Source of the DNA: Rhynochetos jubatus
Lineage: Eukaryota > Chordata > Aves > Eurypygiformes > Rhynochetidae
DNA: 64,000 bases
Direction of reading: 5' to 3'
Assembly: GCA_027574665.1 (NCBI GenBank)
Contig: CM050664.1
Location: 15,960,774-16,024,773, forward strand
Shown here: piece after piece, positions 1 through 64,000 of the stretch
How positions within the stretch are numbered: position 1 is the first letter of the stretch
Layout: each line of letters begins with the position of its first letter
Translations under genes and position numbers: made by a program
Notes under the pieces: model-generated
What the model was told of the DNA's origin: nothing
The model's input: only the letters and a program-made list of their open reading frames with translations
The model's database searches: none

Positions 1-3000
1 ATGATACACCTGTCAGAGAAAGGACACAAGTGTTGTTCTTGAAATTCCTGGCAAGATCATATCATAAACCCTTAGGCACAAGGAGCCAACACCAAAATTC
101 AGGTAAAGCTCTGAGGCAGTCTTCCTGATGGCATGACTAAACAGGCAAGCAAGCACAAGTTGATCCTAATTATGTTATGAATACAAAAACTAAGCATCCA
201 AATGACTTAACGTGTTCTTTTTAAGAAGAAACGTCTGCTGAAATGTCTGTCCTTTGGGAATACTGCGTGGCAGAAAGAATCTACCCGCGCCTCACCCAAC
301 TTTGCTAGGGCAGTGTTACTGTAAGCAATTCACCCCCTCCCAGGGCTCTGCCAGCGCACGACCTGCCACCCGGGGTAAAAGGCTCGAACGTTAAAACGGT
401 TGGGGCAGTTTTGCCCGCTCTGCACCGAGCTTCGCTGCATAACTGACTGCAGGAAACTTTCCTATGAAACTCAAGAGAGAAGGGACCCCGTGTCAAGCCA
501 TGGATTTAGCTCCAACTTTTCAAAGAGCAAAGGAAACAATGCAAAGAGCTGTTGGCCCTTGTTTCTTCGCAGGCGTCTTTGTCAAACTCTGGGACTTTAC
601 AATCACATTTCCAGTTCCGAGAAATGTTTACCTCTTGCCCCTCTTGTCCCAGAATCTCAACCCAGCAGAGGAAACTGACCCTGCATCTGGCTCCTGACGG
701 CAGAAGCTCAGCTGAAAAGTGAAGTCTAAACTTCCAGAACAGGCTACGATGTTGTACACCTTGAGCCGGAGGAACATGAGACTTACGGTACAAAAAACCC
801 CAAAAGCTGCTGAAAATTTTGACCAGCGTGACCTCAAATAAGCCAATACACACAGTGGAAAGCCGGATATGTTCCCCTTCCTTCCCTCTCAGTAGAGGGA
901 ATCTAAACAACTAATTGTAGGAACAGTAGGTATTAAATTTTAAGAGAAGCGGGTCATTCAATTGACAGAATCTGTTAAACATCCCCGACACAAAGAAGAC
1001 TAATGCACCACATCATAAAGGATGTTGTTAAAGACAGGAATTCCAATTTCAGTTCCATCCAACCCCAAGAGAGAAAAATCAATGTCTAGTAAAAGGAAAA
1101 AAAAAAATGTTTTTCACTCAAAGACTACTTAAAAAGAGAGGAAAAAGTACACAGACCAGAACATATATTTTTCCAATTGGCATAATGGCACTGCTTACTC
1201 AAGAAGGTAACCGCATGTGGAAAGCTTGAGACAGTCACCTATTTTGTAACAACCCTAAATAGTTTTAAAGTATCATTAAAAATCACCTCCATCTATTCTG
1301 AAGATCAGATTATTACAACGCAATAGAGAAGAGAAACAGAAATACACCAGAGGAATGGCATCAACACCCGGAAAGTTTGCTTTAAAATCTGCTTTATTGT
1401 TATCACAGAGCTAAATTTTGACAGCGTGATGCAAATGCAAAACCAGCCCAGGGAAGAACCAGAACTCGCAGCTGAGGGCTCCAGCCGTTCGGTTGCAGGG
1501 TCATGGTCTTTAGCCTGTCTAGCTCAAACGTTTTGCATTCTTTCCTGTACAACATCGCATTCTCGGTAGGAAAATGAGGATTGCTCGCACCTCTCTGTCT
1601 TGTTTAATACTTGGGATAGTCTCCTGGGTACCGAAGCAGTGGCTCTAAGTCTCCACAGGCTGAAAAGGGAATTGGACACCACACTTCCCAGAAAGTGCTC
1701 AGGAAGGTTATTAGCAGATGACTGCTTCTCCCATCACTTTTTAAAAACCCAAATATGTCTGCCATTTCCAAAAAGCATGGCACCACACTTGGCAAGCAAG
1801 TTTTCATGAATGCATTTCTACGAGCCTAAACTCACCAGAGGCTTCTTGCTGCACTCTACCTCAAATTTGGATCCAAGTGGGCTCGAGCAGGAGCCAGGTA
1901 TTGAGCCACACAGACTAGGGCAGTGCTAGCTGGGCAAACATAAGACAACCCTGCAGATACTTCAGGAACTTTTGAGTCTGGAGAGGAGACATTCGGGAAG
2001 TTCTCAAACTACCAGTAACACAGAGCAATGGGTAATTTGTGTAAAAAATTAACACATCTCTGCTCCTTGTTCAGTAAAGGAAAGCAACGTTCTAGTACTA
2101 CATCACGATGATTAATCTACCCTGCTATTCTCTTCTGAGACAAATCTGTCTCCATCAAACCTCACATCTGGCTACAGATGCATAAAGCCATTAGCTATGG
2201 GAGAAGATAACTGTGGATTCCACGGACAGTGAATTATTAAGGAAACGTCTACAAGCTTTTCTCATTCTGAAAATGCTGAAAACCTACAATAATCCCCACA
2301 TTATCTTGTAATATTCATGGAGACTAAATACAGGATGATTAAAGAAATTTCCACTCATTTCATTTTCTGAACCATATTATGTAATTCTTCAAAACCCCTT
2401 GGGATTTCTTACATGAGATCAGCTATTGAAAGGAAAATGTATGCACAACTATTTCTGGTTTCATACTTGGCCTTGTAAAACATGCATGGTTTGGAGGGGG
2501 GAAAATCCTTCCAAACAAACCAGACCTGTTCACTACATCTTATGATGCTCCAGGGCTCAAAAGTGCATTCTGGTAGGTACAGAAGTGTCTCATGCTCTGA
2601 ACAGAGTAAAATTAAGAAAATGTATGGTGGACATCACCACAAGTCAGAAGGGAAAAGCTGGCTTGGTTATAATGTCATTTTAAAATATCTGTTAAAATGA
2701 AAGAACTAGTATAAGAAATTAATCTTTGATATTAGCATAAAGAGTTCCATTTCTTCCAGACCCACCTGCAGACCCACTAAGTTTTTCCACCTGATGAAGA
2801 GTGCAATGAAAGTGTGTCACAACAGCAAGGGCTCGTGCTGCTTCAAAATAACAAGAATGATATGAAGGACAATGTTATTTTATTCCAGACTAAAAAAAGC
2901 TGACGGCCCAATCCAAGTATGCTCACGCATAACGTGACAAAAGACGTGATCTGAGAAAAATATGGCTCGATCTAGTAAGTGAGAAGGCTCACACAACGCA

Positions 3001-3417
3001 ATACCAGTATACGGCTTTATATCGTAGTGAAAACACCTTAAGTTATTCCAGCACACAGAAGATACAGGCGTCCAAAGTATAAATATGACGGGATCTGTTC
3101 TGAACCCATTTATATGTCTTCAAAATATTTGATATCTACAGCTGTATCTTCCACTATTACTTTTATAAATATGAAGTGATAAGGAGGAACGTCATCTTAG
3201 CGCCGGCTGTCAGGTCCCAATTCTGCAGAGATGCACGTACCTCTGCGTGATTTCAGGAACAGCTCGCTCTGGCCTGGTCACGTTTCTAACAGCACGAGCA
3301 GACAATACACAGCCACCCACTGCCAGGGAATTGTAAGGGGTTAACAGGGAGAGCATTGAAGCTAATATGGACCCAGTATTTCTGTGTGCTTAAGCGCGGC
3401 TCCTCAGGCAGACTCAC
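1..3417 (-). other. CLUAP1 intron 3 (left end cut by window)
   Basis: AT-rich sequence follows the exon-3 donor (ATG then GTGAGT, at 3417 on the minus strand). I looked for the next CLUAP1 exon (human segment starting ATKAHIKLNTKK) and did not see it. A minus-strand AATAAA occurs near 1391-1400, but no exon is attached to it. Nothing else was recognised. Confidence 0.6.
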
Positions 3418-6266
3418 CATGAACTGAGCCACCGCCTTGATGAAGAAAACCCGGTCCTGTTCTGTCTCCACATCAGGAGGAATATCACTCTGAGGTTCGT
3501 ACCTGTGGAAAGAAGCACGCACAGATCCTGAGAAGAAATACACGTGCAAACTTAAAGCGAGCGCTTCATTTGTGAGGCTGAAGGCAAACAAAACAAGAGT
3601 GTGCAAGGCTGGAAATCTTTAGCTCCTACTGCAGATTGGGGGATCCAGACCCGGGAATGCACACAACGGGTTTGTGTACAAACGGCAAAAGCTGTAAAAC
3701 CTGAGACTCTTCTCTGGACAGAACTGTTACTGTGGGGTCCTGGATACATCTTTTCAGTCTGTTTCACAAATGGGCTGGCTCAAGCCTGTGGAACATTTAT
3801 TTTTTTCTAAAGTATTTCTTCTTTCTTCAGAATTCATTTACTACTTAAACCACAAACTGCTCATATAAATCAAACTGAACTGAATCGTGTGGCTTCACAA
3901 TTTAAAGCACCAGGCACACGACTGAGTTAACAGCCCCAGTCTTCACAGTGCTATGCTGAAATGACTTGTGCTAGATTACTGCTGTCAGTACGAACAAAAC
4001 CTGCCACCTTCTCCTTTAAAACGCTACTTTTCCACGCTCCCAAAATACACAAGAAAAGTTCACACTCAGACATCATTTCAAACATAGTACTTTCAAGAAT
4101 AAACAAAAAAACTTATGAAAAAGCAAATTGAAAGACTGTGAAATGCTTAAAAAAGCCCACTAGTGAAACGCAGAAACTTCTAGACATCACCAGCCTGTGG
4201 GAACCAGGGAAGAAATATAAATTCTCATAAAGGGCTTTGAGATTTTCAGCATTCAGACAGGCTAAAAAGCATCTTCGCTTTCAACTCACATTTGAGATTA
4301 TGAGCAAGGCACGTGCAAAGTACCCTCTGCTTTAAAGTGCAATTAAAAGGCTTCTAGAAGCTGGACAAGCTGTCTGTGTCGAGTGTCATTCTGACCCAGA
4401 CCAGAAAAGGATGCCAGTGTTCAGCCACTATTGGTGAAGAGCAAGTGCTCTGGCACTTCGCTATTAGGCACAGGCTCCCTGTAATCTTAAAACACAAAAG
4501 TTTAAGCTTTTAAAAGTGTCTGGGTTCATTAAAGATATTTTTCAAACAATATTCTTGTTTTCTTTCAATTGCTCTGATATTTTACTGTTACACACTATGG
4601 GGGGACCCATATTTGTATTTTTGCACGAGTTGAAAACAACCAGGCCCTCAGCGTGACAGCGATATTTTAAAGAATATTTAGTTAACTTAATCCAAGCAAT
4701 TTTGCATGGTTAAGTATTTCCCAATTTTATTACAATTGCAACAGCGTCCAGCAAATTTCTAACAGCTCAGTAATTAAACTTAATGGATACTAATTATGAA
4801 TCCAGGCCAAAAAACAGCAATCAGGCAAGTGGGTCACTGTCACATTTTCCATTGTAATATTCTACCTCAGGAGCAGGTTAAAAATCTTAGTTTTTCACTT
4901 CCGTGGGAGAAAGGAGATTATGTATAATTTGATTAGCACCTCAAGTGTCATAAATATTTATTTAACCAAAGTCTGCCAATGGGCTAAGTGGGCATAAAAC
5001 TACAACTGGATAGCAGTACATTAGTACGGTATCGTTTTATTTGTTTTCAAATGGCATGGGTGCTAGGCAACACGTAGACAGGTTGAACCAACAACAATCA
5101 TAGCAGGAAGGTAAAAACAGTTTCTTGGTAAGCTCTTACTGTATATCAGCCTGTTTGGGGTAGGAGGTCAGATACAGGCAGAAAGGTAACGGGGCTCGTA
5201 GAATATGTGAAAGATGCGGATACTTTCAAACAAGTACGTCCACCCTCAAGATGCAACCTCTGCCAGGGCTGAGGCGTTGTATTTTCTACTTCATCTACTA
5301 AAACACCTTTTTGTTGTTGTAGAAATAAACTGAAAACCTGCACACTTCACCACCACGTTTTCTATCTGATATTTAGAAAAACAGATCTCGAAGAATGACT
5401 AAATATCATTATATTCCCCTTTAATCTTCAGTTTCACAGCAGAACATCAGCTCCAAGCATACCTATTACATCCCAGCATCACTTGTTAGCCTCATCACCA
5501 ACCTTTTCACTAGCCAGAGAAGCACTTCTGAAACCAGCATGAAGTTTGGGGTATGAAAATTCTCCATCGAGATGAGTCGGGGGTAGCCCAGCGCCCTCAT
5601 CATCTCAGTAAAATCTGAAAAACAAGCAAGAGCAGGGATTCCTTCCTAAACGGCCAAGACATTACCAAGAACTCCCGTCCCCACAGCACACCGTTCATTT
5701 ACCATTAGATATGCCCTGTTCAAAGTGCTGTTAAAACAATCCTGAAGGGATTAATTTCAAAAACCAATATACTTCCATAGAAAACACGCCTGAGTTTGTA
5801 ACAAGAGATTCACTGGGCAGAGAAGTGTTAAAACGGCTTCTCTCTACAAAACGCACCATTTAAATGAAGGCAGCTATGGATGCGTTCCCCCTCCCCACCT
5901 CTATTCCGCCCTCCTAGCGCGCAGACCGCCAGGCAAGCTGAAGAAAGGCTCCGACCCCGCAGCGGCCTTCCCTACAGCCCTCGTCTGAGGCCCCCCTGAC
6001 ACCCCCAAGCGCCCCTCGCCCGCCTGCGCTACCTCCTGGACCTCGGGGGGGAACTACACAGCAAAACCTCAAGGCAAAGCGGGACGCGCTCGGCTGCTGA
6101 GGCACCAACGGGGCCGGAGACGCTCTGCAGGGCCCAGCGAGCCGCGGTAGCCTGCGGGGCCTCAGGGATGTCGAGACTCGGGGGCTACCGCGTCCCGTCC
6201 CGTCCCCCCGCGCTGGCCCCATGCCCCTGAGCGAGGCTCCTCACTCCTGAGGTCGCGGAACGACAT
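3418..6266 (-). CDS. CLUAP1: CLUAP1 (IFT38), 5' part: coding exons 1-3; gene continues off the left edge
   Basis: CLUAP1/IFT38 is a peripheral IFT-B subunit needed for intraflagellar transport and cilium assembly. Three minus-strand coding exons are visible: 6266-6245 (ATG at 6266-6264), 5614-5503 and 3502-3418. All have AG/GT borders and phases that join exactly (22+112+85 nt, 73 codons). The product begins [20 protein letters not shown] and continues through [15 protein letters not shown] and [11 protein letters not shown]. This matches the N-terminal calponin-homology-like domain of vertebrate CLUAP1, which is about 413 aa in human. I found none of the following exons between 1 and 3417, so that stretch is read as intron 3. 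A longer frame upstream of the ATG in the GC-rich 5' region is not supported. Identity is very secure; the remaining roughly 340 residues are outside the window. Confidence 0.95.
3503..5502 (-). other. CLUAP1 intron 2
   Basis: This lies between the donor at 5502 (AAAAG then GTTGGT) and the acceptor at 3503 (TTCCACAG). It is AT-rich, and no exon, repeat family or RNA gene was recognised in it. Confidence 0.7.
5615..6244 (-). other. CLUAP1 intron 1, entering the CpG island
   Basis: The intron runs from the donor after the 22-nt first coding exon (AGGA then GTGAGG) to the acceptor TTTTTCAG at 5615. Its right half, about 5,920-6,244, is CpG-rich and belongs to the promoter island. GC-rich open frames here are unsupported. 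Confidence 0.7.
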
Positions 6267-6520
6267 CTCCGAGGAGCCCACGGGTCTCCGCTTGCCGCCG
6301 CACCAGGCCGCGCCGCTCGTCTCTATGGCAACCCCCCCTACGGCGCAGCGGCCGGGCCAAACTCCTGCGGAAAGCGAAGCGCCACGGCGCTGGGTCGGGT
6401 CCTGGGTCCCCGGACGCCCCCGGCACCCTCTCACCAGCCGAGAGGCTCCGTGGGGCGCCCGGCCTCCCCCTGGCTCTGCAGGGTGGTGGGGCCTGTTGGC
6501 GAGATGACCGCCCCTGGGGT
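5920..6520 (-). promoter_or_regulatory. CpG-island promoter of CLUAP1
   Basis: Base composition shifts sharply from AT-rich to CpG-rich around the CLUAP1 start codon at 6266. The interval includes runs such as CGCGCC and GCGCGCAG. The transcription start cannot be fixed, but it should lie in the roughly 200 bases right of 6266. The X-box-like motif at 6319-6332 falls there. Confidence 0.65.
6319..6332 (-). promoter_or_regulatory. RFX X-box-like site upstream of CLUAP1
   Basis: Read on the minus strand the site is GTTGCCATAGAGAC, close to the RFX/DAF-19 X-box (GTTRCC, two-base spacer, RGYAAC). The left half-site GTTGCC is perfect; the right half has two deviations. It starts 53 bases upstream of the CLUAP1 ATG in the same orientation, where X-boxes of ciliary genes usually sit. 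That RFX acts here is inference. Confidence 0.6.
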
Positions 6521-9500
6521 GCGGGCTGTCCCCGGCCCAATCTGGGGCAGTCATGGCTGTTCCCTGGGGGGTGGCTGTGGCTGGACAGTAAGGCGGTGCT
6601 CCCCCACAACAGTCAGCAGCGGTATGAAAATCCGTGTCCTCAGCTCGCCTGACATAAACCCACCGCTGCTGCATCCCAGGGGCGGGGTCCCTGGCTCTCG
6701 GCATTGCGCATCCACCCGCTCTGCAGGGGACTGGGGTCTCCCCGAGGACCCGAGCCCCCCTGCAGCTCTGCACGGGTGCTGGAGCATCGCAGGGCTGAGC
6801 CCGAGGGGGAGCGGAGAACGGGGACCAGCAGGAAGACAGGCGGGAACGCCTTCCTCTCTACAGTCACCCATGTCTGTGGGGCACCCAGGGTGCCGCAGCC
6901 ACGCGGACGACGACCGTGGTCCGTGGACCACTCGCCGAAACGCACAGGAGGTCCTGGGCACTGCACGCAGCTGCCCCTGGCAATCCATTTCAGAGCTGAA
7001 AGTATCTTCCTAACGCCTGCCTTCTCTTCTTATGCTCTAATTTGACGTTTCTACCCCTTGTGCTCCACAGAACGAACTTAGAAAAAGATGAAATTTGCTT
7101 ACTTTTCTAAGCTTTCTTTCAATATCTGAAGGCAAATGTTCTCCTTCAATTTTCTCTCCGATCCAGATAAGACAACTCCACTACCTCCAGCCTCCCTTCT
7201 TGGGTCATATTTTCTAGATCACTGTTCATTCTCATTGCTGTTCTCCCACCAACCATTCCACATCTTTCTCCAAGCGTGATGATGATAAGCATAGAAAGCC
7301 CTAGCACGAACGCCTCAACAAGGCTACAGCAAATTACTCCGTGTTGCTGGAATCATTCTTCCATTTCTATATCCCAGGATGGCATCTGCAATTTCTCCCA
7401 TACCATCTAAAACAAGACGCTGTTGACATACTCAACTTGTGACTCACTCCAGTCCCGTCTCCTTCCCTGAAGTACCGTTTGCCTCCTGTATTTCACTGTT
7501 GGTTATCCTTCCAGTGAAAGTTATACGTGCAGAATACAGACAAGTGAAAGCTAACGTTCTCTTATCCAACACGCAAATGTAAGCAATCATTGTCCATTCC
7601 CAGGGACACCCACAGAAGCCAGTGTCCCCAGGCCAGCCAACACGGCTTCTTGCGACCTCTCGGCTCCCACCCACAGGCGACACTGACCGAGCCTGTCAGC
7701 AGTTTCATAACAGACTCCTCAAAGGCTCTTGGTGTCCTGGGTCTGCCCCTACAGACATAACAGCACTTTTCACACTGATGCATCAAGTAAAAACACTGTG
7801 ACGGCTTCTCTGCTAACACTTGGTGCTTTCAGATGTCCTAGAGGAACAAGAGCTCTGACCACGAGACTCTGCAGAAACGCCGGACGGAGCGGCCGCTGCT
7901 CTTACTGACAGGGTCATCAATATCGCGGGGTGGAATGAGCTGAATATAATCTAGATGTCAGGCTGATCTATGGACATCTCAGGACATTTTGCGGAGCAGT
8001 CCGCAGTTTTCCACTTCCAACTGCCCAAACATACACAAGACATGCGCACACAGGCTCTGTATTGAGCAGTACCATATCCACATGATTGAAAAAAGTAATC
8101 AAAAGCAAGGAAATAGCAATAAATCCTAGAAAGAATAAATACTGAATTAAAGTAGTTATGTTAGAAAATAGAAGACATGATTGGAGACTGGGTTTGTTAT
8201 GCCAGAAAGCCACGAGATAGCAAACCTTAAATAATTCACTAGTTCATGAGCGTATCAGCCATCCAATAGCTTGGGCTGGGTGGGCAAAGGAGGAAGGAAA
8301 CATTCCCTGTCTCTACTGCTGTGTTACACCAACTGGCAGGCAAAAGGCAGGTGGGATGAAATATGTGATGGAGCCAAAGCTGCAAAATAAATGAAATAAA
8401 TTGTCTGCGTACCGTTTACGTCAGCTCTACACTTTATATAAGTGTCATTAATATTTATATATTAATCTTGGGCAACACAACTGTGCCACTGGAGACGGAG
8501 TGGATGAAGCTTTGAATAAAATAGGGTCACAAAGAGGAGCAAACTGCAGCCATATAACCCTGGCAGGAGCTCACACCACATCCATGAAGGCTAAGCCTTT
8601 CTCCCTGACACCTCCCCACCTCTAGAAACCCACTCTCAAAGGGAAAAATGAACATCTCAACTTACTCCCTAGACACATGAATTAACCTCCCTGGACACAG
8701 CTCCCCATTGCACAGCCCAGTTCACGCTTTTGCGAGATGGAGGGTTTATTTTCTTCCCCTTCATCACTACAAAAGCTGGAAGTTTTGTTGGAAAGGAAAG
8801 AAAACCTCAAGTTTTGGCACAGGTTTCAGTGGCAATGGGTGAGCTATCAGATGACACTGCTGGCTCTACAGATGGAAATATCTTCCCTGCACATCTGCAG
8901 TGCCTGGTCTGCATCCAAACCTCTAACTTCATTTAGACGAAATTTCATTTCTTTAGGGCTGTAGGAAGCCACAGGGGCTGCTGGGGGCCTGGTAGAGGTG
9001 TAGGAGGAATGCATGCGGGGTGGTGAACACCGTCCAAGCGGTGTGTAAGCATCCAGGCTGCTTCCTAGCAGAAGGTGCTGATCCCACCTTGCAGCCAAAC
9101 CGCTGGTGAGAAGGAGTTAGCTGCCCCTGCAGTGAATGGCTTTGCTCTGAAATGAGGTTGGGAATGACTGGAGCAACAGCTATTATTTAACACCTCAAGG
9201 AAAATAAGGCCCTCCTTTGCCTGTTTCTTATGCTGTGCATGTGAATTTCGGGGGTCCCCAAATCACTTTGGGGTTGACAAGTAGGGCCAGGCAAAGCCTT
9301 CCACAGCCCAGGCTGGTACCATCATCTCATCCTATTTACTGCCTCCATGCTGATTTCAGGACTCTGCCAACCTCTTTTAGCCCCTCTCTTTGGCTCCCAC
9401 CCACCCCCAAACTCACCCCTGAAGTCCAGTCATCCTTTGTGGCTCACGAGCATCCATTAATCAAAGATTTCACCGAGAAACTATTGACCTGGGCAGCTGA

Positions 9501-12500
9501 ACATCATTGATCCAGGCGACATGCCATCAGGTCCCTTTTGGCTGCTGCAAGTGTGGTTAGCACACTGTGCTTTTAAATAGTCCATCACTCAAACATCCCA
9601 TCAGACAGCCTGATGTCTCCGTGTCAGCTCCTAGTTTAGCAAGAACAGCGTCCGAGCTCGTTGTGCACAGCCTCTCCGTGCACTGGCAGAGCCGGACCAA
9701 GGCAGGAGACGAGCTCTGCAATCAAAGAGGTATGGGAAGGACAGGGAAGGAGAAACCGTCTCGCTGCGAGGATGGCCTTGTAACACCCCACCAGCATCCT
9801 CTGCCCGTAAGGCAAACTCTTCTTCTCTCTTCTGGGGGAGAAAGAACAATTTGGCCACCTCTTCCCACACAGGATATCCCCCTCCACGCATGGAGCTCAG
9901 ACACACAACCTCCACGTATGTTTTCTGCTGCTTCCTCTCATCATTGCCATTTCAGGATCAGCACAATAAATCTAACGATTTGCTGGTTGAGACCCCTTTC
10001 CTCGCTCTGTTCACCAAACGCTCCTTACATCTAAAACAGCGATATCGATCTCACGGTCAGCGTCTCCTGGCCATCAGCCAGCATGGTTTTTTTTTAATTT
10101 CTCCCCATCCCAGTGGAGCTGGCTGCACCCTTCAGCAGCTGCTCCCTGTCACAGGCTGTGTGCGACCCCAACCCTTCGGGACATCCCCCCCCGGGTACCT
10201 GTCAGGTTCTCAACATGTAAATAATCAGCTCTATTAATCTTTCCCTGAGTCAGCCCTTTCAGCTGTCTGAACTCTCGTTGCCATCTTCCTGCAGATGGGT
10301 TGGTTTGGGGTTTTTTTTGGCAATATATATATTTTTAGTGTTCTACCACTCTTTCCCCACTTTGGTTTTTTTTGGCAGAGCTTAGCGTTAAAGTTGCTAT
10401 CGCATGTTTTTAAGTCAAATTCTCACATCCTTACGTTACAGTACCTGGCAGATTGGCCTAAACTATGTTTTTCCTCCGGTAACGAGGAATTATGCTTTGT
10501 GAAGGGTTGTTTCATGCTATTCCCATGGGGTAAACAGTTACATGGCGTCATGCTGACCCGGACCACGGTCACCCAGGGTCTGTGCTCGGGGATCTGGCAG
10601 GCGGAAGAGTGCCACGGACCAGTTGTGAAGACGGGACTTGTTCCAGCTCACAGCCCCCAGGAGAAGCTGTGGTGCCACTGCCATGTAATTGAAAAGGAGA
10701 TTTTTTCATGCCTTAAATTTCAGAAAGAAACTTTACGCAGCAGCCAGGCAAGCCGTGCTGGCGGGGAGTTGGGGAGGAGGGAGAGCGAGGGCAGGTAGTA
10801 GCATCACCACTGCGGCCATGAACACCCAGACTGAACCACGGGAGAAGGAGGAAAACCACATCCATGTCACCTGCCTGGATGCTCCTCTGTGCCCCTGCGT
10901 CTGCTGCGTGCCTCCAGCAAGGGGTCTGCTGTAGTCATGGCACAAATAAACTGCTCTTCTCCCCCTGTCCCACCACCTGGTTTCCTGTGTGTTAGGAGAG
11001 CGGCTACGTTTGATTTTGCCCTCAAAGATGCAGAATCACCCAGTTTTGAGCAGGCCCACACAACAGGGCAGATAACCAGGGCAAACCCTCCCTCCAGCAG
11101 CAGCCGAGTCCCCTCGTTGCCTGGCACCTTCCTGTAAATAACCTGCAAAGCAAAGAAAAAGAGCTACAGGATTTTCCTGCTCTTTTTCCGACGGTGTCCT
11201 ACCTGGTTATTCTCCAAATTCAGTCCTCGATCCCAGGGATGGCAGGACTGTAGCTCTTGGCAGGGCTGGGACATAATGTGCTGTTGACAATATGATCAAG
11301 TGAGAAAGCAAGTAAATTCTACTCTGATTTCTCTAATGTTTTTAAATCAGGAATAAAAAAACATGAAATGATCAGTTACTCTTGAGATTCCTCAAACACA
11401 AAATAAACCAACACTCAGCTGTGCCCTCCCTGTTGGGAAGAAGCAGTTAAAAGGCTTCAAACTTCTTTTACATCCCAGGAGACCTACGTGTGAAGTTGCT
11501 GTACACTTCAATATACTCTAAGTCACCTTTCAGGCACTGTGAGGAAAAACAGAAAGAGAATATGGTCCTCTTGATGGTGGAGAAAATAAAACCTGTTTCT
11601 GCTGGGTTGTTTCCCAAGCTACCTGTTAGATAAATGCTGCTGGAGGGTATTAGCTTTATAGATAGACCCTTTACAGCTTGAGAGACTGGGAAGGGAAACT
11701 GCCAGAGGGATTCACTCAGCGGAGCTGGTGGGGAAAAAAAAAAAAAAAGCAGGTAGGAAACGATGAGGTTTTCCTGTGGCTGGTCTATGGAAGTGTCATA
11801 CAGGCACTTCACGATCAGGTTTTTTGCATCCTCTTTCTGTTTTTACTTGCAAGTTGGGCATCAATTTTTGCTCCTCTACACAGAGCCTCTCCATTACCCA
11901 GCTGGGATGGACTAGTTTTTCCCAAAAAGGTGTTTTCAACCCTGGGCTGCAGCATTTGCTGCCCCCATCCACACAATCAGAGGTTTCCGTTTGCTGCTGA
12001 GGGCTGGCTCAGCTTGCAAACTCCTTGGTGTTGGCGTGGAAGGGAGTTTCGTGAGCAGACTTGTTCCTTCCCGCTTTATCTGACATTAACCTCAGCAGTC
12101 CGGAAGCGAAGATGGGAAGGTAACCGCTGCCAGGGGGAGGGGAAATGGCTGGGGATCGCTCGTGGAAGGTGAAGTGCTATTTGTGCCGAGGAACCTGAGG
12201 AAATCTGGAGCCTTTGTGTCTGGGGAAGGAAAATATCCAGGAATGTCACGTTCCCTGTAATTACATTGCAGAGCAGCTCCCTCCCATTAATGTGCTGGCA
12301 TTACAGAAGAGCTCTGAGAGCAGAGTGCGGTACCCAGGATAAGCAGCAGCCCATGTATCAAGCAGAAGGGGTAATAAATCAGCAGCCTCCCTTTGATCGC
12401 TCAGCGGATAAGCAAGAGAAGCTACTTAGGATGAAAAAACATCCACAAGCAAGTAGATTTCCAGATCTATCGCAGACTTTGCCTGACAGGTCAGGAGAGG

Positions 12501-15500
12501 AGAGACTGGGTTCTCATTTAGATGCAGTGAAAAGCAAGATTAAATTTCCACCCTCCATTAGCTCCCTCCAAAGCTGAGTGCCACTTGGCCTGCCTGAAGC
12601 CAGCGCTAAGTACTTCTTGCCCAGAATCTGCCTAGTTTTGGGGTGTCCAATTTAAGATGGCATGGCACAGCTTGATTTATACACAACATGGCACGCCCTA
12701 TGTCCCTGGGAGCTGAAAGTCCAGAGAATCTTCCCTACAAAGCAAAGGGGTCCGAAAATCATTGTTTTCTCATGAGAAGTTATGGTGTGTTTTTCTGCAA
12801 CACCAACATTTTGACTCTTGACCTACCTGGAGGGAAGGATACGGAGAACAACCAGCCAAGGTGACAAGGAGAAAGAGCCAAAGTAGGCTTGGAAGGACAC
12901 TGTCACCGGTTACCCAATTTGCCCCTTTTTTGAGCAGCATCACCAAGCAAAAAGCTGCTTTCACAGCTGTGGAGTGCAAGCCCTGCACAGCACAAGGGTG
13001 CAGCCAGACCTACTGGGCAAGGACCCCTTCTCCAGCCTCCGGTCTTGGCACAGCTACGTTATTTACCTAATTGCAGTCACCATTTGGGCACCACCACCAA
13101 AACTAGGGACACAAGGGGAAATGAGAGCTCTTCTTCCACGATTATCCCAAGTACTCCTTACCTGTGGAGGTGCCACCTTTGCCCAGGTTTTGCCCCAGGC
13201 ATGGCTTCCCATCCTCCCCTGTTGCTTTCAGGGCGCTGCTTTCTGGCAGCAGGCAGTGGGTTCATGAAGGCCTGTGCCCTCAGCCCCCACACCACAGCCC
13301 TGGGTGGGTCTGGGGAGCATCACGCAGCCCTGGGTGGGCCCCGGGGGCACTGTGGTCACCCAGACAGCAACAGGGCAGCAGGAGCCCTGCCGACAGCTGA
13401 GGTGGGATGGGGATGAAGCCCTGTCCTCTGAAAAAGAGGAGGACCCCATAGGGAAACATGGAAATAATATGAGCATTTCAACAGCGAGCAGCTGCTTCAG
13501 CACACAACCTTCTTGGCTGCCAGGAGAAGAAACAGCTTGCTAAAACCTTTCGGGTTTATCAGGCTGCAATGAAAGTCCTGAAGCGCTGGGAGCTGGGTTT
13601 GTATTCTGTTCCCAGCTCCGCTTTGACGTTAAACCGTCATCAGCTGGAACAGCCGCTCCACGAATCCCAGCTCGCAGGGGGAGTTGGGGTCTTGGATAAA
13701 TAGACCTTGGGGCTGAGCCAGTCCAGCAATTTTATGTCCCTGTGCTGGCAGAAACCTGTGATCTCAGCAGCAGGATTAAGTGCCACCCCATTAAAAGGGC
13801 AGGGCAGCTGGTTTAGGTTCAAACATCTAAAAATAAGTTTGTGACAAGGAAATGTTTGGAGTGGAAGCAACGGAGAGGCTGGGGCGCAAGCAGGAGCAGC
13901 GCAGCAGGAGATCACTGGGGTGGCACTGGCCACAGCTGGGGTGGCAGAAAATTTTGCAACCCAAGTCACCCCGTTACCTACAGATAGTGGGTGACAGTGC
14001 CCAGGGAGGGGCTGGCACTACCCAACCCTCCTACAGGACCCTGACTTCAGCAAAACCAAATGGATCTCAGCACCCAGCTTCATCGGTCGGCAAGAACCCC
14101 GGCCAGAGCAAGCCAGGCACGATCGCAAGGAAGAGACAAGCGGTGGCAGGGACGTGCCTCATCTAGAAATAACCTCTTTCTTGTAACTACCTTTTTCTAT
14201 TGCAAAAATACACTCAACTGTGAAATTGAGCCTAGAGGAAGTTATCCCTCTTAGATGAATTCGTTGTCGCTCCCAGCAGCTCTCTGTGCTGCGTCACCAT
14301 CCTCTGTCAGGGGCGTACGGTGGATGTAAGGAGACCTCATAACCTCTCTGCTGTTGAGGCAAAAGCCATTGCACTGCAGATATTATGGGATTTGAGAAAT
14401 TGTTATCCACCCTCGGTGAGGTAATGAGGATCTCTGGCTCCCTGGGCAAGCGACAGATTGTTTTCTCTGCAGGCTGGGTGCCTTCATGGGCTGTTAAGCT
14501 GTTGGAAGATCTCTGGTCACATCAGAAATAAACACCTCTCCTGATGAGGATGTCTGTGCCTCTTGATGAGCAGAGGGATATGTACACCCAGAAATCCCTC
14601 TTTACTGGAGCTCCAGAAACTACATCACATTGCCAGTGAATCTTCAGGTTCCATTAACAAAAAGAGAAGTGAATATCCCTCGAAACCTAGTCTGAAGCCT
14701 ATTGTATCATGAGAGGATGGCCTCCAGAGTGGGAAAGCAGGAGTCTGGGGTCACGCCTGCCCGCACCTCATCAGTAAATGGGTTTGCTAATACCCCATCG
14801 CTGCACGTGGGCGCTCTGCTGCCTGCGGCACCCCTGAGCCAGTCGTGCAAGCCCCTGGTGCTGGTGATGCCCAGTAAAAATAAGCCCAGCCAGTATCCAA
14901 GAGCTAAAAATCTTCTCTGTCTTCTGGAGGGAAGCAAGGCTCCCTGAAGCCAGAAATTACCGAAGCAGCAGGTGATCCATGCTGCTGCTCCTGGGGAGCT
15001 TCCCGGCAACAGCAGAAATGGGAGCAAGTGGGGAAAGAGCAATAACCAAGGGCTACACAGTCTCAGCTTTTTCTACCAATTGATTGGCCCTTCTGTCGTA
15101 GGAGGGAAAGTGACACACCATCAGCACTGGGTAACACGGAGAAATCCACGGGGCTGTTTTCAGCCCAGCTCACGGCACCTGTTGGTAACTCGAGATACGC
15201 GCAACCCAAAACCCCATTTTTGCAAAGATTTTGTGCACACGCAGAAATCCAATGCCAGAAAGAGCCCAGAACAACAGCGTGTGCTGAGCTGCCCAGGCTC
15301 AACACATCTGAGCCCCCAGGGAGTGATGCATTTGAGCAGAGGAGCCGTCTCCCCGCCAGCAGCAAGAGAAGAGCGGGGCTCCGAACAGCAGCAGCTCCAC
15401 TAAGCCCAGGGTGCCACCCAGCCTGCCGGCTAATTAGGAGATTGATGCAGTAATGCATGCAAGGAACTGCTAAAAAGGGGGAAAAGCCAGCAAGTTGCTT

Positions 15501-17133
15501 TCTTACTTCATTTTCCCCAAAGCGAGGAGGAGCATGGCGTTTCCCCAGCGGGCTGAACAGCCAAGGGTGCTGCCGTACAGCACGGTGCCTGGCAGGCTGC
15601 AGCCTGCTTGGGGCAATTCCTGCTGGAGGAGATGCATCCCAACATCTCAAGCGGTACCTGGGCTTCCAGGGTCCCTCTGTCCCAGCTCGAGTGACCTGTC
15701 CCGTGACACCACGCAGCAGCTACAGGCTCAGTGACTCTGCTTCCCCAGCTGTAAGCTACGTTACACAGCACAAGCATGGGTGGCAGTCTCACCTTATGTT
15801 TTTAAAGCCCTTTCAGATCTGCTGGCAAGGAGGAAATGCAGAGCATGCCTCTCACCCTGCCGATCTGAGTGACTTGAACGCTTTGCTGAGCATAACAGAG
15901 CCGTGCCTGTTACAATCCTGGGTAAAAATACATTTTCTTCCATCACACTATGCCATGAGGTGACAAAGACCCACGTCTGGGACAGCTGGAAGGCTGGGAA
16001 GGACCCAGAACTCACTGCAAGACAAGGCAGCTCCTTAAGCCCCAGTTATTTGTTTCTGTTTTGCAAAATAGGATGTCAAAGCTGTAGAAAACATCTCCAT
16101 CCCCAAAGCAGCTGAGGGCCAGCACCACTTCCAAGACACATACAAGTTACCCCGCCACAGCCACCCACACGGCGCGCCCACCTTCACTCCTCTGCTTGCA
16201 AAGGGGCGCTTCGGAGATGCCCCCGGGCTGGGGGAAGCCGGGCAGCAGCAGCCTGCATGCTGTCACGGGCAGGACCGAGATGCTGTTCCTCAGAGCGACA
16301 GCAAATACGCATTTTGGCAAGCGATGAAGAAGGTATTCTAGGCTGCCCAGCTCCCCCTTAAACACCTTGGAGGGCAACCTGCCCCCTGATCTGGCACAGG
16401 CAGCACTGCCTCAACCCCACCAGGCACATCTGTAGTCAGTGGGAGGCTCTGCCTAAAATGCCTTTAGCTGATTACACCTGGGGTTAGCCCAGGCCCTACC
16501 CACCTTAATGACAATTAAGCTTAATGACAATTAGCAGTGGTTTCAGCTGGAATGGGGTCAGCAGGGAAGGAGGTTGAAGACTCCAGCTATTGCCATGCCC
16601 AGGACCAGTGGTGGCTGCAGGGGATGGTTCTGATGTTTCAGAGAACAGCCTTAGCCTTTGCTGGTGCTGGAGCAATTTAAATTTGGACGCAGAGGCATGC
16701 AGAGAGGAGTACAGCAAGGGGGAGCCTGTGGTTGTGCAGCCCATGGATACCTGGCATATCCAGGTGGGATGGAGAGAGAGGTTTTCAGAGGCCAGGCTCA
16801 GCCATTGGAGAAAGAAGCGGGTTTGGTGCAGGACGTCCGGACAGGAGCATCACTACCGCAGCTGCTCTCCTCCAGCCATGCTGAGCCCCTCCAACCACTG
16901 CTCACAGCCGAGGGGGTGGACAGGCTGTGGGGCACTGGAATGCTTTGGCTCACACCTGCTGATAAAAGGTGAGCAAAAGAGCTGGGCAGGATATGCTGGT
17001 GGGGGGACAGTCCTGCTCCAAACCTGCTGGGGCTGAGCAAACCCCACCTGGAGCGGCCACTGCTTCATCTTTCATTCCTGCCACTGCCAGCCTGGAAACC
17101 TGCTCCTGCCCACTCTGTTTCTGGCAAGCAGGA
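6521..17133. other. Intergenic region, left part of the desert
   Basis: Composition is GC-rich to about 7.0 kb and mixed after that. Many open frames of 60-195 codons occur on both strands. None has a recognisable domain, splice-consistent partners or conserved-looking peptide. No RNA gene, LTR or long tandem repeat was recognised. The poly(A) run at 11731-11745 and poly(T) runs near 10,088 and 10,310 are the only simple repeats of note. Confidence 0.55.
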
Positions 17134-17396
17134 CAAGGGTTAACAGGTTTAAGTTGAAAGAGGGGAGATTTAGATTGGACATCAGGAAGAAATTCTTCCT
17201 GGAGAGGGTGGGGAGGCACTGGGACAGGTTGCCCAGAGAAGCTGTGGCTGCCCCATCCCTGGCAGTGTCCAAGGCCAGGCTGGATGAGGCTTGGAGCAAC
17301 CTGGGCTAGTGGAGGGTGTCCCTGCCCATGGCAGGGGGGTGGGACTGGATGGTCTTTAAGGTCCCTTCCACCCAAACCACTCTGTGATTGTATGAC
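17134..17396 (+). repeat. CR1 LINE fragment, 3' end
   Basis: This is the typical CR1 3' segment. It contains the stretch around CAGGAAGAAATTCTTCCTGG, then CACTGGGACAGGTTGCCCAG and the terminal TGGATGGTCTTTAAGGTCCC. It ends in a degenerate copy of the 8-bp CR1 tail repeat (TGATTGTATGA). It is nearly the same sequence as the 3' ends at 42.6-42.9 and 58.2-58.4 kb. It is 5'-truncated and has no coding capacity. Confidence 0.93.
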
Positions 17397-20300
17397 TGCC
17401 CTTATTTCCACATGAAAAGGAGTTGCTGTTTCCCCTGGACATGGCTACACCTCCAGTCTGGCCAGAAAGAGAAGCCAGGCAAGAGATAGACCAGGATTCT
17501 GCTTAAATAGGTGGTAATAGAAGTTGCAACCAGGCTGCTGATGGGCAGGAAGGAAATAAAGGATGCAGCCTCTTATCTGCTCCTTGAATGCCTGATGCTG
17601 GCCCGACTTGGAATATGGATGCCGCACTGCCTGCCAAGGCTTTACATATGGAAGAGGGCAAGCCATGCCCCGCAGCAAAGGACTGGAACAAAGAGTCCAG
17701 CTCCGGGCAAGATGTGAATATAGATGATTTTCAGAGAAGTTCTTGATCTTATCATTTAAGCCTTCCTGCTTGAATAAGGCGAGAAACAAAATGGGAACTA
17801 AAGAGACTTGGTCAGCTTTGAATACAGACCCAGCAACCTGCACGTCAGGGGCTCTCTAGAAAGATGGGTCCGCTGAGGGTTTCTCTGAGTAAGTGCCAAA
17901 TTCGATAGTGCCTTTATGAGCTGGGAACAGTCATTTATCACAAGCATGTGGCAATGCTGTGCTTGGAAGTGACCTTTGCTGCAAAACAGTGAGGATGGAG
18001 TGGGATTTCTGGGCTGTCGTCACCGGAGGGGATAGAAATGGGATGCTCCCATCCTGTGAAACCCAGAACTCTGAGCTCTGGGTTCAGTATGGCCCCTGCA
18101 AGGATTGGCAAACCCTCCCTCCAAGGCATCTCCTAGGACATGACTTGCAAGTGTCTTCCTTCTCTACTCAAAAGAGTATTTCTCCCTGTTCCTCCAAAGT
18201 CCTTTGTCCCCCAGTAGCTCTTGAAACCAGCATTTATCAGGAATAAATGTCCAAGCAGGCGATTCTCTACAAAATCCCCTAACTGGTCACAAACGGGTGG
18301 ATGGCAGCGGCGTTCAGCTGGTTTCTGACTATGGACAGGTTGACGTATTATCAATCTCTCTATAATCATACTGTAACAGAGCCTGTGGCCATCAAGAGAA
18401 TGCTCAGGCATGTAATATAGTATTAAATGTTATATTTCTCGTGGTCTTTGATAAGCCCCAAAGCAGCAAATCTCCTGGAGGTGAGGCGTGACAGTCCAGC
18501 CCCATGAAGTCGGAGTCAATGTCCTTGTTGGCTGGACTGACTCGATGTCTCCCAGGAGGTAATTAGCCTGTTGTTCTGTATCCGAGGTCAGACCCACCCC
18601 AGACCATTGCCCATCAGAAAGAGGAAGCACTCTGTGGCTGGGCAAAGGCCAGCTTTTGCTCGGGTACGGGCAACAGCTTCCAAAAAGAGCAAACCCCAGG
18701 TCAAGCGGCTCAGTGCTCACGTGGGTCTGCCTCTGCGCTGTGTGGGGCTGCACTTTTGCAGCTGTATTTAATAGCACCATCTGCTGATATGAAGAACACT
18801 TTGCTTTTGGGTATAAACAAAAGCCTCTGTTGTGCCTGAGCTTGCAGCAGCCTCCCAAGTCCCGAGCAAGCGGTGCAGAATTGATGAGCTGCGATGAGTA
18901 ACGTCCCTCCTCACGTGGGTTCGTGGACACTCACATGCTGATGAATTTCTCTACCTGGTAATGGTCCGGGCAGGCTTTTCTGAGAAGTTCACTGAATAAT
19001 TGCAAGTCAGGATGTGTTGATTAGCATTTCTTTTCTGCGAATTGCTTCTGTATGGGAAGCAAACAGCATGATTAGCAAAGTCTATAATAATACACGTGTA
19101 TGAGTTTCCCCATCAATATCTGCTAGATAAGATGAAACCTGCTTTCAGGATGTGTTTCTGCTGGTAAGCCTGGCAACAGTCCTTGGAGAAAGGGACTTGG
19201 CCCTGTGCTGTTTCCTGCGTCAGCATCCAGCCCATGGTGGCACTGACAGAGGATGCTGGAGGATGCTGGAGGATGCTCTCCTCTTCCTGAGCATCCCTGC
19301 AGCTCTCTGGTTGCCTGAGGAGCACCAATACCTGAAAACCATGAGACCATTCAGGGCCAATTTTCCCATCTCTAATGGTGAATCCTACGAGTAGCATATA
19401 CATTTATCATCAACTGTGTCTCCTTGGTGACAGCCACGCAGCACAGCCAGCATCCCCAAACCCACCCCAGCAGGTCTTGGAGGGCGGGGTGGCCTCACGG
19501 GGTCCTACCCATTGCAGGAGGAATTGGAGAGGTGTTTTCAAGCAACTGTATCTCTTTACAGAGCTATGATGGGGCCTGGCCCAGTGCAGATTGAGGTGCT
19601 AAAATCACCATCACTGGCTGCCAGGATCACAGCCCAGAGGAGGATGCGGATGCACATGGTCTGACTGCAAAACCGCTGATGGGATATCTCCGTGCCTCCC
19701 TCCCAAATGTGGGCATCCCAGCGATGCTTGGACCTGGATGCTGTCCCAGCCACCTTCCCCATGCCTACAACCAGCTCTGCAACACTCTGCAGGTCAGGAT
19801 CCAGCCCCAGCTGAGTGCTTGCTGTCGCTATGGAGACCCTACCCGAGATGCATCAATATGGAGAGGAACAGCTTGTTCCTCACATCCCCATTCAAAGGAC
19901 CAGCAAGCAAATCCTCTCCAGATGGACCCCTCCATCCTGACATGGTCCCCAATGACCCTGAAAGGATCTGTGGGGTCACTGGGGACCACGCTGGGCGATG
20001 ATGCCAGGAGTTCTGAGCATCCTCCTGGCTCCACGTCTGTTTGCAGTGGAGCAAACCTGCCCATGGCCAGCTGCAGCCCTGCAAGCAATGCCCACTTCCT
20101 TCCCTGGGAACAGGTGGGACGAGGTGGAGAAGAAAGAGAATTGGTTCTTTACCTGGAGTGACAAGGAACCGGGGGAAGAGGAGCCAGGCTGCAAGCAGCA
20201 GCGAGATGGCAGCTACCTGAGGCAGGGTGAGATGGGGGAGACCATCTGGAGCTCAGTCTGGAAAACGCTGCCGAGCTCTGGTGAGTCACACACGGCTGCC

Positions 20301-23300
20301 AATGGTAATGAGGGGAAAAAAACTTCACCAATGTTTAAGTGGCACCATCTGCAAGAGGCAGCCCTGGCCAGCTGGTATGGGTAGGATCAGGCAGGCTCAG
20401 GTCCTCGTCCCTCTTCCTTTCTGCAGGTGCTGCTGGAGATTCAAAGTCTTCAGGCAAAGTTGCATTTCAGCAGCTATTTGGGAATTACACCCTTATGCAG
20501 AAAGCGCTTGTCACCCTGAGAAAAAGTTAAGAGTCCACCAAGGAGGACAACAGCAAAACCCCCAGCAAAACTGCTTCAGCAGCATGACTGGGGACATCTC
20601 CATGTACCTCCTTCTTGTCCCCATCCTCTGCTACTCAGCCACCATGAGAGGCAGTGAGCAATGCCGACCCTTCTCTGTGCTAGTAGTTGTTGCGTCTTCT
20701 TCCAGCAGGGCTGTTTTGGGGTGAGAACATCTCTGTCCACATCAACTAAAGTTCTGTGCTGGCACACACATGTTTAGTCACCCTTTGTGGTTTACAGGCG
20801 TCCTTGGTGGCCAGCCATGGTGTTGGGCTGTACCCCATCCCATGTGCTTGGTGATGCTCATGCAGAGAAACCCCATGGGAAACCTTCTTTCAGATTATCT
20901 GCTGTCTGGAGGCTTTAGAGATTTCCATCAAGGTCCATCTTCCCTCTCCATCCCTGGGTGCTGTCAAGAACAGGCTGGGTAAAGCTGTGAGCCAGGTCTC
21001 ACCTTGGAGCTGACCTTGCTGTGAGCAGGGCTGGACTAGAGACCTCCCAAGTGCTGTTGTTCTGTTGTAATCTCAGTGGCATCTCTCCCATGTGATATCA
21101 GCTGCCTCCTGCAGCTCTTTCCCAACCTGACACTGCGGCTTGGGTCAGCCAGACCCTCCCACGGCCCCAGTCCTGCAGCCAGACCTCACCAACCATCCTT
21201 CAGTGCCACTCACACACACCCTCCCACGAGCTCTGCCAGCACCTCCTCATCCCCAGTGCATGGATGGGGCTCCTGCCCCCTCTGCCCATCACCCTGCCTT
21301 TCCTCAAGCCCCCAGGCACGGATCCCATTGCATGGGTCCACCTAGAAACAGCCTGCAAAGGGTTAATACAAGTGCTTTTCATTAGGAGTTGCCAGTTCTG
21401 GAGCATTAATCAGTCCAGCTTCCTCTCCCGGAGCTGGCAGCGGCAGCCCTGTGCTACCTTCTGGGTCCCACCAGCTTTGGGGTCCCACCACCCTTCTGCT
21501 GGGACCCAGCAGGTTGTAGCCCCTCCCTTTAAGAACTGTATCAGTAGGTGCCACCCTCATTATCTCTCATTATCATTATCATTGCCACCCTCAGTATCTC
21601 TCCAACACCCAGCCGTGTCTCCAAAGCCCTCTCTCCTGGTCCGATTTCTCACTCCCAGCGCTGCTGTCCCAGGGTCCCGGTGAGTTTTGGTGGAAGGAGG
21701 TTGTCTTCTGCCTGGATACAGATGGACACTGTCCCAGGGAATGTGGTGACTGGCCCTGAGAGAGGGGGGGACACGAGGGTCTGCACCTACACAGCCTGGG
21801 AGACCCTTGTTCATGGCTCGTGGCGCCCCGGCATGACCCTATCTGCCCTGGGAGGGCACTGGAGGGGTTCCCAGCACCCCAGGGGCTCCCCAGCATGTGC
21901 CACAGCATCCTCACTGCAGGACTCTGCTGGGCCAGGCATGGGGGGGTGACGGCTGGGCTGGGGGTATCACCCTGGGAGCAGCAGGACAGGTTTGGCCCGT
22001 GTCAGAGCCGAGCTGAAGTCATTGGCGACCGTGCGCCGGGGGATACGGGCTTGCTCCCGCAGGAGAACAGCCTCCTGGCAGTTGTGCATTACGTGCTGTC
22101 CTCACGCTGCTTGAATCCTGCCAGAACAGTGATTTATTTTCCCAGCCCTCTTAGAAACACCCGAGAGGCGCATTCCCTGCCTGCGGACCAGGCAGCTCCC
22201 TGGTGTCTGCCCCTTGCCCTGTGCCCGCGGTGGGGACCCTCCACTGAGCAGCAGCAGGTCAGCGGCCAAGGGCAGGGGGGCAGGAAGGCAGGAGGGCAGG
22301 GAGGCAGGAGGGCAGGGGTGCAGGAGGGTGGCTGGTGCTGAGGTTTGCAGGGGAGATGCAGCCCCTTGTAGTGCAGCATCGTCCCAGCACCCACTTCCCA
22401 GTATGAACCAGTGCCCGGGTGGAGTGCAGACACCCACACCTCTCCAGTGCACCCAGGGGAGCCCCCAGGGGTGGATGAAGAACCGCAGGAGCTCATGGCT
22501 GCTCTCCAGCTCACTTTCCCACGTGGGAAGGGCCACAGGGGTGGAAGAACCTGCTCCTCATGCATGAGGCTGGAGCCTTCACACCACCGTGATGCTTGGA
22601 GGGGTGCAAGGGGCCAATTGGCCCTCCAACACTGACCCCTTGCTCACCTTCCCTTCCCTAACATGGGTCTGGGGCCTGCAGACGGACCCACGCCTCACCC
22701 AGGGACCCTCCAGCATCAGAGTGGGCACGTCTGACCAAACCCCTCCCGGCTCCACTTTTTCGATGGCGGGTGCATCCCATCTGCAGGCGCCGAGCAGGCT
22801 CAGGAAAGCGCTATAATCCGCCTATGAGCAAACGCAGGGGGTGGGGTGGCCCAGGAGGAGCCCCGTGTCAGCTCCTGACGAGGGGCACCCGAGGGCTCAG
22901 CATCCCCAAAGCAGGCACACTCCACCACGGGCTGCTCCGCCAACGGGCTCCTTTTCACTTGGAATAACCGGACACAGCTCGCTCTGCTGGAGCAACGGAT
23001 GCGACTCCTCATCCGCCCGAATCGCTGTATCTGTTCCGAGCCCACCGGACCGGTTTTGGGGCAAACACCTTCTTTCTGCAAACTAAATTTGCAAACCCGT
23101 TTTCTGTTGCATTCAGCCAGCAGCAGTTTTAGGGCATCAACCGGGCATCGCGCTGCAGGACGGGGCCAGTACCAGCCTACCAGCACGTGCCGGCTCCAGG
23201 CGCTTTTCCCAGCCGCGGTGGCATGGCCACGCTGGAAAGGAGACGGGAGTTTGGGCATGGGATGGCCAGAAAGGCAACGTGACCAGGGCTGGGGGCCACC

Positions 23301-23679
23301 GGGTTTGTCCCACATCTTGCCCCTGCCCGTGTGATCTCCTCACTGTTGGGGCTGTACGATGGGACTCGTGTCATGGTCTGTGTGCCCTGTGCCAGGTCCA
23401 GCATCGTCCCCAGGGCCACCCTCTCCTTGTCCCCAGGGAGGGTGACCCCCGGCAGCCCACCCTGCCTGCACAGGGTTCTGCACCATGAGGGTCTGCCAGC
23501 ATGCTGGCACCCACATCTCCTGGCCCAGGGGACAGCCATTGGCATGGCAACCTGGGGGGTGAAAGACCCCTGCGACTCTCTCTGGGGCTGGGGAGGGGGC
23601 CTGGGTGCGACTAAGGGGGTCTGGACCCATGTTCCCATCACTGTTATCCCCCAGATTGGGGGGTGGACCCTCTTTCCTG
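17397..23679. other. Intergenic region, right part of the desert
   Basis: GC content rises toward the receptor gene. No exon could be supported. Small repeats present are three copies of an 11-base GGATGCTGGAG unit near 19,250-19,282, a CATTAT-rich patch at 21,558-21,600, and a purine-rich tract at 22,268-22,332. Confidence 0.55.
22268..22332 (+). repeat. Purine-rich GGCAGGA-type simple repeat
   Basis: The tract is built from imperfect GGCAGGAGGGCAGG units, almost all purine on the plus strand. It is a low-complexity sequence with no coding interpretation. Confidence 0.7.
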
Positions 23680-24045
23680 TCCCGATGTGACACAACCAGA
23701 GACCCCCGGCAGGGCTGGACCCTCCGGCTCATCCCTGCGTGATGTGACCAGGTCCCTGGGCAGGTCTGGACCACCATCTCCGTCCCCGAGTGACTAACCG
23801 GGGACCCCCGGCGGGGCTGGAGCCTCCTGCTCATCCCTGTGTGATGTGACCAGGACCCTGGGCAGGTCTGGACCCCCATCTCTGCCCCCGAGTGACCAAC
23901 CGGGGACCCCCAGCGGGGCTGGACCCTCCTGCTCATCCCTGTGTGATGTGACCAGGACCCTGGGCAGGTCTGGACCCCCATCTCTGTCCCCGAGTGACCA
24001 ACCGGGGACCCCCGGCGGGGCTGGACCCTCCTCCTCCTGTGATGC
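23680..24045. repeat. Tandem repeat, about 102-bp unit, about 3.5 copies
   Basis: The landmark GATGTGACCAGG recurs at 23741, 23842 and 23944, giving units of 101 and 102 bases with only scattered substitutions. Each unit also carries CTGGGCAGGTCTGGACC and CCGGGGACCCCC. The array ends just before the receptor's CpG island. Because 102 is a multiple of three, it keeps long spurious frames open on the minus strand. Confidence 0.85.
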
Positions 24046-24900
24046 AACGGGGGTGTCCGTGGGGGCCGTGCCGGGCGCTCGGTGGGGGCGGGAGAGGCGG
24101 TGCCCGGGACCCCCGGGGCCCGTCGGGGCGGCCCGAACCCCGGGAGGCGGTGCCGCTCCCCTTCCCGCCCCCCCCGTCGGGGCCCGGCGCTGGCGGGAGG
24201 CGGCCGCGCCGCAGACGCCGCTCGCTCGCCGCCGCGCTCGGGTCGCGGAGCCGGGGCTGCCGGTAACGCCGGGGCTGCCGGTAACACCGGGGCTGCCGCG
24301 GCCGCGGAGCCGCCGCCACACAGGGTAAGCGGGCGGGGGGAGGCGGCGGCACAGCCCGGGCGGAGCGGGACCCCCGCGGACACCGAGCGGGACCGGCCGG
24401 GGACCCCCGCGGGAGGCAGGGACCGTATTGGCCGGGGCGGGGCTCCGTGGGCGCAGGGCGGGGTGATCCGTGCTGGAATGAGGGTCCCCGGGCTGGGGTC
24501 GTCCAGCCCGGAGCAATGGGGGGCCCGGAGGGGTCCGGGCCGGGGCTGGCCGGGGAACCCCGAGGAAGGGGGGGCCGGGATGCCTCTCCCTGCGGAGCTC
24601 CCGGTGGGTGCCCCGGGCGGGACCGGGGGCTGGGGCGGGGGTCCGTGCCCGCAGGGCAATGCGGGGAGCGCTGGCTGGCGGGCAGCAGAGCGGGGGGATG
24701 GAGGGGCACGGCGGGTCCCAGGGGACCCCCCGGAGAGGTCTCCTTGCCTTCCCTGGGGCTGTCCCTTCAGCCCCGGCCCCTTCCCGGGGCTCGGCGGCCA
24801 CGGGGCGAGCAGCGGTGACACGGGGCCTGTCACGTCGGTTACCGGGAGCAAACGGCCCCCTCCTGCCAGCCGCCCGGGCCAGGAGGTGCGAGCCGCCCCT
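24046..24900 (+). promoter_or_regulatory. CpG-island promoter and 5' noncoding exon of the glucagon-family receptor
   Basis: Extreme CpG density begins right after the tandem repeat. A strong donor (CACAGG then GTAAGC, exon end 24324) suggests a 5' noncoding exon. It would splice to the acceptor CTCTCTCGCCCAG at 25029, which opens the exon holding the ATG. The presumed exon includes three copies of a CCGGGGCTGCCGGTAAC-like unit near 24,250-24,300. The start site itself is not determined. Confidence 0.6.
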
Positions 24901-25096
24901 GCCCCCTGCCCGCTGCTCTGCGCGGCTCCCCGGGGCTTGGGCTCGGGCGGGGACGCGCCCCGGGGCCGTGGCAGCCCAGGACGAGCCCAGGCGGAGCCGT
25001 GCCGTGCTCAGCTCCCCTCTCTCGCCCAGCATCCAGGTCCCCAGCGCAGCCCGGGGACGCGCCCTGGCACCGGGAGCACTGGCCGCGGGGACAGCT

Positions 25097-28000
25097 ATGA
25101 GGGACGTGCCGGGCTCTGGGTACCGGCGGGGCATCCTGCATCTTGCCTGGATGTGCCTCTTCTCCTCCGTGCCGGTAAGGGCCGAGCCGGGGTTGGCACC
25201 TCCGGGATCCATCGCCGACGGGCTCCGTCCTGGCTCCATCGCACGTTCCTGTCTGGCTGGAGGAAGCCAGCACGCGGCAGTTCCCGGGGCGGGGGGCAGG
25301 CAGCCGGCCCGGGGGGCGCCGGGTGATGCGGGGGGCGCGGGCAGCCAGCGCGGGCTCCGTGCCCCGGTGTACCGCTGCCGGCCGGGGCTCTGACCTGGCC
25401 CTGGGCTCACAGCACGGCGGCGCCAGGGTGCTGGAGAAGACCTTCGAGGAGTGGATGCGGTACCGTGACGAGTGCTCGAGGAGGATGGCGAGCGAGCCCT
25501 ACCCGGCAGGTACCGCTGTGCCCCGGCTGGGGGCCACACGGGGGTCACGCTGGGGACATGCGAAGCCAGGCGACGGCTGGGCTGGGTTTTATCCCACCTC
25601 CAGCATCCCCTGTGCTGGTTGCCCACGGAGGGATGAGCCAGGGGCTGTCGGGTGCCTCCACAGCTCGGGTGGATGGATGCCCAAAGCTGGGATGCCCAGG
25701 GTCTGAGGCTGGCATGGGGGTACCCAGGCCCTGTCTGGGGGGGACACCAGCCTCCTTGGAGGTGCTGGCAGTGGGCTGGGATGGCTGTGGCCATGCCACC
25801 AGTGTCTGACCATTGGCTTTTCCACCCCCTTGCTGCTGTGGGAAGGGCTCTTCTGCAACCGGACGTTCGACATGTATGCCTGCTGGCCTGACGGGAGCCC
25901 TGGCACCACCGTCAACATCTCCTGCCCCTTCTACCTGCCCTGGTTTGAGAAAGGTGACGATGACCCTCTGCCACCCCAGAGCTGGAGGCCAGGGCTGAGC
26001 CCATGCCAGGGGGGGAAGAGGCTCTCGGGGTTTCCCCTCCTGCCTGCTGCCAGGGGGGAGAGGGACCCATGAGCTGGCCCAGGGGTAAGGGGACCTGTGC
26101 GGCACAGAGCAGAAACAGCTCGTGCCCCACTCATGCCTGCCCTGGAAGAGGGTCTTTGGGGCTGAGCAGAGTCTGATCCATCGTCCCAGGAGAGGGGTTT
26201 AGGGGAGCCCAAGGGGAATGCATGGGTGCTCTGTGTCCACAGTGAAAAACGGGCTGGTGAGCCGCAGGTGCGGTGCCGACGGGCAGTGGGTGACGGTGAA
26301 TGGCAGCCAGCCCTGGCGGGACTACTCACAGTGCGAGGAGGAGATGGAGTCCACTGCTGAGGAGGTGGGGTGCTCGGCCCGGCCACAGCGGCTGGGCAGG
26401 GATGGGCAGGGGCACCCCGGCCGCCCCTGCGCTCACCAGCGCGGTGTTCGCCTGCAGGAGGGGGCCCGCCGACTGATGGTGAGCTTCAAGGTGCTCTACA
26501 CCGTGGGGTACTCACTGTCACTCCTCACCCTCATCTCTGCCCTGCTCGTCCTCACCATCTTCAGGTAGGACAGCAGGGGGATGCAATCCTGCCCCTCGTC
26601 CTTCCTGGCCTGTGATGGCCAAGCCATGGAGTGTCCCCCCAGCCTCCCAACACCCTCACCCTCGGCAGGAAACTCCGCTGCACCAGGAATTACATCCATG
26701 CCAACCTCTTTGCCTCCTTCGGGCTGCGGGCGACCTCGGTGATGGTGAAGGATGCGCTGCTGGAGAGGCGCTGGGGCATGGAGGTGGTGCAGGTGGCTGA
26801 CTGGGAAGCCCTGCTGAGCCACGAGGCAAGCGCTGCCACCCCCTGGGGCGGGTTGCTGCTCGAGGCTGGGCTGCAATCTGGATGGGGACCCTCACCCTGG
26901 GGTGAGGTGCAGCTCCAGGCATTCCTTGGGTGAGCTCTTGGGGTGCCTGTGCCCTGTTGGGTGAGCTCTTGGGGTGCCCATGTGCCCTGTGGGCAAGCTC
27001 GTGGGGTGCCCGTACTGCCCAAGCACCCAGCGGGTAAGTTCTTGGGATACCCTTGCACTCAGTGGTCGAGCTTTTGGTATGCCCATGCTACCCATACGCC
27101 CTCTGGGAAAGCTCTCAGGGTGCCCTTGCACCCAGTGAGTGAACTCTTAGGGTGCCCATGCACCTGGTGGAAAAGCTCTTGAGGTGCCCATACACCTGCT
27201 GGGCAAGCTTTTGTGGTACCATTGCTGCCCCTGCACCTGCTGGGTGAGCTTTTGAGATACCCTTGCACCCAGAGGGCGAGCTCTCGGGGTGCCTGTGCTG
27301 CCCGTGGCACCTCTGGGTGGGCTCTCGGGGTGCCTGGCATCCTGCCAGCCTCACGGTGGGTCTCCTCTGGCAGGCGGCGCTGGGCTGCCGTGCGGCGCAG
27401 GTGCTGATGCAGTACTGCATCCTGGCCAACCACTACTGGTTCCTGGTGGAAGCCGTCTACCTCTACAAGCTGCTCATCGGGGCCGTCTTCTCCGAGAAGA
27501 ACTACTACAGGCTCTACCTCTACCTGGGCTGGGGTAGGGGCCACCCAGGGGCGCGAGGGGGACGGTGCCCGGTGTTGGCAAGCACCATGGCCCAAAGCGG
27601 CCCCGGGAGGGTGCGGGGTGGGGGTGTCCCCCGCCCCAGGGCTGGTTTCTCAGCTCAGGCAAGTGCTTGGTTTTACAGGGTTTGCTGTGTGACTTGCAGG
27701 GACGCCCGTGGTGTTCGTGGTGCCCTGGATGGCCGCCAAGTACCTGAAGGAGAATGCAGAGTGAGTGGGGAGGGATGGAGGGTCCCGCCGGGATGGCTCA
27801 GCCCTGGGCTGGGGTTTGGATTCAGCTGGGGAGCAGGACGGAGGCTGCTGTGGGTCCCTGACGCTCTCGGGCTCATCCTGCACCCCCCGACACGGTGCGA
27901 TGGTGCGGCTCTCCGTGTCTCCCTGGGCAGGTGCTGGGCGCTAAACGAGAACATGGCTTACTGGTGGATCATCCGCATCCCCATCCTGCTCGCCTCCCTG

Positions 28001-29403
28001 GTAGGGGGGCACGCGCCAGCCCCACACCTTTTCGAAGAACAGGAGCTGGGGCCCTGGCCCCCAGCCCCGGGGGCAGCTCCCAGCACGGCCCGAGGCGGGG
28101 GTGGCCTCCAAAGCATCGTGCTAGTCACGCGTGGGGTTGTGTTGTGCAGTAGCTTGCTGACCCCCACATGTGGGGAGCCAGAGACTCCCAGGCTCTGAGG
28201 GTCGACATGGTGGGGAGGGTGTGCTGAGCCCCAGAGAAGGATGCACCCTGCTGCTTCCTAACCAGAATTTTGGGATGGTGGGAGGGGATGAAGAGCATCC
28301 CAGGGGACCTGGCACCATACGGCTTGTCTCCCGTGGTCCCCAAGAGCATATACCGCAGTCAGGGTGTGCTGCACGGGGTAGGGGGTGCTGGGCTACGCGT
28401 GCCCCTGCACTGTCTCCCCCCAGATCAACCTGCTGATCTTCATGCGGATCCTCAAGGTGATCCTGGCCAAGCTCCGTGCCAACCAGAAAGGCTACGCAGA
28501 CTACAAGCTGCGGTGAGCCGTGAGCGAGGGGGCGGCCGGGGGTCCTGCCAGGTCCTGATCCCAGAGCCACATCACCCAACCCCCGCCGCTCGCACACGTC
28601 ATTACGCAACCATCCCTAGATAACTGGGGCTCGGCCCCGCCTGTGCCCCAGCCCTTCCGTACTCGCTGCCGGAGGGGACCCTTATGCTCTTTCAGGCTGG
28701 CCAAAGCCACGCTCACCCTCATCCCCCTCTTCGGGATCCACGAGGTCGTCTTCATCTTCGCCACCGACGAGCAAACCACAGGCATCCTGCGCTACGTCAA
28801 GGTGTTCTTCACCCTCTTCCTCAACTCCTTCCAGGTGAGGTGGGACCGTGACACGTCCTTGCTCTGCCCTGGGCACCATGCAGCAAGAATTATGGGGTCC
28901 CTCTTCCAGCTCCCTCTCCCCATGGTGCCCCTGTCTGCGTCTGAGTGCGGGGAGGGGGACACCGGCTCTCCCACCCCCACCCGTGACACGGAGTGATTGA
29001 ATCCTGCTGCTCCACGCTGGGGATGCTCTCCAGGGTGGCAGTGGCAGGGGGACCTCAGTCCCAAAAGCAGCCTGGGGGGGACTAAGGCAGTCCCAGCCTT
29101 GGGAGGGGGGTGGCGGTGGGGGCTCACCCCCTGCTCTCCCTCCAGGGCTTCTTGGTGGCCGTGCTGTACTGCTTCGCCAACAAGGAGGTACGTACCCACT
29201 GCAGCTTCTGCCCAGCGTGGAGGCTCGGCCCTGCCACTGTCCCTGGCTTTGCCATCCCACCCCTGGGCCGCTCCGTCCACGGGGAGGGCCCGGCTGGGGA
29301 AAAGCCCCCGCTCTCTCCTTCGCCGTGGCAGGTGAAGTCAGAGATGAAGAAGAAGTGGCAGCTCTGGAAGCTCGACCACCCGGCGCTCTGCTGTGCCCAG
29401 TGA
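25097..29403 (+). CDS. GCGLR: Glucagon-family class B GPCR, probably glucagon-like receptor GCGLR (GRLR), 433 aa, 13 coding exons
   Basis: This is a Gs-type peptide-hormone receptor of the plasma membrane. Exons: 25097-25174, 25413-25509, 25846-25953, 26243-26364, 26458-26564, 26669-26825, 27374-27533, 27700-27760, 27931-28000, 28424-28512, 28696-28834, 29146-29187, 29332-29403. Phases join throughout (1302 nt). A signal peptide covers residues 1-26. The hormone-binding domain has the six family cysteines (47, 62, 71, 85, 104, 125), [14 protein letters not shown] and N-glycosylation sites. Seven membrane segments follow, with [43 protein letters not shown] and [20 protein letters not shown]. 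It mixes traits of GCGR, GLP1R and GIPR without fitting any one. With a CLUAP1/ANKS3 neighbourhood unlike theirs, this points to GCGLR, known in chicken and frog and absent from mammals. The cytoplasmic tail is short, ending HPALCCAQ. Family membership is certain; the subfamily is inference. Confidence 0.85.
26925..27340. repeat. Minisatellite in receptor intron 6
   Basis: About a dozen imperfect units of roughly 30-45 bases occur, each built around GGGTGAGCTCTTGGGGTGCC followed by a short C-rich stretch such as CATGCACC. Units differ in length and sequence. The array fills most of the intron between 26825 and 27374. Confidence 0.85.
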
Positions 29404-30800
29404 TGCAGTGGCTGGCCCCACAGAGCCAGGGGAGAGGGGGCCTGGCTGGAGGGCAGGGTCCGCGGGGAAGCCACGTGCCACCTGGGACGGGACCAGCATC
29501 ACGGCTTTGCCACTCCTGAGCGCACTGGAGGGGACACCCCCCGCTGCGGTCCGAGGGGGAGGCAGGCACCCTTGGCCCGTATCGGCCATCGCCAGCTCCT
29601 CACAAGAGCCTCCCGTTGCTTGGGCTCTGTGCTGCGTGGGGCGGCACGCCGGGGCTTTCTGCCACTGCCCGAGCCGCCCGTACGCCATCAACTACCTCCG
29701 CCGGCACCCGCCAGAGACCCCCTGCCCACCTGCACCAGGCTGGGCAGCTGCAGGGCGGACGGCCCTGCCAGCACTGCTCCCACCCGGGCACCTCCGCGCT
29801 CCCCCAGCCCTGCGCAAGGGCCGTCTCACCACCCTGGAGCTCCGGCCACCCGTCCCAGTCCCCTGCCGAGCGAAGAGCTGCCTCCGCACCCTCACCACCC
29901 CCAGCACCGACACCGAGCGTGGCATCAGCTCCCGGCTCGCTGCACCCAACGGCGGTTTCGTCCTCTCCGCCCCCTCCTGCAGCAGCCCCCGAGCCCCCGC
30001 GCAGTCGGCACAGCCAAGGCAGCACGCACGCACCTTCCCGCTGCTGTATTTGCCCCGCGCTGAGGGTGGCGCCGCTTCCCCTTCCGTGTCCGTGGAAAAC
30101 CAGGAGACAGAGGGAAGGACTTCGGAGCATCAGCTCCCTGGGGGCTGAGCTGACCTCGGCGTCCCAGGCCCAGCATCCAGCCTGGCCACATCCCCCTCGG
30201 CCACAGGGAGAGCTCAGGCCCCGTTTGGCTGGCAGAAGGCTGGGGTTTCTGAGCCCTGTGGCGCAGCTGCTGGGGTTCGAGACGTTTGCTTTCCAGTGGG
30301 GTGCCAAACCCCCCGCTGCCCGCCCTGGCAAACCCCAGGATGCCCAGCAGCATCGCCGCCGTGCGAGCGAGGCCCCCGAGGCTGCATGTCCAGCTTACAG
30401 CCCCTTTTCTGGGGCTGGTGCTCTCCACCCCACTGCCCCAGCCCCCCCGCTCTTACCTTCCGTACAGGGCAGCTGCGCCGCCCGGTCTGGTTCCCACCGC
30501 GCCAACGCTTCACCCTGCGGAAAAGGCCACCCCGGCGGGCGGGAGAAGGCAGCTTTGCTCGCCAGCCTGGTGCAAGCGGACACAGGCGGGGCTCCCCCTC
30601 CAGCCCCCCTCGCTGCCAGGCCAGGGCAGAGCCTCCTGCAGAATCAGTGTCTCAAGGAGGGCTGCCTCCAGCAGGGAAAGGAGAAAGGCTGGGTTCAAGG
30701 CCGGAGTCCTTCCCGGGTGGATGCAACCCCCGTGACACCATTTTGCACATTACCTCTCTTTTCAGATGTAAATAAACGTTTATTTTTCAGCAAGGGGAGC
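29404..30800 (+). other. Presumed 3' UTR of the receptor gene
   Basis: GC-rich sequence runs from the stop codon (29401-29403) to the first plus-strand AATAAA at 30771-30776. Long open frames here (such as a 439-codon one at 29616-30935) reflect GC content and lack family features. The length of the UTR is inferred from the signal only. Confidence 0.5.
30771..30784. terminator. Palindromic double poly(A) signal
   Basis: AATAAACGTTTATT is a perfect 14-base palindrome giving an AATAAA hexamer on both strands. On the plus strand it would end the receptor transcript. On the minus strand it could serve a long ANKS3 3' UTR. The dual use is inference. Confidence 0.6.
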
Positions 30801-33800
30801 GTGCTGCTTGTCTGCTCTGAGGGAGGGAAACAGCCCCCACGCTGCAGCGCGACGGCACCGATTCGCCCTCGAGGGGCGTTAAGAGGCGCAGGCAGCGCTG
30901 CGCCCCCACCCTTGGGTGACAGATTACACAAGTAGCAAAATAAACCACTTGTGATGGTGATCTGGGTAACTAAGGCCAACCCCGGTGCCAGCAGAGCTGT
31001 CACGCACACAGCGAGGGAGCGGGAATGCCGCCTGGATTCTCCCTGGCACCAGCGTGGCGCTGGGGGCGCTGGGACAGGAGGTGGTGGCAGAGCCGGAGCA
31101 GCCAGGCTGCCTTGGGAGGGGAAAGCCGGCCCGACTGGCGCCGTCCAAGTCAGGCTCCCTGATGAGCACTGACCCTGCGCTTCAGGTACCCTCAAGCGCT
31201 GCTGCGCGTACGAGGGAGCCCAGAGAAGGGCGCGTTCCCCACACCAAAGGCCTTGAATCACGGCACGGAGCGGGACATGCGTCCTGTCCTCGCCAGCAGT
31301 GTCAAAACTGGGAACGGACACAGCCCTGGCTGCACACCGGCCCACTGTGGGGCTGCTGGAGGGCACAGCAAGACTGAGACGGAACCCCAAAACTCAGCTT
31401 GTGTTGAAACACACCAAGAGCTTTAGTTTTGACCGGAAAGAGATGTTTTTTGCCCCATCTGAGGCTTCCTGTGACAGCTGTTGAATGGTGCCCTCGTCCT
31501 GTCTCCAGTGACAGATCCAAAGATGAGCAGTCGCTGACGGCTCACCGGGCCAGGCCATCCCAAGAGCACAACCCCAGCACGTAGCTCAACAAGGCCTAAA
31601 CTCCTTTGGGAATCCGTGCAGACAGCTCCTGGCACGCAGCACGGACCTCCCGGGGGCCGTGGGGCAATGCCCAGGCAGGCGAGAGCTGAGCCCCGGGAAG
31701 AGCACTCACGTGGATACTCTTCCTCCCACGTCACCTCCAAGGGTGTCCCCTCCGACGGGAGGCAGGCAGGGCTGGGAAGCCACAGGTAACCCCCTCAGCA
31801 GGCAGCCACCCGGGAGAGGAAGCTGGAAAGCACTGGATGGATTCCTGATCGCCTGGAAATGCATCGGTGAGGTTATTCATAGGCTAGTGCCAGCTCCCTC
31901 CAGAGAAGCCCACACACCGGAAGCAGGTTTTCATTTATTTATTACTTTATCCAAGTCAGCAAATGCTATTTTATCCAGACAGCTTGCCGTAGGGTAGCCC
32001 CAGACTCCCTGCTGCCTGCACAGCCACCCTTTCAGCAACAGATGCTGTTTGAAGCCCTCCAGGTTAAGGGATTGCCTCCTCAAGGACACGCTATTCGATA
32101 AAATCCTCTCCCTGATGTCACCCTTGGGCTACTCCACATCCTTTGGGCCTTGACATCTGGGCTCCTGCAGCACCTTCTCTGTAGGGCTCTCCTCTCTCTC
32201 CGTACGTACATTGCTGCCTCTCACCTTTTCCCAGCCCCCCCGGCATTACAATCTATTGGATGCACCATTTCAACCCCCCCAAACCCCTTTTCTTCCACCC
32301 TATGACCCAGCAAAGCCAGAGCCAAGCCTGTGCAGCCTCTCAGCCACCCCCTCTCCTGCACAGCCTGCCCAGCTCCGAAGGCAGTGCTGAGCCAGGGCTT
32401 CCCCTGCTCTCCACACGGGTTTGGGGCGTTTTTGCATCTATGAGAACCTTCCCCCAGACATCCTGGTTTAAATTCAAGTCTGGGGTTCCAAGGGACACGG
32501 CCCTGAATCCCGTACTCGTGCAGCCAGAGACGCAGCCAACGCTGGGGAAAGGGCAGCGCCAAGTGCCTCCGCGCTCCCCGCCACTCCTCCGGCAACAGGG
32601 AACGAAGGACAAAGCCCCACATACTGTTCCCAGCACACCCTCAACACGCTGAGAAGCTTCCAGGGATGCTGCCTTCGGACAACTGGCTGCACCTCATCAG
32701 AACTCATTCTTCAGGGTGAAATCTCCCGCAGCCTCGGCCCAGTGCCTGCTGCATGGCGAGAGCCAGACGCTCACACGCGCACCCCCACGTCACTTGCTAC
32801 AGCGTGCCACGCGAAGAGCAAAAGGGGAGAAGGAAGCAGCACCCCGCTGCCGAGCGTGCTGCCGAGCTGCCGTCAGGGCGGGCTCATGTCTGCCTCGGTG
32901 CCCCCAGCCTGTCCCCGGGAAGCGCAGGCGCCCCGCCGCAGGGGACGCTCACCCGAGACACCACCCGTGCTGAATGCAGGCCAGCTCCCTCGCCCGCCTC
33001 AACGGTCCCAGGCGGCTCATCAGAGGGGGAGACTGGCACGAAGGATGGAGCCGGAACGGATTTTTGTGTTTTGGCATCTGTGAGCAAGGTCCAAAAAGAA
33101 AAAAAAAAAAACCAGAAGGCATTTTCTTCCTCTTCCCAAGGAGACTTTCCAGCCCCAAAGCTGTCTCTCACAGACTTCAGGGTGTGTTGGTTTGGTTTCC
33201 CCCCTCAGGGCTCAGCAATACACAGGAACGGAGTCACGGGAAACCATTTGACACCAGGGAGCCGAGCAAGCAGCCTCGAGGGCTCGAAGAGAGGGAGCAG
33301 GCTCTCTGGGGAGGCAAACTCTTCCTGCACCATTTGTCTGCCCCGCGGAAACACCCACACTGCTGACACAAGAATGCCTTGGCAGGACTGTTTCCAAACA
33401 CTAGGAAGCCAAAGGCTTTGAGGACCAATGCCTGGGATGTGATTTATTTTACCCATCTCCCACGGGGGACAGCTCTCTCCCTCGGCTCCTGTCTCCCGTG
33501 CCTCTGGCAAGCAGAACAAAACAGGCTCGAGCTTTTCCGGCTCTCTCATGTCCTTCCAGGGGAACATCTGCCTTGCAACCACTGTCAGTGCTGGGATCTT
33601 GGCACTGGCAAACCAGGCTGTCTCTGCCATAAAGCATTTACCACAAAAACGAGTTCTCTGGGACTCGGTAACATGATCACAACCCCTGAGGGGGGCAAGA
33701 ATCTGAACCGAACCAGGACGGGCTGGTTGGAGCGAGGTTTTGAAGCACAGATCTGGGATAGCACTCACACATTTCAGGCAGAGATCAGGGCTGCATGAGC

Positions 33801-34584
33801 TTTGCTGCAGCTCAACGAGCCAAACATTACAAAGTCCACTCACTTTACCCATCCACAACAAACCTTCCTCCCTTATTACCTCCAGTCCACTTCCTGGGGC
33901 AACTCCTGAGCAGGTACCAATTGCCATGGCGTACAAGGGGCCAGGGCAAGTGTCAGAGGCCTCGGGGAAGATGGAACGCACAAAAGGAAAATTCATTGAT
34001 TGCTGTGGGTAGCTGTCAACTTTCTAACACCGCACAGCCCTGAATGAGAAGGGCTGCAGGAAGCTTAAGGCAGATAAAACTTCCAGACTCGATGCTTCTC
34101 CTCTTAGCCTAACCTTTTGATACGAACAACAGCGATCCCAGGAACCCAGACAACTGTCAGGCCCAAAGAGCTGCTGGGTTGTTGCCTTCTGCTGTCCCTC
34201 GCTCTCCCAGGCACGTTCTCCAATGGCCGAGACCTTCTTCCACGCATCCGCCAGCTGCTGCGGCACGCTCAGCCGAACTGCGGTGCTGCCAGCACGGCCC
34301 TCGCGCTCATTCTCCCAGGCACACTCAGCTTCCGGGTGGAACAGTCACCCGACGTCGGTTTTCCTGCAGCCACCGGGAAAAAGAGGACAGTCACAATCTC
34401 AGCAGGGCAGAGGGACAAAAGGGACTAAGGATTTTCCAAAGGGAAAAGCAAGCAGAGGACACATAAGGATGAGTTTGAGCCTTAGCGTGACAGCTGCGAG
34501 TGAGCACGAGCAGCAGACGGCTGTTACTTGCAGCAGGAATGACATCCCCCTCAGTGCCACAGTCACACTCACCCTCCTGCGCTG
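30801..34584. other. Interval between the receptor and ANKS3, probably including the ANKS3 3' UTR
   Basis: No coding exon could be supported. Minus-strand AATAAA hexamers at 33448-33443 and 31943-31934 (two overlapping) are candidate ANKS3 polyadenylation signals. A short poly(A) occurs at 33100-33111. No transposon was recognised. Confidence 0.5.
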
Positions 34585-37500
34585 TTATGGCTCTAGCCAG
34601 CTCTGCCCGCCCTGCCCCGGGGCTTGGAGCCTTTGGAGATTTTGAGTCACAGTTTGCAGAGCTTTTCCTGAGGATAAAAAACAAAAGGAAAACTCAGTGT
34701 TAGCAATGGGACAGCACCGTCACCCTGTACTGGTGAGGCCGCACCTCGAATCCTGGTTCAGTTTTGGGCCCCTCACAACAAGACAGACACTGAGGGGCTG
34801 GAGCGTGTCCAGAGAAGGGAACGGAGCTGGGGAAGGGTCTGGAGCACAGTTCCCGTGAGCAGCAGCTGAGGGAGCTGGGGGTGTTCAGCCTGGAGAAGAG
34901 GAGGCTCAAAGGACACCTTATCACTCCCTACAGCTGCCTGAAAGGAGGGTGCGGGGGGGGGGGGGGGGGGGGGTGGGTCTCTTCTCCCAAGTGACAGGAT
35001 GAGGGGAAATAGCCTCAAGTTGTGCCAGAGGAGGTTTAGGCTGGATAATAAGGAAAATTTAATCACGGAAAGGGCTGTCAGGCATTGGGAGGGGCTGCCC
35101 AGGGAGGTGGGTGAGTCCCCATCCCTGGAGGGACTTAGGAGACTGTGGATGAGGCTCTTAGGGCCATGGTTAGCGGTGACATTGGCAGTGTTGGGTTAAC
35201 GGTTGGGCTTGATGATCCTAAAGGTCTTTTCCAACCTAAAAGATTCTGTGCTTCTAAGCAGCAGAGACCAGGCTGCAGCCTGCCTTCAGCCACTGTCTTC
35301 TTGCCTCCGTGCTGCCTTCTCCTCTGCAGCTTCATCTAGTAGAGAGTAGACAGGATCGTCTCTACGCTCTGCCTGCCTGTTGCTGGGACAAGCTCCTGTC
35401 ATCAGGATAACAGAAGAAAGGCTTTGGGAATCACTTCACTGCGTGGGAAAGATGCTGGGGGCACGTACCCCCTTTTCTCACCCTGGACTTGTCGGCAGAG
35501 GATGAGGCAGAGCCCAAGAGCTGCAGTGAGACTAAGTGCAAGACAATGCCAGCACCAACTTCATACTCTGACAAGTCCCTGAATGAGGGAGATTGTTAGA
35601 TCCCTCCAACCTACTACTGCCAAATCATCAAAAACCTGCCCAGCCACGCCTCCCTCCAGCACAGCAGTCCCTTCACATGACTGACACCCTTCTACACCTT
35701 ACCCATTTCTCCCACACACTCCTCTAGGACAGCTGACAGCTCAGGCAAGCTCAGAGACTTCAAGGAAGGTGGCCATCCTTCCAGCACTGCAAGAAAGCGG
35801 AACCACACATTTAATCGATCTGCACATGCTCTGCAACACAGCAGAGACAAGGGTTTGGTGTTGCCATGAAACATTCGCACCCAAAGCGGCTCTAGTTAGG
35901 GGTCTGAATCACATGGGAAGAGAGCTGGAACTGTCTGTGACAAACGGAGGGTTTTTTCTGGCAATTCTACCGCTGAGAATAGTTTTTCTTAATACTGGTT
36001 GGGTTATATATTAAAATAATCTCCAGGAGATTAAGTGCAGTAGACAGACATCAACAGGTCTGCTGCTTGCCTCACTTTAAAACACAAGCAGCAAAGAGCA
36101 CCTCTCTGGAAGCACAGAGTAGCAGGATCACTGACTCCTCGTGATGAGGAGCTGGTGGGCCAAGCCTGCCAGCGACATGCAGCAGCTTGCCCCAGGGCCT
36201 GAACAGCACAGTCCCCCGACCGCGTCAGGGAACCAGTGACGGATTCCAACTCAGACCTTGCTCTAGTGCCCGGTGCGGTAACGCCCGAGGCGCCCGCCCG
36301 CTGCGGCACAGGAAGGGGAAGCCACAGGCCTGCGAAGCAGGGCTGCCATGGGGTGCCACAAACACCCACCAGACCCCAGAACTTCCCACTTGCTAAGAAT
36401 AAGAAGTTGCTGAGAAGCCGCTGCAGATAAAGTCCAAACACCCTGGGTGCTCTAACTGCTGTCCACCAGCAAGAGTTTTTACATTAAATTTAAGGGCTTG
36501 GCTACTCATCTGTTTCCAAATCAATTTAACTTTGTTATTTCAGCAATGAAGGACAAGCCCGTGGCTCGCTCCGGGGTCTCCCGCTGCCCACCCACCCCCT
36601 GCACCCACTTGTGTAGTCTGATGAGGTTTCCTCACCCGGACGCTCACCAGGCCGCCTGCTCTCCCCGGTGCCCAGCTGCATCTCTGCGTCCAGCACTCTG
36701 ACTGCCTGCTCTTGGGTTAGCCGGGAGGACAGCTCTGCTTGACAGGACCTGCCAAACAAGACCAAGTCCAGCAGAAGTGCACAGGGACACTTCTTGGAAC
36801 AACATGTCGGTCTGTGCACTCCTACATCCTGGGATTACCTGCTTGGGGTACCGAGGGACCGCATCTAACACCCTGGGTTACAAACTGCTCCTTGTTCCTT
36901 CCCAGGAAGGGGAAAGATGTGCCCCAGACAAAGCTCAGGATGCTCTCCACTGTGCCCCATCTCCACAGCAATCTGCCCCTGTCCACAGAGGAGATGCTGG
37001 GGGAGAAGAGAAGGAGGGGGCAGGGTGAGCAGAAGAAAGCCCAGGCCAGGGGCTGCACCTGGTTTATGTGAGAATCAAGCCTGATCCAAGGTTTCTAGTG
37101 GGCAAATGAAGCTATCTTCAGGACAGGCATCAGGCTACACAAGAGAGGCACACAAACCTCTCTGGTTACACACCATCAATACAAGCAGTGTATCCTCAGA
37201 GCATGGCAGGGCCCTTCCACCAGCCTCAGCTCCTCAGTCGACAGGGAAAGATGAGTGCCCTGCTCTCCTCCTGGAAACCAACCCCAGTTCACCCGGGCTA
37301 GGTAGAGAGCAGACCCCCTCAAACCAAGCACTTAACCTTTTGGTTCCTCCTAACTGAAGCAGGAGCATCCAGCACCTCTGGTACGTCAGGCATTTATAGC
37401 ACATGCATCCAATTAAGGCTTCACATCTGCTCACGTGGCTGTGGGCTCCCACTGGAGAAGGTCAGGAGGGACCCAAAGTGAGTTCAGAAGCCTTGTGAGC

Positions 37501-40500
37501 TCTCTCCTCTTACTGTAAAGCATCACCTGTAAGGCTGCCAATGACCTCTGACCTCTGTACAGCCCAAATCCCCTTTCCAAGTGGGAATGACTTACTTGAT
37601 CTGATCCAGCAGGACTCCAGCGTCCTTGGTGATGGCCTGCACCTCTCTGAGCTGGCACTGGATGGCATTCCAGGCCTCATCCCGCTCCATCAAACAGCTC
37701 TCAGCCACTGCACGCAGCTTCTGCTCCTGGCACACCTGGCCCTTCATCACCTCCACCTCCTCACACCTCTGCAGCAGAGCAGAATGGGGAGTTAGGCGGG
37801 GAGTACTGCACCTCACTCCTACCTGCCTGCTGACACCTCCCAGAGTCCCTGCTATCCAATGGCTTAGGCACTGGCAAAGACCAATGAGGGACTTGGCCTG
37901 TTTTGTCTCAAACAATTGGAGTTGGAAAGTGTTTCCTAGGGGGAAAGGAGGAGAGTGACAGATGGAGCCATGTGGAGACAGGGCAACGAGCTGTTGCTGT
38001 TGTTCCCTACTTTTTGGGGTAGATTCACCTCCCTCATCACCCACCGAGTGGGACGAGACAGGCAGCCAGAGGGTTCCTGCAAAAGTGCACCCAACTCAGT
38101 GGGAACGGAAGCTGGATAAGGCTTGTACACTGAACAGTTTCCCTCCACACCAAGGCCAGCCCCACAGTTACGACTCCCCCTGCTCTCCGTTTGCAGAGAT
38201 ACTCCGTAGGCCCAAATCAGCACAAGTCTGTTCGCTAACGGCTGCACCGCTTCACCTGAAAAATGACACTCTTGAAAAAGAGTTGATATTCAATTCCTCC
38301 TACTCACCCTTTCAGTCTCAGGTGGATGGGAAAGAGACACAAAGGATTCACAGGCATGGAGCACAGAGGATGAAGAGTGGGCAAGTTGTACTTGCGGTGT
38401 TACCTGATCGACCTGACACCAAGTGTGTTACTGAAAGTTGTGTTTTTTCCTTCACCCCGAGCCATTAAAGGCACAACACAAAGATATGCTACCGATCGCT
38501 TGTTGGGTGTGAGCAGCTCATAGCAGACTTCCTACCTTGTGCAGCTGAATGGCCAATTCCTGCATCTCAGCCTCCAGCCGATCCGCGTAGGCCAGCTCCA
38601 GGGCATCGCTGGGCGGCCGAGCGCTGCTGTGCCATCGGGCGATGGCAGAAGTCATCTTCCTCTTTGGTCCAAAGAGCCTGGCGGGAGAATGGCAAACTGT
38701 CAGGGACCAAACACTGCACCACCCGCCCCTGAGCCCCGAGACCTCTGCAATCTCCTGGTTCCTCCAAGGCACCTCCAAAACCAGGAGTCTGTTACAGCCA
38801 ACAATGAGGGGATCTCAAAATTGTGTGGGAGACGGCCAGAACAGAAAAGCACTCGCTGGCTAAACCATCCTGAGCAGGTCACGTGGTTTGTAAGGGGAAA
38901 GATGAGAACTACGTTACAGACACTCACGTGATGCCTATTTCCTTCAGGTCACTCTCTGTGAGGGTCAGGAAGATCCGGAGGTCAACATCTTGCTCCTCAA
39001 ACACTTGCAGGTACTTCAGGCACCCAATCTGCTCCAGGAATGTTGCCAGGTCCTGCAGTCCATCCAAACAAAACTTATTTATAGCCTCACAAACAAAAGC
39101 ATTACCATTCCTCTTAACCATAAACATGTGCTTCCTCGTGTTGCTGTTACACCTTCCTGGGTTCCAGCAGCAGCCATGACTTCCCCGGATAACTGCCCTT
39201 CTCCGTAGTCACACAACACAACACGACTGGCCTCTTGTGACAAACGCAGAGAATACAGATACCAACATCTACCCTCGCCCATGCCACAGCCATGCTTGGT
39301 CTCCAACACCCCTCCAAGCAACAGCAACACCTAAACAAACAGTTCTTTGAACAAGAACTTGCTGTTTCACAAGTGTTTAAGTTTGGGCAGAGGTCTGGAA
39401 TCAGACACAGCTTCCCTTTTATCTGAGAAGGCCAAGAGAGCAGCTTAGGCAGCCCTGGAAAAGCCTCCCACGCTTAGCACAGTGGCACAGCCGGCATTAC
39501 TTCCAAGACAACCTTCTGTGCATAGTTACCTGGGGCCCTGTATAGGCAGGGGCATCAGGAAGGATTAGGTGCTGGCTAGAGCCCCCAGCTTTCCCTGGGC
39601 AGTGGGTCCACTGGCTGTCACTGTTGCTGTAGCGGTTCTTCATCTTAAAGCTCTTGGCTTGTTTCCGACAAGGGGGGCTGTTTGCATGGTCAGAATCCTG
39701 GAGAAAGAAAACACCACAAAACACAAAGGCTAAGGACAATTGTGCAAAGATGCCAGGATCAGTACAGGTAACACATGCAGACTCCAAGTCCCAAGATCTA
39801 AATCCAGGCAGTGGTCCACAAACACAAGGACCAACAAAGCCCTTATTATTAAGGGCTGAGCCAAGTCCCTTCCACGATGGCAGCTTGGTACCATGAGATG
39901 GTATCAGGCTCTTGCAATCCTAGCTTTGGAAGCAACACGCTAGAGCAAAGAGCAATGCTGAATCCTCCCTGAACCACTACAATGCACCGAAAGTCTACCT
40001 GTGAGAAGTTCCTCAAGATACAGAGGACTTGAGCTCAAGTTCAGCTATACCCTTCTGGTCATCAGCCGCAGAGCTGGTGTTGAACCATGGAGCAAACCCT
40101 AACCTCTTCCCCTTTCTGTACTCCAGAAACGCCAACGCAGCACTGCTGTGCTGCTCTAAATCTTACTATACTGCTTGCTCTCTCTTCACGCTCAGGGAGT
40201 GACCCAGCTCTAGCAAGTCACGTCCTTTCTTGACCACCACCTAGTCTGCAAAGCACTTAAAAATTACTGACCAGCCATCAACAACCTACTGTAGTGTGAA
40301 TGTGCTCTGAGAGTTGGCTACTAGCCAGAGAAACAAGCCAATCCATAATCTTCAAGTACAGAAGCTGGTTTTCTTGTCCCTGTAATACCACCTCTCCTCA
40401 CCCAGCCTGGTACTACAGCCTCCGGCGGGGGTAGAGTCATAGCAGGCTGCAGAAGGGTGACCGCGCACTGGCCAAGCTGGAGGCAGAGAGAGAAAAAGCA

Positions 40501-43500
40501 AAAACCTCACCTCATTGCTTTCCAAGGAGCCCTCGCTGCTGACTCCCAGGGCTTTGGTCAGGCATTCACTGCTGCTGCTGCTCCTGATGGTTGCCAAGTT
40601 GTTGATGAAAATGTTATCCTCTGGAAAGGAATACGAAAAAAGTTTGAGGTCCAGCTTCCTTATGTTCAGTGCTGCTTTTGCTACACAAAACCTGCTGAGG
40701 TGCAAAGGAAGGAGAAACCCGGAGCAAGGTTTCACACACAGCATCAAGACAAGACAATTCTGACAGCAATATCGCATGTCAGATCCCAGGCACCAATCCT
40801 TCTCCAAGTCTGTTTAGTACCTGTGTAGTGGGGGTTGGTAGTGGTGGGTGGTTTCTGTGAGAAGCTGCTAGAAGCTCCCATGGCTCCAAGTCAGACCCAA
40901 CTCTGGCCACAGCTGAGCCAATTAGTGCTTCTGTGATTAACTTATTTCAGATGGGAAAACCAGCAAAGAGGGGAGTGGGATGGGAAAGAGAACTCTGCAG
41001 ACACCCAGGTCAGTGCGGAAAGGCGGGGAGAAGGTGCCCGGAACAGAGGTTCCCCTGCAGCCTGTGGTGAGAGGGGAACAAGCCAAGGGGTTGGTCTCAC
41101 ATCCAGGTGTGCACCGCAAGCCAGATTATCTTCCAAGACAGGTTCCAAGACTTACCCCGGCTGCTGCTGCTCTCCACATCCTGCTCATTAATTGGAGATG
41201 TAACGTCTCGGTTCCGGATATCACCTGCTTCACAACTGCCATCGTCTTTGAAGGTAACATAGCCCTGAGGAGGGACCTGCTCTGTGTGCAAGAGGAAGGC
41301 AGAACAAAGCAAGGTCAGGATACAAGTTCCAGGGAGCCTCCAGCAGGAAAAGCAACCACTCAAGGATTTGAGAATAATCAAAAACAGAGACTGTCATCTC
41401 AACCAGCAGGTTTTGTTCAAAAAAGCTGACACAAACTGAGCAATGCATATGCCTATGGCCTCCCACACACACACATCAACAGTACTTCATTTAGATAGTT
41501 GCACTGAAATACTCAGAGGAAGCAGCCTCACAGCAGAGATGCACCTTAAATAGCAGCTTTCACCATCTCCTCTTCATACCCACATTACCCAAGGGGAAAA
41601 ACATCTGCTTGAGAGAGCAATGTGCCAGCTACGTCCCATCCCCAGCCAAGCACACCCTGTAAAGCCAACCCCTCCACATCTGTTTTAAAGCACTAGCAGC
41701 ACCCCACTATCGTTTCAGACACTGACAGTCTCATTTCATTTCAGCCACTGCCTGTCAGATAGTATGTCTCTGTATTTGACACGGTCCTGCATGACATCCT
41801 CATCTCTAAAATGGATGTGATGGGTGGACCACTCAGTGGATAAGGAACTGGCTGGATGGTCGCGCACAAAGAGTTGTGGTCTAATGGCTCCGTGTCCAAG
41901 TGCAGACCAGGGAGAAGTGGCGTTCCTCAGGGGTCCGTGTTGGGACCAGTATTTAACATTTCTCAGGGGGACAGATGGTGGGATTGAGTGCACCCTCAGC
42001 AAGTTTGCCAATGACATGAAGCTGCATGAAGGGAAGGGATGCCATCCAGAGGGACCTGGACAGGCTGGAGAGGTGGGCCTGTGCCAATCACATGGCATTT
42101 AACAAGGCCAAGTGCAAGGTCCTGCACCTGGGTCAGGGTAATCCCAGCACAAGGACAGGCTGGGTGGAGAATGGATGGAGAGCAGCCCTGAGGAGAAGGA
42201 CTTGGGGGTACTGGTGGATGAGAAGCCGGACATGAGCCGGCCGTGTGCGCTGGCAGCCCAGAAAGCTAACCGTATCCTGGGCTGTATCCAGGGCAGCGTT
42301 GCCAGCAGGGCGAGGGAGGGGATTCTCTCCCTCTACTCTGCTCACATGAGACCTCACCTGGAGTTCTGTGTCCAGCTCTGGGCCCCCAACATCAGAAGGG
42401 CATCGACCAGTTGGAGCGAGTCCAGAGGAGGCCACGAAGATGCTCTGAGGACTGGAGCCCCTCTGCCATGGGGACAGGCTGAGAGAGTTGGGGGTGTTCA
42501 GCCTGGAGAAGGGAAGGCTCCGGGGAGACCTTATAGCACCTTCCAGTGCCTGAAGGGGCTACAAGAAAGCTGGAGAGGGACTTTCTACAAGGGCAGGAAC
42601 TGACAGGACAAGGGGTAATGGATTTAAATTGACAGAGGGGAGATTGAAATTAGGGATATCAGGAAGAAATTCTTCCTGGAGAGGGTGGGGAGGCACTGGG
42701 ACAGGTTGCCCAGAGAAGTTGTGGGTGTCCCATCCCTGGAAGTGTCCAAGGCCAGGCTGGATGAGGCCTGGAGCAACCTGGTCTAGTGGAAGGTGTCCCT
42801 GTCCATGGCGGTGGGGTTGGAACTAGATGGTCTGTAAGTTCCCTTCCAACTCAAACCAGTCTGTGATTCTATGATGATCAAGAGAATGAATCAAACTTTG
42901 AACATCCATTTAAGTCCATACTCTTGGCTGTTTTAGACAACTAGGTAATCAGTCTGAGAAATACCTACAGCTATGTCCCACACACAAGAAAACAAAGCTC
43001 ACACCACTGCATCCAGGGGTTGATGTCTGAACTGGGATGATCTTTCTCTTGGCCTACTGCAAGGGTTTTACAATCTCATTTTTAGTAGTATTTCAAACAT
43101 CAAGGAAGACAAAACTTGACAGGTCTAGGAGCAGCAAGTTCACATTCATGATCAACAATGACTTGGCCTATGTGACCACTCCCTGTGTGGAAGCTTGAGG
43201 AGGGCTTTTGAGCCTACCTCAAAAAGGGAACCTGGACTGTTCAAGAATCAGGGGAACAGTAATTGAGGTAAGAGCAGCATCTGTTCCTCAGAAATGCTGC
43301 ATTCCTCAATATCCAGCCCTGACAAGAGAGTTCAAGGGGTTTACTTTTTAAACCAGAGACTGGATAGCTTTGTACGATGCCGTTCGCTGTTTCTGTACAA
43401 GCCAGACATGAATCCCAAATCAAAAGAAAAAAATCATTGCACAGAAATAGCTGCAAAGCATTTCAGAGACTTCAAAGGGCTCTCAATTAGGCTTCTAACT

Positions 43501-46500
43501 GTTCTTACCATAGCAAGACTGCTTCTTTCCCCCAATTCCAACTGCTGTTATCTTAGCCAAAGCCTGAGGCCCATCATGGATGCTGGGACCCTTGGTCCTA
43601 CGAACAGGTCTCTGTCTCTGGGGTGCAGAACATGATTCATCTGAGGAACTCAGCTCTTCGTATTTTCCTGTAGATCAAACAAAGGTTGTTAGCAGCACAG
43701 TAATTTATCCACTTTATTTGCTACTAGTCCTGTAAGTGCAGTGGAAATTAAAAAGGAAATGGTAGAAGAGGGAGGGTGGAAGTTTAACTAGGTCAGGAAA
43801 GGGCCAGTAGACACAAAAAATGATTGTTGTATCCATGCCTCTTCCATCCTCAGAAATGCTGGAATTTCCAGGACAGACCATCTAGTACTACCCCATACAC
43901 ACAGTAAACACTTTGACAACATCCAACACCTCTCTTCAGCTTCTGTCTTAAAATGAATAAGCTAAACCATCTGTTACCTGGACCCCTGCAGAAGACCTTG
44001 GGCACTGGGGCTGCGTGCAAATCTATCAACCCCACAATCTTGGTATGTCCATACTTCATGGCTAGTGTCCGTGCAGTGGCTCCAGTGTTATCTCTGACAT
44101 CTGCTTTCACTCCCTGTTGAAAAACACATATTTAAAATGCATGTATCAGGGAGCATGATAGAAAAAAAAAAAAATCCAAGAGAGCCAAAGACTTGTCTTA
44201 GTTCCTCCAAGTCCATCAGGAATACAGGCTCACCTTCGATAGGCAACAAGGTATTAGCAGACCTTGAACTGCCTTTCTGGTTATCCATAGTTTCCGCAGT
44301 CCCAGAATGCCAAGTAGCCCTGATATATTGCCCTTGTGCATCGCCGTGATAAGCTAGTTTATCTGACAAATATTTTGCACTGCTGCCTCCTTCTGGAAGT
44401 AAGCTGGACTGGTTAAACGGGATACTTTAAAAAAATCATTTAACATCAAGAAGCATGCTTTTGGAGACAGAAGGTGCCCACTAGCCCGAACATGCAAGCC
44501 TGTAAACACTACACAGTGATTACCGCTTCAGCTGTTTGCTAATTCAATCATTATCAAGTTAAATCTGGACCATTAGACCTCACTCCTATTCAGGCAATGC
44601 CAGAGCACTAGCCTCCAGAAAGCACATACTTTCAGAACAGTCCTGGAAGTCTGGGACTTCAGATCAGAGGTGTCTGTCATCAAGCATAACGCTGTAAAAA
44701 GTCTAGTGTCAAACTCGTGGGTTTGGTGGATTTGGTGCAAAACTGTACACTTTCAGCTTCAGAGAGCTGTCTAGACACTCACGTGGTTGAGAAGGTACTG
44801 AACAATTATCTCATGGCCAGAAGCAGCTGCTTCCATCAGTGGTGTATATCCATACACTGGCTCCCTAGAGAGAAAACAAACGTGCACACATGGACCAGGA
44901 TAATCAAAGCTGACACATGCTGCAGTCTTTGCCATACCCTAACGGGGCGCCTCCGCCCTCAGCTGATCACACACCGTGCCACGCGTTGGCTGTTCTGCTG
45001 CATTCTGGTCTAGCCCAGTAAAACTCCCGAGATTCAGGAAACGTTACTCCATTGGCTGCACAGCAACAGATTGCTCTTCCAGTCACAGATCTGCCTTTCA
45101 GTGGCCTAATCAGTTTTGCAGGAGCTAACAAAGCAAGAACCTTTTGTTGACCTCAGGCAATTCAATATGCATAAATGTACAGGCAGTTCCAAAGGCACGG
45201 GAATGCACGGCACACCTCAAAAAACCAGACACCGAACTCTGAGTACCCAGAAAATTCAATACAAAGACTTGAAGACTTGCAAGTGCACTTCAGTTCAGAA
45301 GGCCTTGCACCTGTTTGCTTTCAGAGTTTAACCCATAATTAAAGAAGCAGTAAATCTAATTTCTCTTGATCTAGCTAAATGAACAGTGGCAACACAGGCA
45401 GACTTTACTGCTCAGTTTGCAGGTCACCTGATCTTGTACTAGCTAATGGTGTGCCATACTTCCCGAGGTACAGGAGGAAAGACAAAAGCAGGCATCCTCT
45501 CCCTGTCCGTGTTTGAGTGTGTTCATGTGCCAACTGCTACTTTCATGTCTAAAACAAGAAATATCTTTTGAGAAAATGAAGTGACAGATTCCTCCTTACT
45601 TGCAGTTGGCATTTGCCCCATTGTCCAGCAAGAACTTGACCATCTGCTGATGTCCGGCGCTGGTGCAGTGAAATAAGGCAGTCCAACCATGAATATCCTT
45701 CATCTCCAGCTCTGCACCTTGCTTCAAGAGAACAGAGAAGGTTCTTTACTGCATCCCCTCTGCTGTGATACCAAGAGAGTTTAAATCCCTGTCAGGAAGC
45801 TCAACTGGCAACAGAACACACCACACACTGCTTGCAACTGATGGAGAATCCTACCCTGTGCATTTAAACTACATATTGTGGCTTTATCTATTTATTATGG
45901 GATACACACCTGTAGAAGAAAGTAAGCAACACTTTCATTTCCACAGCTGGAAGCCAGCATGAGCGGCGTCTGCCCTTCTGGTGTTGGGATGTTCACATTC
46001 ACTCCTGCTTCCAGCAGCAGGTGCACAATGGTGTCGTGGCCGATGTAGGAGGCATACATCAGTGGGGTCCAGCCACCGCAATTCCTCTTATTTAAATCCA
46101 CATCTCCACTAAATAACAGAGAAAAGAATTCAGCTGAACTACTCTCCTGGAGCTGTAGATCACAGTAGGTTCCTGCAGCCTCTTGCTACCATCACTGTAT
46201 TGAAAGAAGGCTAAGAAAAAAATCCTAGCACTGAAGCTTGCACAGGAATTCCTACCAGCTCTAGAACAACTTCCACCAATTCACTAAGGAGATCCAGCGA
46301 TGTGCCCCTGTTGCAATATCAGACCAACCTGTACAGCAGCCAGTGAAAAAACAAAACTGGTAGTGAGTAACCACAGACCTGTGTCCTCCCTGGCCCCTTC
46401 TTACCGCTGAATACACTCCTGCACCACTTCATACTGGCCGACGGAGGAGGCCGTGTGCAAGTCCAGGGGAACGTCCAGCTCTTCCCGGCAGATCATCTGA

Positions 46501-46574
46501 CCGACCCCATGCCACATGGACAGACTGCGGCTCAGCAGCTCCGACTCACTGGCTTCATCGCTCAGCTCCGACAT
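34585..46574 (-). CDS. ANKS3: ANKS3, ankyrin repeat and SAM domain protein 3, complete, 15 coding exons, 659 aa
   Basis: ANKS3 is a ciliary/renal scaffold whose SAM domain binds ANKS6 and links to BICC1 and NEK kinases of the nephronophthisis module. Exons (minus): 46574-46405, 46108-45910, 45721-45600, 44864-44783, 44113-43978, 43667-43509, 41281-41156, 40620-40511, 39697-39530, 39052-38928, 38677-38536, 37768-37596, 36748-36648, 35786-35703, 34667-34585. All borders are AG/GT and phases sum to 660 codons with stop; human ANKS3 has 656 aa. The start is [20 protein letters not shown]. Ankyrin repeats span about residues 35-235 ([20 protein letters not shown]). Then come a serine-rich linker with [16 protein letters not shown], a SAM domain from about 424 ([20 protein letters not shown]), a coiled coil near 505-575 and a C-terminal [10 protein letters not shown] segment. 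The last exon encodes [14 protein letters not shown], matching human QALCLVTQSLEKLQ. Identity is secure. Confidence 0.96.
34690..35260 (+). repeat. CR1 LINE fragment with a G21 tract, in the last ANKS3 intron
   Basis: A 5'-truncated CR1 of a different subfamily from the other copies. Markers are GAGGCCGCACCTCGAATCCTG, CTGGGGGTGTTCAGCCTGGA and, near the end, GGGCTTGATGATCCTAAAGG. It lies antisense to ANKS3, fills about half of the 34668-35702 intron and stops about 23 bases from the last acceptor. Confidence 0.9.
34953..34973 (+). repeat. Uninterrupted run of 21 G
   Basis: A homopolymer inside the CR1 copy, within a longer stretch that includes GGAGGGTGC before it and TGGGT after it. It may fold into a G-quadruplex, and its length in an assembly may be unreliable. 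Confidence 0.9.
41735..42875 (+). repeat. CR1 LINE fragment, about 1.1 kb, with reverse-transcriptase remnants
   Basis: The longest CR1 copy, in the ANKS3 intron between 43508 and 41282 and antisense to the gene. Its left half shows decayed reverse-transcriptase end sequence in shifting frames (for example [14 protein letters not shown] and [17 protein letters not shown] at 42.09-42.15 kb), with stops and frameshifts. The right half is the 3' UTR-like segment ending TGTGATTCTATGATGA, the CR1 8-bp tail. It has no intact protein. Confidence 0.93.
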
Positions 46575-46828
46575 CCCGCTCTGAGTAACCAAAGCAAAGC
46601 GGGACTTTAAGGTGCTGATCTCCACTTCCTATAGAACCCGGCATCACCCCTTGGCACTACAGCTTCAAGGTGCCATGGGCTCGGAAGGTGAGGTCATCTC
46701 AGAGGTAGTGTGTTTCAAACTCTTACCTCTACTTTGATCGCCTCCTTAGCCTGAAGCAGTAAGACTTGCTGAGGAGGGTTTTTCTGACAGTTCTTTCTTG
46801 CTGCAGTGAACTCTGGGATTTGAATACA
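46405..46828 (-). other. Upstream ANKS3 exon 46828-46727 and 5' part of the start exon
   Basis: The exon carrying the ANKS3 ATG begins at 46628 after TTCTATAG. A further strong exon is bounded by a T-rich acceptor ending CCAG at 46829 and a donor GAG/GTAAGA after 46727. It is 102 nt, exactly 34 codons. The ANKS3 frame stays open through both (52 codons before the ATG) with no in-frame ATG. It is most likely 5' UTR, but a coding N-terminal extension is not excluded. Confidence 0.6.
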
Positions 46829-46879
46829 CTGGAAAAAAAAAAGCCAATAATGCTGAAAAACCATCTTTCACATCTCATT

Positions 46880-47045
46880 TTAAGACTTCAGAAGCACTGC
46901 CTTTATTTCCTCTCCTAATCAAAATATGCTGTGACAAATGCACTCGACGCTTTAACCACACAGGGGTGGTTTGGAGCACGCTCCAAAGGAGGTGAAGGCT
47001 TGAGCCGAAGCCGGGCCAAGAACTCCTCCAGTTCCAATCTGTTCT
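46880..47045 (-). other. Possible alternative or terminal exon upstream of ANKS3
   Basis: An acceptor (GGGTTTTCAG) before 47045 is followed by an open stretch reading NRLELEEFLARLRLKPSPPL and ending at a TAG after 42 codons. A minus-strand AATAAA follows at 46907-46902. The peptide looks protein-like, but I recognise no family. It could be the last exon of a short upstream transcript, a premature poly(A) exon of ANKS3, or chance. Confidence 0.3.
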
Positions 47046-48360
47046 CTGAAAACCCACAAAGGAGCAGAGTGACACAGTGAGCGTCAATGAATATGAGCTT
47101 GGAAACACATCATGCACTTAGCACAGGAATAGCAGGCAGCTTTTCCAAGACTCGTTTATCAAGGAAGAAAGCAAGCTGCGGGCCCAAGGAGCCTCAGGCA
47201 TGCCTTTCCCCTCACATGCAATTTGACTACAAGCCAACCACTTCATTGCACAAATACAACAGTCTAAGTGAGCCTCCTTTGAGCTCTCCCACCTAAGCAG
47301 CCTGGCTGGATAGTGGTGATCTCCCCTTGAGCTGGGACACCTCTCAAGGTTGCTGCTCCAGGGAGAGACACCTTTTACCAATGGTAGATCTTTGGTAAGC
47401 AACCCATACTGTGCATAACCTTGTAGTAGGGTAACGCTGATTTGTGCCCTGCTAACTCAATCGTTGTCCAAATGATTGTGCTGTACAGTAACAGAGGGAA
47501 CCTTGCCATCCAACTTTAAGTCACACTTTTACAGCATCATGTGGAAACCACTTTTGCCAATAGCTTGGACAGAGGTTAAGTGATTTAAATCACCCATTCA
47601 CAATAAATTGCCTTAGTCAGCAGGATTCTACATCAGGATTCCCAAGATATGCCTAAGGCAGCTTTGGATACCCCGGTCAAGAGAAGACTAAATGCCTAAG
47701 TGCTGATGGAATGCTTCCCTTACACACAGGGCTGCATGTTTTGCAATTCAAGAATTAAGAATTCATGTGCCAGGTGTTCCTGGTCTTTCACCTTACCTGT
47801 CTTGTATTATAGGATGGCCCTGCCCAAATTCAGACAGTCATTAACAACGGACAACTGCCCACTGCTCTCAAAAGTAATTAGCAGCGCTTGGACAGGGTGC
47901 ACATTGTGCCATCAGGTTGCAAGTAGATCATTTCTATCTTTTATTGTTTCCCCATTTCAGAAGCAGCCCTGTCTCTGTGAATCCTGGAAACTGCTGAAGC
48001 CCTCTGAGCAGCAGTGCACCTGCCTATTCATTATCTGAGCATGTCCACTGTCCTGCAGACACTACCTTAATTACAGAGCTAGTACAGCTTCACAACTGTC
48101 TGAAAGGTTTATTTCCCATCCCTAGCCTCAGGGAGCCATTGCATATTAATCATTTTAACCACTCGCAGGAGAGTGTCCTTGTTTGGCACTTCATAAAGAG
48201 CTGTTCGACACAGCTGCATCTATCATGTGAGGTCTTCAGCTGCAGTTTCAGGCTGCCTCCAAGGAAGCGCTTTCCCCTCCATGCAGCACTTCTGGGGTTT
48301 GCCTGGTCCCACTACGTATGATGGTGGGCAGCTAAGCCAACACAGTGTTCTTTCTTTTAC

Positions 48361-48434
48361 CTGATAATTTCTTGCCAGTTTAGTTCCTCAGACTGATTCA
48401 TTCCAGGGTCATGCGAATGCCAAATTTGGCATTG
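48361..48434 (-). other. Candidate 5' exon of ANKS3 with an upstream ATG
   Basis: It has a strong acceptor (TTTATTCTTCAG) and donor (ATCAG/GTAAAA), 74 nt. One frame is open throughout and contains an ATG starting MNQSEELNWQEII. Spliced to the exon at 46828 this would give a short upstream ORF ending at that exon's 3' edge. Assignment to ANKS3 is inferred from strand and position. Confidence 0.4.
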
Positions 48435-49359
48435 CTGAAGAATAAAAGAGCAGGAACACCTTTTCAGTAGCAGTTGCTCTTCTCAGCTGTAACATTTCAA
48501 AACCACACTTATTTTCTAAAGAATTGTGAGTCTGTCTTGCAGGCACCAGCCCCTGTTCTTATAACATAAGCAAAACACCTTGAACTCCTACCACTTCACT
48601 CCCCCCATCCGGGCCCTTTCTCCCCACCTTGCTATTTTTCCCTCTCCTTCTTCCATTTATTAGGAGTACAAAAGCACCATCCATTCTACCTAATCAGCAT
48701 GTGCTGGTAATAAATGACTCCCTTCTTAAGGTATCTGCAAAGGCACCTATTTTACTTAATAGCAGCAATTTGTATTACACTGGCAACCCAGGGGCCTCAG
48801 GGAAGAATATGCAGGGCTGAACACAAAGACTCAACACCCCACAATGAAAATACAAGGAGATATAAGTGGATTTAAGTGGATCATAAGAGGGAAAATTAGG
48901 AGTGTTTCTCACTACAACAGATTAAAGCTGCCCCTGGAAGGCAAAAAGGCATGTCCATAGTTTGTTAAAGGAGGTAAAATCCAGGATGGTTTGTAGAAGC
49001 AGCATTCTCTCTGCAGACCTCCTTGTTAACTGGATACATACACACGTTTGGTCCTGGTCAGAATCAGCCCCACATCAGGCACTAGTTACCAACACAACTC
49101 TGGTGACTTGATCGCAGCCAACAGGGCAATACTGACATGACAAAGGTTATGCTTCACTCCAGAATACTCGAGACTCTCAGCCTCACTCCTACCTACATTC
49201 CACTGTGCTCTAACTGCCCACACCTTTGCTCTCTTTTAACTCTGAGGTTTCAGCCCAGCCTAGAGTGGAGTAAGACATCAGCTGTGCGTGCACCTGAGAA
49301 AATATAGAGGACAGCTGAACGGAATCCAGAGAACAAGTGATCAGTCCTAAGGACTGCAA

Positions 49360-49610
49360 TGAAATGAAGTCAGGGCTGTCTGGAGTAAAGAGGAGGTACC
49401 TGGCGGGGACATGCGATAACAGCCTTCAAATACATAAATGGTTGCTGCAAAGAGGAAGACAGAAATAATCTGTTCCTTGTGGCCACACTGAACATGACAG
49501 GATGTAACAGGCTTAAACTGTAGCATGGAAGATTTTGGTTAAAGACCACAAAAATCCTTGCAAAAGAAGTACAGGGATAGATTACCAGCAGAGGTTTGGT
49601 TACTAAGAAT
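49360..49610 (+). repeat. Old, degenerate CR1-like fragment
   Basis: It keeps the CR1 order of motifs in decayed form: a segment like CAAATACATAAATGGTTGC, then AAGACAGAAATAATCTGTTC and ACAGGCTTAAACTGTAGCA. It is more diverged than the other copies. Confidence 0.6.
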
Positions 49611-51678
49611 AAGCCAAACACCTCCAGAACACACACATGCTGTTCTTGTTTTGAGGCAGAGCAATTAAATTGACATTTGTAGAGATGTTCCTTGGCCCCA
49701 TGAGACTGATAGGGTGTTGATGTATTAAATACATTTATCAGGATCAGAACTGTGCTGAGACCCAGAGAAGGTAGCAAACACCACACTCCTGAATTCAGAG
49801 AGTTTGCTGAACAGGTGAGAAAGAAGGCAGGAAAAAAAAGAAATACACTGTAAAAACTTAGTATGTGAATTGCAGCAAAAAGCACCTTAGTACACCTTTT
49901 GGAGATTAAGCCTAAGAAACAAGGGACAGTAGACAAAAGAGTGATAGAAGAGCCATACTAAAATGAATGGGAGGCTACTAGTGCCCAACACAGAACAAAC
50001 CCACACTGCTCATTAATCACCACCCATCAGGCACCACTGGCTTTGCTGAATTCATTCTCTTGCATCCTATTCCACAAGCACAGGTAATATCCACACAGGG
50101 CCTCTGTCCCAAAAGACACCCAAGACAGCACAAGTGTGGAGGCTGTTGGAGTTTCCAACTGAACAATCGAGTTGATAACACGTTTTGCTTCTGCTCCTGA
50201 CTTTGCCACCTCCACTAAATTCAGCAATGATCTATCGGAGAAGCCTCCTTACATCCTTCTATAGGTACAGATAGTCTGTTACTAGCTCAGTCGCAACACC
50301 AAATATTCCCAGAGCGGAACATCACAGCTTCCCGATACTGTTGCCTGCTGACTGACCAGAGGCAGGCAGGCACGCACACAATCTAGCTGTAGGAACTGCA
50401 TCAGGATTCATGGGATACTGCGGTGTGTGAGACAAAGAGTATGCGTGCAGCAATAATCTTCAGCTGAGAACCTACAGCCCTCAGGGTTCAATCCTACACG
50501 TGCCTGTTGAAGACACTGAGCTCTTAATTCATACTACACGCTCTCAGACCTGTTAAAGCACATGTTGCACTCCCAAAATACAAACTGCTAACACAGCCTG
50601 GCAAGAGACATAAAAGTAGTTCAGCAGCCTCACCGGGGAGCACCTTTCCCGGACAGGCGCTACACCAGACAAGGCACAGCACTCCAGGACAGCCAGACTG
50701 CACAGCCTCCAGCGCTGGGCAGGCTGCAGTGGCACAACGGTACACCCGAAGAGCAGCAAGCCCGGTTGTAGCTGTCAAACCGGTAACTAGGGGGCTGTTG
50801 CCAAAAGCCTCACAGCAAAATCGCTTCCAAGCACGTTATCCCGGCACCTCACCCGCCACGCTGCCCCCAGGGCCCTGCCAGGCACTTGGCCTCCAGCCCC
50901 ACAGCGGGGTAGGCCGGGGTAGCACAGCCCGCGCCGCGGGGGCACCCCGGCCTACCCCGCCGCGGAGCCGGTAGAGCTCACTAAGCACAGGGGAACCGCT
51001 CCAGCCACGAGCCCACCGAGACCGGCAACCGCCTAGAGAGAGCCCGATAGGCGGCTGCGCCCAGGCCTGCCCCCCTCAAAGGGCCCACCCCGTGCCCCGC
51101 CAACCCTCACCTGCGCAGCCGGTGAGCCCCACCGCCGGAAACCACCCCGCCCGCGCAAGGAACGCCGGGAACCCTCCGCCCTGCGGCGCCCCCACACTAC
51201 AAAGCCCAAGAGGCTCCGCGACAAAAGAGGAAGCCCCGCCCCCTGTGGCGCCGGGCCAATGCGTACCGTTGCTGCGAGGAGGCGGAGCGAAGGCCAGCCA
51301 ATGGGACTCGGTGTCCGCCGGAGGGCGGGCGGTTCTGGCAGGCGGGGCGGAGCCGGGCCGGTGGCTGAGGTACGGGGCGAGACGTTTGCAGAAAGGAAAG
51401 AGACGGGCGAAGTGACGGTCGCGGGGGCCTCCGAGCTGCGTGGTTGCTGACTCGCCCCTCCTGTTTTGTCTTTATAAGTCACGTCGGTTCGCTTTACCCC
51501 GCTGCCAGGACCCCACGCCGGGACCGGGAGAGCGGGGGGGTGGGAATCGGAGACGCCCGGGTGGGTGCTGTGAGAGAGGGGACGATGCGGTGAAGGAGAG
51601 GGGGCTCCCGCGGCGCGGAGCGGCGCCGGGACGGCGAGAGGGGACAGCGGCCCGGGAGCACGGGCGGCCGCCGGCTGC

Positions 51679-51692
51679 GTTGCCGTGGCGAC
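51679..51692 (+). promoter_or_regulatory. RFX X-box in the ANKS3/DNAAF8 promoter
   Basis: The site is GTTGCCGTGGCGAC, which differs from the palindromic X-box GTTGCCATGGCAAC at two positions, both A to G. It lies about 40 bases before the YY1-like element and about 60 before the end of the presumed first DNAAF8 exon. RFX factors drive motile-cilia genes; binding here is inference. Confidence 0.65.
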
Positions 51693-51727
51693 GAGGGCGC
51701 TGGCGCAGTTGCGCGTGCGCCGCCCGA

Positions 51728-51740
51728 GCCGCCATTTTGG
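51728..51740 (+). promoter_or_regulatory. YY1-like initiator element of DNAAF8
   Basis: GCCGCCATTTTGG matches the reverse complement of the YY1 motif AAGATGGCGGC apart from one base. It is typical of start sites of TATA-less housekeeping promoters. It sits just upstream of the first donor (exon end 51753). Confidence 0.6.
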
Positions 51741-52380
51741 TGGCTGTGAAGGGGTGAGCCTGGCACGGCGGGTCCCGCCGCCGCCCGGGGCTGGCGGGGG
51801 GGCGGGATGCTGAGGGCACGGTTAGCTCAGCCGCGCGTCCCCAGCGGGCTGCGTGCCGGTGAACACCGCCCCCAAGCGAAGCTCTGTCTCCCCGCCGCTG
51901 CCTTCCTGTCGTTGGCTTCTCCCTCGTTGCCGTCGCCCTCAGACCCGCTCCCCGTAGGCTCCCGGTATTGCCGTGCCAGCAGCTGTCCGTTGTGACGCGG
52001 AGAAGCTCAGGGTTTCACGTCTCCGTGGGCCCAAGCTCTCCACAAAGCCCCCGTCGTAAACACGGAGTGCTTTTCTGAGAACAGTTACAAGTCAGTATGG
52101 CTACAAATCCCAAAAACGCTTTGTGAACGCGGGGCCAAACTGCCCCTCGTGTGACCCTCGTGAGGGGCGTGTATGGTGAGCAGGGCGGAAAGCTTTCAGC
52201 CCTCTGGACCCGTGTGGGGTGGAACAAAATGCAGATTTTCTCCGTCAGGGCTGACAGCGAAACCCTGGGAGCGCTGAGAATTGTGCTGACCCCGAATGCT
52301 TTGTGCTGACAACAGCCCTCGTGTTCTTTGTGGGGTGTACTGACGCTCGTCTTTCATTTGATTGAAGGGAAGCGGTTCAA

Positions 52381-55300
52381 ATGGCCTCAGAAGGGCAAAG
52401 CGGGGGTACAGAGCATCCGTTTGAGCCTCCTACAGCTCCTGTTCAGAGTAACAGAACACTGGAGTGGGCAGCCATACTCGCTGCAGTGAAAGACCAGCTC
52501 CCGTCTCTGGACTCCGACACCTCTACAGTAAGCGCTGGAACCTGCCTTTCTTCCTCACTGTCTTTTAGAAAAATCTCTCAAAAGCATGGGAAGGTCACCT
52601 TAGCCAGGCATTTCTGAGCAGCTAATATGGTATCCCTGGTGGGCTACCTCTGACTGTTGTAACACTGTGCGTGGATCCACAGCCTTCTGGATTACCTCTA
52701 ACTGACAAAATGTAATTGCCACCTCCTCTTGCTGTGTTCTTTGGAACCTGAAAATGGGGCTGATTTTTCCAGATGATAAGTATTCCTAGGTTGGGAAGAG
52801 TATGGTAGTGGGCATCTTGCAGAGTGAGCCCACGTTTCTTCTTAGTTTGTGCAGTCAAAAATAAAGTATGAAAGAAGCATCCTGCTGATTTAAGATGAAA
52901 TGATAAGGCTTTATGCTTGAGAGTATTATGCTAAGCACTCCAATAATGTACTTGCCAGACAGAAGGCCTGTTAGTATGTTTTTCTATGTATGAGGATCAC
53001 TGGCAAGTGATATTCCTGAAGACTTTGTGGTCAGCTGGAAAAAGCATTTGGCAGATATTTCAATCCTGGGTGCGGCTTTGGTTCCCTGTCTGTAATTCTC
53101 TCACCTCTTGGCTGCTCAGGTTCTCTGTTCACAGGACAGCAACACTGGTGGAAGTAATGCAAGTGCCCACCTCTCTAGTCCAAGATGCTAGCTCTGGCAT
53201 TGCCTTTTCCAATGTGATAATGTGTCTCAAGACTCAATTATTAGTGGTCTTTTGTCCAAATCAGAGGTTTTAGGTAACTTTCAAATATGTATAAGCTTAA
53301 AAAACTATGTTTTAACACCTAAAGGATATATTTTATGTGTCTACATAGTATAGATTAAGGCCCAACACTCAGAAGTTGTGTTTAAGCATTCTTGTTGTAT
53401 AAGTGTACAGTTGTGTTAAGACAGAGAGATAGCTTTGTACATTGCTGCCAAATACCGTTCTATAAATCGTGGTGAACATTTTTTTAACTTTTTAGCAATC
53501 TCCAAATTCTCTGTTTCTCTTACACATGGAAAAAAAATTTCCTGCTGCAGGAACTGAGGCAGTCTATTTGGCACTTAACATGCTACCCTTAATTTGCAAT
53601 CAACACCTCTGCTTCTATAATCCCTCTCCTGCTAAATGAGAAACAGTAGCCTGCTGAGCCTGCCGGTTCGGTGCTGCGCCGTTGTCCGAGCGCTTCCTGC
53701 TTGTGTGAAGATACATTTATGCACCCGAGCTATGTAACCCCAACGGGCTACGCTCCTGCATTCGAATGGCAAATGTGTTTTATGCCCTGAAGTGCTTTCC
53801 TTGCCCTGATACGCAATTTATTAAGAGGAAGGAAGTTCTATTGCAGTTTGTTTTGTGTTAGGAGAAATTAATTATACCAGACAGAGAGAATTCTCCAAAG
53901 TGTGAGTTACTGAAAATGTACACTTGCAAAACGAAGGGACAGCCGGGAAATCTGGGTCCCTAGGAGGGGCTTAATCTCACTTCGGTGCCTATGCGTAAGG
54001 ATTCATCTCAAATGTGTATCTTATGTTTAGAAAAGAGATTTGCAAAGCTATTTCAACTCCGTCCAGCCAAATACAGATCCTGCTTTGCATTCTGAATGGT
54101 GAACATCAGGGTCCTGATTGCAATATTATACCTTCACGGCCCTGACCAGCCACACCTGGGGCTCCCACCCGCATGCCAGCAGCTCTATTTAAGCTCAGCT
54201 CTGGGCCTTCAGTCTTTGCCTGAGCTGTGTTGAAGGAGAACTGGTGTCTAGCTACAATTCTTGATCCAGACTTTCACCTGTGAGTTGATTTTCTGGTTTG
54301 ATCTCTGACCTGCCTCATCACCACAATATTGATCGATGGCCTGGATTCTTGAACCAGCCTGGTCACCACCTCTGACCTGTCCTGTTTACTCCTCTCTGCG
54401 GGACTCTGCTTTGGCTTGTGAGGCCCTTGCTTTTCCAGTTATGTGCTTCCCCTCCCTGTTCCCTAGGGAGCAGCCCTGTTTCGTTACTCTGTGATGGTGA
54501 ATGAGGTAGTGCAAAGGATCACTTGGGAGTTAAAGAACTTTCCTGCTCTTGTCACCACTTTGTTCAGAGGGATGTTACTCAGCAAGCTCCATGGTAACTC
54601 AATGTTTTACATGGCTTTTACAGTTGTAGCTTGTTCAAATCTTACACCACTGTAAGATATCCTAGGTTACTGAGTGTTGGGCTATCAGGCTGTCTAGGAA
54701 AGATGCAGAGAAAATTCTTGTCTCTGAACTTCAGTCAAGTGGTGACAACACAGGATTTGTAGCTGCGAGCCAGATATTTACAGGAGTATTATGGTCTCTC
54801 ATTTAACTTCTCTCTTTTTGTTTGCAGTCTGATTGTGAGAGCGATGGGGAGCTTTTCATCTTCCACCGGGAACAGCTAAGCTTAATTCCTGACCTGTCAG
54901 AAGAACTGATGGAGTTTTCCCTGGAAGACTCTGACATGCAGGTGGTTGACTCTTGTGCGCAGGCTGTCCTGACCACTGCTGTAACCCCTTGCTTCTGGCT
55001 GTCCCAGTGCGGGTGGCTGCTGTTCTTTGACCTACTTGACTGAATTGTGTGATAGAAGAGTATAGTCCCTGGTACTTTGTGTCACTAGAGACGAGATTCT
55101 CTTTATAAAGTGACCCTTTCAAGTTTTCTCTCTTCCTGAGACTTTAGACCTTTTTTTTGCCCTATTTCCTTGCAGTTTTTATTACTGGCTTTTTACTCTT
55201 TTTTTTTTTTCCTCCTGTGCAATGACTCCTAAGTTTTTCACAGTTTGAAAGAATTTCAGCCACCATTTTATGTATGTAGAAAGCGTAGAATTAGTTAGGA

Positions 55301-58300
55301 TGGTGTAGTAAGGAGGACGAGTATGAAGTTTATCCCTTGAATTGCTTTTCTGAGATAAAATGGTTCCACTGCTGCTGCGGTGATGGAGATTAGCCATCAT
55401 GGGAAGCTGGCAGAGGAGCCCACTGCCCTTACTGTTCTGTCATGGGAAGACTGGCATTTTGCTGCTTTTTCCAAGTTGTTTATCTTGGTGTAAGGAATGT
55501 CATATGATGAGCACATGTAAGGAAAATAATAACAAGGTTGTTTAGCACTTCCTGAAGTCAAAGACTCTGGGAAGTAAACAGTCTTACTGTCCTCTATGAT
55601 GGGTATGGGGTGTGCTCTTTCTAGACGGTGTTTGAGTAGCAGCTGCTCTCTCTCAGTCACTTTGTTCTGGTTTATTGTCAGCTACAATATCTTAGGGAGA
55701 TGTGACTTTCTGCCTCTGTGTATTTTCTCTACCTGCAGCAAACCCAGGAAACAGAAAGGCACCCATGGGAGATCTGGAATGGAGATCTAAAAAGCTTTGG
55801 CCTTCAGGAAGAAACAGATGGTGCCCAAGTCCTTGTAAAAGAAGATGTACAGGTGATTAAAAATGAGACTTCCAATCTTGCTGGCCATACTGCAGACACT
55901 CCAAGCCAAAAGGGAGCTGTTCTTGAAGAGTCTTTTGCAGATTCCACAGATCATTTTGATGAGAAAGAACTGGGCAGGAAGCAGACCAGGGAACAAGGGA
56001 ACTCTTGGCTTAATACAGCATTGTCTGTGGAAGAGCTGGGCAGTCAGAAAGAGAGAAGAAAGCTGATAGAGACAAAAATACTCTCCAAAATAATTCTGGA
56101 GCCGTCACCAGGCCACCCAGAGCTAGATGTCAAGTCTCCCTCACATGGCATTGACAACAGTCTAGACAGAATTGCTAAGGAAGAAACCTCCTCAGATGAT
56201 CATCTTCAAAAACTGACCCATTTGTCATTGCAGGTAAGTGGCCCGAACAAAGAGGTTTGGGGGTGCTGCTTGTGCAGTAGAATCCTACTAAATCCTCGCA
56301 GAATCCTACTAAAATAAAGAACTGAAATGCCAAATTCTGCACACGCCACTGTGTTGTTTGTTGCTTTGTCTCCTGGAGCTGTTGTTGAAAGTCCATAATG
56401 GTAGCAAAAGCCATGGGTCTGTAGCATGGTTTATGGTCTTACTCAGGAAAGCCAACCGCACCGTCTGCCCCTGGGAAGGCAGGGAACTCTTCTGGTCCCA
56501 AGCAGACTTTGCATGCAAACAATGAACTTTCTGGCCTTTCAGCAGCTTGTCTCTTCTGTAGCTCTGTGGTAAGGCTGGAGGGGAGAGGAGAAGCTGGGGT
56601 GGTTCCTGCAATCTTGAATCTCTTCCACCTAAGGCTTAGGTCTGTGGGACGACCTGTGGGATATGGTGTGCCTAACTGGTCTGTGGTCCCAGTGCAGAGA
56701 GGTTGTTCTCCTTGGTACTATGGTTATAGATCTCTACGGTGGGCAGTGATTTTTTTAAGGTCATTAGGACTTAATCAGCACAGAACACGAACCTGATATT
56801 TCTGTTCAAAGCCACCTGTAGAATATAGATGGGTATTTAGGATGGACTTAGGTGTCTCCTTTTAAGGAACTGTCAGCTCCATCCATTCTAGAGACGTCTT
56901 CCAGTCTTTGCAGTTTTAAGGGGGGAAGGAGAAAGTACTCCACCTTTGTAATATTTGAATGAACATTGATTAATCCTTCACTGGTTTCTCTTAGTAATCG
57001 TACTGCACTTGGCTATGGTAAATGTGCAGAGCCTCATCATGAGGCAAGTAGTGTTCAAACACTAAATTGCTCGTAGTGTCAATTGCTGAGGCTCCTGCTG
57101 AAGCAACTGTGTCCAGAGTGGCACATTGGCTCATCTACTGGCAAGCGATAGTGGCACAGTACTGGAGATAAGTTAGTTGAATTTCTGTGTCATTCCTGTG
57201 TATGTACGTGGCAGAAGAATCTGATGGCGTTACTATAAAGAATATGAGTCAGAGGGACTTTCATTTTGTAGCAGTCTTTGGGGAGTGAATTTTTCATCAC
57301 ATCATGGCTGTCTTCTTTCAGAATATTGAGAAATGGATTCTAGACAAGGAACTAGACAAGATTCTTGAGGAGCTGGAGCAGCAGAAAGACAACACTCGTG
57401 CAGAAGTTGCTTTCTCCTCAGCAGATCGTGGTAACACTACTAGATTAATACGGACTTTGCTGAAAGTGTGCAAAAATAAATAAAACTCAGGTTCTTAAAC
57501 ATAAGTCATTCCCTGCAGTATCATCTTGAATGTTGAAATCATAGTGGATTTTTAATGTCTATGTAAAATGTGTTTTTAATTAATTAGCTTCCATCCTGAT
57601 TTCATCTTGCTTTTGTAGCTCGAAACCAGTGCCTTGTGGCCTGTCATGGCCTAAGAGGGAGTCGGACAAGATGGATAAAGGGTGTATTGGGTGATCCCAT
57701 GGCGGAAGACCACAATTGGTGATTGGTTTTGTTGCTCTTCCGTAGAGACCTTCAGGAGCAGAACTGAAAATCAGCTCATGGAAAAGCTAGAAGAGCTGTG
57801 TGCCAGGCAGTCCAGGACATTGTCTCCACACCGCAGGTGGCCATCAGCCAAGCTCTCCTTTCAAGAACAGCAAGAGAATAAGTAGGTTCTTTTCTGTCAT
57901 GTACACTAGGTAATCGTGACTGCCAGTAGGGATACCTGGAAACTCAGTTTTCTGTAGCTGCTTTTCTCTGTAGCCTCTGCAGGGAGCTGGTAGCGCAGCT
58001 GGAATATGCTACAGGGATGCTAAAGGGAAAAACTAAGACTCAGTCTTTCATGAGAAGAGAAGGCTCTGGCGAGACCTTATAGCACCTTCCAGTACCTGAA
58101 GGGGCTAAAAGAAAGCTGGGGGGGGGACTTTTTACAAGGGCAGGGAGTGACAGGACAAGGGGTAATGGGTTTAAATGGAAAGATTTAATTGAAAGATTTA
58201 TATTGGGCATCAGGAAGAAATTCTTCACAGAGAGGGTGGTGAGGCACTGGGACAGGTTGCCCAGAGAAGCTGTGGATGCCCCATCCCTGGCAGTGTCCAA

Positions 58301-61300
58301 GGCCAGGCTGGATGAGGCTGTGAGCAACCTGGTCTAGTGGAGGGTGTCCCTGCCCATGGCAGGGGGTGGGACTGGATGGTCTTTAAGGTCCCTTCCAACC
58401 CAGACCAGTCTGTGACTCTATGTAATGAATCATTTGATGTTAAACCATCAGTATCCTGCCACCTTAGTATTCTTCATCAACCACCACCTTTGTTTAGACC
58501 TCACCAGGCACTTGGGACAAATGGGAAGGGCAGGAAAATGAAGGTAAGCAAATTGTCTTGGCCACATTTTTTGTCATCTAAGGTGCCAGTTTCTCTTAAT
58601 GATACCTGAATTTTTAGCTAAAATATACAGGGTGATTTTTTTTTTTTGAGGTGTAAGTGGAGATGTTATTGCATCTTCTGTGTGAAGAAAGTGGAGACTT
58701 TCACAGACTATTTGAGAATTAAATATCCCTCGTCATACTGCCTGTGGTCTGTATTCCTTGGGGGAAGCTGAATGAGTTCAGCTTTGAAAGTTGGTAAACA
58801 GTGGGCAAAAGCAGCTTGAATCTGTATGGTAGCCAAGCACAAAGCTCCTTTCACAATCCAATTTTGATTGTAATCTGTGTCAGCAGGACTTCTTGTCTGG
58901 CTAAGGCGGAAGATGTGCTGAAACAGTGTTTTCTGTACTTAGGGATGTTGCCTTGCTGTCATCTTCACAAAGTTCTCAAAGGATGGACATGGTGAGATTA
59001 CAGTGCCTGCCCGAGCCTGTAACCGTGTACCTAGACTTAAGAGACGCTAAACCACAGAAGTCGCTGATATTCCCTGATGAGAAACAAAGGTAAATTCTGG
59101 TTTTATTGTTAGCGAGAAGTGGTAAATAGAAATAGTGGTAAACTGAAACCTCTCTGCATCTCATACTTGTGAAACATAACTTCAAGTGTTCTCTTCTTCC
59201 ACACCGTAGTAGGAAGGCATAGCCCGTGTGAGAATAACTCGTCTCTGAACAAGTGACTGTGTGGGGATGCAGGCAGCACAGAAAGGACGTGCAAATCATC
59301 CAGGGAAATAACATTTAAAAGCTTCCATCTATAGAGGAGTGGGCTGTGGCTGCAAAGCTATGCTTGCAGCTGAGCTGGGCTAGCATTCTGACAGCACTGT
59401 GTATAAAACAGATGTCCTTGACTACATTCCTGGGCAAGAAACTGTAGGTGCTGATTTCAGTCTTGGGTGATAACAGGGCCTTATATAGTCCATTATGGAG
59501 GGCCAAATTATTCTCAGTCTGCAACAGATTCTGGGAAATGTGTCCTTTTCCCCAAGGGCGAAGGGTGCCTGAGGTAGCTGTTCCTTCTCAGGTATCCTTC
59601 TCAGGACATTTGCAGCAGCCATGGCTTGAAGAAACCTTGAAGTTCATAAACAGCTAACACATCTTGATACAGTTGCTTGCTTTTTTTTCTTGCTAGAGTA
59701 ATAGTGTAAAGAACTATTCATAACACCTGGACATCTTCCCTGAAAGTATCTCTTCCTTTTTCATAATAGCTCTAAATTTGCATCGTAGAAATGAGGAAAA
59801 GCCAACACCCACTTGGAACAGAGTTAACTAATATGATCTGCTTTGTTTCATAGTGCAAGCGACAGCTCCGCTGAAGAAGAGGAGACTATGACAATTAAGG
59901 ACCAAGCAGAAGTGAGAATGTAAGATTTGGTTTTTTTACCAGGACCCTATTCAAATGATGCGATGTTAATTTTTACTGAAACTAAAATGATTGCCCTAGC
60001 AGTGATTAGAGTAAGAGCCCTTGTACGGAAATATCCGCGTTCCTGGTCTTCACTGCAAAAAAGCGCAGTAATGAAATGGCTTCAGTCTGGCCCCAGGAGA
60101 TGCTCTTCTGTTGCGTGGTAAAGATACGAATCCGGGCAGTAGTTGTTGGTCCTTGAGGCAGCATAGCACCTTGCTCCTGTACAGCTGCATGGAAACCGCT
60201 CTGAAGACACACAGAGTAGGCCTGGGTGGCTGGGAAATCTGACTCTTTCTCCAGAGAGTTTGAGTGACATGAGAACTATTTTTTAAATGACTTGGAATAG
60301 TCTAGAATAGATCATGATTTAAAGAGACTATCGAATACACTGTGTAGGCTGGGATACTCTCAATTCTCCTTAATTGGGAGGAGGAAGAGGAAAAGGGGAA
60401 AGGGGAGAGAATGTGATGGATGGAATCCTAAACTGTAAATTCTTCAGTATGCACAGATGCCAGCCTTCTCTTGTTGCTAAACTTGGGACTTGATTCATAC
60501 CCATAGGTTTTCAGCCATTTGTTTAATGTGAAGGAGATATGTCAAGTTTTAAACATCTTACTACATTTGTGCTCTGGATTGCATTTAGGAGTCTGATGCA
60601 TGTAAGTTCACATTACAGCAGTGCAGAGGACAAGCAGAACACTTGTTTTGTCGTGCCAGCAATTACTCTTTTTTAGTGGTTTGAAAGAATAAATGATTCG
60701 ACAAGGAACGGAGCCTAAACACTCAATATAATTTAGAACTCTAATCCAAAGCCAGCATAAAGCAGGACAAGATGATGCTTTGGGAACTCTCACTGGCATT
60801 GATGCAAATGCAGAAACTGCATCAGTGTAAATCTGGAGTGATGGAGAGCAGAGCTTAGCTGATTGGATTTTGATTCGTTTTAATGTTGCTAAAGAACATA
60901 CACAAATGAAATGCCTGGCAAAGGTTATTTGGTTCTCTTTCTGGCAAAGAAAATGTCACGGTCTCAGCAGGGCAAGATTCTGATCTCATGCACAAGGGGC
61001 CACTCTTATCTGGACAGAGTTATTACAGGGCTACATATTCTGTAGTACAATATACCTACTCACTGGGGCCTTGGGGGGTTAGTCATCTTGATCTCCAGGC
61101 ACTTTCTTAGCCTAGAAAATATGCTGTTGGTTTATCCATGGAGTGGTTGGGGAGTCATTGCCATCTCTAGCACTATATCCATAAGGCTGCTCTCCAATAC
61201 ATGGCGCCCTCCTAAAATCCCCACTACATTGATATGATGGTCCTGCATATGATGGCAGGAGAAATGAGGTCCTTAAGGAGAAAGAGTATTCTCCATCTGG

Positions 61301-62441
61301 CTTTTTTTTTTTTTTTGTTCAGAGAAGCATAGGTTTAGTTAAGTACAGCGGTACGACGCTGTGTGCTCATACGCACCACCTACCATCAATAGCCAACTCA
61401 ACCTCTTATGCAGCCCATGTACTTTTCAGCTACCACTAAAATAAGGTATGTTATTTGCTCACAATCACCAGATGAGCAGTATTGCTGTAGCAGGTGACTT
61501 GGGAGACTCATTGAGCAGAATCGTCATGACAGGACGCTTCACAACAGAATACTATCAATCACAACACTGTGGTTGCTAACAGTTCAGCAGTTTCCTTAAC
61601 TTGGAGGAGACACAGATGAAATGAGGCCAAACACTCAAAATTCCTAAGAATTATTAGAACTTTTTTTCCATATGTATTTGAATCCCAAACCCTGTATCAA
61701 AAGGGGACGAGAATCTGCAGGTGTGTTAAGTCTGAAATGCAGAAGAGGTAAGTAAGCTCAGATTCACGTTCTGTCACCGTAGTGGTTTATGTGTTGCCTG
61801 TGTGCTGGTGCTGCTGTCACCAATAGCTATTATTTGTGTAGATGCCCAGTCCTTGTTTTGAGCTGTCGCTCACATGAGAAGTTCCTTCGAGTTTGAATTT
61901 ATTCACATAATGCTTTATTAAATCACTTTTTTTTTTTTTTTTTTTCAGGAGGAATTGCTCAGGGAAAAGCTTGCTACTGCAACAACTCCATACAGCCCAT
62001 AAAGAAGCCTCAGAGCTTCTCCATAAAACATCTACTCCGGCGGAAAAACTTGAAGGCATAAAACAGGATCCAGAAAGTCTGGAAGAGATAGTATCCTCTA
62101 AAATAAGTCAAACCCAATATTTTAATGTGAGGCAAGAGACAAATGATGTCATTCCCAGGAAACTGATGAGATTGAAGTTAGAGACAATAAATACCCCCTT
62201 GTCAAGCCATGAGGGCAATGGAGCTGGCATAGAAAAAGAAAACAAACCAGAAGCTGAGAAGGTTCAAAGTTCAGGAAATACTCCAGAGTCTCCTCTAACT
62301 ACAGCAGAATTGCCAAGGTATCACACAAGAAAAGTCATCACTGGTTTTGGTTATGGCTTATCTACTTGTCTAAGATTAAAGAACGTTCCTTATCTGGTCC
62401 ATAAGTTGGAGCAAAAGGACGTGTCTGGTTTTGTTACCTAG
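52381..62441 (+). CDS. DNAAF8: DNAAF8 (C16orf71/DAAP1), nine coding exons visible, 3' end uncertain
   Basis: DNAAF8/DAAP1 acts in cytoplasmic dynein-assembly particles (DynAPs) of multiciliated cells and stabilises outer-arm dyneins. Exons: 52381-52527, 54828-54941, 55739-56233, 57322-57430, 57746-57881, 58468-58543, 59004-59089, 59854-59919, then 61949 onward. Phases join at every junction. The ATG at 52381 opens MASEGQSGGTEHP. Motifs shared with human C16orf71 are AAILAAVKDQLPSLDSD, SDGELFIFHRE with LIPDLSEEL, ERRKLIETKILSKII, PEPVTVYLDLRD (human PTIFIDLRQ), an acidic SSAEEEE patch and GKSLLLQQL. It is largely disordered, with no enzymatic domain. Read through, the ninth exon stops at 62441 (573 aa; human about 520). 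A donor-like AG/GTATCA at 62317 could instead lead to further exons, possibly at 63751 or beyond the edge. Exon 6 start and exon 8 donor were chosen by phase. Confidence 0.88.
52528..54827 (+). other. DNAAF8 intron after the first coding exon
   Basis: The intron runs from the donor ACA/GTAAGC to the acceptor TTTGTTTGCAG. No exon was seen. A GC-richer patch at about 54,100-54,480 with a TATTTAAG box may be an old mobile-element fragment, but no family could be named. Confidence 0.6.
54942..57321 (+). other. DNAAF8 introns flanking the long third coding exon
   Basis: Two introns, 54942-55738 and 56234-57321, separated by the 495-nt exon 55739-56233. Acceptors are CTACCTGCAG and CTTCTTTCAG. Plus-strand AATAAA at about 56,313 lies in the second intron and is not expected to be used. 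Nothing else was recognised. Confidence 0.6.
58045..58425 (+). repeat. CR1 LINE fragment, 3' end, in a DNAAF8 intron
   Basis: Same subfamily as the copies at 17.1 and 42.6 kb: CAGTACCTGAAGGGGC, then CATCAGGAAGAAATTCTTC and CTGGATGGTCTTTAAGGTCC, ending GTGACTCTATG. It is inserted in the sense direction between the exons ending 57881 and starting 58468, and nearly fills that 586-base intron. Confidence 0.93.
59920..61948 (+). other. DNAAF8 intron 8
   Basis: AT-rich intron between the donor AT/GTAAGA and the acceptor after a run of 19 T. T-runs also occur near 61303-61316. No exon, repeat family or RNA gene was recognised. Confidence 0.6.
61927..61951 (+). other. T19 polypyrimidine tract and tandem acceptor of DNAAF8 exon 9
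   Basis: Nineteen consecutive T lead straight into CAGGAG, a tandem NAGNAG-type acceptor. Use of the first or second AG keeps the frame and adds or omits one arginine. Confidence 0.6.
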
Positions 62442-64000
62442 AAAGGCAGCCAATCCTGGAAGCTATTGCTTAAAGGTTTAGAGGCAGCCAGGCTTAGTAC
62501 ACCAGAGAATTGGCCTGGGATTAGACATGCAATGGCGCTTCTGGCATAGTAAATCCAGCCATTTGCTTGAGGTTTTATCCTATGTAAGAGGAGAATAACA
62601 CTGTATTGATCTCCTCTATGAAGAACAGTACTGAGATCTGCTAAGCATGGCATTGTGGAAGAAAGGACTGGAAGGGTCTGTCTCCTTGTGCCAATACAGA
62701 GTGAGGAAAAATTTAATCCTTTCTTGGCAGATCTTTATATAACTTGGTCCTGAAATCCTCAGTGGCGAGGATTCCTTGACTCCCCAGGTAGTATATTTTG
62801 CTGCTTAATTATCCTTACAATTGTAAAGCTTTTCCCTAAGTCTAGTTTAAATTATCCTGTCTCCAATTCAAGCTTATTTTTTGTTGTGTTCCCATGAGGT
62901 ATGGGAAATCGTTTATTCTGTTTCTCAGCATAAAAAGCCTTTTATAAAGTGGAAGATGTATCATGTTTCCTCTTGTAACTTTTTTCCCCAAACAAAGCAA
63001 TTCTGACTTTCTGACATCAAGAAATGTGCAAGAGCTTAGAGGACAAAGTACACCCTGAGGAAAGGGTTATACCACAGGAATATCTCGGAAGGCTCTAAGA
63101 AAAAGAGGAATAAGAATGCTCTCAACTGAGGAAAGAGCAGAGTTATTTGGGCCTCTGCCTCCTTGGGCTTAGTTTAATGTAGTGTATTCTGCATAAGGTC
63201 TAGTTTTAAAGTGAAATCAGGTGGTTGCCTTCTGCACCTACCCAGCTATTTGGGAGAGCTCTATTGTACTGACTTTTCAAAGGTTATATCCCGCCTGCTA
63301 TTTTCAGAGTTAAATTTAACATTTTGACTTATGCGCCCTTGAAAGAAGTAGAATCTGCCTGCTCCAGAGACTATTGCTTTTTCAGCGTTAAACAGTTGCC
63401 TGCCCTACCACTTAGACACTTCAGCTGCTGTGTACTTGGTTTAAATGGCAGATGGCTGGTTGCAGGTTTGTTTCTCTATGGGATTCCTGACATTAAAGCT
63501 CATTGCTCCCATCCGTTCTGTAAAACTCCATTTCGTCTCCCTGCTAGCCTGCCGCATTGATGGCAGACCGTGGCTTGGCAAGAATCTGGCTTATTTATTG
63601 TTGCTGAGTAATGGCTCACAATGATTTTAATGAATTTCAGTTTTCTTTCTTACTAGTCTGTTGTTGGGGCACCTGGGGCTTGAAGAATTCAGAAGAAATT
63701 GAACTTAATGTTTGCCAGGAATGGCAGATGAAATCTTTCTGCAGACATCAAAATGCAGAAAGATGGAAGGCCTTGGCTCAGGGGGAAACTTGTCACTGTG
63801 TTAGAGCAGATACGAAAGAGAGTGAGAGTGAGAATTTTGGTGTGGAGAAGGGAAGTGAAACATCACAAACGCCTCTGCTCAAGGGAGTTCCGGTCTCCAA
63901 ATAGATTGTCACCACATATCAGAAGTTTGAGGTCTGCTCCTTTTCTTTGTTTTTTTTTTTTTTTCTAGAGAGATGATTTCATCCACTGACAGGTTCTTGT
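62442..64000 (+). other. Right end of window: possible further DNAAF8 exon(s)
   Basis: An acceptor-like CTTTCTGCAG before 63751 opens a frame in the phase needed after the 62317 donor. It reads HQNAERWKALAQGE and stops at 63904. It shows no clear match to the human C-terminus, so it is only a candidate. The rest is AT-rich, with a T-run near 63,951-63,964. Confidence 0.25.

What the first reader, a model, noticed from the sequence alone, without database searches (positions are those of the whole stretch)
25097..29403. A complete glucagon-family receptor of a branch that mammals lost
The 13-exon gene has every hallmark of the GCGR/GLP1R/GIPR/GLP2R clade but fits none cleanly. The ligand domain resembles GLP1R ([15 protein letters not shown]) and TM1/TM2 resemble GIPR and GCGR. 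TM3-TM7 have distinct blocks ([36 protein letters not shown]). This is what the glucagon-like receptor (GCGLR/GRLR), described in chicken and frog, would look like. That receptor is linked in chicken to pituitary TSH control.
Basis: partly seen in the sequence, partly recalled or inferred. Interest (0 to 1): 0.75.

Follow-up and report, generated by a model that had tools for sequence, protein, structure and literature searches.

The report
Glucagon-like receptor that mammals lost
This bird gene encodes a complete cell-surface receptor of the glucagon family, almost certainly the one known in chicken as GCGLR and reported absent from mammals; the same genome carries its hormone and four sister receptors, so it is a well-supported new copy of a known gene, not a new kind of thing.

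Summary
Thirteen coding exons at 25097-29403 (+) join in frame into an intact 433-aa class B1 receptor with hormone-receptor and seven-helix domains, six ectodomain cysteines and the activation residues checked. The host genome could be searched and holds five glucagon-subfamily loci: the window gene plus GCGR, GLP1R, GLP2R and GIPR orthologs. In a tree each human-bird pair is strongly supported and the window protein lies outside all four; tests made after seeing the tree reject it as sister of the bird GCGR, GLP1R and GLP2R clearly and of the bird GIPR more weakly. So it is a fifth lineage older than the human-bird split, as published for GCGLR/GCRPR/GRLR. The hormone GCGL is also present, identical to chicken's over 29 of 29 residues. 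No GCGLR reference sequence was available, so the name rests on elimination, the ligand and the literature. Side results: the gene lies between CLUAP1 and ANKS3 on a contig sharing paralogs with the GCGR contig (three of three marker families tried), which favours genome duplication over the published tandem duplication; and this bird keeps an apparently intact GIPR, reported lost in birds.

The parts
24001..25500 (.). CpG-island promoter region of the receptor gene
   Evidence: GC 0.73-0.82 and CpG o/e 0.90, 0.65 and 0.78 in three 500-base bins; the other 15 bins of 22001-31000 have o/e 0.28-0.69
25030..25096 (+). probable 5' UTR part of the first coding exon; a non-coding exon ending at 24324 may be spliced to it (donor at 24325, acceptor ending at 25029)
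   Evidence: splice-site sequence only; prediction
25097..25174 (+). coding exon 1: signal peptide
25413..25509 (+). coding exon 2: ectodomain helix, Cys 1
25846..25953 (+). coding exon 3: hormone-receptor domain ([16 protein letters not shown])
26243..26364 (+). coding exon 4: end of ectodomain (Cys 5 and 6)
26458..26564 (+). coding exon 5: TM1
26669..26825 (+). coding exon 6: TM2 and ECL1; followed by a GC-AG intron
26826..27373 (+). intron 6 (GC-AG), holding a degenerate minisatellite at 26926-27334
27374..27533 (+). coding exon 7: TM3 and start of TM4
27700..27760 (+). coding exon 8: TM4
27931..28000 (+). coding exon 9: ECL2 Cys and TM5
28424..28512 (+). coding exon 10: TM5 and ICL3
28696..28834 (+). 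coding exon 11: TM6, ECL3, TM7
29146..29187 (+). coding exon 12: end of TM7 (LYCFANKE)
29332..29403 (+). coding exon 13: helix 8, short tail and stop
30771..30776 (+). AATAAA poly(A) signal candidate (another at 30939)
3394..6266 (-). neighbour: 5' exons of CLUAP1 from its start codon; the gene runs further left
   Evidence: Pfam Cluap1 8.9e-17, PDB 8bd7 CLUAP1 1e-12, start codon at 6266
37595..46628 (-). neighbour: ANKS3 (SAM, ankyrin repeats, coiled coil)
   Evidence: PDB 4nj8 ANKS3 SAM 3.8e-22; Pfam Ank and SAM
54837..62441 (+). neighbour: DAAP1 (human C16orf71 by recall)
   Evidence: Pfam DAAP1 8.8e-13, 48.5 bits against a cut-off of 27

Best explanation
The gene is this bird's ortholog of the glucagon-like receptor (GCGLR, also GCRPR or GRLR). 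Shown here: an intact class B1 receptor, a fifth lineage of the glucagon subfamily, with its hormone encoded in the same genome. Inferred from chicken work: the alpha-helical C-terminal half of GCGL docks in the six-cysteine ectodomain, its N terminus enters the seven-helix core, the receptor couples to Gs and raises cAMP, and in the pituitary this promotes TSH expression and release, with a possible role in feeding. Further inference: the tail is very short (22 residues after NKEV, one Ser/Thr), so arrestin control through a phosphorylated tail should be weaker than at GCGR.
For: Intact gene with 13 joined frames; HRM and 7tm_2 domains; six Cys, H2.50, E3.50, T6.42, Y7.57, P6.47 and the TM3-ECL2 Cys pair present. 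Separate GCGR, GLP1R, GLP2R and GIPR loci in the same genome. Tree: human-bird pairs at UFBoot 99-100 and SH-aLRT 98-100, window outside all four; AU tests. GCGL 29 of 29 identical to the chicken GCRP in Table 1 of PMC3679108. Literature: GCGLR present in chicken and not found in mammals (PMC3679108, PMC8312260), Gs-coupled with EC50 0.87 nM for chicken GCRP, TSH.
Against: No GCGLR sequence from any species was in the tree, so orthology to chicken GCGLR is not directly shown. PMC3679108 says GCRPR lies on one chromosome with GCGR and GLP2R in many vertebrates; here GCGR and GLP2R share C22 while this gene is on C19. The branch joining it to GCGR and GIPR has 90/92 support and its order among them is unresolved (60/38). 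A clade with the whole GCGR, GIPR or GLP1R pair is not rejected (p 0.143, 0.368, 0.118). Rejection as sister of the bird GIPR is modest (p 0.014), the bird GIPR row has unusual composition, the bird GLP1R and GLP2R rows fill only 45% of the columns, and the AU tests were chosen after the tree was seen. No expression data. Y of the YTVGY motif is residue 149, against 146 implied by the chicken construct, a small N-terminal difference.
Confidence: 0.95

Rival explanations
1. It is the bird's GCGR, made to look odd by fast evolution in a GC-rich region.
For: GCGR is the best PDB match and the nearest row by path in the tree.
Against: A separate GCGR on C22 is 74% identical to human GCGR and has a long tail; the window protein is 53%. 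AU p 2e-9 for window with bird GCGR.
Confidence: 0.01
2. It is a GIPR ortholog (Park et al. found GCRPR nearest to GIPR, and medaka and fugu GCRPRs were once called GIPR).
For: It joins the GCGR/GIPR part of the tree; a clade with the GIPR pair is not rejected (p 0.368).
Against: A different locus, C32, pairs with human GIPR at 99/98 and lies by OPA3 and an F-box gene that I read as FBXO46, with symplekin on the same contig. The window gene lies by CLUAP1 and ANKS3. AU p 0.014 for window with bird GIPR.
Confidence: 0.02
3. It is a sixth, undescribed glucagon-subfamily receptor and the true GCGLR was missed or is absent from the assembly.
For: No GCGLR reference could be compared; 11 of the 22 more distant match rows were not examined.
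Against: Five loci match the hormone-domain exon at E 0.01; the known family has five members in non-mammals; the ligand GCGL is kept, which implies a receptor.
Confidence: 0.02
4. It is a decaying pseudogene.
For: GC-AG intron next to a minisatellite; unusually short tail.
Against: No stop or frameshift in 433 codons, usable splice sites at all 12 introns, the activation residues checked are kept, CpG-island promoter.
Confidence: 0.02

Closest known systems
Chicken GCGLR / GCRPR / GRLR (Irwin & Prentice 2011 and Wang 2012, seen as reference titles; Park 2013, PMC3679108, partly read)
   Same: Class B1 glucagon-subfamily lineage distinct from GCGR, GLP1R, GLP2R and GIPR; found in birds and not mammals; its peptide is encoded identically in this genome
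GCGR
   Same: Best PDB match; equal exon lengths for exons 4, 5, 8, 9, 10 and 12 in this bird's GCGR
   Different: 53-55% identity; K2.60 is R and D7.42 is T; tail much shorter
GIPR
   Same: Falls in the same part of the tree; R2.60
   Different: Separate GIPR locus on C32; 49-51% identity
GLP1R
   Same: Exon 3 of the hormone domain is strikingly similar (75% over 36 aa)
   Different: 51% overall to human GLP1R; separate locus on C3

Membership tests
Class B1 (secretin) GPCR | Hormone-receptor domain plus 7tm_2 | tested here: met
   HRM 75 bits and 7tm_2 253 bits, both above the cut-off
Class B1 (secretin) GPCR | Six ectodomain Cys, H2.50/E3.50/T6.42/Y7.57 network, TM3-ECL2 Cys pair | tested here: met
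   all present (positions chosen from recalled knowledge)
Glucagon-receptor subfamily | Closer to GCGR/GLP1R/GIPR/GLP2R than to the secretin receptor | tested here: met
   (489-385 against 298 bits); tree
GCGLR | Separate lineage outside GCGR, GLP1R, GLP2R and GIPR | tested here: met
GCGLR | Groups with chicken, anole or Xenopus GCGLR | not testable with these tools
   no such sequence in the collections or papers that I reached
GCGLR | Cognate peptide GCGL/GCRP (KMK at 16-18) in the same genome | tested here: met
   C36:2291231-2291317, 29 of 29
GCGLR | Only such locus in the genome | tested here: met
   five hormone-domain-exon loci at E 0.01, the other four assigned; 11 of 22 more distant rows not examined
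GCGLR | Same chromosome as GCGR and GLP2R (Park 2013, 'many vertebrates') | tested here: not met
   C19 against C22; given in the paper as a tendency, not as a defining feature
GCGLR | Nanomolar response to GCGL through Gs | not testable with these tools
   needs a cell assay
GCGR / GLP1R / GLP2R / GIPR | Inside the respective human-bird ortholog clade, as sister of the bird member | tested here: not met
   p 2e-9, 3e-5, 4e-64, 0.014

The most novel reading that the evidence does not exclude
GCGLR is the whole-genome-duplication twin of GCGR rather than a tandem copy: it sits 0.57 Mb from MGRN1 on a contig with a GRIN2 and a SoxE gene, while GCGR sits on a contig with RNF157, a GRIN2 and a SoxE gene. 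Together with a retained GIPR, this bird would carry the complete ancestral five-receptor, five-hormone set, and its nearly tail-less GCGLR would signal through Gs with little tail-driven arrestin control.
Probability: 0.5. Interest if true: 0.5.

Novelty: new member of a known kind. Interest (0 to 1): 0.3.

Why it matters
Mammals, and so drug discovery on incretin receptors, work with four receptors; this genome shows the fifth intact beside four sisters and its hormone. That makes it a clean reference for how ligand selectivity split, and for the TSH-releasing role of GCGL in birds. The chromosome evidence bears on an unsettled point, tandem or genome duplication. The GIPR found on the way questions the statement that birds lost GIPR while keeping GIP.

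Tried and rejected
Rejected: GCGR, GLP1R, GLP2R and GIPR identity (tree, AU tests, separate loci). Rejected: pseudogene. Locus L011 scored highest with the window query (74 bits in two pieces, others 35-38) but its exons read as a CRH-receptor type (my reading by recall). Led nowhere: Rfam and ARAGORN (bacterial settings) on the window, no hits; literature search for GCGLR synteny with ANKS3 or CLUAP1; search for a chicken GCGLR sequence or primers; SNRPD2 next to GIPR (recalled sequence, no hit at E 1); Pfam on two ORFs that look like CR1 (no match). No structure was predicted.

Full report
What is there. Joining the 13 exons at 25097-29403 (+) gives 1302 coding bases with no internal stop and a 433-aa protein. 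Eleven introns are GT-AG and intron 6 is GC-AG. The protein carries a hormone-receptor domain and a secretin-type seven-helix domain. Checked against human GCGR numbering, the six ectodomain cysteines, the TM3-ECL2 cysteine pair and the class B activation residues are present (the residue list is recalled knowledge). A CpG island covers the start and an AATAAA lies at 30771.

Which genome. The window is C19:15960774-16024773 of a 1.331-Gb assembly in 148 contigs. I infer a bird: the hormones encoded there match the chicken ones printed in PMC3679108 Table 1, namely GCGL 29 of 29, GLP-1 30 of 30, glucagon 28 of 29, GLP-2 31 of 33 and GIP 34 of 34 over the exon part seen. It is probably not chicken, since glucagon and GLP-2 differ. 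The species is not known to me.

The sister receptors. A six-frame search of the whole genome with the window protein gave 51 rows at E 0.01; 29 fall in five loci: C19 (the window), C22 near 1.06 Mb, C22 near 17.05 Mb, C3 near 33.08 Mb and C32 near 0.22 Mb. The hormone-domain exon matched at these five loci only. Compared with human receptors, C22 at 1.06 Mb is best matched by GCGR (521 bits, window protein 376), C32 by GIPR (379, window 315), the C3 pieces by GLP1R (4 of 4, one of them narrowly, 67 against 65 for the window protein) and the C22 17-Mb pieces by GLP2R (4 of 4). Of the other 22 rows, 11 lie in six loci that I fetched, all six closer to the secretin receptor; 11 rows were not examined.

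The tree. Ten rows, none dropped: the window, bird GCGR (exons 1-13 but for about five residues), bird GIPR (exons 2-13), bird GLP1R and GLP2R (four exons each), human GCGR, GLP1R, GIPR and GLP2R, and human SCTR as outgroup. The four human-bird pairs have UFBoot/SH-aLRT of 100/100 (GCGR), 99/98 (GIPR), 100/99 (GLP1R) and 100/99 (GLP2R); the window protein is outside all four and joins GCGR plus GIPR at 90/92 with unresolved order (60/38). AU tests, chosen after the tree was seen, reject it as sister of bird GCGR (2e-9), GLP1R (3.1e-5), GLP2R (3.8e-64) and GIPR (0.0137); they do not reject a clade with the whole GCGR pair (0.143), GIPR pair (0.368) or GLP1R pair (0.118). A tree of eight rows, without the two partial ones, places it alike (86/87 with GCGR plus GIPR). 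So the window gene split off before mammals and birds parted, and it is none of the four human receptors compared.

Identity. Identity over aligned positions: bird GCGR to human GCGR 74%, bird GLP1R to human 81%, bird GLP2R to human 74%, bird GIPR to human 55%; the window protein reaches 53% with human GCGR, 51% with GLP1R, 51% with GIPR and 45% with GLP2R. A fifth receptor of this subfamily, GCGLR/GCRPR/GRLR, is described as present in chicken, anole, Xenopus and several teleosts and absent from mammals (PMC3679108, parts 1 and 2 of 7 of the text and passages; PMC8312260, passages). By elimination, and because its hormone is conserved to the letter in this genome, the window gene is GCGLR. 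I could not compare it with a GCGLR sequence, because none is held in the collections that I reached.

How it works. In transfected cells chicken GCRPR responds to chicken GCRP with EC50 0.87 nM through Gs, against 14-120 nM for exendin-4 and the other family peptides (PMC3679108 Table 2). GCGL is cited as a stimulator of pituitary TSH in chicken (passages in PMC6727040 and PMC8276247; the primary papers Wang 2012 and Huang 2014 were seen only as reference titles). A reference title in PMC10525316 reports that a novel glucagon-like peptide given into the brain suppresses feeding in chicks. For the window gene these functions are inferred from orthology.

A possible difference. After NKEV the protein has 22 residues with a single Ser/Thr, while this bird's GCGR has a long tail. 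A weaker tail-dependent arrestin response is a prediction. Against it: in a GCGR whose tail was replaced by that of V2R, helix 8 had a major role in the tail-type pose of beta-arrestin 1 (PMC10447241, passages), and helix 8 is kept here. Whether other birds' GCGLR share the short tail was not tested.

Neighbourhood and origin. Left of the gene lie 5' exons of CLUAP1, right of it ANKS3 and DAAP1. In human these lie in 16p13.3 (recall), unlike the neighbourhoods of GCGR (17q25), GLP2R (17p13), GLP1R (6p21) and GIPR (19q13) (recall). The window's contig C19 and the GCGR/GLP2R contig C22 share paralogs in three of three marker families tried: GRIN2 (C19 and C22, also C5; the C22 match is weak, 30 bits against a cut-off of 25), SoxE (C19, C22, C5) and MGRN1/RNF157 (C19 at 15.37-15.42 Mb and C22 at 11.25 Mb); the gene names are by recall. 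[quoted passage not shown] It is not proof: the three families were chosen because I expected them there.

GIPR in this bird. The C32 locus has exons 2-13 with open frames and plausible splice sites (exon 1 not found; the start of exon 4 is my reading), pairs with human GIPR (99/98), and lies beside OPA3 (Pfam 1.4e-22) and an F-box gene that I read as FBXO46, with symplekin on the same contig 3 Mb away. PMC8312260 states that Gipr was lost in birds. In (15 of 67 papers listed; 6 of 6 listed) I saw no paper describing an avian GIPR gene; PMC12803832 injects GIP in broilers and the passages I saw rest GIPR on mammalian work; [quoted passage not shown]

Verdict. It is a known receptor type in one more bird, useful as a clean reference and with two side results worth following. 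Interest 0.3.

Noticed in passing
G000 C32:216628-222832 (-), L017; flanks L042:2551-3327 and L043:1700-4006: An apparently intact GIPR ortholog (exons 2-13) in a bird, between OPA3 and an F-box gene read as FBXO46 on a GC-rich stretch, although Gipr is reported lost in birds (PMC8312260). GIP is also present at C28:5593389.
   Followed up: partly
G000 C36:2291231-2291317 (+), L029: GCGL/GCRP hormone exon, 29 of 29 identical to chicken; only one copy found although two were reported in chicken (PMC3679108).
   Followed up: partly
[quoted passage not shown] glucagon has Thr at position 16 where chicken has Ser.
   Followed up: no
window 26826-27373: Intron 6 uses a GC donor and holds a degenerate minisatellite (units of about 31-32, 41 and 210 bases) close to that donor.
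   Followed up: no
window 23677-24036: A 102-base tandem repeat, 3.5 copies, 91% matches, just upstream of the CpG-island promoter.
   Followed up: no
window 42142-42603 (+) and 58266-58334 (+): Fragments that look like the 3' end of a CR1 retrotransposon reverse transcriptase (by recall; no Pfam match for either).
   Followed up: partly
window 3394-6266 and 37595-62441: CLUAP1 lies close to ANKS3/DAAP1 here, with MGRN1 about 0.6 Mb away on the same contig; by recall CLUAP1 and ANKS3 are over 1 Mb apart in human 16p13.3, so the order was rearranged in one lineage.
   Followed up: partly
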